Part shown: positions 1 to 36,797 of the stretch, one piece after another
How the letters are laid out: every line of letters begins with the position of its first letter
Position numbering within the stretch: the stretch's first letter is position 1
IMG/VR virus record: IMGVR_UViG_3300035703_000229
Coordinates: 1 to 36,797 of that record
Length of the DNA: 36,797 nt
Source of the DNA: a virus
Direction: 5' to 3' (one strand)
Notes under the pieces: generated by a model
The model's input: only the letters and a program-made list of their open reading frames with translations
Database searches by the model: none
Told to the model about the DNA's origin: nothing
Made by a program: the position numbers and the translations under genes

Positions 1-5
1 TTAAC

Positions 6-132
6 GCCACATAACAATGTATATAAGGCATTGCCTCTGTGGTCTTTTTTTTTAAGTCTATACTAAATTTATATTTCTGTTCATTTTATCAACATTTGTG
101 AAGGCAACGCCTCATATACTCAACGTTAGCGG
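6..132 (-). repeat. attC-like inverted repeat E7
   Basis: Two arms of about 30 bases (6-35 and 103-132) are imperfect inverted repeats; the left arm contains ATAACAATGTATATAAGGCA and the right arm has GCCTCATATACTCAACGTTA. The loop of about 67 bases is AT-rich with a run of nine T. Read on the minus strand the site starts with CCGCTAACGTT and ends with TTGTTATGTGGC, which fits the AAC...GTT layout of integron attC sites. A frame that is open on the minus strand through the left arm continues in frame into the partial gene at 36689-36797 if the ends are joined. Confidence 0.7.
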
Positions 133-141
133 TAATAAAAT

Positions 142-339
142 TTACTCCGCTTCTACTAACCCCCAATGTTCAGCATCTTCTAAACTCACTTCAATAGTGT
201 CATCTGAATCTGCTCTACCTTCATTCAAGCACCATTCATTTATTCCATACTTTTCACACATCTGACCCCAAGCATTTATGTAAGGTGCGTCTAATACATC
301 ACCCAATTTTACTGTTACTTTAATTTCGCTTCGTTTCAT
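142..339 (-). CDS. Small acidic hypothetical protein in a cassette
   Basis: A 65-residue protein starting MKRSEIKVTVKLGDVLDAPY and ending in an acidic stretch (LEDAEHWGLVEAE). I do not recognise a family. It has no membrane segment and no obvious catalytic motif; two cysteines lie mid-protein. It sits alone between two attC-like inverted repeats (E8 upstream, E7 downstream), and its stop lies a few bases before the 5' box of E7, as in the other cassettes. The ATG is preceded by an A/T-rich leader (AAATTTACGGATT) and lies just outside the E8 repeat. No promoter is evident inside the cassette, so expression probably depends on read-through from 1027-1329. The gene is probably real, because size, orientation and position match the other cassette genes. 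Confidence 0.75.
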   Translation of the reverse strand: MKRSEIKVTVKLGDVLDAPYINAWGQMCEKYGINEWCLNEGRADSDDTIEVSLEDAEHWGLVEAE

Positions 340-357
340 AATCCGTAAATTTTACAT

Positions 358-488
358 ACCGCTAACAAAGTATAACCAAAAGTGGGGCGGTAGTTCCCAA
401 AATCAGCTATTGTGCTTCTAATTTACTTTTATGGTAAGTAGGGGTTCAGCACTTTTAATCCCCACCTTCGGTTATACTCAGCCGTTAA
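358..488 (-). repeat. attC-like inverted repeat E8 (first site of array 2)
   Basis: Arms at 358-387 and 460-488 pair over about 28 bases: the left arm has CTAACAAAGTATAACCAAAA and the right arm has the complement of TAACGGCTGAGTATAACCGA. The loop is about 72 bases and carries the minus-strand motif AGAAGCACAA, also found in the loops of E1-E3 in related forms. On the minus strand the site runs from ATTAACGGCTGAG to ACTTTGTTAGCGG. It directly follows the stop of the 485-757 gene and is the upstream boundary of array 2. Confidence 0.75.
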
Positions 489-757
489 TTAATTGTTTTG
501 TATAGTTTGTTTAATTCTTTGTCAAAACTTGCTATGAAGTCAAGTTCATATTGATTCATGCTTTGCTTTATTATGTGGCTGCCTATTCTATCGCATTTAT
601 CGTTTAAGAATGTTAAAGCAAAAGTGGTGTAATCCTTATTAATAAACATCTCAAGATACCATAAGCCCAAATTAGCCTTAGTATTATTAGCTGCATTATA
701 CTCATCTAATTTATTGTAAATGTAGCTTTCCCAGTAGTTTAGTTCATCATTTAACAT
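485..757 (-). CDS. Hypothetical protein, 90 aa
   Basis: A 90-residue protein (MLNDELNYWESYIYNKLDEY...) rich in aromatic residues, Asn and Lys, predicted mainly helical, with no membrane segment and no motif I recognise. It overlaps the upstream 747-1001 gene by 11 bases in another frame, so the two are probably translationally coupled in one operon with 1027-1329. Its TAA stop lies just before the 5' box of repeat E8, making it the last gene before cassette array 2. Function unknown. Confidence 0.75.
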   Translation of the reverse strand: MLNDELNYWESYIYNKLDEYNAANNTKANLGLWYLEMFINKDYTTFALTFLNDKCDRIGSHIIKQSMNQYELDFIASFDKELNKLYKTIN

Positions 758-1001
758 GGCTGTTCAGTTTTGACATTAATAATATGTAAGTATGGTTAAA
801 TTCCTGTTCAGTAATTTGGTCGTAGCTTAATGGGTATTGCATCAGATAATTGTTTACTGAAATAGAATAATCATCTTCGCCTACAAATAAAACAATAGAT
901 TTGTTTTCATTCAGCATGTAGTAGTGATGTTTGTCTTTTGTAAATAAAGGTAAGTTTACTTCTACTTCTACTTTTTCTTTGCGTTCAATTGTTACTTTCA
1001 T
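747..1001 (-). CDS. Hypothetical protein, 84 aa
   Basis: An 84-residue protein starting MKVTIERKEKVEVEVNLPLF. The first third alternates charged and hydrophobic residues, as in beta strands; the rest is aromatic-rich. I do not recognise a family and see no membrane helix. The start is preceded by an A-rich leader (AACTAAAAATCAAAGAAC) typical of this genome. It lies 25 bases downstream of 1027-1329 and overlaps 485-757, so the three probably form one operon that reads into cassette array 2. Confidence 0.75.
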   Translation of the reverse strand: MKVTIERKEKVEVEVNLPLFTKDKHHYYMLNENKSIVLFVGEDDYSISVNNYLMQYPLSYDQITEQEFNHTYILLMSKLNSHVK

Positions 1002-1026
1002 GTTCTTTGATTTTTAGTTGTTATTT

Positions 1027-1329
1027 TTATAGTTGATTTGATAAATAATTAATTACTCCAATGTTTTCTAAATCATCAATAATAGCATATTGAAAGCAAA
1101 TATCAGAAAATTCACTTTCTAAATATTTTTCTATTTGCATTTCTGTCATTCCTATTTCATCTGTAAAAATAAATAATGCCTTATCTCCATTATTGTTTTC
1201 ATCCCAGTTGTAAGCCTTTGGTAAATGATTACTTACTCTTACTGTTATATCATCTATTTTATAATAATAAGAAGCTTTGTAAACTAAATTTGAAGGGTTA
1301 ATTTTTTCTATTATTTCGTGCGCTTTCAT
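1027..1329 (-). CDS. Hypothetical protein, 100 aa
   Basis: A 100-residue protein (MKAHEIIEKINPSNLVYKAS...) with a helical start followed by alternating strands (YYYKIDDITVRVSNHLP, ALFIFTDEIGM). No family recognised and no transmembrane segment. It is the first gene after an intrinsic terminator (1395-1428), and a TATATTTG -7 box lies about 25 bases upstream of its ATG. It probably heads the operon 1027-747-485 and the following cassette array. Confidence 0.75.
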   Translation of the reverse strand: MKAHEIIEKINPSNLVYKASYYYKIDDITVRVSNHLPKAYNWDENNNGDKALFIFTDEIGMTEMQIEKYLESEFSDICFQYAIIDDLENIGVINYLSNQL

Positions 1330-1353
1330 AATTCTTTGTTTTTAAATATAAAG

Positions 1354-1361
1354 CAAATATA
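1354..1361 (-). promoter_or_regulatory. Probable Bacteroidetes-type -7 box
   Basis: The minus strand reads TATATTTG, matching the TAnnTTTG -7 consensus of Bacteroidetes primary-sigma promoters. It lies between the intrinsic terminator at 1395-1428 and the ATG at 1329. A good TTTG -33 element is not visible at the right distance, so this is a partial match in AT-rich sequence. Position between a terminator and a gene start supports it. Confidence 0.4.
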
Positions 1362-1394
1362 AAGTAATTATTAATAACTTTTACATATGCATAT

Positions 1395-1428
1395 AAAAAA
1401 AAAGCAACTATTTTTTACAATAATTGCT
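1395..1428 (-). terminator. Intrinsic terminator after the lysis genes
   Basis: On the minus strand a ten-base stem, AGCAATTATT pairing with AATAGTTGCT (one G-U pair), encloses a short A-rich loop and is followed at once by nine T. It lies just after the stop of the holin-like gene (1456-1932) and ends the transcription unit that carries the late and lysis genes. Confidence 0.8.
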
Positions 1429-1455
1429 AACTACTTGACAATCAATAGTAAAATT

Positions 1456-1932
1456 TTACTTAATCAGTTTATCGATTTGTGTTTGTTTTTGTGCTGATCC
1501 TTGACTTGAACCGAAAAAATAAGAAACAACCTGGGTACATACAGCAGATAAAACACCTAAAACATAAATTATAATGTCTTTTTCATTTCCAACCTCTCTA
1601 AACATCAAAACATAAAATAATATAAACGTCATAACAATTACTGTTATAGCAAGTATAGGTGTAATTATTTTATTTATTAATGGAGCTGCTTCGCTTGTTG
1701 CTATCTGTATTTCACGATTTCTTGCGCTATCCATTTCTTTTTGGTAAACTTCTAATTGTTTGGTAGCTTCTTGCTCCATTATTTCTAAATGGCTATTTAA
1801 AACCTTTTGAAGCTCTAAATTAGCAGCATCTTTTTCTTCTTTCGTTTGAACGAATTTATCTACAACATTGGCAACTGATTCAACTACTTGGCCAGCTCCA
1901 CCTGAAAATATTTTATTTAGAAAGTTTGGCAT
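1456..1932 (-). CDS. Holin-like membrane protein (3TM holin family type)
   Basis: A 158-residue protein. Residues about 1-85 are charged and helical (QTKEEKDAANLELQK...), ending in AAPLINK. Two hydrophobic segments follow: ITPILAITVIVMTFILFYVL (about 90-109) and IIIYVLGVLSAVCTQVVSYF (about 120-139), then SSQGSAQKQTQIDK. The helical N-terminus followed by a membrane pair and a Gly/Ser/Gln-rich tail is the usual pattern of the phage/GTA holin-of-3TMs group common in Bacteroidetes phages. It would sit in the inner membrane and time lysis. It lies downstream of the DUF5675-like protein and a one-TM protein, and is followed by a strong terminator. The family call is from pattern recognition; a holin role is inferred from context. 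Confidence 0.7.
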   Translation of the reverse strand: MPNFLNKIFSGGAGQVVESVANVVDKFVQTKEEKDAANLELQKVLNSHLEIMEQEATKQLEVYQKEMDSARNREIQIATSEAAPLINKIITPILAITVIVMTFILFYVLMFREVGNEKDIIIYVLGVLSAVCTQVVSYFFGSSQGSAQKQTQIDKLIK

Positions 1933-2022
1933 AAAAAAAATTTATTATATTTGCATACGTTCTTTTCATAAAACTAATATTCTTTGAACAACGAAGCCTT
2001 TCAGAAATGAGAGGCTTTTTTG
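1925..2022 (+). ncRNA. Candidate small RNA transcription unit on the plus strand
   Basis: The plus strand shows TTTG at 1925-1928, 17 bases, then TATATTTG at 1946-1953, a full match to the Bacteroidetes promoter form. About 45 bases further on is an intrinsic terminator (1994-2021): AAGCCTTTC pairs with GAGAGGCTT, followed by a T run. A transcript would start near 1960 and be about 60 nt long. It would lie opposite the main direction of transcription, between two lysis genes, and has no convincing ORF. The terminator is clear; the promoter could be chance in AT-rich sequence. Confidence 0.4.
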
Positions 2023-2024
2023 AT

Positions 2025-2450
2025 TTAAAGGATTTGTAATGTGTGTTTTTCATCTTTGTGCAATAGCAAAAGATTAACCAAATCATTTTCAGCTTTTGTG
2101 CTATCGAATATCGCATTGTCGCCTTTCTGATAACCCACTAAAATACAGCCGAGCGAATGATCCGCCGAGTTCCCTCTGTGCATGAGAACACCATCAAATC
2201 CTTTTATATTAAGAATACGAGGCAACATCCTTTTAAACTTAGGACTTAAGTTAACTATCAACTCATAATTGCCTGAAGGAATTGCAGTAACTCCAAAAAT
2301 CTTTTTTGTGTTAATGAATAAAAGACTATCTGTTTGTTTTAATCCTCTATCTTTATCTTCTAATGTATAACAGAAAAACTTCTCGTTAACATAAAGCTTT
2401 CCGATAGTGCTTACTTCTGTTTTTATTTCTCTAACTACTTTTAGTTTCAT
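2025..2450 (-). CDS. DUF5675-like protein, probable lysis-region enzyme
   Basis: A 141-residue protein. Recognisable blocks are GKLYVNEKFFCYTLEDKDRG (about 17-36), IFGVTAIPSGNYELIVNLSP with KFKRMLPRI (about 51-80), GFDGVLMHRGNSADHSLGCI (about 85-104) and LVG. The IPSG...SP.F...P, then IH/HxGN, then S.GCI(L)VG layout is that of the DUF5675 family, often found with phage lysis genes. The conserved His and Cys recall L,D-transpeptidase-like peptidoglycan enzymes, but I cannot confirm activity. It lies between the 67-residue membrane protein upstream and the holin-like gene downstream, so a cell-wall role is the likely reading. It overlaps the upstream gene by 20 bases. Confidence 0.65.
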   Translation of the reverse strand: MKLKVVREIKTEVSTIGKLYVNEKFFCYTLEDKDRGLKQTDSLLFINTKKIFGVTAIPSGNYELIVNLSPKFKRMLPRILNIKGFDGVLMHRGNSADHSLGCILVGYQKGDNAIFDSTKAENDLVNLLLLHKDEKHTLQIL

Positions 2451-2634
2451 CTTCTATCTTTTTTGGTAAAATAGCTTCATTTGGTCTTGTATAGAATTGT
2501 TCGTATCTATCACGTTCTAAACAATTAAAAAGTTTTTCTTCTAAATTAGCTACTCTATTATGTGTGTGCCATAGCCATAATACTAAAACAGCAGTTGCAC
2601 CATATTTCTTTATAAGTTCTAAAGTTTCTTTCAT
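2431..2634 (-). CDS. Small single-TM protein in the lysis region
   Basis: A 67-residue protein with one hydrophobic segment near the N-terminus (GATAVLVLWLW, about residues 12-22) and a charged, probably coiled C-terminal part (NRVANLEEKLFNCLERDRYE). Proteins of this shape are common next to phage endolysin and holin genes. They may act as small holins, antiholins or spanin parts; which applies cannot be told here. It overlaps both neighbours slightly, so it belongs to the lysis operon. Confidence 0.65.
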   Translation of the reverse strand: MKETLELIKKYGATAVLVLWLWHTHNRVANLEEKLFNCLERDRYEQFYTRPNEAILPKKIEDETKSS

Positions 2635-2849
2635 GGTATTGGTGGTGTTGGTGGTGGTGTGTATGGACTTAATGGAATATCTAATAAATAAGAATATTCC
2701 GTTTTCGCCACATCAATTTCATCCTGTTCGCTTAAAAATAAAAAGTAAATTCCATTAATATCTTGAACAAAATTAAAAAATGTATCGCTATCAATGAATA
2801 CCCCTTGTAATTCATTTGCTTGTTGGTTTGTTACTATTCTGCCTTCCAT
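2631..2849 (-). CDS. Hypothetical protein with proline-rich tail, 72 aa
   Basis: A 72-residue protein starting MEGRIVTNQQANELQGVFID and ending in a proline-rich tail (PLSPYTPPPTPPIP). The body has aromatic and acidic residues and no membrane segment. I do not recognise a family. It lies between the tail fibre gene (2877-3716) and the lysis genes and overlaps the next gene by four bases (ATGA), indicating coupled translation. It may be a small virion or fibre-associated protein; this is inference from position only. Confidence 0.65.
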   Translation of the reverse strand: MEGRIVTNQQANELQGVFIDSDTFFNFVQDINGIYFLFLSEQDEIDVAKTEYSYLLDIPLSPYTPPPTPPIP

Positions 2850-2876
2850 ATTATTTTATACTGTTGTTTAATCTTA

Positions 2877-3716
2877 TTATACTTGACGAGCTAACGTTGT
2901 TTGGTAATTTTGAACCGCTGTATATAAGTTAGCCGCTTCTGTATCTGTTAAGCCATCTCCTATTGAAGCAAATGCACATTCTTTTCCTGAATAACCCGAA
3001 GGTGTGCCAACATAATAATTATAAGCGGCTAAATATAATGCAACTGTAGGTAACTGTGTCATTGTTGTTGTTCCTGTTGCTGTTGCTTTTATTGTATTAT
3101 TTTTGTATAGTTTTAAAGAACTTAAGGATGTTCGTGAAGCAATAAATAAACCACGCGAATCAGTTTCAGTTGTTGATATAAAAGATGTTCCAGACGCATT
3201 GCCTATGCCTATAAGTTGTTGATTAGAACTATATCTGGTTGTTAAATAGATAATAGGTTGTTCAGATGCTGTTATTGAACACCCCATTTCAACATCATCA
3301 GCCGCAACATTTGTTCTTGAATAATAAGATACATGAGCAGTTGATAAAGATAATGCTGTATTTGGCATTAAATTTGTATTTGCATAGGCAGATGTTCCAT
3401 TACCTACCATACCTGTACTTGAATGTGTCCATCCTGTTGAAAATGTTAATCTAAATGCAGCATCTGTATCTAATGGATTTTTTAAATTCCATTTATGAGT
3501 ACTTGCAGTTCCACCAACAATAGGATATATAGCTTTCATTTTAGTCCAAATTTTAGCACTCTTTAAATCTAACACAAACTGATTAACTGCACTTTGTTGA
3601 GTAGGGTTTGTTATACCAGCAGCAGTAATAAAAGCTTGAGCGTCGGGATCAGTTCCACCTCCACCGCTTGCAACTTTTACATTTGACTTAAATAAACTTT
3701 TACCTATTCCTATCAT
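2877..3716 (-). CDS. Probable tail fibre / receptor-binding protein
   Basis: A 279-residue protein. The N-terminus (MIGIGKSLFKSNVKVASGGG) is short and Gly-rich. It is followed by AAGITNPTQQSAVNQFVLDL and KAIYPIVGG...KWNLKNP. From about residue 90 the composition is Ser/Thr/Ala/Tyr-rich with repeated short beta strands. The protein ends LYTAVQNYQTTLARQV, a typical end of Bacteroidetes phage fibre proteins. The C-terminal two thirds look like a jelly-roll/lectin-type beta sandwich. It overlaps 3713-3991 by four bases (ATGA) and lies after other fibre-like genes and before lysis. A role in adsorption is inferred. Confidence 0.65.
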   Translation of the reverse strand: MIGIGKSLFKSNVKVASGGGGTDPDAQAFITAAGITNPTQQSAVNQFVLDLKSAKIWTKMKAIYPIVGGTASTHKWNLKNPLDTDAAFRLTFSTGWTHSSTGMVGNGTSAYANTNLMPNTALSLSTAHVSYYSRTNVAADDVEMGCSITASEQPIIYLTTRYSSNQQLIGIGNASGTSFISTTETDSRGLFIASRTSLSSLKLYKNNTIKATATGTTTMTQLPTVALYLAAYNYYVGTPSGYSGKECAFASIGDGLTDTEAANLYTAVQNYQTTLARQV

Positions 3717-3991
3717 ATATTCTTTTCTTGATAAGCAATAATACTTCCACTTGTTAAAGTAATTGCGGTGATGTACTCAAAATAAGGCACATAAAACCAG
3801 TCACCAGCTTTTAATGTTTTACCACTTATTCCAAATATGGTAACATAATTTTTACCCCCACCAGTTGCAACTGATACAACGGTGTCTTCACGAACATAAA
3901 AAGCACATATTTGTTCACCTGTTCTTGCGTTTGTATCTGCTATTAGTTCAGAACCTCCTGAAACTCCAGCTCTATTTGCGAATGTTATCAT
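3713..3991 (-). CDS. Small beta-rich structural protein, 92 aa
   Basis: A 92-residue protein (MITFANRAGVSGGSELIADT...) with alternating hydrophobic residues, Gly-rich turns and the segment GDWFYVPYFEYITAITLTSG. It looks all-beta and soluble. Family not recognised. It lies between a 48-residue gene and the tail fibre, with ATGA overlap to the latter, so it probably belongs to the tail tip or fibre group, perhaps as a trimer-forming or chaperone-like accessory. Confidence 0.6.
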   Translation of the reverse strand: MITFANRAGVSGGSELIADTNARTGEQICAFYVREDTVVSVATGGGKNYVTIFGISGKTLKAGDWFYVPYFEYITAITLTSGSIIAYQEKNI

Positions 3992-3997
3992 TTTATT

Positions 3998-4144
3998 TTA
4001 ATTATTTATTGGTTCATCATTTTGATAATATATATACTCTAAACCATTACATAATGCTGATGTAACGGTTGCTTTTTCTTCAATCGTTAAAGTCCTTTCA
4101 GGCTCTATAAATTCGCCATTATTTATTGCTTTAATTATTATCAT
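3998..4144 (-). CDS. Very small hypothetical protein, 48 aa
   Basis: A 48-codon gene running MIIIKAINNGEFIEPERTLT to QNDEPINN. Its ATG overlaps the TGA stop of the fibre gene 4141-5451 in an ATGA arrangement, and its TAA precedes the next ATG by a few bases, so it fits tightly between two genes with no other coding possibility. This supports it as real despite its size. Strand-like N-terminus, then a helical acidic region (IEEKATVTSALCNGLEYIYY). Function unknown; probably part of the tail-fibre operon. Confidence 0.6.
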   Translation of the reverse strand: MIIIKAINNGEFIEPERTLTIEEKATVTSALCNGLEYIYYQNDEPINN

Positions 4145-5451
4145 CTTACTAAGTTTAAATATGAATCATTAATTGTGATAGTATCTGTTCCTACAGTTAA
4201 CTGACCGCTTAAAATAATGTATTTATTAGTTGCAAAATTTATACTTAAAGTTGAAAAATTGCCGCTTGTAAAAGAGCTTTGAACATCTGAAGCTGCTGAT
4301 GCTGATGGTGTAATTACATTTTGTGAACTTACACTATTTTTAAATACAATATTTCTTACAAATAAAACAGATGTTGTTGAAAATGTGTAAGTAGCTATTA
4401 AGGTTGCTCCTGTTAATGTAAGTGAATCATTTGCATAAACCTTTAATGTTTTATTTCCACTCACACTAGTTGGTAAAGCTCTTACATTAATAATTATTCT
4501 ATCATTCGCTTCAATTGTACCACCAGTAATTAACGATGAATCTAAAATAGTTTCAGTTGTCGTTCCTGTTAAAGAAACGTTTATATTATTTTTATCTAAA
4601 GTATAATAAGGGGTGTAGCCTAAAACAGTTGTAATGCTTTTATTCTCATAACGAGTTGTAGTTGAGTTCCAAAATATACCATCATTATTATTAGGACTTG
4701 GCAAGTAGCAATCATGGAGCTCCCCAATTTCCCACCCGTTTTGTACCTTACAATATATTTTACCTTGGTTAGCATGAGCGTAAACAACATAGCCAACAAC
4801 AACTAAATGATTAGGTGCAATAGGCTGTACCTTTGTAAGATTTCCTGGTGTTGATGAACTAAGATAAAGTACATCCCCATCGTTCCATGTTTCACCTTGC
4901 AAACTTCCCGTTGTATTTAATCCTGTTAACTCGCCAATTACAACTATTCTACCGCTTTGATTATTATCTATATTCTCATAAACAATACCTATTGTATCAG
5001 TAGAATTTCCATTGCTATCTGCTAATGCATAATCAACAGCTAATCTTTGCCCTTGTGCATCTTGTACTTTTAGAACTTTATATCCTGTAGCCAATAAATT
5101 GTCACCTGTTTTATTTACTACTGTTAAGTAAAGATTTTCAGGATAATCATTTGCACCTCCGCCACTTATATAACCTAATTGTTGCCAAGTCGAAACTCCG
5201 TCACCAACTTTTAATTTAAATGTAGTTGTTCCAGTATCTTCTACCCCAACTTGCCCCTTTAATAAAATATAAGTTGATGCATTCCACTGAGCAGTTGTTT
5301 TAGTTATTTGCTGCATACTCCAGTCAATATAACCATCTGTAACCTCTCCTGTTTGTGTTCCTAAGTCTTTTATACCTAAGATATTTAAAACAACGTCAGA
5401 GAATGTTTTAAGCTTTAAAAATCCATTTAATATTTTAACCTTATAACTCAT
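4141..5451 (-). CDS. Tail or head fibre protein with Mtd-N-like module
   Basis: A 436-residue protein. Near residues 50-95 it has the pattern W-N-A-S-T...L-L-K-G-Q-V-G-V-E...FKLKVGDGVSTWQQLGY, which resembles the N-terminal module of phage tropism-determinant and fibre proteins (GEIGVE...KIGDG...W). A central block (NLYLTVVNKTGDNLLATGYK ... GETWNDGDVLYLSSSTPG ... VVVGYVVYAHANQGKIYCKV) matches a beta domain common in fibre-like virion proteins. The C-terminal part is Ser/Thr/Asn-rich and beta. It starts ATGA-overlapped with the baseplate-like gene 5448-5783. Function as a receptor-contacting fibre is inferred. Confidence 0.65.
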   Translation of the reverse strand: MSYKVKILNGFLKLKTFSDVVLNILGIKDLGTQTGEVTDGYIDWSMQQITKTTAQWNASTYILLKGQVGVEDTGTTTFKLKVGDGVSTWQQLGYISGGGANDYPENLYLTVVNKTGDNLLATGYKVLKVQDAQGQRLAVDYALADSNGNSTDTIGIVYENIDNNQSGRIVVIGELTGLNTTGSLQGETWNDGDVLYLSSSTPGNLTKVQPIAPNHLVVVGYVVYAHANQGKIYCKVQNGWEIGELHDCYLPSPNNNDGIFWNSTTTRYENKSITTVLGYTPYYTLDKNNINVSLTGTTTETILDSSLITGGTIEANDRIIINVRALPTSVSGNKTLKVYANDSLTLTGATLIATYTFSTTSVLFVRNIVFKNSVSSQNVITPSASAASDVQSSFTSGNFSTLSINFATNKYIILSGQLTVGTDTITINDSYLNLVR

Positions 5452-5783
5452 GAAGTTCTTATAGTAACGTGATTTTCAAAAATGATTTTATCTGTAATTA
5501 CTGAATAAATAATATCGTTTGAGTCCTTAACTTTAATATCATAAATAAAAGAACCAACTAAACTTACATTTTCATTTGCCATATCGAATTCTGTGATACC
5601 TTCTAAACTATCTACATGGGTAGTTGTATCAACAGATATTAAAGCTTCGGCATCAGTATCTTCAAATCTTTTTTTAACAGTAAAAAAGCAAGTGCAATTT
5701 GTTAAATCAAATGCAGTCCCATCTTCTGAAGATATTTGAACTTTTACGGGATAAGTGTCCCCTTTAATCCTTCGGATAACCAC
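5448..5783 (-). CDS. BppU-N-like baseplate or fibre-anchoring protein
   Basis: A 111-residue protein. The start MVIRRIKGDTYPVKVQISSE, then FDLTNCTCFFTVKKR and the late FIYDIKVKDSNDIIYSVITD give the strand order of the small Ig-like N-terminal domain of phage baseplate upper proteins (GDT...V...G.P.DLT...I.FTVK...YDI...). No membrane segment. It follows the connector gene 5764-6312 with 20 bases overlap and precedes the fibre gene with ATGA overlap, consistent with a part that anchors fibres to the virion. Family match is by pattern only. Confidence 0.55.
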   Translation of the reverse strand: MVIRRIKGDTYPVKVQISSEDGTAFDLTNCTCFFTVKKRFEDTDAEALISVDTTTHVDSLEGITEFDMANENVSLVGSFIYDIKVKDSNDIIYSVITDKIIFENHVTIRTS

Positions 5784-6312
5784 AAAACCCCCTTCCTTTT
5801 TTAATTATTTTTCTTGCTCCTAATTGTCGTATGTTTAATTGATTGTTTAATTCATGCTTATCGCAGTCATTATAAAAATCATAAACAACTCCGTCATAAG
5901 TAAAGTTGTCATCAAACATTTTATTTTTTAATTTATTCAAGTAACCACTTTTTTGGCTTTCAACATCAGCCATTAAAGCCGCTCTAACTTGATCGCTTAT
6001 TTCAGCGCTTGTATCTTCGTTATTTTGTCTTATTCCATACTGACTAATATTTCTACCATGATATAATAAAAACCGATAATAAGCACCTAAAACTAAAAAC
6101 GGTTTAATGTAATCTTCAAACAATGCATTTAATTGTGGCATTGTTGTAAGGTTATCTTTTAAATTAGTATAGAAGTTTGCTGGAACCCATGAATCCAAAT
6201 CCAATTCCTGAACAACTCTAATGAATTGGTCTAAGTCAGCATCCTTTACGTTCTTACCTAACTTAACGTAAATATCAAAATCGCTCTTAATTATTAGTGG
6301 TTTGTATGCCAT
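5764..6312 (-). CDS. Probable head-tail connector (DUF6712-like)
   Basis: A 182-residue, mainly helical protein starting MAYKPLIIKSDFDIYVKLGK, then DADLDQFIRVVQELDLDSWV, FEDYIKPFLVLGAYYRFLLY and, near the C-terminus, LNNQLNIRQLGARKIIKKGR. This matches the pattern of small helical phage proteins next to the portal in Bacteroidetes phages (DUF6712-like), thought to act as head-closure or adaptor proteins. It overlaps the portal gene by 26 bases. The connector role follows from helical content, size and position; the family assignment is moderate. Confidence 0.55.
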   Translation of the reverse strand: MAYKPLIIKSDFDIYVKLGKNVKDADLDQFIRVVQELDLDSWVPANFYTNLKDNLTTMPQLNALFEDYIKPFLVLGAYYRFLLYHGRNISQYGIRQNNEDTSAEISDQVRAALMADVESQKSGYLNKLKNKMFDDNFTYDGVVYDFYNDCDKHELNNQLNIRQLGARKIIKKGRGFCGYPKD

Positions 6313-7498
6313 TGTTTTGATTTAAAGGTTCATAACCAGCTATTTGTCTACGTTCATCAATAGTTAAATCTTTTAGTATTTCACTATCAATATATTTAAT
6401 AGGCTTTAATTGAGTTAATTCAAAATCAAACTGCGGAAAACATTGTTCAAATGCGTCTGTAATTAATTCTTGAAGTACTCGAACTCTATTGTTAAACAGT
6501 TCTATGTTATCTGCAATTATGTTAGTTGAAAAACCAACGTTACCGCCTAAGCCAACTAAAAATGGCGGAACTCCAAAGGCTCTCGCTACTTTTTCAGCAA
6601 CTCTTTTTGTGCTGTTTTCAATTGCGTTTAAAATTCCTTCATTACTCAAAGGCTGATAAACAGCAAGTTCTTCTTTTGTTTTAGCTTGTAAGATTAAAAG
6701 TTTTTGTCTTCCACTTGCTCCAGTTTCATCTTTTACATTTCCTGTAAATTGCTCCAAAGTAGCATCTAAATAATCTTGTTGAGTCATTCCGCTTTCATCC
6801 CTTTGCGTATCGTCATAATTTCCAACAATGTTCAATATACCACTTGGCAAAAATGAATTTGTAACGCTTTCAAGTTCATATTTAGAATTCTCACTATCTG
6901 TATTTATATCTTCAATTGCACTATAAAATGTTGGAATAGGATAATAGTTTTTCATGGGCTTTTTACGGAAGTAATAAAGTATTTCTCCTTTATCTTCTCC
7001 CCATTCCATGATGTGTTCTTTTAATTCTATTGGTGTAATTATAGCACCATAAAACGCTGGAAATTCTTTGTCTTTTTCCTTTTTGTACTTATTAGTTCCG
7101 AATGTAGGATTAACAATAAAAGTTCCTCTGTCTGTTTTTCTTATTTGGTCAAATGGAATAAGTTTTAATTCTTTTACCTTTCCATCTAAGCCACGCATTA
7201 CATATAATGAAACAGATTGAAAAATTGAAACATATCCACTTATTTCAGATATTAACTCATTAAAAGATTGTTTCTCATTAATCTTAACTTCACCCAATTG
7301 CTCATTTACTAACCCCTCAGCAAAAATATATTGTGTTAAAATATCAATACACGCTGTTGCCGTTCCGCTTTCATCTAATTGCTGAACTAATTTTTGAGGA
7401 AAGGCATTATCCATGCCGTATTTGATTAAGTCGGAATTGTTATCTTTTACAATTTTTACAACTCTATTTTTATAAGTAAGGCTTCTCGGCTTAAACAT
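6287..7498 (-). CDS. Portal protein
   Basis: A 403-residue protein with portal features: early DLIKYGMDNAFPQKLVQQLD and ATACIDILTQYIFAEGLVN, the wing/stem region with LKLIPFDQIRKTDRGTFIVN, then the conserved C-terminal block ESVTNSFLPSGILNIVG ... LLILQAKTKEELAVYQPLSN ... VARAFGVPPFLVGLGGNVGF. The last part is the standard helix and tunnel-loop region of HK97/SPP1-type portals. As a dodecamer it would form the DNA entry vertex and dock terminase. It is oddly placed: about 17 kb downstream of terminase and separated from the capsid genes by a glycosyltransferase island. The downstream connector gene overlaps its end. Confidence 0.85.
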   Translation of the reverse strand: MFKPRSLTYKNRVVKIVKDNNSDLIKYGMDNAFPQKLVQQLDESGTATACIDILTQYIFAEGLVNEQLGEVKINEKQSFNELISEISGYVSIFQSVSLYVMRGLDGKVKELKLIPFDQIRKTDRGTFIVNPTFGTNKYKKEKDKEFPAFYGAIITPIELKEHIMEWGEDKGEILYYFRKKPMKNYYPIPTFYSAIEDINTDSENSKYELESVTNSFLPSGILNIVGNYDDTQRDESGMTQQDYLDATLEQFTGNVKDETGASGRQKLLILQAKTKEELAVYQPLSNEGILNAIENSTKRVAEKVARAFGVPPFLVGLGGNVGFSTNIIADNIELFNNRVRVLQELITDAFEQCFPQFDFELTQLKPIKYIDSEILKDLTIDERRQIAGYEPLNQNNGIQTTNN

Positions 7499-7537
7499 AA
7501 TTCAAATTTAGTTTTTAATTTACTTTTTAAAATTTAC

Positions 7538-8131
7538 TTAATATAATTCTTTGTAGTCAACCCACTTGTTTAATATAGTACTTTGGTTAGGCGGATGCAA
7601 AACAAGTTTCTCTTTACTCTTAAACCAATTTAAAGAAGGCATCAATGAAGCAATATAAGTATCAATTTGTTTCTGCTCTTCTTTTATAGTTTCTAAAATT
7701 ATAGGAATAGCTTTTTTATTTACAATGTAACCATAACCACCCCAACTTGCGAAACATTTATTTAAGAATAAAGAATAATTGACTGTACTTCCTAAAGGCG
7801 AATAACCGCCTAAGTGTATGCCATCCCAATTTTCAGGAAGTTCACTTAAACAATCATTCAACTTGTTTAAAAATTCATCTGTAAAATCAACGTCATCTTC
7901 TAAAATAAAAACACTCTCCAAATCTAAGTTTAAAGAGTGTTCTAAAATTGATTTATGACTTCTTAAAGTTGCTATTTCAGTAGGTAATAAAAATCCGTTA
8001 TGGTTTATTCCTTTGCTTTCGGTTGCCTTCCACGTTTCGGCTTTGATGTTTGCTCTTTTGGAGTTTCTTGCAAATTGCTCTCTTCTGTCTGAAGAGGATT
8101 GTAAGTTAATGCAATAACATTTTCCGATAAT
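7538..8131 (-). CDS. Glycosyltransferase family 25-like protein, unusual start
   Basis: The frame encodes a full GT25 (LPS-type galactosyltransferase-like) domain. Near the start is CYCINLQSSSDRREQF, then ETWKATESKGINHNGFLLPT, EIATLRSHKSILEHSLNL, the catalytic-type ESVFILEDDVDF, then CFASWGGYGYIVNKKAIPII and a C-terminal HPPNQSTILNKW. The expected N-terminal INL...DRR block has no in-frame ATG before it; the frame is open from 8152. Start choices are ATT at 8131, ATC at 8128, or a -1 frameshift from the 8005-8328 gene at its A9 run (8142-8150), which would give a 263-residue fusion. A TTG at 7921 would delete half the domain and is unlikely. It overlaps 8005-8328 by about 125 bases. Confidence 0.7.
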   Translation of the reverse strand: MIGKCYCINLQSSSDRREQFARNSKRANIKAETWKATESKGINHNGFLLPTEIATLRSHKSILEHSLNLDLESVFILEDDVDFTDEFLNKLNDCLSELPENWDGIHLGGYSPLGSTVNYSLFLNKCFASWGGYGYIVNKKAIPIILETIKEEQKQIDTYIASLMPSLNWFKSKEKLVLHPPNQSTILNKWVDYKELY

Positions 8132-8328
8132 TGCTCGAAAGTTTTTTTTTCTTCAAACTCAACATTGTGGTGAGGATTCTGTTCAATTAAATGACTTTGC
8201 CCAGCCAAAAACATCAAGTTAGCAAAATAATCATTAAAATTATTTTTATTAACTAAAACATCATTTCCGCTTTTGTCTTTTGTGATAATATCACATTCTA
8301 AGAACTCACTTTTAATTCTAAATTTCAT
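8005..8328 (-). CDS. Small protein with basic tail, frameshift host
   Basis: A 107-residue protein (MKFRIKSEFLECDIITKDKS...) with a beta-like N-terminus, a helical middle (FNDYFANLMFLAGQSHLIEQ) and a basic C-terminus (KPKRGRQPKAKE). I do not recognise a family. Codons 60-62 (GAA AAA AAA) create the heptamer A-AAA-AAA, a strong -1 slippery site. Slippage there leads straight into the GT25 frame. The C-terminal 45 codons overlap the GT25 coding region in a second frame, so one stretch of DNA appears to code for two proteins. It starts four bases inside the 8325-8897 gene (ATGA overlap). Confidence 0.65.
   Translation of the reverse strand: MKFRIKSEFLECDIITKDKSGNDVLVNKNNFNDYFANLMFLAGQSHLIEQNPHHNVEFEEKKTFEQLSENVIALTYNPLQTEESNLQETPKEQTSKPKRGRQPKAKE
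8141..8151 (-). promoter_or_regulatory. Candidate -1 slippery site A-AAA-AAA
   Basis: The minus strand reads GAAAAAAAAAC (nine A). In the 8005-8328 frame this is GAA AAA AAA ACT, giving X-XXY-YYZ with all A. A shift of -1 gives AAC TTT CGA GCA and the GT25 frame, which is open to 7538. An equally simple view is a one-base length difference in the homopolymer, real or from assembly. Confidence 0.45.
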
Positions 8329-8897
8329 AATCTTTTTAATATAGTTAAACCATTATTATTTGTATATTGTCTGTAAATATACCATTCTTTATTCTCATTT
8401 AAAAACTCTTCAATAGCTGGAATTAAACCTTTTTTTTCTTCTTGCTTGTAGTTTTCCATAATTTCAGGAGTTTGCCAATCAGTCGGTTCATCAACTCTCC
8501 CGTAAGTAGTCGTATCATGTAATATGATATATTTTTTCGCTTTTTTACCATGTTTAAACAACTCTTTTTTTAATTGAGTATAAATGTGTAGGGTATCAAT
8601 AAAAAGTAAGTCAGTAGGCTCTATTTCAATTTTAAGAGTATCCGCTTGTTTAAATTCCCATTTAGGATAAACCTTTAAAGCTTCATCTATATTTGGATGA
8701 ACATGCAAATCAATTCCAATTAATTTAGTCGGATTTCTGTACATAAAAGCCCATGTACTAACTACCGAACGCACCCCCATTTCTGTAATATGTGAACATT
8801 CTTTTGCTATATCATAAAGCACAGGCAAATGTTCGTTTATATCTGAAGGTGTTTTACACGATTGATAAAAATTGTCTCTAATTAATAACTGATTCAT
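8325..8897 (-). CDS. Probable sugar/SAM methyltransferase-like protein (CmcI type)
   Basis: A 190-residue protein with a Rossmann-like layout: ITEMGVRSVVSTWAFM (SAM-binding loop position, about 38-53), KLIGIDLHVHPNI (second strand with acidic end), WEFKQADTLKIEIEPTDLLF then IDTLHIYTQLKKEL (about 100-113), and KKYIILHDTTTYGRVDEP. The EMG...GIDLH...FIDTLH.Y...ILHDTT pattern is that of CmcI/RhmB-like and related small SAM-dependent O-methyltransferases that act on sugars or antibiotics. It lies inside the glycosyltransferase island, so methylation of a transferred sugar is the likely role; substrate unknown. Confidence 0.65.
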   Translation of the reverse strand: MNQLLIRDNFYQSCKTPSDINEHLPVLYDIAKECSHITEMGVRSVVSTWAFMYRNPTKLIGIDLHVHPNIDEALKVYPKWEFKQADTLKIEIEPTDLLFIDTLHIYTQLKKELFKHGKKAKKYIILHDTTTYGRVDEPTDWQTPEIMENYKQEEKKGLIPAIEEFLNENKEWYIYRQYTNNNGLTILKRL

Positions 8898-9489
8898 ATT
8901 GTTTTTTTATTTGATTGCATTGTTCTTCGCTTAACCAACGTTCAATTGCATGATAACCCAAAGTCCCCAAATGAAATTGTGTTTCGCAGCTAAATTTATT
9001 TGCTATTTCAACTGGTGCAATATTTAATTTTAAAACATTACATCCCCACGCAAAATAAATATCTTCGTTCATATCATTTTCAGGGTTGCAAGTATCTAAA
9101 ATTTTAAGCATTGCTGATTTATGTCTAAATGATAAACCGCCATTACCAACAAAAGGATGAAAGTTCCAAGTTGCCCCAACATAATCCCACTCATAAAATT
9201 CCTCAATTCCTTCTCTTAATAGTCTGCTATCTTCTTGAAATATCAATATATTTTCCTCTTCAATTTTATTCCAAAAATCCTTACTCTTTAACAGCTTATT
9301 ATAGCATTGAATTGTATTAACCTGAACTACATGAAACTTACAATTAAGCATTTCTTGTAAATGCCTATTATCTTCCGAGCTAAAAATATAAAGCTTTGTA
9401 TAATTCGGTAAATAATAAAGATGTTCTGTAATAACTTGGTACAAACTTAATCTTCTTGTATCTACTATAACAGCTGCTAATTCATGCAT
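8878..9489 (-). CDS. DUF5672-like putative glycosyltransferase
   Basis: A 203-residue protein matching the DUF5672 pattern: AAVIVDTR (about 5-12), NILIFQEDSRLLREGIEEF (about 79-97), WDYVGATWNFHPFVGNGGLS then FRHKSAMLKI, a later NEDIYFAWGC and APVEIANKFSCETQ with HLGTLGYHA. The FQ.DS, Y.YVGA.W, VGNGGLS.R and ED.YF motifs are typical of this family, regarded as glycosyltransferase-like (GT-A-type, acidic motif EDS). It lies in a run of five sugar-transfer genes and overlaps the next gene by 20 bases. Confidence 0.75.
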   Translation of the reverse strand: MHELAAVIVDTRRLSLYQVITEHLYYLPNYTKLYIFSSEDNRHLQEMLNCKFHVVQVNTIQCYNKLLKSKDFWNKIEEENILIFQEDSRLLREGIEEFYEWDYVGATWNFHPFVGNGGLSFRHKSAMLKILDTCNPENDMNEDIYFAWGCNVLKLNIAPVEIANKFSCETQFHLGTLGYHAIERWLSEEQCNQIKKQYESVIN

Positions 9490-9553
9490 AATTGTAATGT
9501 GTATATTTTACATTTAAAAACCTCAAAAATCCCATCGTAAAAATGATAAACTA

Positions 9554-10294
9554 TCATATCAATAATTTATTAAAGTTTGGGTGTGAGTGCATAAAGTTAG
9601 GCAATTTATTTTTATCATACTTAATAGCATTCCAAAGATTTAAAGAAACTGGATGTAAATCGCCAAAGTTATTTTCAGGAGTCCATTTATCATATATTTC
9701 AGTTAAATAATTTTCTCTTATTTCGTTACTATGCCAAAAACATGAATACTTATATGCTATTAATTCTCTACTTTGCGCAGTACTAAAATGATATACAGTT
9801 AAAGGACATTCTGTGTTTCTATCTGAATTATTTCTTTTTAAATTTTCAATTCGAAAAGGTCTAAAATAATCTAAACAAATCCAATTAAACGAACGCCAAA
9901 AATTCAAATAACCTTTTATACCATAAAATCTTTCTTTATTAGTATACGCATACTTTAAAGCTATTTCTATTTCAGTTGGTTCAAATACTTCGTCAGCATC
10001 TATGCTAATAATTAAATCAAATCCTTGTGAGTATTTTTTAGCAACATTTCTGTGTTGAAATTCAGCTCCGTAAAATTCGGCTTCATCCCAAATTAATTTA
10101 TCCCCTAAAACATCTTCACAAATTTTTCTTATATCTTCCGCTTTGTCAGGACATTCTAAAATAGTTTTAAAACCATGAGAAGGCTTATGAGTATAACTAA
10201 TAACCATTCCATCAACATGATCTTTAATTGATAATAAACTTTCTTTTAAATATTCTATTCCATAATGAATAGGCATAAATCCCAGTACTTTCAT
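9554..10294 (-). CDS. Glycosyltransferase family 2-like protein
   Basis: A 246-residue GT-A-type protein. MKVLGFMPIHYGIEYLKESL (N-terminal strand and helix), KDHVDGMVISYTHKPSHGF (second strand), then GFDLIISIDADEVFEPTEIE, where DADE is the metal/UDP-sugar binding DxD motif, and LKYAYTNKERFYGIKGYLNF. The C-terminal part has FRPFRIENL and IAYKYSCFWHSNEI. The fold resembles small GT2-like enzymes found in LPS and virion glycosylation clusters. Start overlaps the stop of the upstream glycosyltransferase by four bases, so the two are co-translated. Confidence 0.75.
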   Translation of the reverse strand: MKVLGFMPIHYGIEYLKESLLSIKDHVDGMVISYTHKPSHGFKTILECPDKAEDIRKICEDVLGDKLIWDEAEFYGAEFQHRNVAKKYSQGFDLIISIDADEVFEPTEIEIALKYAYTNKERFYGIKGYLNFWRSFNWICLDYFRPFRIENLKRNNSDRNTECPLTVYHFSTAQSRELIAYKYSCFWHSNEIRENYLTEIYDKWTPENNFGDLHPVSLNLWNAIKYDKNKLPNFMHSHPNFNKLLI

Positions 10295-11217
10295 TGTGCT
10301 AATTTTATTATGTTTTCTACTTGATGCTTAAATGTATTTCTATTTAAAACTAAATGTCTTCCATTTTCAGCAATTTGTTTTCTTTCTTCTTCGTTTTCTA
10401 AATAATAATCTATTTTGTTTTTTAAATCTTCTATGCTTTCAAAATAAACTAAATGTTTGTAATTCTCATAATCCGCTTCCATTTCAGTATGCTTATATGA
10501 AAGGCAAAAAGTTCCGCTACCTAATATCCTTAAAAGCCTGTCTGAATTATACCTTGCCACGTTAAAATGACTGCAATTAATAGCTATTTTGCAACCTCTG
10601 TAATATTGAGCTTCCACACTTTGTGAATGATTTAAATTACCATTTCCGTTATGCCACCCTCTACCATATAATCCAAATTTATTATAATATTTTGTTTTCA
10701 ATTCATTTGCTATATGAATTCTAAAACTACTCATTGGAAAAAAATTAGCACCATTATTATTAGCCATGAATAAAATATCTTCACTTGGGTAGCTTGTACC
10801 TTCATTTGTGTAAATAGTTTCATCAAATCCAATTTCTAAATATTCACTTTTATAACCAAGTCTTTGCATTTCTCTTACATCTTCCATATTACTAAATGAA
10901 GTCAAAGAAACAAATGGAGCGCATACTAACATCCAACTTGGAACTGTTAATCTTTTATCTCCATTCCAATTAATTACAAACGCGCCATTTGATTTCATGT
11001 AATCCATTGTTTGATTATCAACAATATTAGGTGTTTGTATTTGCATGAATACTACATCTGGTTTGCATTTATTAAATAAATGAATTATATTACCATTTAA
11101 ATTTTTATGACCTGTTGATATTTCAAAGTAATTTTCTGCTCCTAAAACTTGTTTAAATGCTTTTTGAAAACCGTTTTCTATTTCAGAAACACAAAGTCCA
11201 ATATGTAGTAATTTCAT
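10291..11217 (-). CDS. CgeB/GT4-like glycosyltransferase (GT-B fold)
   Basis: A 308-residue protein. The N-terminal half has a Rossmann-like start (MKLLHIGLCVSEIENGFQKA) and KCKPDVVFMQIQTPN. The C-terminal half has EDILFMANNNGANFFP, KFGLYGRGWHNGNGNL, AQYYRGCKIAINCSHFNVAR, YNSDRLLRILGSGTFCL and LVYFESIEDLKNKIDYYL with ENGRHLVLNRNTFKHQVENI. The YRGCKIAIN...R..R..RILGSGTF...Y....DL pattern is the glycosyl transferases group 1 C-terminal domain of CgeB-like enzymes. It lies in the middle of the glycosylation island with four-base overlaps on both sides. Confidence 0.8.
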   Translation of the reverse strand: MKLLHIGLCVSEIENGFQKAFKQVLGAENYFEISTGHKNLNGNIIHLFNKCKPDVVFMQIQTPNIVDNQTMDYMKSNGAFVINWNGDKRLTVPSWMLVCAPFVSLTSFSNMEDVREMQRLGYKSEYLEIGFDETIYTNEGTSYPSEDILFMANNNGANFFPMSSFRIHIANELKTKYYNKFGLYGRGWHNGNGNLNHSQSVEAQYYRGCKIAINCSHFNVARYNSDRLLRILGSGTFCLSYKHTEMEADYENYKHLVYFESIEDLKNKIDYYLENEEERKQIAENGRHLVLNRNTFKHQVENIIKLAQ

Positions 11218-11996
11218 GGATGAGGATTTATATAATAATATGGAGGTGATATAATTTGACTACCATCATAAGTTCTTACTTGACTATTATGCAAATGTAT
11301 TGCGTGAATTGTTTTTGAAGGATTTAAAAGATTATATCCTGAAACACTAATTTCGTGTGCAATTCTATTATCGCAACCAGGAATACCTAAAAAGAAATCA
11401 CAATTATTTACTTTTGCTGCTCCATTAAATACCCATGCATCCTGACTATCTTTCCTATCAAATAAAACAGCAAGTCCATTTTCTTTATAATCCCAGCGAC
11501 TTAAAGCATAGCAGTCATTCTCACCCATAAAACGAGCAAATAAAATTGTTTCATCAAAATATATGTCCGAGTTTGCTATTACATTAATGCAGTCGGGATA
11601 ATCATTTGTTAATTCAAATATCTGTTTATAAGTTAATCTATCTGTTAAGCTGAAAACTTTATTAAAGTGTTTTAATTTGTGGTTTAATTTAGAACACGCA
11701 TTAATTTCTTTTTGTCTTTCTTCATTGCCACATTGATAGTATTGAACAAATAAATTAATCGGTTTAAATTCATACTCACCGTTAACCGCTTTTACAAAAT
11801 ACTTTTGTGCTTCAATCTTAATGTTATTTTCTTTAACCCAGTTTGTAAGTAACATCACTCCTTCAGTTACGCATGAAGAACAGTTAACATTTACAGTATG
11901 GTTGCAAAGTGTTTTGCATAATTCAAAAAGGTCTCTAATCATTCCTTTTGGATTGCTCAAAACATTTTGAACTCTATTTATTAATTCACTATTCAT
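11214..11996 (-). CDS. Putative GT-A glycosyltransferase-like protein
   Basis: A 260-residue protein. The N-terminal 80 residues are helical and contain CNHTVNVNCSSCVTEGVMLL, a Cys-rich stretch. The rest has a glycosyltransferase-like layout: FVQYYQCGNEERQKEINACS, IFELTNDYPDCINVIANSDI then YFDETILFARF (NSD as a DxD-like site), CYALSRWDYKEN, DAWVFNG and GIPGCDNRIAHEISVSGYNL followed by IHLHNSQVRTY. This pattern matches predicted glycosyltransferase-like proteins found with other sugar-transfer genes. The N-terminal part could be a separate phage domain fused to it. It ends with a four-base overlap to the CgeB-like gene. Confidence 0.6.
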   Translation of the reverse strand: MNSELINRVQNVLSNPKGMIRDLFELCKTLCNHTVNVNCSSCVTEGVMLLTNWVKENNIKIEAQKYFVKAVNGEYEFKPINLFVQYYQCGNEERQKEINACSKLNHKLKHFNKVFSLTDRLTYKQIFELTNDYPDCINVIANSDIYFDETILFARFMGENDCYALSRWDYKENGLAVLFDRKDSQDAWVFNGAAKVNNCDFFLGIPGCDNRIAHEISVSGYNLLNPSKTIHAIHLHNSQVRTYDGSQIISPPYYYINPHP

Positions 11997-12729
11997 TTAA
12001 TAATCCTAATTCTCTTAATTTTTTTCTGCTCCAATTTAAACCAGCTTTGCCACCCCAAAGTAAATATGAAATTGTCCCACAAGCTTCAGTATTGCTTTCA
12101 TCATAATAAACTTCAGCACGACTTAAATAAGAATACATGCGCTGTATCACGTCAATACTTATCTTTGCTTTTTGGCTGAGTTGCTGCGCTCTTATTTTTC
12201 CTATATTCGTGGCGCACTTATTATTTACTTTGTCATTTAATTCAATCCCTCTTTTTGCATTATTAGAAACACTATCGGGATAATCGTTATAACTTTCAGC
12301 ATTTAAATAATTAGTAAAATAAATACCTACATTTTCTATTTGTTTAATTACATCATGATTATTATCATAATGTTTAGATATGCCAAGTTCTTTTATTTTT
12401 TCAATCTTTGCTTTATTACTTCCAGTTGCGTAAACTCGTGAAAGAGGAATATTTAATTGCCTTGCAACTTTTAATAAACCAGACCTGTTTTGTCTTGCAG
12501 AAATTATGTAAATATCACCTTCGGTAACTTTAGCAAGTTCCTTTCCTTTTGCAGTTGATAATACCCCATCAAAATCAAATGAAGTTTTAATTGCTCCATA
12601 CATATCTAATTTAGATTGACAAACAGCATATCTTTGCTCATTTTCCGGAAATTCCCCTATCATTTGAGAATCACCCATGCAACGCTGTAAAAACTCTTCG
12701 TTTGTTTCTCTCGGTCTTGGTCTTGGCAT
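11989..12729 (-). CDS. Three-part protein: phage structural ends around a HAD domain
   Basis: I choose the ATG of MPRPRPRETNEEFLQRCMGD at 12729; a TTG six codons upstream would lie inside the promoter -7 box. The N-terminal 45 residues (NEEFLQRCMG...EFPENEQRYAVCQSK) form a motif widespread in phage head-gene regions. Then comes a HAD-like domain: TSFDFDGVLSTAKGKELAKV (motif I DFDGVLS), DIYIISARQNRSGLL (motif II S), KAKIEKIKELGISKHYDNN (motif III K and acidic end). The C-terminal part (SQKAKISIDVIQRMYSYLSR, CGTISYLLWGGKAGLNWSRK) is another motif of phage head proteins. 246 residues in all. The combination suggests that a HAD module is inserted in a structural or maturation protein. Phosphatase activity is unproven. 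Confidence 0.65.
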   Translation of the reverse strand: MPRPRPRETNEEFLQRCMGDSQMIGEFPENEQRYAVCQSKLDMYGAIKTSFDFDGVLSTAKGKELAKVTEGDIYIISARQNRSGLLKVARQLNIPLSRVYATGSNKAKIEKIKELGISKHYDNNHDVIKQIENVGIYFTNYLNAESYNDYPDSVSNNAKRGIELNDKVNNKCATNIGKIRAQQLSQKAKISIDVIQRMYSYLSRAEVYYDESNTEACGTISYLLWGGKAGLNWSRKKLRELGLLNE

Positions 12730-12744
12730 TTTATTTTGTTTTTT

Positions 12745-12752
12745 CAAAGTTA
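12745..12752 (-). promoter_or_regulatory. Probable -7 box for the glycosylation/portal operon
   Basis: The minus strand reads TAACTTTG, a match to TAnnTTTG, directly after the T run of the terminator at 12752-12780 and 15 bases before the ATG at 12729. A TTTG lies 14 bases upstream inside the terminator loop, shorter than the usual spacing, so the -33 element is weak. Terminator and promoter would share bases. Confidence 0.4.
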
Positions 12753-12780
12753 AAAAAAAAGCCCCACAAATGTGAGGCTC
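12752..12780 (-). terminator. Intrinsic terminator after the capsid/tail-tube unit
   Basis: On the minus strand AGCCTCACA pairs with TGTGGGGCT across a two-base loop, followed by nine T. It lies 20 bases after the stop of the 12801-13367 gene and would separate the protease/capsid/tail-tube transcription unit from the following genes. Confidence 0.85.
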
Positions 12781-12800
12781 TTTAAAATTTTACTTATTAA

Positions 12801-13367
12801 TTAGCATAAAGCATCTAAGTAAGCTTGGTTAGTTGATAAACTTGCAGCTGCATTTACTCTAAAAATATTAGGAGTTTTTGTTTGCTCTCCGCTTAATGTT
12901 AAAGTGTAAGCAGTTGAGTCGTTTAAAAGAACTCCTGAACCACCTTCACCAGCACTTGCGTTTAATCCTTTTTCTAATCCTAAGATGTAAATTTTCCCAT
13001 CGTTGCCTTCCATGAAAACAACTAAGTCATCAGCGTTTGCTAATTGATTAAGTGTTTCAAGTTCTGAAGGAGTTGAATAATATAACATCATCATTGCAGT
13101 ATGGTTAAACGTATTAATGTTTTCACCAGCTGTTAAAGGAAATGAGAAAGAATTTTTATCACGCTTTCCTGTAAATGTATAAAGTTTTGTTGGTAAGCTG
13201 CCAAAGGTAGCCATTGAAATAGTATTTACATAACCATTTGAATCAGTTGTGTAAGTAATATTTCCTTTTAAGCCAATCCAAACACGCTTGTTAACACCAC
13301 CTACTTTGTTAAGTGCGTCACAAGATGGATTAATTCCGCTTATTAAGTCATTACAATTTGTTGCCAT
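12801..13367 (-). CDS. Probable major tail tube protein
   Basis: A 188-residue, mainly beta protein starting MATNCNDLISGINPSCDALN with GGVNKRVWIGLKGNITYT, SFSFPLTAGENINTFNHTAM and a late DSTAYTLTLSGEQTKTPNIF. Composition (Ser/Thr/Gly/Asn-rich, alternating hydrophobic), length and its place directly after the major capsid gene, together with abundant-protein context (own terminator), suit a tail tube or major virion protein. The segment LVVFMEGNDGKIYILGLEKG with GLNASAGEGGSG is typical of tube-like proteins in Bacteroidetes phages. A head decoration protein is the alternative. Confidence 0.55.
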   Translation of the reverse strand: MATNCNDLISGINPSCDALNKVGGVNKRVWIGLKGNITYTTDSNGYVNTISMATFGSLPTKLYTFTGKRDKNSFSFPLTAGENINTFNHTAMMMLYYSTPSELETLNQLANADDLVVFMEGNDGKIYILGLEKGLNASAGEGGSGVLLNDSTAYTLTLSGEQTKTPNIFRVNAAASLSTNQAYLDALC

Positions 13368-13390
13368 TTTATTATTATTTAAATTGTTAA

Positions 13391-13408
13391 GGGAGTATTT
13401 CTACTCCC
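13391..13408 (-). other. GAAA-loop hairpin between capsid and tail-tube genes
   Basis: The minus strand contains GGGAGTA-GAAA-TACTCCC, a perfect seven-pair stem with a GNRA tetraloop, between the capsid stop (13415) and the next ATG (13367). There is no T run, so it is not a simple terminator. A role in mRNA stability or processing of an abundant transcript is likely but inferred. Confidence 0.6.
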
Positions 13409-13414
13409 GTTAAA

Positions 13415-14431
13415 TTAGAATCCTGCAAATACGTTTAACTCACCAAATGCATAGTTATAACCAGCCTTATATCTCAAACGAGTATAGTTAGTATCGTCTG
13501 TTTGGTCATACCACATTTGAACTTGTGAAGTTGCTGTTAAAGTATCAGTTGCTAAGTAATGATTATCAGCTTTAGTTAAGATAGCACGGTATGGAGTTGC
13601 AATTGCAGCTGGTGAACCAGTCGCAAAATCAGTTGCTAAATACTTATCTAAAACACCTAAAGATACCATTGGAATACCTCTATAAGTTACACCTGATAAA
13701 CCGTTAACTAATGCGTTTCTTTGCTCAACAATACCATATGCGGTTGATGAAAGATATTTAACCCATGCTTTGTAAATGTTATCAGTTACTAATAATACTT
13801 TTTGAGAATCTTCAATAAACTTCAATTCGTAAGGTTGTACTTCATAAAGTTTAGAATCTAAAGTATTTACAATGTTTGAAGTATTAATATCTGCTGCTGC
13901 AATAGTACCACCATAAACAGTTCCATCACCAGCTAAATAACCAGCTTTGATTTTTTTGAAGATACCATCAAATTGTGTATAGTCTGAATTTGACAAAGTA
14001 GTATCACCTAAGAACATTACACGGAATAAATCACGAGCTGCTGCTTCAGCTACTCTTTCTAAGATGTAAGCTTCAATTTCAGTACCTGTTAAGTCATTAA
14101 TATCAGCTCCTTTTTTACGAGCAACTTCTGCAATTGTAGCTTCAAATACATCTGCACATTGTTTTAATTGTGCTTGCATGTTAACTACATTTAAAGTAAA
14201 TGAAGAAATTGCAACACCTGTTCCTGTTTCGGTATTGTTACAAGTTGTAAATTTCTTTGTTACTTTATCCAAATAATTGTCTTTGTACATAATCTTATTA
14301 GATTGTACATCTTCAACTAATTGAAATCCTAACTGGTCTACTCTTGCGTAACCAGCTAATTTTTTCATTACTAATTCTCTGAATTCTGATTGTTTACCTG
14401 TATAAGTTGTAAACGAAGTAATTGCTGCCAT
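13415..14431 (-). CDS. Major capsid protein (HK97-like)
   Basis: A 338-residue protein starting MAAITSFTTYTGKQSEFREL. It follows the ClpP-type protease/scaffold gene with 19 bases between them, the usual order protease then capsid. Features include LVEDVQSNKIMYKDNYLDKV (N-arm/E-loop-like), QCADVFEATIAEVARKKGAD with LTGTEIEAYILERVAEAAAR (spine helix), LYEVQPYELKFIEDSQKVLL and VSLGVLDKYLATDFATGSP (P-domain strands), and a terminal QMWYDQTDDTNYTRLRYKAG. The pattern is that of Bacteroidetes phage capsid proteins. It is the shell subunit, probably processed by the protease. A hairpin follows its stop. Confidence 0.75.
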   Translation of the reverse strand: MAAITSFTTYTGKQSEFRELVMKKLAGYARVDQLGFQLVEDVQSNKIMYKDNYLDKVTKKFTTCNNTETGTGVAISSFTLNVVNMQAQLKQCADVFEATIAEVARKKGADINDLTGTEIEAYILERVAEAAARDLFRVMFLGDTTLSNSDYTQFDGIFKKIKAGYLAGDGTVYGGTIAAADINTSNIVNTLDSKLYEVQPYELKFIEDSQKVLLVTDNIYKAWVKYLSSTAYGIVEQRNALVNGLSGVTYRGIPMVSLGVLDKYLATDFATGSPAAIATPYRAILTKADNHYLATDTLTATSQVQMWYDQTDDTNYTRLRYKAGYNYAFGELNVFAGF

Positions 14432-14450
14432 TTTGTTTAATTTTTAATTT

Positions 14451-15653
14451 TTAGTTTTTAGATTTGATTTTATTTAACGCCCATGAGCCAAAGGTTGAAT
14501 CATTTGCATTTTCTTTTACAAAAGTTTGTTCACTTGCTTGGAATTCTTTGCCCTTTCCAATTACTACTTTTTTAAGTGTTTCAAACTCCGCTTTAAAATT
14601 ATTGAATGTGTTTTCTGTTTGTTCTTTTTCAGCTTTAATAGAAGTTAATTGCTCATTTAAAGAATTGTTAATGTTTGTTAACTCTTCAATTTTAGCGTTT
14701 AACTCTTCAACTGAAATTTCATTTACTTTTTTCTTTTCTTCTTCAGTCATTTTAGCTTCAGCATCCATTACTTCAGCTACAACACCGCCTGAAATTTTAA
14801 TTACTCTTCCGTTTGCATCTGTATAGTCTCCGTCTGCTGCTGGTGTTTCGTTACCGTCCGCATCAACTATAAAAGCTGGTTTTCCTGTTAGGTCTTCTGT
14901 TTCGCTTTCAACATATAAAAGCACTTCATTACCTTCAGCATCTTTAACAGGCATTTCCATATTTAAAGTAACCCCGTTAATCATAGCTGCTAACTTCGTG
15001 AATCCTCTTTTAATCCACGAAAGATTGTTTTCTTGTTTATTCATTGTTTGTTTTTTTGTTTGGTTATTTTCCCCAACGTAAGCCACTAACTTGTAAGGAG
15101 TGTAGTTTACACTTGAAGTAATTATCTCATGAGCAAAACCTAACTCAATAGCTTGTGTGCTTGTTAAGTCAGTAGCCTTTTGCATTAATGGTTGTAATTG
15201 CTCAACTGAATTTCCTGTTTGATTAACATAGAAATCTAAAATCTTTTTTTGTTCAGCTTGTAAGTTTTCACCTAACTGAATTAAGTCATCCGCTTCCATT
15301 GGAGTTGGTGAGTCAGGTTGCCAGTAAGGATTGTGAATAAAGAAACGTGAGTTCTCATGTAGCTTTCTAACATCCCCTGCCATGTAAATAACAGTTGCTA
15401 TTGAACCAACTATTCCTTCACCTATTGTTGTAATTCTTTTTCCGCTTGTTCTTAATTTGTCATAAATAGCCCATCCCTCAACTACCGAACCTCCACCACT
15501 ATTAATCGAAACATGAATATCAGTTACATCTGTTTCAAGTGAATCTAAAAACTTTTTTAATTGACTTAAATTAAATGTTTCAGCCCCACCAAAAAGAGAA
15601 ACTAAATCGCTCCCTCCAATGTAACCTTCTATATTTAGTTTTGCAACTTTCAT
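14451..15653 (-). CDS. ClpP-type prohead protease fused to scaffold-like tail
   Basis: A 400-residue protein. Residues about 1-180 are a ClpP/S14 domain: FGGAETFNLSQLKKFLDSLE, VSINSGGGSVVEGWAIYD (oxyanion glycines), catalytic Ser84 in GIVGSIATVIYMAG, His107 in RFFIHNPYW and Asp162 in TDLTSTQAIELGFA. From about 204 the protein changes: MNKQENNLSWIKRGFTKLAA and a long charged coiled coil (SVEELNAKIEELTNINNSLN), ending NDSTFGSWALNKIKSKN. The second half looks like a capsid scaffold. M204 (ATG at 15042-15044) after an A-rich leader could start a separate scaffold product, as in other phages with nested protease-scaffold genes. It would mature the procapsid. Confidence 0.85.
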   Translation of the reverse strand: MKVAKLNIEGYIGGSDLVSLFGGAETFNLSQLKKFLDSLETDVTDIHVSINSGGGSVVEGWAIYDKLRTSGKRITTIGEGIVGSIATVIYMAGDVRKLHENSRFFIHNPYWQPDSPTPMEADDLIQLGENLQAEQKKILDFYVNQTGNSVEQLQPLMQKATDLTSTQAIELGFAHEIITSSVNYTPYKLVAYVGENNQTKKQTMNKQENNLSWIKRGFTKLAAMINGVTLNMEMPVKDAEGNEVLLYVESETEDLTGKPAFIVDADGNETPAADGDYTDANGRVIKISGGVVAEVMDAEAKMTEEEKKKVNEISVEELNAKIEELTNINNSLNEQLTSIKAEKEQTENTFNNFKAEFETLKKVVIGKGKEFQASEQTFVKENANDSTFGSWALNKIKSKN

Positions 15654-15719
15654 ATTATTAAAACAAATTTATTCAAAGTAAATTCTTAATTTTGGTTTAT
15701 TATTATTAGTTAATATAAA
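15654..15719. promoter_or_regulatory. Divergent control region
   Basis: This 66-base AT-rich gap separates the minus-strand protease gene from the plus-strand RHH-like gene, the only divergent pair in the window. On the minus strand TAAATTTG lies about 10 bases before the protease ATG; on the plus strand TAATTTTG lies about 25 bases before the ATG at 15720. Both fit the TAnnTTTG -7 form but lack clear -33 boxes. The small DNA-binding-like protein may regulate this gap. Confidence 0.4.
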
Positions 15720-15908
15720 ATGTCTAAAAAACCACGCAATTTCAAAGTATATCAAGTTTGTTTAGGTTCGACAACAATGCATAAATTAGAATGTGATTTA
15801 AGGGATAACGAAGAACGCGCATCAACAAAAATTCGTGATATTCTTAAAGATTATTATAAAGACAAAGAGCCCTTCGGATGGAAGGACTATTTGAAAAAAT
15901 TAAAGTGA
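15720..15908 (+). CDS. Small RHH-like putative regulator, lone plus-strand gene
   Basis: A 62-residue basic protein. Residues about 9-20 (KVYQVCLGSTTMHK) can form a strand, followed by two helices (KLECDLRDNEERASTKIRDI and LKDYYKD), the layout of ribbon-helix-helix repressors such as Arc or CopG. The C-terminus is KEPFGWKDYLKKLK. It is the only convincing plus-strand gene, convergent with the tape measure (stops overlap by nine bases) and divergent from protease/capsid. Size, orientation, A/T-rich upstream region and an initial MSKKP support it as real. A role as a regulator of the structural genes is inferred. Confidence 0.6.
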   Translation: MSKKPRNFKVYQVCLGSTTMHKLECDLRDNEERASTKIRDILKDYYKDKEPFGWKDYLKKLK

Positions 15909-18386
15909 ACTAACCTGAACAGCTCTTTCAACGCTTGTTTGTGTTTTATTTATATCAGTTACTCTTACAACTGGTTGCGGCATTGATAACATCATTCTTT
16001 CCATCATTGCTTGATTGCTTAACTGCATATTTGCTGAACTACTTGCAGACCTTCCTGTAAATCCACCGTCAAACATTCCGCCTATATGTGGCATTGGATT
16101 GCTCATGCCTAATCTCATTCCTTCTAATTGTGAAGCTAACATTGAACCCTTTTGCGTATTTAAAACTCGTGATGGAATAACGTATTCATCTTTATGGTAA
16201 GTATAGCTTTTAGTTCCTAAATTAGTTGATTGCTCATGAGGATTTCCTTCGCCAGTATAACCGCCTTCTTCAAATGAATTTAAAAGCTGTTTAGCCTGTA
16301 CCATGTTTGAGGTAATCGTAACTAATCCTGTTGCTAATTTTGCGTAAGCTGCTAATCCACCAGTTAGTATATTGTCTGGTGAACTTACCGAAAATGAAGT
16401 AGCTGTTAAATTAGAAATTGCAGTTGCTGTATTTGCACCGATATTAATTAATGCAGACATTTTAGCAAATGCCGCTTGTTGTTCTTGGTCTTTAGCAAGT
16501 AAAGCACCTAAGTTTAAAATAACTTGTGCAGTATCGGTAACTAATTTAATTTCAGCTGTTCTTATTGCTGCTTTTTCAGCTTCCTTTTGTCTTAATAACT
16601 CAACTTCTTGATTTGCGTATTTAGCAACTATTTCTTGGTATTTTAAAGAGTTTTCTTCTAATCCATAAAGCTCTTGCTCCCTTTGTAAATTAAGTAATTC
16701 TTGCTTGGCCTCAAACTGAGTTTCTAAAGTAGTCATGGCATCGGAAAAATTAACCTCATTCCATGCCTGTTCTTCCTCTATAATTATGTTTTGTTGTGTT
16801 TGCCTTGCTTCAATATCTTTTTGGAAGGCTTCGTCTTGTAATTGTTTTTCATATGCTAATTGATTTTTTTGTAGTTCAATCATTTTAGCATCAAATTCAA
16901 CCTGAGCTGCATAAATTTGCTCATATGTTGAATTCCTATCCTGTAATACAATTTTAAGTTGATATTCAGCCAATTCTTTTTCTTCATTAAAAGATTGCTG
17001 ATTTAAATTTTTTCTTTCCTGTATAGCAGATGTTAAAAAAGATATTTCTTCTTGTTGATTTCTTTTAATTCCTTCTTGAAGCTCTTTTTGTATTTTTAAT
17101 AATTCATCTTTTTCCTTTTTTGCATTTTCTTCTCTTTGTTTTCTTGCCTTTTCAGCATTTTCTATTCTTTCTTTTTCAGCTATATTTTTTATTATAGTAA
17201 TTTCATTTTCAGCACTTATAGATTCTTTTTGTAATGCAATATAATTTTCTTGAATTTTGCTAAGTTCCTCTTGCCTTTTAACAGCATCATCTTTATATTT
17301 TTCTAATGTTTTCTTTTTTTCCTCATCTAATAAACTTAACCTTAAATCTGCACTTTTTTTAATTTCATTTTGTTTTTGAATTTCAATATCAGTTGTTGAT
17401 TTGCCTTCTGATTTAAGTAATTTTATTTTTTCATCAAAACCAAACTTTATGATATCTATACTTCTTTCTTCATTCTTAATTAATTTATTTTGATTTTCAA
17501 TAAATGTATCGTATAATTTTTGAGCTTCTACATTTGTTAAACCTAAATAATCACTAAACTCAATTAAATCATCACTCAATCCTTTAAATCCTTCTCCTAT
17601 TACTTTTAAAGTTTCTCCTAAAAACCCACCTGATTGAACTAATGTGTCAAAGTTTTCATAAATTAATTTAATGCCTTCAATAACAATTAATAATGGTATA
17701 GCCTTCATTGAGTTACTTATACCATCTAAACTTGTTTTAAATTTATCAAAATCTAAATTTCCTATTGATTCTCTTAAAAGACCCATTGAAGAGGTTAATT
17801 GCTCAACACCACTTCCCTTAAAAGTTGAGGTCGCATCTTTTACATCATCTAATTTATCCTTTAATTCAGCTAACTTTTGAGCCGCTCCCTCTTCTCCTCT
17901 AATAACAGCGTTTGTATATTCTTTTATTTGCTGTTTTAATTCTTGAATTGTATTTGCTTCTTCAATACCTCCTTGTATTCTTTTTTGAAGTAATGAAGGT
18001 ATTTTTTCTTCAATAGCAATTCTTTGATTTTCTAAACGTATTCTTTCTTTTAAGGCTTCGTCAAATTCTTTTGAACCTTCAACAGCAGCATCTAATGCCG
18101 CTTTATTTTCTTTTATTTGTTGCTTTAATTTACCATAGCTACCTTCAGCAAACTTTGCAGCACTATTAACTCCACCTAATGCGTTTGTATTGGCTTTTAA
18201 AGCATCATTTTGTTGTTTAAGTATTGCAGTAACCTCTTTTGCTCCTTGTTGAGCTTTAAGGTATTCTTTGCTTCCAACTTCAGCATCTTTATAAATAGAT
18301 TTAAGCTTCTTTAATTCCTCTTCTAATCTTTTTATATTAGTTATTGTTTCTCCTAAGTCTGTTTTAAATAAAACTACTTCTGCCAT
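15900..18386 (-). CDS. Tail tape measure protein
   Basis: An 828-residue protein. Residues about 1-150 and 280-600 are long charged helices and coiled coils rich in Glu, Lys and Gln (for example IKRLEEELKKLKSIYKDAEV). A hydrophobic segment, AIPLLIVIEGIKLIYENFDT, lies near 230-250, and another long apolar region (TDTAQVILNLGALLAKDQEQ, ALINIGANTATAISNLTATS) lies around 640-720. The C-terminus has GGYTG and FDGGFTG turns with a trypsin-like YVIPSRVLNTQ. These are hallmarks of tape measures. At about 0.15 nm per residue the tail would be near 124 nm, as in siphophages. It lies after the tail tip genes in transcription order, contrary to the usual order. Confidence 0.85.
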   Translation of the reverse strand: MAEVVLFKTDLGETITNIKRLEEELKKLKSIYKDAEVGSKEYLKAQQGAKEVTAILKQQNDALKANTNALGGVNSAAKFAEGSYGKLKQQIKENKAALDAAVEGSKEFDEALKERIRLENQRIAIEEKIPSLLQKRIQGGIEEANTIQELKQQIKEYTNAVIRGEEGAAQKLAELKDKLDDVKDATSTFKGSGVEQLTSSMGLLRESIGNLDFDKFKTSLDGISNSMKAIPLLIVIEGIKLIYENFDTLVQSGGFLGETLKVIGEGFKGLSDDLIEFSDYLGLTNVEAQKLYDTFIENQNKLIKNEERSIDIIKFGFDEKIKLLKSEGKSTTDIEIQKQNEIKKSADLRLSLLDEEKKKTLEKYKDDAVKRQEELSKIQENYIALQKESISAENEITIIKNIAEKERIENAEKARKQREENAKKEKDELLKIQKELQEGIKRNQQEEISFLTSAIQERKNLNQQSFNEEKELAEYQLKIVLQDRNSTYEQIYAAQVEFDAKMIELQKNQLAYEKQLQDEAFQKDIEARQTQQNIIIEEEQAWNEVNFSDAMTTLETQFEAKQELLNLQREQELYGLEENSLKYQEIVAKYANQEVELLRQKEAEKAAIRTAEIKLVTDTAQVILNLGALLAKDQEQQAAFAKMSALINIGANTATAISNLTATSFSVSSPDNILTGGLAAYAKLATGLVTITSNMVQAKQLLNSFEEGGYTGEGNPHEQSTNLGTKSYTYHKDEYVIPSRVLNTQKGSMLASQLEGMRLGMSNPMPHIGGMFDGGFTGRSASSSANMQLSNQAMMERMMLSMPQPVVRVTDINKTQTSVERAVQVSSL

Positions 18387-18387
18387 T

Positions 18388-20484
18388 TTAATTTAATTTA
18401 ATAAGTTCTACACTTGTACTATCATTGGAAGTATAGTCAAATTGACTAATCTTTGATAAAAAGAAATAAGAATTAAATTCATCTATGTAAATAGGATAAA
18501 AATAATTCAAGTTTATTATATCTAATATGTTAAGCCTTATTTCACACTTAACTATTTTAAGACTTTGTAATATGTTAATTAAGTCAAGTGAATATTCTAA
18601 TAAGTTTGATTGAAATCCAGCCGAGTAATTCATTGAGTTATCAATAAACCAAGTTAACGGTATATTATTAGATACTATTGTATTTGTTGTACCATCAGTA
18701 TAAGTAACAGAAAAATCTTTTTTCTCTACATAACCAGTTCTGGCAGTAACTCCATTTTTAAAACTTTTACTATCTGTTAAAGAAACGCCATCATGCAAAT
18801 CAATATACATTACTCTTTTTCCATTTAATCTTTCAACATTTGTACTTGCTGCAAAAGGACTTTCATAAATTTTTTTTTCTAAATTTAAATTTTGATTATT
18901 AATTGTGATAATCCCGTTTGTGCCTTCAGGCTCTGTCAAAACAAATTTATCTTCTTTATGATTTAAAAGATTTCTTTGAGCGTAACTATCAATTTTAAAC
19001 TCTAAATTATAATCTTTTGTTTCATCTAATTTATTGCTCCAGTCAAGTGCGTTTTGTATATTAGATTTAATTTCAGAGAATTCAAATAAAGTAACTTTTT
19101 TATTGTCTTCATCTACAATTGGAATAACTCCGTATCGAATACAAGTATCTTTAAAAAAATCACTTTGTTTTATATCTGATAAACAATTTTCACATGAAAC
19201 AATGCCATTAAAAGCTAATCCAGTTGATAATTGAAAAGATGTATTTGAATTATTTAATATATTTAATTGTTTAATTGAAATTAAATCGGAACCTAAAAAG
19301 TTTATATCACTATCTCCATAAAAACTTGATTCTTGATAATAACCAATTCTAATTAAATCGCCTTTATTACATAAAACATTAATTGTTTGATTAAAACTTG
19401 TTGAATATGATATATTATTTATTCCTGTATTATTTGCAATAATTGAAGAATTTACATAATCATATTTATATTCTATAATTTGTTTTATTGGAACATTATT
19501 TACAAATACATAAAAATTATATTTATCTGTTAATTTATGTTTTGGAACAGCTGATAAACCATTATTATAATTATTTCTCCATTGCATTTTATGTATAAAT
19601 GACAAATCAAAATCAACATTAATATTAAATGTTCCCGTAACATTTGCTATGAAAAAATTATTTGTATATAAATTTACATTACCTGATACATAATTATTAA
19701 AACTTAAATATTTAATTGGATATCCAATTGTAAAAGCTATACCATAAGTTTCAGGAAATCCAGCCCTTCCTACTGCATAAACGCTATTATTACTTTGTAA
19801 TCCAACATAAGTATTTGCATCTATTGTTTCTTGAGTATTGCTAAGATTATTTTTAGCAGTTGGTATTATATCATTATTATAAGCTTCAAGAGAATTTTCA
19901 ATATTATTTATTAATGTATAACCAGCATCCTCAACAATAGCTTTAATTAAAGTCTTTCTATAAAAAGAAGGCAATAATAAACGAGCATCAATTGTAGTTG
20001 TTGATGTTGGCATTCCATTATAATCAATTAAAGCAAATATTAGACCTTCATTTGTATTTCTTTTAGAAATTACATTTGATAAATTCCAAATTGTTTTTAA
20101 ACTTGGTGTATTATCAGTGTCTATTTGGTTAATTGATTTGTTCTTTATTATTTCATAAAAACCAGCATTGCCAGTAAAGAACCTTAAACTAATATCCTCA
20201 TCTATATTTTCAATGCTTATAAATCCTTTCTTGAATATAAAGCCATCAATAAGAATTTCACAATTTAAACGAGAATACGGAATTAAGCTATCTGAATTCA
20301 AAAAGTCAGCATAGCCTAAATTCTGTAAATTTTTATTTGTCTTCGGAACTTTAAATGTGTTTGAGTATTCGCTTTCTCGCTTTGTAATATCTTCAATGTT
20401 AATTAAAGAAAATGACTGCACGATTTTTTCAGTATCGTATAAGTCAAGTAATTGGTCTTGTATTTTAATTTCAAGAATTGCCAC
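18388..20484 (-). CDS. Large tail protein, 698 aa
   Basis: A 698-residue protein starting MAILEIKIQDQLLDLYDTEK with SFSLINIEDITKRESEYSNT and FKVPKTNKNLQNLGYADFLN. The last is the typical start of Bacteroidetes phage tail-tip or baseplate hub proteins. The middle is Asn/Tyr/Ile-rich and beta; the C-terminal half has FFKDTCIRYGVIPIVDEDNK then VTLFEFSEI and YVEKKDFSVTYTDGTTN. These features fit a distal tail or hub-like protein bound to the tape-measure tip. It starts two bases from the previous stop and ends one base before the tape measure ATG. Confidence 0.6.
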   Translation of the reverse strand: MAILEIKIQDQLLDLYDTEKIVQSFSLINIEDITKRESEYSNTFKVPKTNKNLQNLGYADFLNSDSLIPYSRLNCEILIDGFIFKKGFISIENIDEDISLRFFTGNAGFYEIIKNKSINQIDTDNTPSLKTIWNLSNVISKRNTNEGLIFALIDYNGMPTSTTTIDARLLLPSFYRKTLIKAIVEDAGYTLINNIENSLEAYNNDIIPTAKNNLSNTQETIDANTYVGLQSNNSVYAVGRAGFPETYGIAFTIGYPIKYLSFNNYVSGNVNLYTNNFFIANVTGTFNINVDFDLSFIHKMQWRNNYNNGLSAVPKHKLTDKYNFYVFVNNVPIKQIIEYKYDYVNSSIIANNTGINNISYSTSFNQTINVLCNKGDLIRIGYYQESSFYGDSDINFLGSDLISIKQLNILNNSNTSFQLSTGLAFNGIVSCENCLSDIKQSDFFKDTCIRYGVIPIVDEDNKKVTLFEFSEIKSNIQNALDWSNKLDETKDYNLEFKIDSYAQRNLLNHKEDKFVLTEPEGTNGIITINNQNLNLEKKIYESPFAASTNVERLNGKRVMYIDLHDGVSLTDSKSFKNGVTARTGYVEKKDFSVTYTDGTTNTIVSNNIPLTWFIDNSMNYSAGFQSNLLEYSLDLINILQSLKIVKCEIRLNILDIINLNYFYPIYIDEFNSYFFLSKISQFDYTSNDSTSVELIKLN

Positions 20485-20486
20485 AT

Positions 20487-21575
20487 TTATTGTCTTTGTA
20501 TGTTTAATTGTTCAGCATAGTTGAAAGTGATTGAAATATCGTACATATTTTCTTTTGTATTGTATTTATCAAAACTTTCAACATCTAAAATTATAGGAAT
20601 AAAAACTTCATTAATAAATACCCATGCTTGTATTGAATATCTTAAAGTATCTAAAAAGTCTATTTGATTTAAGCTTAATCCTGTTGCATAAACTGTTACA
20701 GCGTTATAAACTTTATTTATTTCTGAATATCTTTTAATATCCTTTGTAATATAAGTTTTTTTATCGCCTATGTTTACTTTAAAATCCCTTCTTTGAGTAA
20801 AAATAAAGTTACCTCTGCCACCTTGCCTGTTTAACCAAACTATATTTATATTTTCATCCGAACAGCAATTGTCTACTTCTTCAAATAAGCTTTCCACTAC
20901 TTGAAGAGTAATTGTTGCGGAACCTTTAAATTCATTTCTTAAATAAACATTGCCATAGTAATAATAAGTATTTACAGAAGGTGCAGTTATATCCCATGTT
21001 TGAGTTCTGCTATTAATTGTATTGTTAGTAATCCATGCTGGCAAAGTTGAACTTATAATTATTTCTTCGCCATTTGGATAAAGACCATCCGTACCAAAAC
21101 TTTTATTTGTAGCTACATTTTTTTCAACCCTTATAACACGATCATAAGTATTATATTGAATGCCTTGTGGAACTTTTGGTTGAGGCGGTATTGCTGCATT
21201 TACAGTTAAAATTAATTTACCAGTCCCTTGACTTAAAGGAAATACATTTGGAATATTTACTTTTGAAAATACTTTAAAATAAAAAGTATATGTTCCTTGT
21301 GTTTGTGGAGTTATTTGTAATTCTTTTAAATAATCAGTTCCATCAATTAAATAAGGAGTGAAAGAACTATTACCACTCATAATCGTATACGGAAAACCTA
21401 AATTATTTACGTTTTCAGATTCGCTTATTTCAGCCCAGCTTGGTAAATTTTGATATGTTTGTGTTAAGCCAATAATACCAGCAACCCAATTACTTACATA
21501 ATCTGAAAATATATTTTGAAAAGATATATTTATTTCTTCTCCAACTGTTCCTGTTATATTATAAATATAACTCAT
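20487..21575 (-). CDS. Tail protein with Ig-like repeats, 362 aa
   Basis: A 362-residue protein. Two similar beta modules in the N-terminal two thirds (LPSWAEISESENVNNLGFPY, TYTFYFKVFSKV; then LPAWITNNTINSRTQTWDIT, VNTYYYYGNVYLRNEFKG) look like Ig/cadherin-like repeats with the LPSW/LPAW signature. The C-terminal part (VWLNRQGGRGNFIFTQRRDF, AWVFINEVFIPIILDVESFD, YDISITFNYAEQLNIQRQ) is a different beta domain. No membrane segment. It lies between 21572-22108 and the large tail protein and is ATGA-overlapped with the former. A distal tail role is inferred. Confidence 0.55.
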   Translation of the reverse strand: MSYIYNITGTVGEEINISFQNIFSDYVSNWVAGIIGLTQTYQNLPSWAEISESENVNNLGFPYTIMSGNSSFTPYLIDGTDYLKELQITPQTQGTYTFYFKVFSKVNIPNVFPLSQGTGKLILTVNAAIPPQPKVPQGIQYNTYDRVIRVEKNVATNKSFGTDGLYPNGEEIIISSTLPAWITNNTINSRTQTWDITAPSVNTYYYYGNVYLRNEFKGSATITLQVVESLFEEVDNCCSDENINIVWLNRQGGRGNFIFTQRRDFKVNIGDKKTYITKDIKRYSEINKVYNAVTVYATGLSLNQIDFLDTLRYSIQAWVFINEVFIPIILDVESFDKYNTKENMYDISITFNYAEQLNIQRQ

Positions 21576-22108
21576 GAATATATATGAATTTCAATAGAAG
21601 GTCTGTAAAAATTATCATCATCACCTAAAACGCCATCTGATAATACTCCACTATCATATGTATTAATTGTAATTTTTTCAAATTCTGCATCATAATAAGT
21701 TACAATAACATAATCAGTTCCTTTTTTATCAAAGTTAGAAGATAAAACAATTACTTTTTCTGCATTCCAGTCTTGTTGTTGGGTATTTGTCATTTCGTAA
21801 ACACCAGCACTTACTCTACTCCACGTCGGATTAAATCCCAATGTATTTTGTGCAACTGTCATTACAGGTGCGTTTGTAGATGTTTGATACATTTTAGCTG
21901 CATAAATTTTATAAGATGGTAATGTTTGCCATGTTTTATCCCCTCTCCAATATTGTGAAGTAGTCCCAGCGGTAATTAAATCTTCATAACTATCAGTTAT
22001 ATCATTTACAACTGTTCTTACATCTGATGCTGAAATATCGCCTGTTGTATTGTCCGCCAATAAACTTGCTATTTCTGCTAATATCTGCGCTTTTGTTTTT
22101 TGTGCCAT
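21572..22108 (-). CDS. Structural protein, 178 aa
   Basis: A 178-residue protein. The N-terminus (MAQKTKAQILAEIASLLADN, GDISASDVRTVVNDITDSYE) is the common trimerising start of phage fibre-like and tail-accessory proteins. It is followed by a short WRGDKTWQTLP motif and a beta C-terminal domain ending in RPSIEIHIYS. The 'AEI..L..DN..G.I...D.R..V.DI.DS' pattern is familiar from Bacteroidetes phage tail-fibre starts. It lies in the tail operon between 22111-22914 and 20487-21575. A tail spike or fibre role is likely; a ligand is not visible. Confidence 0.6.
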   Translation of the reverse strand: MAQKTKAQILAEIASLLADNTTGDISASDVRTVVNDITDSYEDLITAGTTSQYWRGDKTWQTLPSYKIYAAKMYQTSTNAPVMTVAQNTLGFNPTWSRVSAGVYEMTNTQQQDWNAEKVIVLSSNFDKKGTDYVIVTYYDAEFEKITINTYDSGVLSDGVLGDDDNFYRPSIEIHIYS

Positions 22109-22110
22109 AA

Positions 22111-22914
22111 TTAATTAATATCAAATCCTTGTGAGAATTGGTTAGTTTGAAATGCATTGTTAAATCCTACGCTTGTTTGAGTGAATCCGTTATAGATATT
22201 TAGTTTAGGAAAACCCCCGTCAAATACAGTTAAAAAAGTATTGCCACATCCAAATAATAAAGGTTCATCTATATTTGTTAAAGGTAAAGCACCACTTACA
22301 TATTTAGCGTTTAATTCACTTGTTGGAATACTTGAATTTAATACTAAGAAATAAACTGTTTCTTCACCGTCCCAACTTAAACGAACAGCATTAAAAATAC
22401 TAAAATCATAATCTTGGTAAATGTTTGGGGCTTGTATTTCAAATATCTTTTGAACTAAGCCTTTAATATTTATTTCTATTTGTATGTTTTGATTGAACGA
22501 ATATGTGAAGTTAGTTACTAAGGTATAAGGCAATGCGTCAGGAAATGATTCATCACTTTGAAAACCTTTGTAAAGTGTGAATTGAGGTAGTCTTAAACTC
22601 TTAATGTAAACCGTACCAGATAATGCGGTTGAGTAATCAAAGTCAATTACTACAGTACTACTTGTTGAACTTAAAACGCGATGTATTCCTGTATAGCTTC
22701 CACTATCAATAAATACGTATTCGTTTTTTACGGGATTAATATCCCAAGTATTTGAAATTGTTATTTGTGCATAACCAGTTCCAACGCTTGAAACTATTTG
22801 CTCTGAAATACTACTAATTAAATAAGACTTAAAATCAAATACAAAAGTAATATCGGAATAAGCTGAATTCCAAAGTTGCGCTGGTTGTTGTGATAATGTT
22901 ACGTTAGTTGCCAA
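22111..22914 (-). CDS. Beta-rich tail protein, 267 aa
   Basis: A 267-residue protein starting MATNVTLSQQPAQLWNSAYS with ITFVFDFK. It is all-beta in pattern, with LRLPQFTLYKGFQSDESFPD, IEINIKGLVQKIFEIQAPNI and the apolar-aromatic end FNNAFQTNQFSQGFDIN. No known motif. It lies two bases from the next gene and overlaps the upstream HK97-gp10-like gene by 11 bases. Position in the tail operon suggests a tail tube or distal tail component; the two-domain beta layout leaves both possible. Confidence 0.5.
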   Translation of the reverse strand: MATNVTLSQQPAQLWNSAYSDITFVFDFKSYLISSISEQIVSSVGTGYAQITISNTWDINPVKNEYVFIDSGSYTGIHRVLSSTSSTVVIDFDYSTALSGTVYIKSLRLPQFTLYKGFQSDESFPDALPYTLVTNFTYSFNQNIQIEINIKGLVQKIFEIQAPNIYQDYDFSIFNAVRLSWDGEETVYFLVLNSSIPTSELNAKYVSGALPLTNIDEPLLFGCGNTFLTVFDGGFPKLNIYNGFTQTSVGFNNAFQTNQFSQGFDIN

Positions 22915-23443
22915 TGTCTTTTAAAAATTCAGATTTAATATCCAATTCTAATTGTTTTGTAAATTTAGAATTATACTCGTTAATCATTTGACTTGTTATT
23001 ATATTTTCAAGTAAGCCTGAATTTTTATTTCCACTAAATAAATAAAGTGAATTTCCTTCCCTATGTATTTTTCGACTAATTAAAAATGCCAAAGTATCTT
23101 TGTCAATTGTACTTTGAATTCCTTTGTCGCTAATCCACTTTTTTATTTTGTCTTTTAAAGTTCCGCTTCCTGAATTTGTTGTAGGCTTTCTTCCGTAAAT
23201 AGAAAAATAAATATAGTCTTCAGCGTAAATAATTAATTCAGTTTCGGTTAACTCAAATCGAACGCTATTTGCTAATTTTCCACTCGCAGAAACTGGGCTT
23301 TGAAATGTGCTTTCCTTTCTTGTGCCATTCTCATATCTTACCGACTTTCGTGTTAATGGCTTTGTTTTTAAAACGTGTTTTATTTCAGCTACTACCTTTG
23401 CTGCAAATTGTTCAATAATAAGTTGTTGACTTAAAGTTAGCAT
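22904..23443 (-). CDS. HK97 gp10-like neck/connector protein
   Basis: A 179-residue protein. The central part has the pattern SASGKLANSVRFELTETELI then IYAEDYIYFSIYGRKPTTNS, GTLKDKIKKWISDKGI and LAFLISRKIHREGNSLYLF. The A-D-Y...Y-I/S...GR.P followed by I..WI..KGI is typical of HK97 gp10-like tail completion or neck proteins in Bacteroidetes phages. It would close the head-tail joint. It overlaps the 23437-23874 gene by seven bases and is itself followed by the beta tail protein, consistent with a connector or tail-terminator block. Confidence 0.6.
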   Translation of the reverse strand: MLTLSQQLIIEQFAAKVVAEIKHVLKTKPLTRKSVRYENGTRKESTFQSPVSASGKLANSVRFELTETELIIYAEDYIYFSIYGRKPTTNSGSGTLKDKIKKWISDKGIQSTIDKDTLAFLISRKIHREGNSLYLFSGNKNSGLLENIITSQMINEYNSKFTKQLELDIKSEFLKDIGN

Positions 23444-23874
23444 TGTTTAGGTTCAATAAATTGGAAAGTTAATAATACACCAGTCATTACATTCTTAATT
23501 CTAAAAACGGGTTGTAAGTTATAATTTCCGTTTAATGAATAAGTATAGTTATTACAGAAATAGTCAAGCCAGTCAATAGCAACGTTTTCCATTTCAGCAA
23601 CTTTTTGCTCCATTGATTCGCTGCTCTCTTCGTTTATTTCTTCATCACTTGAAGAGTCAGGTTCATCTTGTGTTAAAAAACCAATTGTAATATTATCTGT
23701 TAAAAAACAGTCTGTTAAGTTTCCTGTTTTTTGTATTGGTTCTAAATAAACAAATGTACCTATGTTTAATTCTTTTGCAGATTCCAATGCAGTATCAGAA
23801 TTTCTGCCATAAACAAATAATGAATTTTGAATGCTATCTTGTACGCTTTCTCTTATTGCTTGTATAATTGTCAT
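23437..23874 (-). CDS. Probable tail-completion or connector protein, 145 aa
   Basis: A 145-residue protein. MTIIQAIRESVQDSIQNSLF opens with an amphipathic helix. A beta segment NIGTFVYLEPIQKTGNLTDC then DNITIGFLTQDEPDSSSDEE leads to an acidic linker (about 75-90) and SMEQKVAEMENVAIDWLDYF. The C-terminus is LQPVFRIKNVMTGVLLTFQF. This alternation is like small head-tail joining or tail-terminator proteins. It is placed in front of the gp10-like gene, as such proteins usually are. Family is not recognised with certainty. Confidence 0.5.
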   Translation of the reverse strand: MTIIQAIRESVQDSIQNSLFVYGRNSDTALESAKELNIGTFVYLEPIQKTGNLTDCFLTDNITIGFLTQDEPDSSSDEEINEESSESMEQKVAEMENVAIDWLDYFCNNYTYSLNGNYNLQPVFRIKNVMTGVLLTFQFIEPKQC

Positions 23875-24044
23875 AGTTTGTTTAAGATATTTTTAACTTC
23901 ATTCCAATAAGTCTCGTTTTCCGTTTCTTTTAGTATTTCTTCCACGGCTAAAATACTACATTTAACAGCCTCTTCTTTGCTTCTTATTATAGTATTAATA
24001 TAAAACTTACCAATTAAATAAAAAGCACATTCTATTTCACTCAT
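23871..24044 (-). CDS. Very small hypothetical protein, 57 aa
   Basis: A 57-residue protein running MSEIECAFYLIGKFYINTII to YWNEVKNILNKL, mostly helical with two Cys. Its ATG overlaps the TGA of the upstream tail-chaperone-like frame (ATGA) and its TGA overlaps the ATG of 23437-23874 in the same way, so it fits exactly in the gap with no spare base. This is good evidence for translation. Function unknown; it lies in the tail-assembly block. Confidence 0.65.
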   Translation of the reverse strand: MSEIECAFYLIGKFYINTIIRSKEEAVKCSILAVEEILKETENETYWNEVKNILNKL

Positions 24045-24289
24045 TTTTGTTTTAATAATTCTCTTTCGTATTCTGATTTTAATTTATCATAAAGCATTAA
24101 ATGGTAAACTACCCTTGTTGATTGTTTTAAAACTTCTTCAATTGTAGAACCCAACGCACCTTTACGGGCTAACTCAACGTAAGTACCGAAGCTTCCGAAT
24201 CTGTCGAGTCTTTCAATTCCTGCAATAAGTTGTTTTTCATCCCGACTGCTTTCATTAAGTTCTGAATATTGCTTGTAGAAGTCATCCAT
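24041..24289 (-). CDS. Tail assembly chaperone, frameshifted C-terminal part (gpT-like)
   Basis: An 82-codon frame (MDDFYKQYSELNESSRDEKQ...KLKSEYERELLKQK), helical and charged, overlapping the end of 24169-24720 by 121 bases in the -1 frame. It is reached by slipping at the T9 run (24296-24304) of the upstream gene, giving a fused protein of about 226 residues. The overlapping G/T arrangement is that of tail assembly chaperones, which bind the tape measure. The internal ATG at 24289 could alternatively start it independently. The 57-residue gene follows with ATGA overlap. Confidence 0.6.
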   Translation of the reverse strand: MDDFYKQYSELNESSRDEKQLIAGIERLDRFGSFGTYVELARKGALGSTIEEVLKQSTRVVYHLMLYDKLKSEYERELLKQK

Positions 24290-24720
24290 TGCTTTAAAAA
24301 AAAACCTACAGTTCCAATTACCTCACTAAATGGTTCGTTGCTTATATCGTCCCCAGTTAAGTGTTTAATTATTTCAGGTGCCAAATCTAAAAAACTTTTA
24401 TCTGAATTTTGACTAATTATGTTTCTTACTTTTTCGGTATCTCCATAACTTTTTGAACCATAGTCAAACTCTTTATATTTGTCTTTTGGCTCGTTTGATT
24501 CCATTATTGAAACATCACTAATAAATTGAACGCAATTATAAAGAATAGCAACTGACTTGTTTTGAAGGCTGTTAAGCTCTTCAATTTCAATGCCTATCAA
24601 TTTACACAAAGCTAAGTCAGGTTCTTTTATTTTAATTATTTCAACTGCTTTTATGTAAGGCACATCCGCCCAGCTTGTTGGAATATCGTATTCCCTTTCT
24701 TTAATGTTTGCTTTTATCAT
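24169..24720 (-). CDS. Tail assembly chaperone (gpG-like)
   Basis: A 183-residue protein. SWADVPYIKAVEIIKIKEPD and LALCKLIGIEIEELNSLQNK then LYNCVQFISDVS form a helical N-terminal domain of the type found in tail assembly chaperones. Near residue 139 is GFFLKQW, coded GGT TTT TTT TTA AAG, which is the T-TTT-TTA slippery heptamer. Without a shift the protein ends about 40 residues later. It starts right after the terminase stop. With 24041-24289 it forms the expected short/long pair made in an unequal ratio. Unusually it lies 6 kb upstream of its tape measure partner. Confidence 0.6.
   Translation of the reverse strand: MIKANIKEREYDIPTSWADVPYIKAVEIIKIKEPDLALCKLIGIEIEELNSLQNKSVAILYNCVQFISDVSIMESNEPKDKYKEFDYGSKSYGDTEKVRNIISQNSDKSFLDLAPEIIKHLTGDDISNEPFSEVIGTVGFFLKQWMTSTSNIQNLMKAVGMKNNLLQELKDSTDSEASVLTLS
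24295..24304 (-). promoter_or_regulatory. -1 programmed frameshift site T-TTT-TTA
   Basis: The minus strand reads GGT TTT TTT TTA AAG in the frame of the 183-residue gene. It contains T-TTT-TTA, a canonical X-XXY-YYZ heptamer, and the -1 frame beyond it is open (AAA GCA ATG GAT GAC) to 24041. The position in a tail-chaperone pair matches phage lambda G/GT logic. No strong downstream stem was looked for in detail. Confidence 0.6.
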
Positions 24721-25881
24721 TTAGTAATTGTTTCGCGATCCAAAGTTAGTAATTTTCGGTTTCATAAATGTTATTTGTGGAGCTTTCCAAGTATGGATGC
24801 AATATCTTAATGCGTCAACAATATGATCATTCATCTTAATTGGCTCTTCAAGTAATTTTTCGTTTCGGTCTTTTTTCCATGAATAAGAACGTAACTCCTT
24901 AATTAAGTCAACGCTACCTTCATGAATGTAAAGTTCCTTTGATTTAACCGAGTCAATTCCTTTTTTAACATCCTTTACAGCGTCTTTAATATTGAAACCA
25001 GCTAAATATATCTCTCGTATGCTTTCAGGTCTTGAATAGTCTGCAAATATCTCGGCGGTGCGGTTAATGTTTAATTGTTTAAGTCTTTCAATTAATTGTT
25101 GATTAGTCATGTGGCTTTCATAAATCAATTGTTCAGCATAAAATTTACCGTCATGTTCGGTAACCTTTACTAATGCAGTCGGGTGATTATATCCAAAGTC
25201 AAGCCCGTAGGCTACATTTCCTTCAGGAATATGCTTTGTTTGCTTCCAATGTGTAAAAATTAAACTTTCAGCAAATCCAAGTTCACCTTCACCAAATACT
25301 CGCCACCAGTTTGGATCGGTTAATCTTCGACTTTCAATTGACTTAACTATGTTATTATCTAAGTAAGGATTGTCTCGATAGGTTGATTTAATAAATGTGT
25401 GTTCAACTTCATTTCTTAAAAGGTTTTCATGAACCCAAAATTCATGACTTGGATTGTAATCTAAATAAATTTGGTTCTTTGTTCTAACTTCTAATTGGTT
25501 ATAAGTTTCAAAACTTACATTGTTGCACTCATTGATAAATAAATAGTCCCTTCTTGCTCCTCTTACTTTGTCTCCGCTATCCGCACTAAAAAATTCAATT
25601 ATTGAATTTCCTACTGTATAGATGTTATTTGTTTTATCGTGATATTTTTCAGAATATAATTTATCATTAATTAATATTTTAAAGAAATCCCTCATTGCAC
25701 CTCTTTTTAAATGAGGGAGCGTTTCACTAACAATTGAAATGTGAGTGCCTTGTTTCTTATAAGCTATTAAATAAAGTAACTGGAGCATTGAATAAGTCTT
25801 TGATGAACTTGTACCGCCTTGACTTATAACATACCTTGTATTGGCTGCTAATAGCTTACTAAAAACATTTGTTGTGTTCAA
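24721..25881 (-). CDS. terL: Terminase large subunit
   Basis: A 386-residue DNA packaging ATPase-nuclease. Walker A-like QGGTSSSKT (residues 21-29), coupling and Walker B region RGARRDYLFINECNNV, motif III-like LDYNPSHEFW, then the RNase H-like nuclease: GLDFGYNHPTALVKV (Asp), EIFADYSRPESIREI (Asp) and MNDHIVDALRYCIHTW (Asp). This is the PBSX/Terminase_3 type. It pumps DNA into the procapsid through the portal and cuts concatemers. It overlaps the small-subunit gene by four bases. It is separated by 17 kb from the portal, which is unusual. Confidence 0.92.
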   Translation of the reverse strand: MNTTNVFSKLLAANTRYVISQGGTSSSKTYSMLQLLYLIAYKKQGTHISIVSETLPHLKRGAMRDFFKILINDKLYSEKYHDKTNNIYTVGNSIIEFFSADSGDKVRGARRDYLFINECNNVSFETYNQLEVRTKNQIYLDYNPSHEFWVHENLLRNEVEHTFIKSTYRDNPYLDNNIVKSIESRRLTDPNWWRVFGEGELGFAESLIFTHWKQTKHIPEGNVAYGLDFGYNHPTALVKVTEHDGKFYAEQLIYESHMTNQQLIERLKQLNINRTAEIFADYSRPESIREIYLAGFNIKDAVKDVKKGIDSVKSKELYIHEGSVDLIKELRSYSWKKDRNEKLLEEPIKMNDHIVDALRYCIHTWKAPQITFMKPKITNFGSRNNY

Positions 25882-26174
25882 AGTTTATTTATTATATCTA
25901 TGTCAGTTGGATTAATTACATTGATGCTTAGAGTCCCTTCGACTTTACTTTCAACTTTGCTTTCACTTCTTGCTAATTTTGGCTTAAAGTATTCAAGTAG
26001 TGTTGTATAGTATTTTATGAAGTCTTCAGGCTCACAGCTTCCTAAAATTAATTTAACCCTTTCTGCTCCGCTTTCAGTTATAAACTCACCTAAGTTTTCC
26101 CATGCTTTAGTTTTTTCACTAACAGCTCCTTTAGGTTTAAATCCTTTATGTCCTTTTTTAAATTCGTGTTTCAT
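25878..26174 (-). CDS. Terminase small subunit-like protein
   Basis: A 98-residue protein. It begins MKHEFKKGHKGFKPKGAVSE with TKAWENLGEFITESGAERVK, LILGSCEPEDFIKYYTTLLE and YFKPKLARSESKVES. The KGxKPKGAxSExTKxWExLG..IT...AERV pattern is that of small terminase subunits located before Terminase_3 proteins in Bacteroidetes phages. It would recognise packaging sites and recruit the large subunit. It is the first gene of the terminase/tail operon, downstream of a consensus promoter (26214-26245) and a palindromic site (26191-26205). Confidence 0.7.
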   Translation of the reverse strand: MKHEFKKGHKGFKPKGAVSEKTKAWENLGEFITESGAERVKLILGSCEPEDFIKYYTTLLEYFKPKLARSESKVESKVEGTLSINVINPTDIDIINKL

Positions 26175-26190
26175 ATTATTTCAATAAACT

Positions 26191-26205
26191 TCAATAAGTT
26201 ATTGA
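26191..26205. promoter_or_regulatory. Operator-like palindrome before terminase
   Basis: TCAATAA-G-TTATTGA is a perfect 7-bp inverted repeat with one central base, lying just downstream of the predicted start of transcription for the terminase operon. A partial direct repeat (TTCAATAAACTTCAATAAG) overlaps it. Position and symmetry suit a repressor site, possibly for the small DNA-binding proteins in this genome; binding is inferred. Confidence 0.45.
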
Positions 26206-26213
26206 CTTAACAA

Positions 26214-26245
26214 CAAAGATATAATTAAAAAGATAGCAAAGCAAA
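26214..26245 (-). promoter_or_regulatory. Bacteroidetes-type promoter of the terminase/tail operon
   Basis: The minus strand shows TTTG (26242-26245), 20 bases, then TATCTTTG (26214-26221), matching TTTG-N17..23-TAnnTTTG. Transcription would start near 26207 and read the terminase small subunit at 26174 first. Confidence 0.65.
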
Positions 26246-26256
26246 TTAATTGATAA

Positions 26257-26658
26257 TCACTTTTTTTCATATGCACATTCAGAACATCCATAACCATTAC
26301 AGCAAGTTGTTTCATATTTTGTTTCAGATAAAAAGTAAGGTTCTAATATATTATAATTATTTATAATTTCGTTTAATGGATTATAATCCAAATCAATCCA
26401 TTCAGTATTATAGTTTGTTTCATCATTCCATATTCTATTTTCTCGATACTCAAACAATAATTGGTCTTCAAAATTACCATTAAATACAATAATATCTTTT
26501 ATATTTTGATTGTGTAATTGATATATTCTGTATCTTTTTTCCCAGTTGTATGTTTTACCAAATTTAATTTTAAATCTTCCTCTATAATCTTCATCACAAA
26601 CTATAACATATGTCATTATATTATCCATACTTTTATTTTTCATTGTTAATTTTTTCAT
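26257..26658 (-). CDS. GIY-YIG/T5orf172-like putative nuclease domain with Cys tail
   Basis: A 133-residue protein. From about residue 15: MTYVIVCDEDYRGRFKIKFG then KTYNWEKRYRIYQLHNQNIK, FNGNFEDQLLFEYRE and TNYNTEWIDLDY. The YVIVCD...FKIKFGKTYNWEKR...FEDQLL.E layout resembles the GIY-YIG superfamily T5orf172/MUG113 group, in which KIGxTxxxxxR carries the catalytic Arg. The C-terminus ends in a Cys cluster (CCNGYGCSECAYEKK) that may bind zinc. The first 14 residues overlap the preceding small gene, so translation may start at a later ATG (26643, 26628 or 26616). Nuclease activity is unproven. Confidence 0.5.
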   Translation of the reverse strand: MKKLTMKNKSMDNIMTYVIVCDEDYRGRFKIKFGKTYNWEKRYRIYQLHNQNIKDIIVFNGNFEDQLLFEYRENRIWNDETNYNTEWIDLDYNPLNEIINNYNILEPYFLSETKYETTCCNGYGCSECAYEKK

Positions 26659-26794
26659 TATTCTGTAAAGCTTTTAAATACTTTTGATACTGATTCCAAT
26701 CGAATGTTCCACGGATTGAATTTACATCTAATTTTTTTACCCACCATTCTGTTTTAGAAATTAGTGAAAGATTTGTTTGATTGTTTGTTTTCAT
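26633..26794 (-). CDS. Very small hypothetical protein, 53 aa
   Basis: A 53-residue protein running MKTNNQTNLSLISKTEWWVK to LQNNEKINNEK. The segment WWVKKLDVNSIRGTFDWNQY is basic and aromatic. It is directly preceded by the A-rich leader (AAATAAAAACAAATAAACATG) that also follows the second array, so it is the first core gene after cassette array 1. It overlaps the next gene by 26 bases. No family recognised. Confidence 0.6.
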   Translation of the reverse strand: MKTNNQTNLSLISKTEWWVKKLDVNSIRGTFDWNQYQKYLKALQNNEKINNEK

Positions 26795-26867
26795 GTTTAT
26801 TTGTTTTTATTTAATTTTTAAATAAGTCGCTACTTTATAGCGAAAAGAAGTAAGTTATGGGCAATGC
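26789..26867 (-). repeat. Terminal element T1 of cassette array 1
   Basis: On the minus strand the last cassette ends GGCATTGCCCATAACTTAC, followed by a short perfect hairpin (TCGCTA-TAAAG-TAGCGA) and an A-rich leader with CTTATTTAAAAATTAAATAA just before the next ATG. Element T2 at 36301-36365 has the same order: TAACTTAC, a CGCTACTTTATA segment, and an almost identical leader. The hairpin loop is inverted between the two copies. T1 lacks a GTT-type 3' box, so it marks the end of the array. Confidence 0.65.
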
Positions 26868-26878
26868 CAGCGGACACC

Positions 26879-27583
26879 CTAAAACATTCGGAGCTGGCTG
26901 ACAAAATCTATAAAACGCTTTTCTTGCTTCTCATAATATTCTGTATCAATTTCAAATCCAGTGTAGTTTAACCCTGCCTTATGGGCTGCAATCCTACTAC
27001 TTCCGCTCCCAACGTGAGTATCTAAAATACTTTGCCCTTCCGTTGCATATTTGTAAAAAATCCAATCATACAGCTTTATCGGTTTTTGGGTCGGGTGAAA
27101 TTTATTTGCCTTATCTAAATAAGCTGAATGCCTAAACATTTTTGGGGCTTTATCAAATGAAGTCCATGCCATTTCACAATCGGCAAATGATAATCCTTCG
27201 GGTATTTCTTTATCCCAAATTATGTAGTTTTTGCACGGTGGAAGTTCAAAGTAATTACCGCCCCAAATGATTTGATTTTTTGAAACTCTAAATAATTGGG
27301 CAAAGTATTCAGGGCTTGGCGTTTCTTTATCCCAATCCTTAGGCTTCCATTTCCTGTTCTTTATTTTAGATGCTTTTTTGCTTTTACCTACTCCCATATT
27401 CATATTAGCCAAGTCAAGCCCATAAGGCGGGTCTACAACAGCCAAATCAAATTGATTATCAGAAAAGCGTTTTAAAGCCTCTACGCAATCTTCTAAATAA
27501 ACTTCCGAGATAGGCACTGCACCTAACACGGGTTTGGCAAAATGCGGGGTTTCGTCTTTCAATTTATCTTCTGTACTTATCAT
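26879..27583 (-). CDS. DNA methyltransferase (N4/N6, beta-type motif order)
   Basis: A 234-residue DNA amino-methyltransferase. Motif IV DPPYG is at 51-55; IIWGGNYFELPPCKNYIIWD follows; KFHPTQKPIKLYDW is at 161-174; and the SAM-binding motif I, LDTHVGSGSSRIAAHKAGLN, is at 187-206 with YTGFEID. The order catalytic motif first, SAM motif last is that of beta-class enzymes. It probably protects phage DNA from host restriction. The start codon and first 20 or so residues (MISTEDKLKDETPHFAKPVL) lie within repeat E1, so the N-terminus is encoded by the attC-like site. It is the last cassette of array 1. Confidence 0.88.
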   Translation of the reverse strand: MISTEDKLKDETPHFAKPVLGAVPISEVYLEDCVEALKRFSDNQFDLAVVDPPYGLDLANMNMGVGKSKKASKIKNRKWKPKDWDKETPSPEYFAQLFRVSKNQIIWGGNYFELPPCKNYIIWDKEIPEGLSFADCEMAWTSFDKAPKMFRHSAYLDKANKFHPTQKPIKLYDWIFYKYATEGQSILDTHVGSGSSRIAAHKAGLNYTGFEIDTEYYEKQEKRFIDFVSQLRMF

Positions 27584-27654
27584 AAACTTTTGTTTTTCAA
27601 TTAAACTTTTGTGCTATTAAGCCCGCCTTCGCCAAGCCGTCAACCGTTATAAGC
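27519..27654 (-). repeat. attC-like inverted repeat E1
   Basis: Arms at 27519-27553 and 27619-27654 pair imperfectly over about 32 bases (GGGTTTGGCAAAATGCGGGG against the complement of GGCTTGGCGAAGGCGGGCTT). On the minus strand the site opens with GCTTATAACGGTTGACGG and closes with AAACCCGTGTTAGGTGC. The loop holds the methyltransferase ATG after AATTGAAAAACAAAAGTTTA, a 20-base string repeated in the loop of E4. The stop codon of the upstream cassette gene lies in the 5' box. Confidence 0.8.
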
Positions 27655-27940
27655 AATTGCTAAGAACCTGCTTCCAATTGACTTTTTCGCCACAATAAGG
27701 ACAGTAAACAAACCTGCTTAAATATCCTCTTCTACCATCGACTATTTGACTTTTAGTTTGTGGTTCGCCATTTAATAAACCATACTTTTTGAAAGTCGGT
27801 TGAATATTTACAATACTTTCTACTTCATAATCAATAGTAGATTTGTTTACTTTTTCTCCGCTAAGAAAACCTACTAAGCAATCGCAGCTGCTTATAACAT
27901 CGGTTTTGCAATAGTGGGGTTTTTGTGCTTTATTTGCCAT
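27647..27940 (-). CDS. Zinc-ribbon-like hypothetical protein in a cassette
   Basis: A 97-residue protein with two metal-binding-like sites: CKTDVISSCDC near residues 10-20 and CPYCGEKVNW near 80-89. The CPYCG...W pattern is a zinc ribbon end; the middle contains FKKYGLLNGEPQTKSQIVDG and RRGYLSRF. Similar short proteins occur in many Bacteroidetes phages and mobile regions; no function is known to me. Its ATG lies in the loop of repeat E2 and the arm encodes KPHYCKTDVISSC. Its TAA stop overlaps the 5' box of E1. Confidence 0.7.
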   Translation of the reverse strand: MANKAQKPHYCKTDVISSCDCLVGFLSGEKVNKSTIDYEVESIVNIQPTFKKYGLLNGEPQTKSQIVDGRRGYLSRFVYCPYCGEKVNWKQVLSNCL

Positions 27941-28024
27941 TTGTGCTTCTATTTAAGTTTATTTGTGGGTTAAACATTTGTGCCTTGAAACCCCACCATC
28001 GCAAAGCCGTTTGCCGTTACCAGC
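27890..28024 (-). repeat. attC-like inverted repeat E2
   Basis: Arms at 27890-27924 and 27987-28024 pair over about 35 bases (CGGTTTTGCAATAGTGGGGT against the complement of CGGCTTTGCGATGGTGGGGT). On the minus strand it runs from GCTGGTAACGGCAAACGG to AAACCGATGTTATAAGC. The loop of about 60 bases carries the motif GAAGCACAAATG, in which the ATG is the start of the 97-residue gene. Its 5' box lies five bases after the stop of the 145-residue gene. Confidence 0.8.
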
Positions 28025-28028
28025 AATG

Positions 28029-28466
28029 CTACTTGACTGCATATAAATCAAATGACGACAATGCCCTACCTGCTTTTAGTTTGCCATCTGAAAATAGCCG
28101 TAAAAGTTTTGACTTCTTCAAGCAATCAATACTCCAACCTTTAGGTGGTATTACAGTAGGTACATTTTGCTTCCATTCACCATATCCACCAATGCCATCT
28201 ATGTGTATTACATCACTGCATCCGCTTAGTCTGCAAAATGGTTCGTTACCTTTTACGGCTACAAAGTCCATACACCAAAATCCGCTATCGTGTAAGTGTT
28301 TGGTTGGAAGTATTATCAAGCTGTCAAACTCTCCAATATCTTCGTTCCATTCCCTCGCAGGTAGGGCTTCAAGTTCCTTTTTAGTCCAGTACTCAAATGA
28401 CCGCACTGCTGGTAACACGGGTTTTGCGTCAGCAGGGGTTTCGGTTGTTAATTCAGCTTTTTTCAT
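28029..28466 (-). CDS. Hypothetical cassette protein, 145 aa
   Basis: A 145-residue protein. The N-terminus MKKAELTTETPADAKPVLPA resembles that of the methyltransferase (ETPhfAKPVLgAV) because both are encoded by attC-like arms. The remainder has SFEYWTKKELEALPAREWNE, HLHDSGFWCMDFVAVKGNEP, GCSDVIHIDGIGGYGEWKQN and a C-terminal SFDLYAVK. No motif I recognise; the Asp/Gly/His-containing middle could be a small enzyme or binding fold. It lies alone between repeats E3 and E2. Its stop (TAG) is five bases from the E2 5' box. Confidence 0.7.
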   Translation of the reverse strand: MKKAELTTETPADAKPVLPAVRSFEYWTKKELEALPAREWNEDIGEFDSLIILPTKHLHDSGFWCMDFVAVKGNEPFCRLSGCSDVIHIDGIGGYGEWKQNVPTVIPPKGWSIDCLKKSKLLRLFSDGKLKAGRALSSFDLYAVK

Positions 28467-28543
28467 TCTATTAAACTTTAGTTGTTATTTAGTCTTTTGT
28501 GCTTCTAAGCCCTGCCGAACGCAAAGCCCGATAACGTTAGCGG
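28408..28543 (-). repeat. attC-like inverted repeat E3
   Basis: Arms at 28408-28441 and 28507-28543 pair over about 34 bases (GGGTTTTGCGTCAGCAGGGG against the complement of GGGCTTTGCGTTCGGCAGGG). On the minus strand it runs from CCGCTAACGTTATCGGG to AAACCCGTGTTACCAGC. The two boxes within this site do not match each other beyond AAC/GTT, but each matches the box at the far end of its own cassette. The ATG of the 145-residue gene lies in the loop, and the TAA of the upstream gene lies in CGCTAAC. Confidence 0.8.
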
Positions 28544-28752
28544 TCAGTGCTATCTGACTGCTCCAATTGACGCTTTTTATTATTTCTTTCATTAATCCAT
28601 TTATCTATGTCGCCAAAGATGATTAATTGATTTAATTCATATCTATCAAGCGACCTTAACAAAGAAAGTATATTTGCATCATACAATCTTTTGTCTTGAA
28701 AATCCAAACGCTTACATAAAGCGTCAATTAATTGCTCTCCGTTTAAATTCAT
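28537..28752 (-). CDS. Hypothetical cassette protein, 71 aa
   Basis: A 71-residue helical protein (MNLNGEQLIDALCKRLDFQD, KRLYDANILSLLRSLDRYEL, NQLIIFGDIDKWINERNNKK) with a polar end (RQLEQSDSTDR). It has no recognised family or membrane segment. The last codons CGC-TAA form the CGCTAAC 5' box of E3, so the recombination site sets the C-terminus. Its ATG is 24 bases past the E4 site. It begins with an A-rich leader (AAATGAAACGAAAATG). Confidence 0.7.
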   Translation of the reverse strand: MNLNGEQLIDALCKRLDFQDKRLYDANILSLLRSLDRYELNQLIIFGDIDKWINERNNKKRQLEQSDSTDR

Positions 28753-28776
28753 TTTCGTTTCATTTACCGCACCGAA

Positions 28777-28872
28777 CCGCTAACAAGGCATATACGCTAC
28801 CCCTGCGGATGGTACGCTGTTAAACTTTTGTTTTTCAATTACGGGGCAGCGTATATGCCCCAACCGTTAGGC
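28777..28872 (-). repeat. attC-like inverted repeat E4
   Basis: Arms at 28777-28803 and 28843-28872 pair over about 27 bases (AAGGCATATACGCTACCCC against the complement of GGGGCATATACGCTGCCCC). On the minus strand it runs from GCCTAACGGTTGGGG to GCCTTGTTAGCGGTT. The 5' box GCCTAAC fits RYYYAAC exactly. The loop contains AATTGAAAAACAAAAGTTTA, shared with E1, but without a start codon here. Confidence 0.8.
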
Positions 28873-28895
28873 ACAATAGCACCCAACCGCACTGG

Positions 28896-29102
28896 TTAGT
28901 TTACTAAATATAGATACTTGTTCCATCCGCCATCTTTTTGGTCAACTTCCAAAGTAAAACTCATTCCCTTTATAAATTCCTTTTTCATTTTTGCTTCATC
29001 CTTTATTTTAGCCAATTCAAACGCTGGCAATTCACTTTCAAATTCAAATGAATCATACCATTTACCTGTATATTTGAAAAATTCTACTTTTACTTTTGTC
29101 AT
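28896..29102 (-). CDS. Hypothetical cassette protein, 68 aa
   Basis: A 68-residue protein (MTKVKVEFFKYTGKWYDSFE, PAFELAKIKDEAKMKKEFIK, GMSFTLEVDQKDGGWNKYLY) with beta-helix-beta alternation and no motif known to me. It lies between E5 and E4. Its upstream 45 bases and downstream 30 bases are nearly identical to those of the next cassette upstream (29214-29573), although the proteins are unrelated. The shared leader contains GAAGGAATTATTAACTAAAA, which may hold a ribosome-binding site (GAAGGA). Confidence 0.7.
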   Translation of the reverse strand: MTKVKVEFFKYTGKWYDSFEFESELPAFELAKIKDEAKMKKEFIKGMSFTLEVDQKDGGWNKYLYLVN

Positions 29103-29146
29103 TGTTTTATGTTTTTAGTTAATAATTCCTTCGCTATGCTACTGAT

Positions 29147-29203
29147 GCCTAACACGGGCTAAAACAACATTAAAACGATTGTTTAGCCCGAGAACCGTTA
29201 GGC
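29147..29203 (-). repeat. attC-like inverted repeat E5 (best match to integron boxes)
   Basis: Compact 57-base site. On the minus strand it starts GCCTAACGGTTCTCGGGC and ends TTTTAGCCCGTGTTAGGC. Outer boxes GCCTAAC and GTTAGGC fit RYYYAAC and GTTRRRY exactly and are complementary; inner arms GGGCTAAAC and GTTTTAGCCC pair. The 5' side has three extra bases, an asymmetry like the spacers of attC sites. Confidence 0.85.
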
Positions 29204-29213
29204 ACAATAGCAC

Positions 29214-29573
29214 TCAACCGCACGGTTTATCCTCATTATAAAAAATTTCTACTTCTTTAATTCGCAGCTTTGTCGCACACTCAATACTAAACTTTCCTTT
29301 TTTCTTTTGAGCATCTTTTAATGTTTGTTCAATTAGCCAACATTTATCCTCTGGTATATTTAAGTCTACCATTCTGAAAAGCAAGTTTAGTTCTTTAGCT
29401 CTTTTCTTTGCAGCTTTTTGTTCATCCGTTTCAGGATGGTACTTTATTTCAATCTCTCGTAATTTTGCAGCAAATTCAAAGTTTCCAAGCGTAACGGCTG
29501 CGTTTTTTAATCGGATAAGTCCTCGTCTATCCTTTTTAGCTGCTTCAATTAATTCGTTAATCATTTTTTCCAT
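29214..29573 (-). CDS. Hypothetical cassette protein, 119 aa
   Basis: A 119-residue, mainly helical and basic protein: MEKMINELIEAAKKDRRGLI, RLKNAAVTLGNFEFAAKLRE, IEIKYHPETDEQKAAKKRAK and DKCWLIEQTLKDAQKKKGKF. The NFEFAAKLREIE segment is like the UVR-type helical pair but is short and unproven. It is the first cassette of array 1, between E6 and E5. Its end (KPCG, TGA) is followed by GTGCTATTGTGCCTAAC, the same end as the neighbouring cassette. Related short proteins are frequent in Bacteroidetes phages; function unknown. Confidence 0.7.
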   Translation of the reverse strand: MEKMINELIEAAKKDRRGLIRLKNAAVTLGNFEFAAKLREIEIKYHPETDEQKAAKKRAKELNLLFRMVDLNIPEDKCWLIEQTLKDAQKKKGKFSIECATKLRIKEVEIFYNEDKPCG

Positions 29574-29619
29574 TTGTATATTTATTTTTAGTTAATAATT
29601 CCTTCGCTGTGCTACTGAT

Positions 29620-29676
29620 GCCTAACACGGGCTAAAAGTGCATTAAAACGACACTTTAGCCCGATGCCGTTATATT
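29620..29676 (-). repeat. attC-like inverted repeat E6 (first site of array 1)
   Basis: Compact 57-base site very similar to E5: minus strand GAATATAACGGCATCGGGC ... TTTTAGCCCGTGTTAGGC. Inner arms GGGCTAAAGTG and CACTTTTAGCCC pair. The 3' box GTTAGGC matches GTTRRRY; the 5' box ATATAAC is adjacent to the VRR-NUC stop and has no matching partner, as expected for the upstream end of an array. Confidence 0.8.
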
Positions 29677-29683
29677 CATAACA

Positions 29684-29947
29684 TCATATTCTTTTTAAAT
29701 TATCAAATGTTTTACCTAAAACTATGGTTTCAAATCCGAATTTTAATAATTCCTCATGTCTAAATTTTTGCAATGGAGCAACTTTACCTTTTTCACTTTT
29801 AACCTCAACAAAAAATGCTTTACCATCTTTTAAACATATTAAATCAGGGATTCCGTTTTTATTTGTCTTAATTAATTTAATTACATAATAACCCAATGCT
29901 TCATATTCCTTAATTAATTTTGCTTGTATTTTTGATTCCAAAATCAT
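29684..29947 (-). CDS. VRR-NUC domain nuclease
   Basis: An 87-residue protein consisting of one VRR-NUC domain: MILESKIQAKLIKEYEALGY (helix with conserved Glu), YVIKLIKTNKNGIPDLICLK (PD motif with Asp), GKAFFVEVKSEKGKVAPLQK (ExK motif EVK) and FRHEELLKFGFETIVL. The PD...EVK catalytic set is complete. Such stand-alone proteins are Holliday-junction or flap nucleases that act in phage recombination and replication. It overlaps the helicase gene by 38 bases and is followed at once by E6. Confidence 0.9.
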   Translation of the reverse strand: MILESKIQAKLIKEYEALGYYVIKLIKTNKNGIPDLICLKDGKAFFVEVKSEKGKVAPLQKFRHEELLKFGFETIVLGKTFDNLKRI

Positions 29948-31148
29948 TCATAAAAATTTTAGTTGTATAATCTTTTTTATTTAATACTGCCTTATAAATT
30001 TTATCTTCTATTCCATTTTCAGAAAATATCCAAAAAACATCATTACTTAAACGATTCATAGTTGTAAGTCGATCACGAGATTGCCAGTAAGAAACAGCAC
30101 TAAAATCTATGTTATAATATACTAAGTATTCAGCATTTTTTAAACTAATACCTTCACGACCTGAAACAATTTGTAAAGCAATACATTTATCTGAATTATC
30201 AAATTCTAATAACTCAGTTGTAAGTAAATCTCCATAAATATATTTTAAAGCATTATATTCTTCTTTAAATTTGTAAAATAAGCCTATTTTTTGTCCAAAG
30301 AATTTTTTATAAATAAATTCAGCCTTTGAATAATCAATAACCTTAGAATTTCCACTTTCAAATTTAATTGTTCCTGAATATAACTGATGTAATTTAGTTA
30401 ATAGTTTAGTTGGTGTATCTGCAAGTACTTCTTCTTCTTTGCCTTGTATTACTAAATCATTTTTTAATAAATCAATTACATTGTAAGTTGATTCCTTTAA
30501 TTTAACTCTTAAAACATTTTCATTTACTTTACTTGTAAAACCCGCATTTTGTTGAGTAAATGTAATCATGTAATTTCCTATAACTTTATAGATTAAATCT
30601 TTATTGGCATCTGAATAATCAATGGATTCACCATAAGATACATAAAGAATTTTTTTATTTACATATTTATCTGCCCATCTATAAAAGTTTTTCTCAGGAA
30701 ATGGTGAGTAATTACTTACCCAAAATTGATGATAAATTTGAGAATAACTTTCAGGATGTGGTGTTCCACTTAAAAATATCATTGGTAAATGACTGTAATT
30801 CTCTTTAATATATTTAGTTACTTTATTAGGTTTAGGAAAAGCACCATTTCTATGATGTTCATCACTAATTAATAAGTCAAAATTACCTTCTATTTTATGT
30901 ATAGATTCATTATTGATAACTGTTAGTTTATAATCATAACCCATTGCTTTATAATCATTCTCAATGCTTGTAATTGCTTTTTTCTTAGTTATGAATAAAA
31001 CATTTTTAGCACGATACAATTTAGCAGTATTTAAAGCCATAATTGTTTTTCCAGTTCTTACTTCAGCAGCAATATAAACTATTTTATAAAGTGCTAATTT
31101 ATTCCATGCTCTGATGGAAATTGCTAATTGATAATCTCTAATTTCCAT
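29910..31148 (-). CDS. SF2 helicase (SNF2/DEAD-like)
   Basis: A 412-residue SF2 helicase or translocase. Walker A AEVRTGKT (28-35), motif Ia VLFITKKKAITSI, Walker B/motif II SDEHH (95-99), motif III FLSGTP (126-130), and in the second domain motif V VSGREGISLKNAEYLVYYNI and motif VI WQSRDRLTTMNR. The N-terminus MEIRDYQLAI is a Q-motif-like start. It resembles phage SNF2-like helicases found with VRR-NUC nucleases, with which it overlaps, suggesting they act together in DNA branch processing or replication. Confidence 0.88.
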   Translation of the reverse strand: MEIRDYQLAISIRAWNKLALYKIVYIAAEVRTGKTIMALNTAKLYRAKNVLFITKKKAITSIENDYKAMGYDYKLTVINNESIHKIEGNFDLLISDEHHRNGAFPKPNKVTKYIKENYSHLPMIFLSGTPHPESYSQIYHQFWVSNYSPFPEKNFYRWADKYVNKKILYVSYGESIDYSDANKDLIYKVIGNYMITFTQQNAGFTSKVNENVLRVKLKESTYNVIDLLKNDLVIQGKEEEVLADTPTKLLTKLHQLYSGTIKFESGNSKVIDYSKAEFIYKKFFGQKIGLFYKFKEEYNALKYIYGDLLTTELLEFDNSDKCIALQIVSGREGISLKNAEYLVYYNIDFSAVSYWQSRDRLTTMNRLSNDVFWIFSENGIEDKIYKAVLNKKDYTTKIFMNDFGIKNTSKIN

Positions 31149-33465
31149 CTTTAAACATTACTATTCTACCACCCATTGAATCATAACTTTTAACGCATTC
31201 AATTTTTTTATATTCGCAATATTTATCAATCCATTGCCAAAATCTTTTTTGTGATAAATTAAACTTTTTCCAATCAGGATAATCTTCTAAAAAAGTATTA
31301 TATAAATAATTTTTTTCAAACCTTTCTTCAAGTTTAATTATACCTTCATTAACCCATTCATAAAATTCAAATGAAGTTTCTTTAATAAATTTTCTTATTT
31401 CTAAATTTTGAAAATCATAAGATACTAAACCATTAATTAAATATAATTGTAAGCATCTTAACATATAGTTGTAAAATCTAATCCATTCTTCATTATCCCA
31501 TTCCTCAAAAAGCATTCTGCCAAATTCATTTAATGGAGTATGCTTTGAAGAAAAATGAGCAGAAAATTCAAGTTCCCATTTTCTACGTTCAAATGATCCA
31601 CCAACCCCACCAATAGTGTAATTTGTGGTAATTAATATTTTAGGAGACTTACTTACTGGTATTTTAAAAGCATCTTTGTTTTTCTTTTCAAGTGTTATAC
31701 CTTCAGTAATAATCGAAAATAGATTTTCAAATTTAAAGTTTTTTTGAACATCATCAAATACTAATATTTGAGTGTCTGCACTTACTGTTTGGTAAGCAAA
31801 TGATTTATCAAAACTAAAAGACTTTCCATTAATATCTGCAACTCTTTTTACCTTACTTAAAGCATTCCAAAATATCCCTTTACCACTACCACCGTTTGGG
31901 TTCTCACTTATTGTTTCATCGTTTAAAATAACAGCTTTATTATTTGCTGATGTTTTAAAAGAATGCATTAAATAACCAATTGTAGTAATTAATGACATTT
32001 CTCTTTGTTCATCTTTATTACTTACTAAATTGATGAATTTTTTAAAATCACATTCTAAATTATCAGTATGTTCAATATTAAAATCAATAATGTGTTTTTT
32101 CCATACAAACCCATCCAAATCAAAATAATCAATCAAATTAATTCCATTCTTTTTTACATTAATAGCACCATTATTAAAATAAATAAATGCTGAATCAATT
32201 GTATCTTCTTTAAATTTTAAGTCAATAGGATCTAATATATTTAAATATTCCTCTTTAAAAAACTTTGAACGGTCTGCTAAAAATTGATATACTAAATGCT
32301 CAGAAGATTGCAGCATTTCATTTAAAACAAAGTCTTTTATTTTAACTTCATTGGTATTATCAACAAGGTTATTTTCTACTTTAACAAAAATAAATGATTC
32401 AGTTCCATCAGGATAATACTTGTAAAATCCATTTGATTGTAACCATAATTTAAAATCATAATGATTAATCTTAACACCCTTTTTTGTAATTTCCCAAAAG
32501 TTAGAAATAGTTGCATCATCTTTAATTATTTTTAATGATTCTTCATCTACATTTGGTAAAGCCTTTTTTATTTCATCAATTTGTTTACCTGACTTAATTT
32601 CTTTTTTAACATAATTGATTGTATCATTATCTTCAAAATATTTCATGCCAAAGTTAGATGCACCACGTTTGTATGCAGAATTAATAATAGTTTCAATTTC
32701 TTTATTATCAAAACCTTCAGTTGCAAACTGGCTGCAAAATCTTAATGATTCTATTTTACTAACTCCAAAGTCAGATAAAGCAGCAGCAAACTTAAATACA
32801 TTAACATTTCTTTGATTAATTATAAGTCCATAATTTTTTTCAAACCAAACATAAAGTCTTTTAATTATCTCATTTTCATTTTGAAGTTTAATTGTTGGTG
32901 CTTTAGATTCATAAGAATATATCTTATTTTCAACTTTTTTATCCCATACTTTAGAATCTTTATTAATATAAATATTAGGATCATAAGATTCAAAACATAC
33001 TCGACTTATATCATTAGTTCCTGAATCAAAATTTTGATTATCAAAATATTCATCTAATGCTTCAAAGTATAATTTATGGTTTTCAGGTTCTTTAGGGATT
33101 TTAACTATTAGCTTTATACCATCACCACTTGGAGAAATAAAACAACTAAAAGTATATTCATTACTTTTTAATTCATTGTAAAAAGCTTTTAAATCGCTTT
33201 CATTTGAATATTTATCAAAGTCTAAGCATATTAGTCCACTATGCTCTAATAATCCATTAGTAGCTCTATTTTTAAATATTCCAGAAAAACAAATAGAAGG
33301 TAAATTGTTTTTAAGTTTATTTCTTAAATCCTTATTGGTTTCTTTTCTAATTTGATTAATTAAATCTTTAGAATTACCATTCTTAATTCTATTTAGGATA
33401 AAGTCAACATCACGAATAAATGGAGTTGAAGTTTCCTTTATGTTTTTAAATATTGTTATTTTCAT
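31138..33465 (-). CDS. Primase-helicase (BT4734/VirE-type)
   Basis: A 775-residue replication protein. The N-terminal BT4734-like primase has catalytic LDFDKY (81-86), SPSGDGIKLIVKI (111-123) and SRVCFESYDP (154-163). A helical linker region with YKRG (VFKFAAALSDFGVS, about 223-236) is PriCT-like. The C-terminal SF3-type helicase has Walker A PNGGSGKG (523-530), Walker B ILVFDDV (567-573), sensor ILITTN (610-615) and an Arg finger in FERRKW (625-630). It would prime and unwind DNA at the phage origin, which probably lies just upstream. It overlaps the helicase gene by 11 bases. Confidence 0.9.
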   Translation of the reverse strand: MKITIFKNIKETSTPFIRDVDFILNRIKNGNSKDLINQIRKETNKDLRNKLKNNLPSICFSGIFKNRATNGLLEHSGLICLDFDKYSNESDLKAFYNELKSNEYTFSCFISPSGDGIKLIVKIPKEPENHKLYFEALDEYFDNQNFDSGTNDISRVCFESYDPNIYINKDSKVWDKKVENKIYSYESKAPTIKLQNENEIIKRLYVWFEKNYGLIINQRNVNVFKFAAALSDFGVSKIESLRFCSQFATEGFDNKEIETIINSAYKRGASNFGMKYFEDNDTINYVKKEIKSGKQIDEIKKALPNVDEESLKIIKDDATISNFWEITKKGVKINHYDFKLWLQSNGFYKYYPDGTESFIFVKVENNLVDNTNEVKIKDFVLNEMLQSSEHLVYQFLADRSKFFKEEYLNILDPIDLKFKEDTIDSAFIYFNNGAINVKKNGINLIDYFDLDGFVWKKHIIDFNIEHTDNLECDFKKFINLVSNKDEQREMSLITTIGYLMHSFKTSANNKAVILNDETISENPNGGSGKGIFWNALSKVKRVADINGKSFSFDKSFAYQTVSADTQILVFDDVQKNFKFENLFSIITEGITLEKKNKDAFKIPVSKSPKILITTNYTIGGVGGSFERRKWELEFSAHFSSKHTPLNEFGRMLFEEWDNEEWIRFYNYMLRCLQLYLINGLVSYDFQNLEIRKFIKETSFEFYEWVNEGIIKLEERFEKNYLYNTFLEDYPDWKKFNLSQKRFWQWIDKYCEYKKIECVKSYDSMGGRIVMFKDGN

Positions 33466-33573
33466 TTAAAAAAATACCAACCAAGTACAAAGGCTTACCC
33501 CACTGCTAAGAAATAGCACTCGGCAATGTAAATGGTTGGATTTTTAAAATATTGTTTTTCATGTGGAGTAAGC
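33466..33573 (-). promoter_or_regulatory. Structured leader with attenuator-like hairpin before the primase
   Basis: The predicted transcript starts about 33573 and runs to the ATG at 33465. Three pairings are visible: A GCTTACTCCAC (33563-33573) with GTGGGGTAAGC (33493-33503); B CCAACCA (33533-33539) with TGGTTGG (33477-33483); and C TGCTA (33514-33518) with TAGCA (33504-33508). A and B interlace (order A, B, A', B'), so they form a pseudoknot or exclude each other. B' is followed by TATTTTTTT and the ATG, so the B stem could act as an intrinsic terminator. A short ORF (33506-33562, MKNNILKIQPFTLPSAIS) lies inside. This suggests RNA-based control of primase. Confidence 0.5.
33506..33562 (-). 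CDS. Possible 18-aa leader peptide
   Basis: The frame ATG AAA AAC AAT ATT ... AGT GCT ATT TCT TAG encodes MKNNILKIQPFTLPSAIS and lies wholly within the structured leader of the primase-helicase. The ATG is about ten bases from the predicted transcription start. Its stop falls in the base of hairpin C. A ribosome here would disturb pairing A or B. Such a short ORF may also be chance; weight depends on the structure. Confidence 0.3.
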   Translation of the reverse strand: MKNNILKIQPFTLPSAIS

Positions 33574-33578
33574 TGATG

Positions 33579-33611
33579 CAAATATATAAAATTATTATTT
33601 ATAAAAACAAA
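33579..33611 (-). promoter_or_regulatory. Consensus promoter of the primase operon
   Basis: The minus strand shows TTTG (33608-33611), 21 bases, then TATATTTG (33579-33586), a full match to the Bacteroidetes promoter form. The start would be near 33573, which is the first base of the long stem A. Predicted to drive primase-helicase, helicase, VRR-NUC and the cassette array behind them. Confidence 0.7.
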
Positions 33612-33633
33612 AAAAATATGTTAAATTATTTTA

Positions 33634-33797
33634 CCACGCTTTACCCCGCTTTCAACACGCTTTTAATTTTGTTAAAACTCTTTATTAATAAGGTTTCAAC
33701 GCTTTCACGCTTTATTTTGCCAAATTTTTACAAAAAAAAACTTTTCAAAAAAATTACATATGCAAGTATATAGGGGGGGTATCTTAATAAAGCGTGG
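33634..33797. repeat. Iteron-like CGCTTT repeats, possible replication origin
   Basis: In 33466-33869, the largest gene-free stretch, the plus strand has five direct copies of a motif ending CGCTTT: CCACGCTTT (33634-33642), CCCGCTTT (33645-33652), ACACGCTTT (33655-33663), CAACGCTTT (33697-33705) and CACGCTTT (33706-33713), plus one inverted copy AAAGCGTGG (33789-33797). A/T tracts and a G7 run (33773-33779) lie among them. Position next to the primase-helicase fits an origin or a regulator's binding array. The base order is seen; function is inferred. Confidence 0.5.
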
Positions 33798-33869
33798 TAT
33801 TATTCCAAACCTTTATAAAATTATTTACGCCTGCACCACACTCCTTGCATTTTTTATCTTTAATCTTTT

Positions 33870-34154
33870 TCATAAAAATTCTTTAACATTATGAGTATCT
33901 AAATTAGTGTATGTAAAAATTAATTTTCTTAAATCTTCACCACATTTAATTGCCATTTTTTTTCGCTCTTCAAAAATCATATTGTCATAGTCTTGATTGT
34001 CATACATTTTATCTATTAATGCAGTTTGAAAAATTATTATTGTGTTCATAAAATCCCTATTGCTATAATATGGCTTAATAGATCCTTTTGAATAAGCGTT
34101 TTGCTCTAATATATCGTTTGCGATTATTTCAAGTTCATCTTTATAATTTCTCAT
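33870..34154 (-). CDS. Hypothetical early protein, 94 aa
   Basis: A 94-residue helical protein (MRNYKDELEIIANDILEQNA, IIIFQTALIDKMYDNQDYDN, EERKKMAIKCGEDLRKLIFT) with no family known to me. The two helices with DILEQ and GEDLRKLI recall small phage accessory proteins. It is the last gene before the gene-free origin-like stretch and 10 bases from the 65-residue gene, so it closes the early operon. Its place suggests a link to replication or recombination, but this is inference. Confidence 0.65.
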   Translation of the reverse strand: MRNYKDELEIIANDILEQNAYSKGSIKPYYSNRDFMNTIIIFQTALIDKMYDNQDYDNMIFEERKKMAIKCGEDLRKLIFTYTNLDTHNVKEFL

Positions 34155-34164
34155 GTTTTTTAAT

Positions 34165-34362
34165 TTAATTTAATTTTTCTATTTTATATCCTTTAAAATC
34201 TTCAATCTCGTTTTCAGGATCAAGTTTAAATCCATCTTGAACGAAGATTTTTTTAATGATTTTTATTTCTTCTATTTTACCATAACACCATGTGCCACCT
34301 TCGGGTTCCATGTTATCTTCTAACCATATTCTTATTTTGTCTCCTTCTTTATAATTTTCCAT
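34165..34362 (-). CDS. Small SH3-like/beta protein, 65 aa
   Basis: A 65-residue acidic protein (MENYKEGDKIRIWLEDNMEP, GGTWCYGKIEEIKIIKKIFV, LDPENEIEDFKGYKIEKLN). The start EGDKIRIWL then GKIEEI resembles a small barrel of the KOW/SH3 type, where a strand-turn-strand follows GD.V.VW. Function is unknown. It lies two bases after the Gp157-like gene and 10 bases before the 94-residue gene in a tight early operon. Confidence 0.6.
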   Translation of the reverse strand: MENYKEGDKIRIWLEDNMEPEGGTWCYGKIEEIKIIKKIFVQDGFKLDPENEIEDFKGYKIEKLN

Positions 34363-34363
34363 A

Positions 34364-34840
34364 TTATTTAATTTGTATATTATAATTAGTAACTAATACT
34401 GCTCCTTCTACTTGCTGACCATCTTTTATAGCTTGTTTTATTGCATTTTTATCAGGTTGTAAAGTAGTCTTTTCAATTAAATATTTTTTATCTAAATTAT
34501 CAGATACTTCTATGCTTTCTGACTTTCTAAAAGATAGTTTTAAAGTAGGTGAATCAATTTTTTCTATTCCATATAATTGCATAGCATCTGAAACAGCATT
34601 TTTTAATTTATCTATTGCATTTTCTTTTTGTTCCTTTAATTGTTTTAATCTTTTAATTTCAGCATCTATTATATCATTATCATATTCAAAAGAACGGATA
34701 ACATAAGCATAGTTTATTGCTTTTTCTTTTAATTGTTCCTCATTGATTTGTAATTGCTGTTCAATTTCAGGAGTTAATTCCCCTTGCTCCAGTTGTGAAG
34801 CAATGGTTAAGTATTCGTTTTTAATTTGATAAAGATTCAT
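34364..34840 (-). CDS. Siphovirus Gp157-like protein
   Basis: A 158-residue protein. The N-terminal coiled coil (LASQLEQGELTPEIEQQL-like region, EEQLKEKAINYAYVIRSFEY) is followed by IIDAEIKRLKQLKEQKENAI and the C-terminal beta part KIDSPTLKLSFRKSESIEVS with LQPDKNAIKQAIKDGQQVEG. The GI.KI..P..KLSFRKS and PDK.AIK.AIK.G..V.GA pattern is that of the phage Gp157 family, first known from Sfi21-type phages and linked to recombination/nuclease modules. It overlaps the ERF gene by 20 bases, as in many phages where these two genes stand side by side. Confidence 0.85.
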   Translation of the reverse strand: MNLYQIKNEYLTIASQLEQGELTPEIEQQLQINEEQLKEKAINYAYVIRSFEYDNDIIDAEIKRLKQLKEQKENAIDKLKNAVSDAMQLYGIEKIDSPTLKLSFRKSESIEVSDNLDKKYLIEKTTLQPDKNAIKQAIKDGQQVEGAVLVTNYNIQIK

Positions 34841-35309
34841 AGTATGCCTCCATTTCTTTTGTTACTGTATAATATTCTCTAACCTTATTTAATGAATTAC
34901 CACCTTGTTTTGCTTTCAAAATATTTTCCTTAGTAGCAAATGGTTTATTTGTTGTGTTAGCATCATCATCATCAATTTCTAAAGATAAAAGTGAGCAAAT
35001 GGTATATCTACGAAAATAAGAAATTGCACTACCTAATTGCTGGGGTTGTAAACCAACTGGCATAGGAATAAAAGATACTATTGAATCTTTGCCATCTGTA
35101 ATTACAGTACCTATTCCTCTTTCATCTATTGGTTGAGTAATTAATAAACCAACCTCGCTAAGTATAGGCTTAACTACGCTTAATACTTGCTTTAATGTAG
35201 CGTAGGTATTTTTAAAGTGTGGATTTTTTGCATCTTTTTTAATTATATTGATTTGCTTTTGAAATTCAAGTAATCTTTGAGTTAATGATAATTGTTCGTT
35301 CGTTTTCAT
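34821..35309 (-). CDS. ERF-family single-strand annealing protein
   Basis: A 162-residue protein of the ERF superfamily: QKQINIIKKDAKNPHFKNTY then ATLKQVLSVVKPILSEVGLL, GSAISYFRRYTICSLLSLEI and DDDDAN (113-117). The G(S)AI.Y.RRY.L...L.I..DDDD signature is diagnostic. It anneals single-stranded DNA in phage recombination and works with a nuclease and SSB. Neighbours are the SSB-like gene upstream and Gp157-like gene downstream. The C-terminus (EYYTVTKEMEAYYESLSN) is short compared with some family members. Confidence 0.9.
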   Translation of the reverse strand: MKTNEQLSLTQRLLEFQKQINIIKKDAKNPHFKNTYATLKQVLSVVKPILSEVGLLITQPIDERGIGTVITDGKDSIVSFIPMPVGLQPQQLGSAISYFRRYTICSLLSLEIDDDDANTTNKPFATKENILKAKQGGNSLNKVREYYTVTKEMEAYYESLSN

Positions 35310-35358
35310 AATAGATAGTTTTAATTCTTTTTATTTTTACTTTTTTGTACTGAATAGA

Positions 35359-35616
35359 CTAAAATGGTAGATTATAATCGTCTATTTTAGGAGTGTACTT
35401 TGTTTCGTTTGAGTAAGTTTTTGTCTCATTCTCTTTTTTAAATGGCTCTTGGAATGCTGCACTGAAATACTTAACACCTTTTTGACTTTCTTTTAACCAT
35501 AATGATATTTCCATTTCTTTACCATTTACGTTAACAGTACCTTTGTAGTCAGGTTGTTTCTCATTTGATTTTTTAGCATTGTTAAAAATTGCTCCTGAAT
35601 TGTTCTTAGTTTCCAT
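35359..35616 (-). CDS. SSB-like small protein with acidic DDYNLPF tail
   Basis: An 85-residue protein. Residues about 20-60 are DYKGTVNVNGKEMEISLWLK, then GVKYFSAAFQEPFKK, similar to the small beta DUF736-like fold (IS.WL.ES..G.KYFS). The C-terminus is IDDYNLPF, which resembles the acidic DDDIPF-type tip used by single-strand binding proteins to bind partners. A short linker rich in Lys, Thr and Asn joins the two. Neighbour of the ERF protein, so a DNA-binding role in recombination or replication is likely. It overlaps the winged-helix-like gene by 11 bases. Confidence 0.55.
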   Translation of the reverse strand: METKNNSGAIFNNAKKSNEKQPDYKGTVNVNGKEMEISLWLKESQKGVKYFSAAFQEPFKKENETKTYSNETKYTPKIDDYNLPF

Positions 35617-35851
35617 GTTTCTGTTTTTTATTGGTTATTGTAAATTGTTTGTAATTACACTTTGTTTTCTCATTTCTTAACCATTGCTCATTAACTGAAT
35701 AACCTAATTTTCTAATCATTGCTATTAGCTTGTGAAGGTTAAGAGTTCCTTGATTGCACTCTTTTTTAGTAATGGCATAAGCATTTGAACCATTTACTGC
35801 AATGCCACTTAGTAAGGCATCTAATACAGCTTGTTTTTGTGTTTTTTTCAT
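35606..35851 (-). CDS. Winged-helix-like small protein, 81 aa
   Basis: An 81-residue basic protein: MKKTQKQAVLDALLSGIAVN, GSNAYAITKKECNQGTLNLH then KLIAMIRKLGYSVNEQWLRN and CNYKQFTITNKK. The 'VLDALL..G...N...A....' helix, followed by 'L...IR.LGY.V...W..N...YK.F.I', is the pattern of winged-helix proteins that are common in phages (helix-turn-helix plus wing). It may control early genes or bind DNA during replication. A consensus promoter lies 17-47 bases upstream, so it heads an early operon. Confidence 0.6.
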   Translation of the reverse strand: MKKTQKQAVLDALLSGIAVNGSNAYAITKKECNQGTLNLHKLIAMIRKLGYSVNEQWLRNEKTKCNYKQFTITNKKQKHGN

Positions 35852-35867
35852 AATAATAAAGTTTTTA

Positions 35868-35898
35868 CAAATATAATAATAATTAATTTTAAAGCAAA
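35868..35898 (-). promoter_or_regulatory. Consensus promoter of the early recombination operon
   Basis: The minus strand shows TTTG (35895-35898), 19 bases, then TATATTTG (35868-35875). The start of transcription would be about 35862, 11 bases before the ATG at 35851. The promoter overlaps the last codons of the upstream gene. Confidence 0.65.
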
Positions 35899-36101
35899 TT
35901 ATAAGACAAATAATTATCAGTTAAAATATCCATTTGTTTTTTTAGTGAAATATATTTATCAGTTAACTCAAAATTAATGTCTTCTTGAACATCTGCAAGT
36001 TTCTCGCATACTTCAATTAACTCTTTTTCTATTTCAGATATTCTAATTAACCTATTGATTTGAACTTTTGGAATATTTTCCATGTATATTTTAGTTTCCA
36101 T
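35889..36101 (-). CDS. Small coiled-coil protein, 70 aa
   Basis: A 70-residue helical protein (METKIYMENIPKVQINRLIR, ISEIEKELIEVCEKLADVQE, DINFELTDKYISLKKQMDIL) with heptads of Leu/Ile that suggest a coiled coil. No family recognised. It overlaps the Cro-like gene by 11 bases and ends inside the next promoter. Its role is unknown; it could be a partner of the Cro-like protein. Confidence 0.65.
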   Translation of the reverse strand: METKIYMENIPKVQINRLIRISEIEKELIEVCEKLADVQEDINFELTDKYISLKKQMDILTDNYLSYNLL

Positions 36102-36300
36102 ATTTAGCAGTTTTTTGTTTATAAAATTCGTTAATTAGGTCAAGTAAGTCATCACTACATTCGCCTGACTTAAAAGCCTTGTGAATAGTGACTAAACTAA
36201 ACTTTTTTCCTTTTTTATCGGCAAACCTTTTTAGCTGAGTTTGGTCTCCGAATGAGTAATACTCATCTATTGTGTCTTTGATGTGTTTGGGTATTTTCAT
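36091..36300 (-). CDS. Cro-like putative DNA-binding protein
   Basis: I choose the ATG at 36300 (69 residues); the longer frame upstream runs into the preceding cassette gene. MKIPKHIKDTIDEYYSFGDQ, TQLKRFADKKGKKFSLVTIH and KAFKSGECSDDLLDLINEFY show a helix-turn-helix: 'LKRFADKKGKKFSLVTIHKAFKSG' with recognition helix near 35-48. This pattern (F.LVTI.KAFK.GECSD.L...I..FY) is familiar from small regulators in Bacteroidetes phages. It follows terminal element T2 and its A-rich leader, as the 53-residue gene does after T1. Regulation of the early genes is inferred. Confidence 0.6.
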   Translation of the reverse strand: MKIPKHIKDTIDEYYSFGDQTQLKRFADKKGKKFSLVTIHKAFKSGECSDDLLDLINEFYKQKTAKYGN

Positions 36301-36365
36301 ATTTGTTTTTAATTTAATTTTAAATAAGACGATATAAAGTAGCGCAAATTTGTAAGTTAGCGGCA
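36301..36365 (-). repeat. Terminal element T2 of cassette array 2
   Basis: On the minus strand the cassette ends with CTTGCCGCTAACTTAC, followed by TTTGCGCTACTTTATATCGTC and the leader CTTATTTAAAATTAAATTAA, which leads to the ATG at 36300. This parallels T1 (26789-26867): TAACTTAC, CGCTA...TAGCG-like segment, the same leader. The middle hairpin sequence is the reverse complement of T1's (CGCTACTTTATA), as if inverted. Confidence 0.65.
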
Positions 36366-36368
36366 AGC

Positions 36369-36557
36369 CTAATCGACAGCACGAAAGACACGCCACCCAC
36401 CAGAGATTAATCCGTAAAGAGTTAAAATCATTAATGTCCAATCATACCAATCTCTTGGCTTGCCAATTTTGATTTCGATTATGTGAATAGCAAATCCACT
36501 TCCACAAATCAGGACTAAAATTAAGCCCCAAATAAAACTTCTTGTTTCTTTATTCAT
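36369..36557 (-). CDS. Small two-TM membrane protein in a cassette
   Basis: I choose MNKETRSFIWGLI at 36557; an ATG ten codons upstream is possible. The 62-residue protein has a hydrophobic segment FIWGLILVLICGSGFAIHII (about 8-27), then KIGKPRDWYDW and LMILTLYGLISGGWRVF (about 42-58), so two membrane helices with a short loop. Family unknown. The TAG stop lies six bases before the 5' box of T2. It lies alone between E9 and T2 and is the last cassette of array 2. Confidence 0.65.
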   Translation of the reverse strand: MNKETRSFIWGLILVLICGSGFAIHIIEIKIGKPRDWYDWTLMILTLYGLISGGWRVFRAVD

Positions 36558-36602
36558 TTTGTTGTTTTTTATGTTGTTAATAATCATTCCGAAAGAAGGG
36601 CA

Positions 36603-36681
36603 GCCGATAACAGCACATACACGCTATTTTTCTGCCCTCATTCCAACGCTCACAGCGTGTATCTGCAAAACGTTATGTGGC
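36603..36681 (-). repeat. attC-like inverted repeat E9
   Basis: Arms at 36603-36625 and 36654-36681 pair over about 24 bases (AACAGCACATACACGCT against the complement of AACGTTTTGCAGATACACGC). On the minus strand it runs from GCCACATAACGTTTTGCAG to TGTGCTGTTATCGGC. Loop about 28 bases. The 5' box extends to TTAATGCCACATAAC, which matches the sequence after the 3' box of E7 at the left end of the window. Confidence 0.75.
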
Positions 36682-36688
36682 ATTAAAC

Positions 36689-36797
36689 CTATCTAATATA
36701 TTTAGTAGGTCTTTTTAATATTTCAGTAATAAAATTACATAGTGTTTCAAATTCGCTCACAGTTAAATTTTGTATCTCTGTTCCACCAGCATACTTC
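36689..36797 (-). CDS. Partial cassette gene cut by the window edge
   Basis: The minus strand reads KYAGGTEIQNLTVSEFETLC and on to ITEILKRPTKYIR followed by TAG (36689-36691), 35 residues without a start. The stop is three bases before the long 5' end of E9. If base 1 follows base 36797, the frame continues upstream without stop through E7 (LYTLLCGVKKYAGG). The preceding residues would then be encoded by the repeat arm, as for the genes after E1-E3. No in-frame ATG is seen there; TTG is possible. Family unknown. Confidence 0.55.
   Translation of the reverse strand, partial: KYAGGTEIQNLTVSEFETLCNFITEILKRPTKYIR

Follow-up and report, generated by a model that had tools for sequence, protein, structure and literature searches.

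The window, meaning the whole stretch of DNA that was analysed (36,797 nt; IMG/VR record IMGVR_UViG_3300035703_000229), carries gene cassettes bounded by hairpin sites, and it begins and ends within such a cassette. The locus raises the question of whether the left and right ends are two halves of one cassette in a circularly mapping genome, as an earlier note on this DNA had claimed, and of which enzyme moves the cassettes. The window very likely represents a nearly complete, circularly mapping phage genome that was linearised in an array cassette, with about 100 bp absent and with a cassette recombinase acting in trans. The host of this tailed phage is probably a member of the Bacteroidota.

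Window ends and genome map

On the minus strand, positions 15-1 read GTTATGTGGCGTTAA and positions 36686-36672 read TTAATGCCACATAAC. The two are complementary at 14 of 15 bases, as the earlier note had it, and this pair is the best when each cassette start is compared with each cassette end. Over the 14 bases after G^, the joint cassette (d2) pairs with itself at 13 of 14 positions and with any other cassette end at no more than 8 of 14. The nine true start/end pairings score 8–13, the 72 wrong pairings have a mean of 6.5 and a maximum of 10, and a score of 13 is reached by just 2 of the 40,200 GTTA × TAAC pairs in the window.

That both ends belong to one cassette is borne out by this pairing and by a related viral contig, L003 (IMGVR 3300046777_001290), which carries flank, cassette, and flank in one piece. 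In window coordinates, L003 runs 2849..473, 128..1, a stretch of 100 bp, 36797..36672, and 36365..35597. A second relative from a different sample, L004 (3300037502_001734), has the d2 cassette near its array-1 side (L004 7653-11382 corresponds to window 29727-33465). The left edge of the window, 1..132, is 97.7% identical to L003 2233-2358 and 97.8% identical to L004 6665-6799. The right-hand part of d2 (36673..36797, minus strand) covers the final 35 codons of an ORF of 67 aa and is 99.2% identical to L003 2459-2584 and 98.5% identical to L004 6432-6564; the right-hand edge of d2 (1-15, within site E7) resumes after about 100 missing bases.

The 100-bp stretch between the two edges includes the ATG of this ORF together with its first ~32 codons; the ORF is intact in L003 and L004 (MKNLEEALENAKNTMRKMDINELNNEIVNIGLKYADGTEIQNL...). 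As the stretch is identical in the two relatives, the window contig lacks about 100 bp at the joint, and the claim that base 36797 directly precedes base 1 fails. A direct join would indeed leave the minus-strand frame of 36689-36797 open, reading LCGVKKYAGGTEIQ..., but this is a coincidence, given the 100 extra bases in the relatives. The peptide GVKKYAGG predicted across the junction is an artefact (relatives read GLKYADG), and the frame held in common with the genes after E1 and E3 becomes meaningless with ~100 bp missing. An exact circle, in which the d2 of this phage is a 100-bp shorter version, would accommodate the open frame and the origin of both ends in one cassette. It is highly improbable, however, because a real deletion would have to fall precisely at an arbitrary contig end, L003 and L004 show 0 differences over the same 100 bp, and the direct join deprives the ORF of its ATG. 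Some other insert at the joint is likewise improbable.

The notion of a circular or permuted genome stands, as the order closes via L003, via G005, and via 14 relatives in which the flanking genes are neighbours; the contigs of relatives were examined for unrelated DNA flanking each end, and none occurred. G005 (34,748 bp, with a 127-bp terminal repeat and aligned pieces 81–95% identical to the window) is empty at array 2 and colinear through the joint (26858->492, then 36309->35292, with 492 directly abutting 36309), thus providing independent evidence of the circular order. A terminal repeat was sought in the window record and not found. These alignments show a genome map that is either circular or circularly permuted; the molecule itself may be circular or linear with terminal redundancy.

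An assembly overlap trimmed twice is a poor explanation of the missing 100 bp, given that the overlap in G005 is 127 bp. The contig probably broke within d2 because this cassette has copies in differing contexts (in array 2 in L003, near array 1 in L004). Similar attC sites have been reported to complicate assembly (PMC9024848), which fits a contig end at this position. With the genome layout settled, the case serves as a warning that phage contigs may be broken at a cassette array, with a spurious fusion gene as the result. Nucleotide searches gave no relatives of window positions 1-12000 among 50,697 named phages and, for the array-1 boundary, chance matches only in named phages.

Arrays, cassettes, and constant sites

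By site pattern and predicted fold, the window carries two integron-like arrays with nine attC-like sites. Array 1 (26855..29676, minus strand) harbors six cassettes, which on the plus strand follow the constant site 26820-26854^ in the order c1, E6, c2, E5, c3, E4, c4, E3, c5, E2, c6, E1. The c1 ORF (26879-27583) encodes an N6/N4 DNA methyltransferase; it is the exception, as no Pfam family was found for the other eight of the nine cassette ORFs, including those of c2 (27647-27940), c3 (28029-28466), c4 (28537-28752), c5 (28896-29102), and c6 (29214-29573), all on the minus strand. The attC-like sites lie on the plus strand at 27520..27653 (E6), 27891..28023 (E5), 28409..28543 (E4), 28777..28873 (E3), 29146..29204 (E2), and 29619..29676 (E1, the distal end). 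The start codons of c1, c2, and c3 (27581-27583, 27938-27940, and 28464-28466) are situated in the loops of their own attC sites E6, E5, and E4, such that an attC arm encodes the N-terminus.

Array 2 reads, on the plus strand, 36322-36356^, d1, E9, d2 (the joint), E7, d3, E8, gene A. Cassette d1 (36357..36611, minus strand) has an ORF at 36369-36587 (72 aa, no family) and is followed by E9 (36604..36679, plus strand). E7 (1..132, plus strand) has R'' CACATAAC at 8-15 and R' CG^TTAGCGG, ending at 132. In d3 (126..366, minus strand; ORF 142-339, 65 aa, no family), the start TTAGCGGTA is complementary to the R'' of the same cassette, TACCGCTAA. E8 (359..491, plus strand) forms the distal end, where R' TTAATTAATT runs into gene A (485..757, minus strand), the left flank; the right flank is gene B (36091..36300, minus strand, start 36300), which encodes MKIPKHIKDT.... 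Genes A and B are close together in 14 viral records. In 10 of these there is no insert, and the stop of gene A overlaps the ATG of gene B (ATGA), while L003, L017, and L025 carry differing cassettes between ...ATTAATTAAC or ...ATAAATTAAC and the constant site. The corresponding gap in L018 (about 6267-6660) is filled by an unrelated gene without an attC-like site, as if another insertion route had used the same gap.

Each array begins at an attI-like site on the plus strand, at 26820..26854 for array 1 (cut G26854^T26855) and 36322..36356 for array 2 (cut G36356^T36357). The pattern of this constant site is found in 13 other viral contigs; in bacterial genomes, the exact pattern was not found. 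Across the 15 sites (13 viral and the two of the window), ~35 bp before the cut are conserved (mostly 1.6–2.0 bits), and the sequence is variable directly past TTA (mostly <1 bit, the A at +10 excepted). The cassettes next to these sites mostly differ, with one start common to L042 and L048, and the main adjoining ORF is antisense in all arrays with judgeable ORFs. The attI-like sites of the phages and of the prophages differ in sequence. Between the two window sites, the hairpin loop is inverted (CGCTA-CTTTA-TAGCG in array 1, CGATA-TAAAG-TAGCG in array 2).

All nine attC-like sites share TAACA...CG^TTA, in which the constant A and C stem partly from selection, as the site pattern demanded TAAC[AG] and CGTTA. 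They form imperfect hairpins with an unpaired spacer beside the R boxes, and the minus (bottom) strand is the more stable in 8 of 9. Two hallmarks of attC are present, namely AAC...G^TT in the R''/R' boxes (9 of 9) and complementarity between the start of a cassette and that cassette's R'' end. The R' GTTRRRY / R'' RYYYAAC consensus is absent (GTTATGT, GTTAGCG, GTTACCA, etc.). The R' edge is G^TTANNNNNNA, cassettes begin with this sequence, and the A at +10 is constant; the only cassette-start rows without it are three (TTAATTAATT twice and TTATTTTATT) that resemble distal array ends. The +10 A after G^ is unmatched in the R'' partner and may be an orientation or strand signal. In class 1 and Vibrio integrons, attC has the polarity TAACAA...GCG^TTA, with which the window sites agree. 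Every cassette ORF is on the minus strand, like the other main genes of the phage, and is thus antisense to the attI-to-attC polarity. Near-identical attC copies are shared between phages, and an Rfam search gave no credible match.

Recombinases beside arrays of the same signature

IntI (TIGR02249) has no match above its cut-off in the window or in the L002-L005 records, PF00589 has none in 27 relative records, and the window lacks the intI in the same element that defines a complete integron. As no tyrosine recombinase was found in the phage or its relatives, a cassette recombinase would have to act in trans. Scanning genomes with the methyltransferase gave Bacteroidota loci in which its relatives lie in the same cassette type, including Flavobacterium croceum and Chitinophagaceae; none of the six genomes bearing relatives of the methyltransferase cassette passes the IntI cut-off. 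The G^TTANNNNNNA-type signature with the +10 A is found in Bacteroidota genome loci and in recombinase loci.

In the prophage-like L067, a 278-aa XerA-like tyrosine recombinase is encoded at 5831-6667, past the attI end and divergent from the array. Its 278-aa relatives in viral records (L078-L083, about 5001-5834) also adjoin arrays. Around six recombinase loci, the detector places all of its 14 sites on a single strand (0 on the opposite one) and gives 0 in shuffles, with the qualification that L081/L082 and L083/L084 look near-duplicate. The site beside the recombinase gene is TACATATANTAG^TTA in five of six loci and degenerate in L078. A further tyrosine recombinase is present in three of six viral records and a serine recombinase in L067, so that the XerA-like enzyme need not be the integrase of the phage genome.

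The additional domain specific to IntI (Messier and Roy 2001, cited in PMC2426708) is absent from the XerA-like recombinases. TIGR02249 aligns to them in two pieces, leaving ~60 positions (~181-239) unmatched, and scores 161–216 bits against a cut-off of 265; 2a3v aligns at 6-179 and 248-319. The RKHRH...Y active site is complete, with R133, K158, H223, R226, H249, and Y258 invariant in family A1. An AlphaFold model of the recombinase was set aside (pLDDT 56).

Among 395 Bacteroidota genomes, family A1 gives a phage-type high score in its source genome only and about 240 bits in 14 others. Near 15 chromosomal relatives (~240 bits) there are 13 detector sites, 12 of them with the +10 A, and 400 kb of control DNA, drawn from seven of those genomes, give 4 detector matches and 0 full-signature matches; as the detector was tuned on window sites, these counts and those around the six recombinase loci are indicative. 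The chromosomal recombinases pass NF040815 and fail TIGR02249. In L101-L105, L109, L110, L113, and L114, signature sites lie about 1–8 kb from the chromosomal recombinase. These sites are mostly downstream and on the recombinase strand, whereas the prophage layout is divergent.

Cassette movement and relation to known systems

Array 2 may have grown as cassettes were inserted site-specifically beside gene B, at the attI-like site, each inserted cassette ending in an attC hairpin. The cassette genes would be read by the phage's own minus-strand transcription, which would explain why their ORFs are antisense to the attI-to-attC polarity. The enzyme supplied in trans would most likely be a XerA-like integrase encoded by a host or prophage of the Bacteroidota, and possibly a classical IntI. 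The correlation of site signature and neighbourhood suggests XerA-like enzymes as the most likely movers of the cassettes.

That a classical host IntI moves them, with the phage arrays being ordinary CALINs, is the somewhat unlikely alternative. IntI1 recombined P12002L_attC2 of a phage CALIN in E. coli (Qi et al. 2023, PMC9892861), and the P12002L sites have loop and arm sequence in common with E1/E2 and E7. However, Bacteroidetes have almost no classical integrons (IntegronFinder 2.0, PMC9024848), complete IntI integrons being nearly unknown there, the IntI cut-off is reached in 0 of 6 methyltransferase-cassette genomes, and the signature sites adjoin insert-less recombinases instead. Exchange by phage homologous recombination between common attC or flank sequences, rather than site-specifically, is quite unlikely: the sharp stop of homology at the G^TTA of the attI-like site and the unique cassette starts, each complementary to its own end, speak against it, although an ERF protein is encoded at 34821-35309 and different phages hold near-identical attC copies. 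Least probable is that the hairpins, lying between small genes, serve as transcription terminators or mRNA structures. Strong hairpins do stand between genes of an apparent operon, three of them holding the start codon of the next ORF, but such elements would not account for the fixed G^TTA/TAAC edges and own-end complementarity, for empty and filled sites, or for one cassette in different arrays.

A further, tentative proposal is quite possible: a distinct Bacteroidota/phage integron system characterized by a G^TTANNNNNNA edge, antisense phage genes, and XerA-like enzymes without the IntI domain, in which lytic phages would borrow the enzyme for recombinase-free arrays with attI-like sites of their own. 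Both a viral origin of integrons and their descent from a Xer-like ancestor were speculations of Escudero et al. 2016 (PMC4792948); if real, the proposed system would be a living example of that domain-less ancestor and of the phage link. The findings point to a system for cassette exchange in Bacteroidota phages. Its candidate recombinase is without the domain that is considered essential to integron integrases, which opens both integron origins and phage/host gene exchange to direct tests.

Phage-borne attC arrays without an integrase are already known (Qi 2023, PMC9892861), and the array is a variation on these; it is the recombinase link that deserves follow-up. Phage CALINs, especially that of Polaribacter phage P12002L (NC_028924), share attC-type sites, small cassettes, DNA methyltransferase cargo, and a phage without an integrase; two P12002L sites further resemble those of the window in arm or loop sequence, in antisense ORFs, and in the +10 A. 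In contrast to CALINs, the two window arrays each begin at a conserved attI-like site common to many phages, occupancy differs among relatives, and there is a non-IntI recombinase candidate.

IntI integrons (class 1, Vibrio superintegrons) likewise have an attI-like site, attC hairpins with AAC...G^TT, complementary cassette ends, and a cut at G^TT. They differ in that the window ORFs are antisense to attI-to-attC, R' is G^TTANNNNNNA rather than GTTRRRY, and the recombinases near related arrays lack the additional domain and fall below the IntI cut-off. No report of integrons with insert-less recombinases was found in the part of the open literature covered. XerA/XerD-type recombinases (NF040815; PDB 5hxy, 4a8e) align full-length with the array-side enzymes without the IntI insert, but the latter adjoin cassette arrays; the NCBIfam name of NF040815 already reads 'site-specific tyrosine recombinase/integron integrase'. 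CTXphi, which uses host XerCD, is also an integrase-less phage that relies on an enzyme of its host, which works on a folded site (PMC4792948), but it integrates its whole genome instead of capturing gene cassettes.

Follow-up and report, generated by a model that had tools for sequence, protein, structure and literature searches.

A leader of ~109 nt between an AT-rich promoter and a primase/helicase-type gene, on the minus strand of a 36,797-base virus record (IMG/VR virus record IMGVR_UViG_3300035703_000229; the whole record is hereafter the window), belongs to a family of 5' leader RNAs, ~100 nt long, in Bacteroidota phages, for which we found no description in Rfam or the open-access literature. 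Since pairing persists in these leaders while their letters change almost completely, the leader very probably functions as an RNA control element. Our main reading, to which we assign a probability of roughly 0.5, is a cis-acting attenuator in which one helix (B) resembles a terminator and the other (A) fastens the transcript's 5' end to the loop of B.

The promoter of the window leader contains a box, TATATTTG (33579–33586, minus strand, as are all parts of the leader), that conforms to the Bacteroidota TAnnTTTG type as given in the cited portions of PMC9723704 and PMC7366714; a possible TTG element (33608–33610), weak and recognized by eye, lies 5' of it with a spacer of 21 nt. The flavobacterial sigma-A consensus TAnnTTTG spans -12 to -5 in the relevant part of PMC9723704, and setting the box at these positions places the predicted transcription start (+1) at 33574, so that the 5' arm of helix A (A1, GCUUACUCCAC, 33563–33573) begins at +2. 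This arm pairs with A2 (GUGGGGUAAGC, 33493–33503) in 11 pairs, including one U.G, with 59 bases separating the arms, which bears out the claim of a preliminary description of this DNA that an 11-base arm at the predicted start pairs with a segment about 60 bases on. Helix B (B1, CCAACCA, 33533–33539; B2, UGGUUGG, 33477–33483) interlaces with helix A and holds A2 within its loop. The same description had placed an interlaced second stem and a T run two bases before the ATG, and this order was also recovered: B2 is followed by UA, a U7 run (33468–33474) of a kind enriched in the survey matches described below, AA, and the ATG at 33465 of the gene, which encodes a 775-aa protein (31138–33465; PF08800, phrog_28855, phrog_18375). 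In the nested fold helix B is lengthened by an A/U run and encloses a 4-bp inner stem (UACA, 33527–33530; UGUA, 33486–33489) and hairpin C (UGCUA, 33514–33518; UAGCA, 33504–33508), the 3' arm of which adjoins A2 directly. A leader ORF of 18 codons plus stop (33506–33562) starts with its ATG exactly at the 3' end of A1. Judged by Bacteroides thetaiotaomicron, whose median 5' UTR is 32 nt in the cited part of PMC7366714, the leader would be long for the phylum.

Two further features of the window were observed. Just upstream of the promoter (33637–33794), AAAGCG repeats occur five times on the minus strand and once on the plus strand within 160 nt, accounting for 6 of the 29 copies in the window; repeats of this type also lie 5' of several relatives, and they are possible initiator or repressor iterons. 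A second strong feature is a minus-strand hairpin at 29134–29213 (MFE -40.3, z -6.3), which precedes a 68-aa ORF (28896–29102); its outer arms, GCCTAAC/GTTAGGC, fit the integron attC core consensus, and both Polaribacter phage P12002L and a plasmid of Tenacibaculum finnmarkense contain copies ~81–83% identical to its core.

The interlaced-helix score of the window leader was matched by none of 100 and none of 50 dinucleotide shuffles in two runs. The nested MFE alone was only mildly unusual (z = -2.0); the signal in the window resides in the pseudoknot. With helix A added, the estimated energy was -41.1 kcal/mol (pseudoknot penalty not included), compared with -27.7 kcal/mol for the nested MFE. 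Helix B of the window was taken from covariation; the automatic scan chose another partner stretch for B in the window sequence only.

Primase homologues were collected from viral and genome contigs; a search of the genome contigs with a single primase protein gave no match, whereas an alignment query did, and a DNA similarity search of the leader region against phage records gave none. The closer primase relatives (mostly above ~60% identity, plus L036, L040, L190, L186 and L135 at ~40–53%) followed the same plan in unrelated letters over the interval from a TAnnTTTG-like box to the gene, and many or most relatives at ~48% identity or lower had no such leader. At L037, L038 and similar primase loci the box lies ~25 nt before the ATG and the leader is absent, so these loci offer natural leader-free comparisons.

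Comparison of the window-type leaders (the window, L001, L237, L243 and L238) revealed that 134 of 135 pair cells were kept, with both sides changed in 12 of 27 pairs. In helix A all 11 pairs were kept in all five leaders and 5 of the 11 had changed on both sides; both arms of helix B and the inner stem entered this count, the inner stem varying as UACA/UGUA, UGCA/UGCA and CACA/UGUG, and 3 of the 5 pairs of hairpin C had both sides replaced. This degree of covariation was reached by 0 of 500 shuffles, and structures slid along the alignment were 24–40% paired. Five L006-type leaders were paired in 93.5% of 124 cells, with changes on both sides in 11 of 25 pairs (6 of 10 in helix A), and six kissing-type leaders in 97.8% of 90 cells; the kissing helix of these six was paired in 42 of 42 cells, and 4 of its 7 pairs had both sides changed. 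Helix B was excluded from the kissing-type (A5) count as it was out of register in the MAFFT alignment, and subfamily A4 was aligned and left out of the counts because it aligned poorly by sequence. The shuffle control is limited by the few sequences per alignment and their shared ancestry; the slid control, together with three unlike subfamilies, is the stronger argument. The preliminary description would have been contradicted by relatives lacking compensatory changes, and such changes were massive. Both helices are supported by this covariation. The window leader was closest to leaders of NUMOD4-HNH-type endonuclease genes.

To survey leaders independently of their structure, we defined a unit as a TAnn[TC]TTG box followed 70–140 nt later by an ORF of at least 45 codons, outside long open frames, and collected units from 29 sets of records (the window, 18 related records, 8 cultured phage records, and loci L237 and L244). 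With 200 shuffles each, 20 of 164 units reached p ≤ 0.005, compared with ~0.8 expected, and 121 had p > 0.5; among the 20 matches, G001 and G007 carry nearly one leader and one match (L226- 9124) looks unlike the family. The bacterial control (239,501 bases, two bacterial MAGs) yielded 0 of 33 units at this threshold. A descriptor scan of whole contigs gave, with some duplicates, 15 matches at scores of -34 or below against 0 in shuffled sets, and 21 against 1.0 at -30 or below. Seven of 13 loci from a pattern scan (L236, L239–L242, L245 and L246) were dropped because they matched other sequence by chance. Among cultured Bacteroidota phages, one of the eight records, that of Flavobacterium phage elemoE_10-3D, had a genuine-looking match; three of the eight had none among the matches listed, and the remaining listed matches look like coding sequence or chance.

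The helices chosen in 31 leaders contained 32 G.T and 8 A.C combinations (p = 1.8e-4) under equal weights in detection, with L001 and L004 dropped as near copies and the remaining leaders not fully independent. Because G.T exceeds A.C, and G.U pairs arise only on the mRNA strand, it is the mRNA strand that folds. This excess largely refutes a reading in which the repeats act at the DNA level, as an origin hairpin or a recombination or protein-binding site, and the RNA fold is irrelevant. The AAAGCG repeats just upstream and the primase nature of the gene would suit such an element, but interlaced repeats cannot form one cruciform, and copies also stand before endonuclease genes with neither AAAGCG repeats nor primase context; we consider it extremely improbable.

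The preliminary description had treated the leader as a primase device. This did not hold, since the same leader type precedes several unlike kinds of gene. In L013 and L020 it sits before a 57-aa ORF that is itself 5' of the primase gene; NUMOD4-HNH proteins are encoded downstream in L237, L238 and L223, an AAA_24 ATPase in L215, and a 128-aa protein with a sub-threshold DUF3310 match in L213. The leader in L051 precedes a protein that starts MIGIYKITNPNGKIYVGQ and resembles a GIY-YIG endonuclease. In elemoE_10-3D, the cultured phage, the leader (MT497078:20242–20367, minus strand) lies 5' of a 61-aa ORF and of genes for a replication protein and a primase/helicase. Analysis of NUMOD4/HNH relatives revealed a suitable box in 18 of 46 distinct upstream regions, 11 of which reached p ≤ 0.005, with the query loci L262 and L277 themselves among the 11; L264, L269, L270, L274 and L318 resemble kissing members by eye. 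One regulatory cassette would link replication genes and mobile homing endonucleases.

A phage record may contain up to three unlike copies of the leader. G006 (L202) has family leaders before genes for an ERF annealing protein, a 265-aa HNH protein and the primase, and the A and B sequences of all three are unrelated, as if the copies were kept from cross-pairing. These copies bear on the possibility that the leader itself makes up a small RNA, transcription mostly stopping at the U run, and that this RNA of ~100 nt acts in trans. A promoter, a compact fold and a terminator-like end all within ~100 nt are what such an RNA would require, but the leader was always directly 5' of a gene in the units tested, no seed is conserved, and the copies within G006 differ completely; we hold this reading to be improbable.

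No nucleotides were conserved across the subfamilies, and comparison of A2, A3 and A5 with each other revealed no column-level conservation in common, as expected for a mechanical element. Because a conserved nucleotide core is missing, a ligand-binding riboswitch of a new class is very improbable, in spite of the structured leader, the pseudoknot and the terminator-like stem that it would share; in addition, there is no conserved unpaired core, helices are freely replaced between subfamilies, and the downstream genes are unrelated. Searches against Rfam 15 at the gathering threshold gave 0 matches for the window, with none in the leader region even at E ≤ 5, and only one tRNA in nine loci with leaders of several subfamilies. 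This agrees with the preliminary description, in which no known riboswitch class was recognized.

Inspection of 33 leaders, picked by structure and by eye and with box-to-start lengths of ~83–128 nt, revealed three forms. In form I, an H-type pseudoknot, A1 is single-stranded and helix A comprises 8–14 bp. In form II, a loop–loop kissing complex of 6–9 bp, two loops pair: A1, which caps a hairpin of its own at the 5' end, and A2 at the apex of B; in L008, L009, L130a, L130b and L198a both loops stay entirely unpaired in the nested MFE, which takes no account of helix A, and are exactly complementary over 6–7 nt. In form III (L016, L034 and L295) the order from 5' to 3' is A2, T run, B2 and ATG. 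L289, L298 and L302 share the form III arrangement by eye, and an inner hairpin with a GGCA loop is common to L016 and L034. As the T run precedes B2 in form III, the second pairing there cannot act on termination, and this form is unexplained by a pure termination model.

A T run was present in 23 of the 33 chosen leaders and in 11 of 131 survey non-matches. Since the 33 had been picked by structure and eye, the count was repeated on the unselected units, where a G run followed by TTTT occurred in 12 of 20 matches and 4 of 131 non-matches (p = 1e-9). B therefore resembles an intrinsic terminator, although its loop is long for one; a simple terminator scan listed no terminator-like site at B of the window. 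The strength of this G-run/U-run signature also weighs against a translational operator, in which the fold closes the initiation region or a phage protein binds it, in the way that gp32 of T4 binds the pseudoknot in its own leader, and no termination takes place. Several observations speak for such an operator: B2 ends 8–26 nt 5' of the start codon in the leaders measured, the loop of form III pairs with sequence just 5' of the ATG, and the T run is missing in some leaders (absent in L036 and weak in L003). There are precedents as well, in that a pseudoknot occurs in a phage replication-gene leader whose T4 and RB69 versions have likewise diverged (cited sections of PMC535899 and PMC3014915), and in T4-like phages stand-alone genes for homing endonucleases are repressed by hairpins (cited sections of PMC3014915). 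However, a protein would find no common sequence to recognize in the leaders, and since the downstream genes encode unrelated kinds of protein, self-regulation by the gene product does not account for every member. On balance we judge an operator unlikely, though by no means negligible.

The leader ORF of 18 codons noted in the preliminary description is present, and the position of its start is often kept: among 20 leaders with a helix A of at least 8 bp, 12 have an ATG at -3 to +1 of the A1 end and two more a GTG nearby, with neither codon in the other six. In kissing-form leaders a start codon at A1 is mostly missing. The peptide itself is unconserved (18 codons in the window versus 21 in L001, with a frame-shifting indel). 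In five leaders the ORF stops within 4 nt of the main ATG; that of the window stops 40 nt before it.

Helices A and B, action on the mRNA strand, use in multiple copies and the terminator-like character of B are supported by the data, and the adjacency of the B/U-run signature to the start codon suggests attenuation. In this attenuator, A1 at the 5' end would pair with A2 in the apical loop of the terminator-like hairpin B, and the closing U run, ~10 nt before the first start codon, would place B where it could halt RNA polymerase, or hamper initiation, just before the gene. Helix A, as a lock, would tune the formation or action of B. In form I, translation initiating at the leader AUG would bring a ribosome over A1, which would undo the lock before the ribosome reached B and so tie downstream expression to translation; attenuation, its direction and this role of the ribosome are what we infer from the arrangement of the parts. 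The preliminary description had offered either a pseudoknot or a choice between antitermination and termination. Covariation upholds the pseudoknot and enrichment the terminator-like stem; a plain either/or is not shown, because A and B share no bases in the members examined and the kissing form holds both hairpins in one fold. We also advance, tentatively and at less than even odds, a more general reading: a new class of sequence-free RNA gate, common to phages and their homing-endonuclease genes, in which the loop of a terminator-like hairpin captures the nascent 5' end, pairing geometry alone controls the outcome, and the copies within a genome can diverge into private, non-cross-reacting locks.

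Hosts of the phylum Bacteroidota have unusual promoters, and their initiation does not rely on Shine-Dalgarno sequences; to our knowledge, RNA-level control in their phages has hardly been described. Text searches of the open-access literature found no description of the leader. Leaders defined by pairing only evade sequence-based motif finders and therefore may be widespread and missed. Because the cultured phage elemoE_10-3D appears to carry the leader, the proposal is directly testable.

Compared with known systems, this cis-acting structured leader is somewhat similar in its working to the gene 32, IncL/M repA, HK022 put and attenuator families, but cannot be assigned to any of them on present evidence. 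The gene 32 operator of T4 and RB69 is similar in being a 5' pseudoknot in the leader of a phage replication protein that has diverged between phages; however, as characterized in the cited sections of PMC535899 and PMC3014915, it is confined to one gene and comprises ~28 nt, with an unstructured initiation region rich in UUAAA on its 3' side, whereas the present family spans ~100 nt, serves many genes and has a terminator-like second stem and a kissing form. The repA leader of IncL/M plasmids (pMU604/pCTX-M3), which in the cited part of PMC8125031 combines a pseudoknot with the leader peptide RepB and the antisense RNA I, likewise places a pseudoknot and a leader ORF before a replication gene, and some ORFs of the phage family end where they may be coupled to the next start. 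In contrast to repA, the phage leaders pair from the 5' end, use a terminator-like stem, precede many genes and encode an unconserved peptide. Homing-endonuclease genes of T4-like phages (mobE, segB and I-TevI) also have RNA structure at their 5' side, described in the cited part of PMC3014915 as simple hairpins over the ribosome site; the phage family instead has, next to the promoter, either a pseudoknot or a kissing complex, and occurs before non-endonuclease genes as well.

HK022 put RNAs resemble the leaders as structured RNAs on early phage transcripts, with more than one per genome and two stem-loops (cited part of PMC9378689), which raises the alternative of a polymerase-modifying, put-like element that would render polymerase resistant to pauses and terminators, or an mRNA-stabilizing 5' element that shields the transcript from 5'-end decay. 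Its start at the promoter of replication-type operons, the several copies per phage and the burial of the 5' end in a helix fit this alternative. However, put RNAs of ~70 nt share their sequence and, in that part of PMC9378689, are not described with a terminator-like end directly before a gene; with put RNAs compared by description, no such similarity was found among copies of the phage leader and none is conserved across its subfamilies, and a terminator-like stem forms the end of the phage leader instead of lying beyond it. We therefore regard this alternative as distinctly unlikely. The leaders share with intrinsic-terminator attenuators a hairpin and U run between promoter and gene; they differ in that no competing antiterminator was seen and, instead, the loop of the terminator-like hairpin pairs with the 5' end of the transcript.
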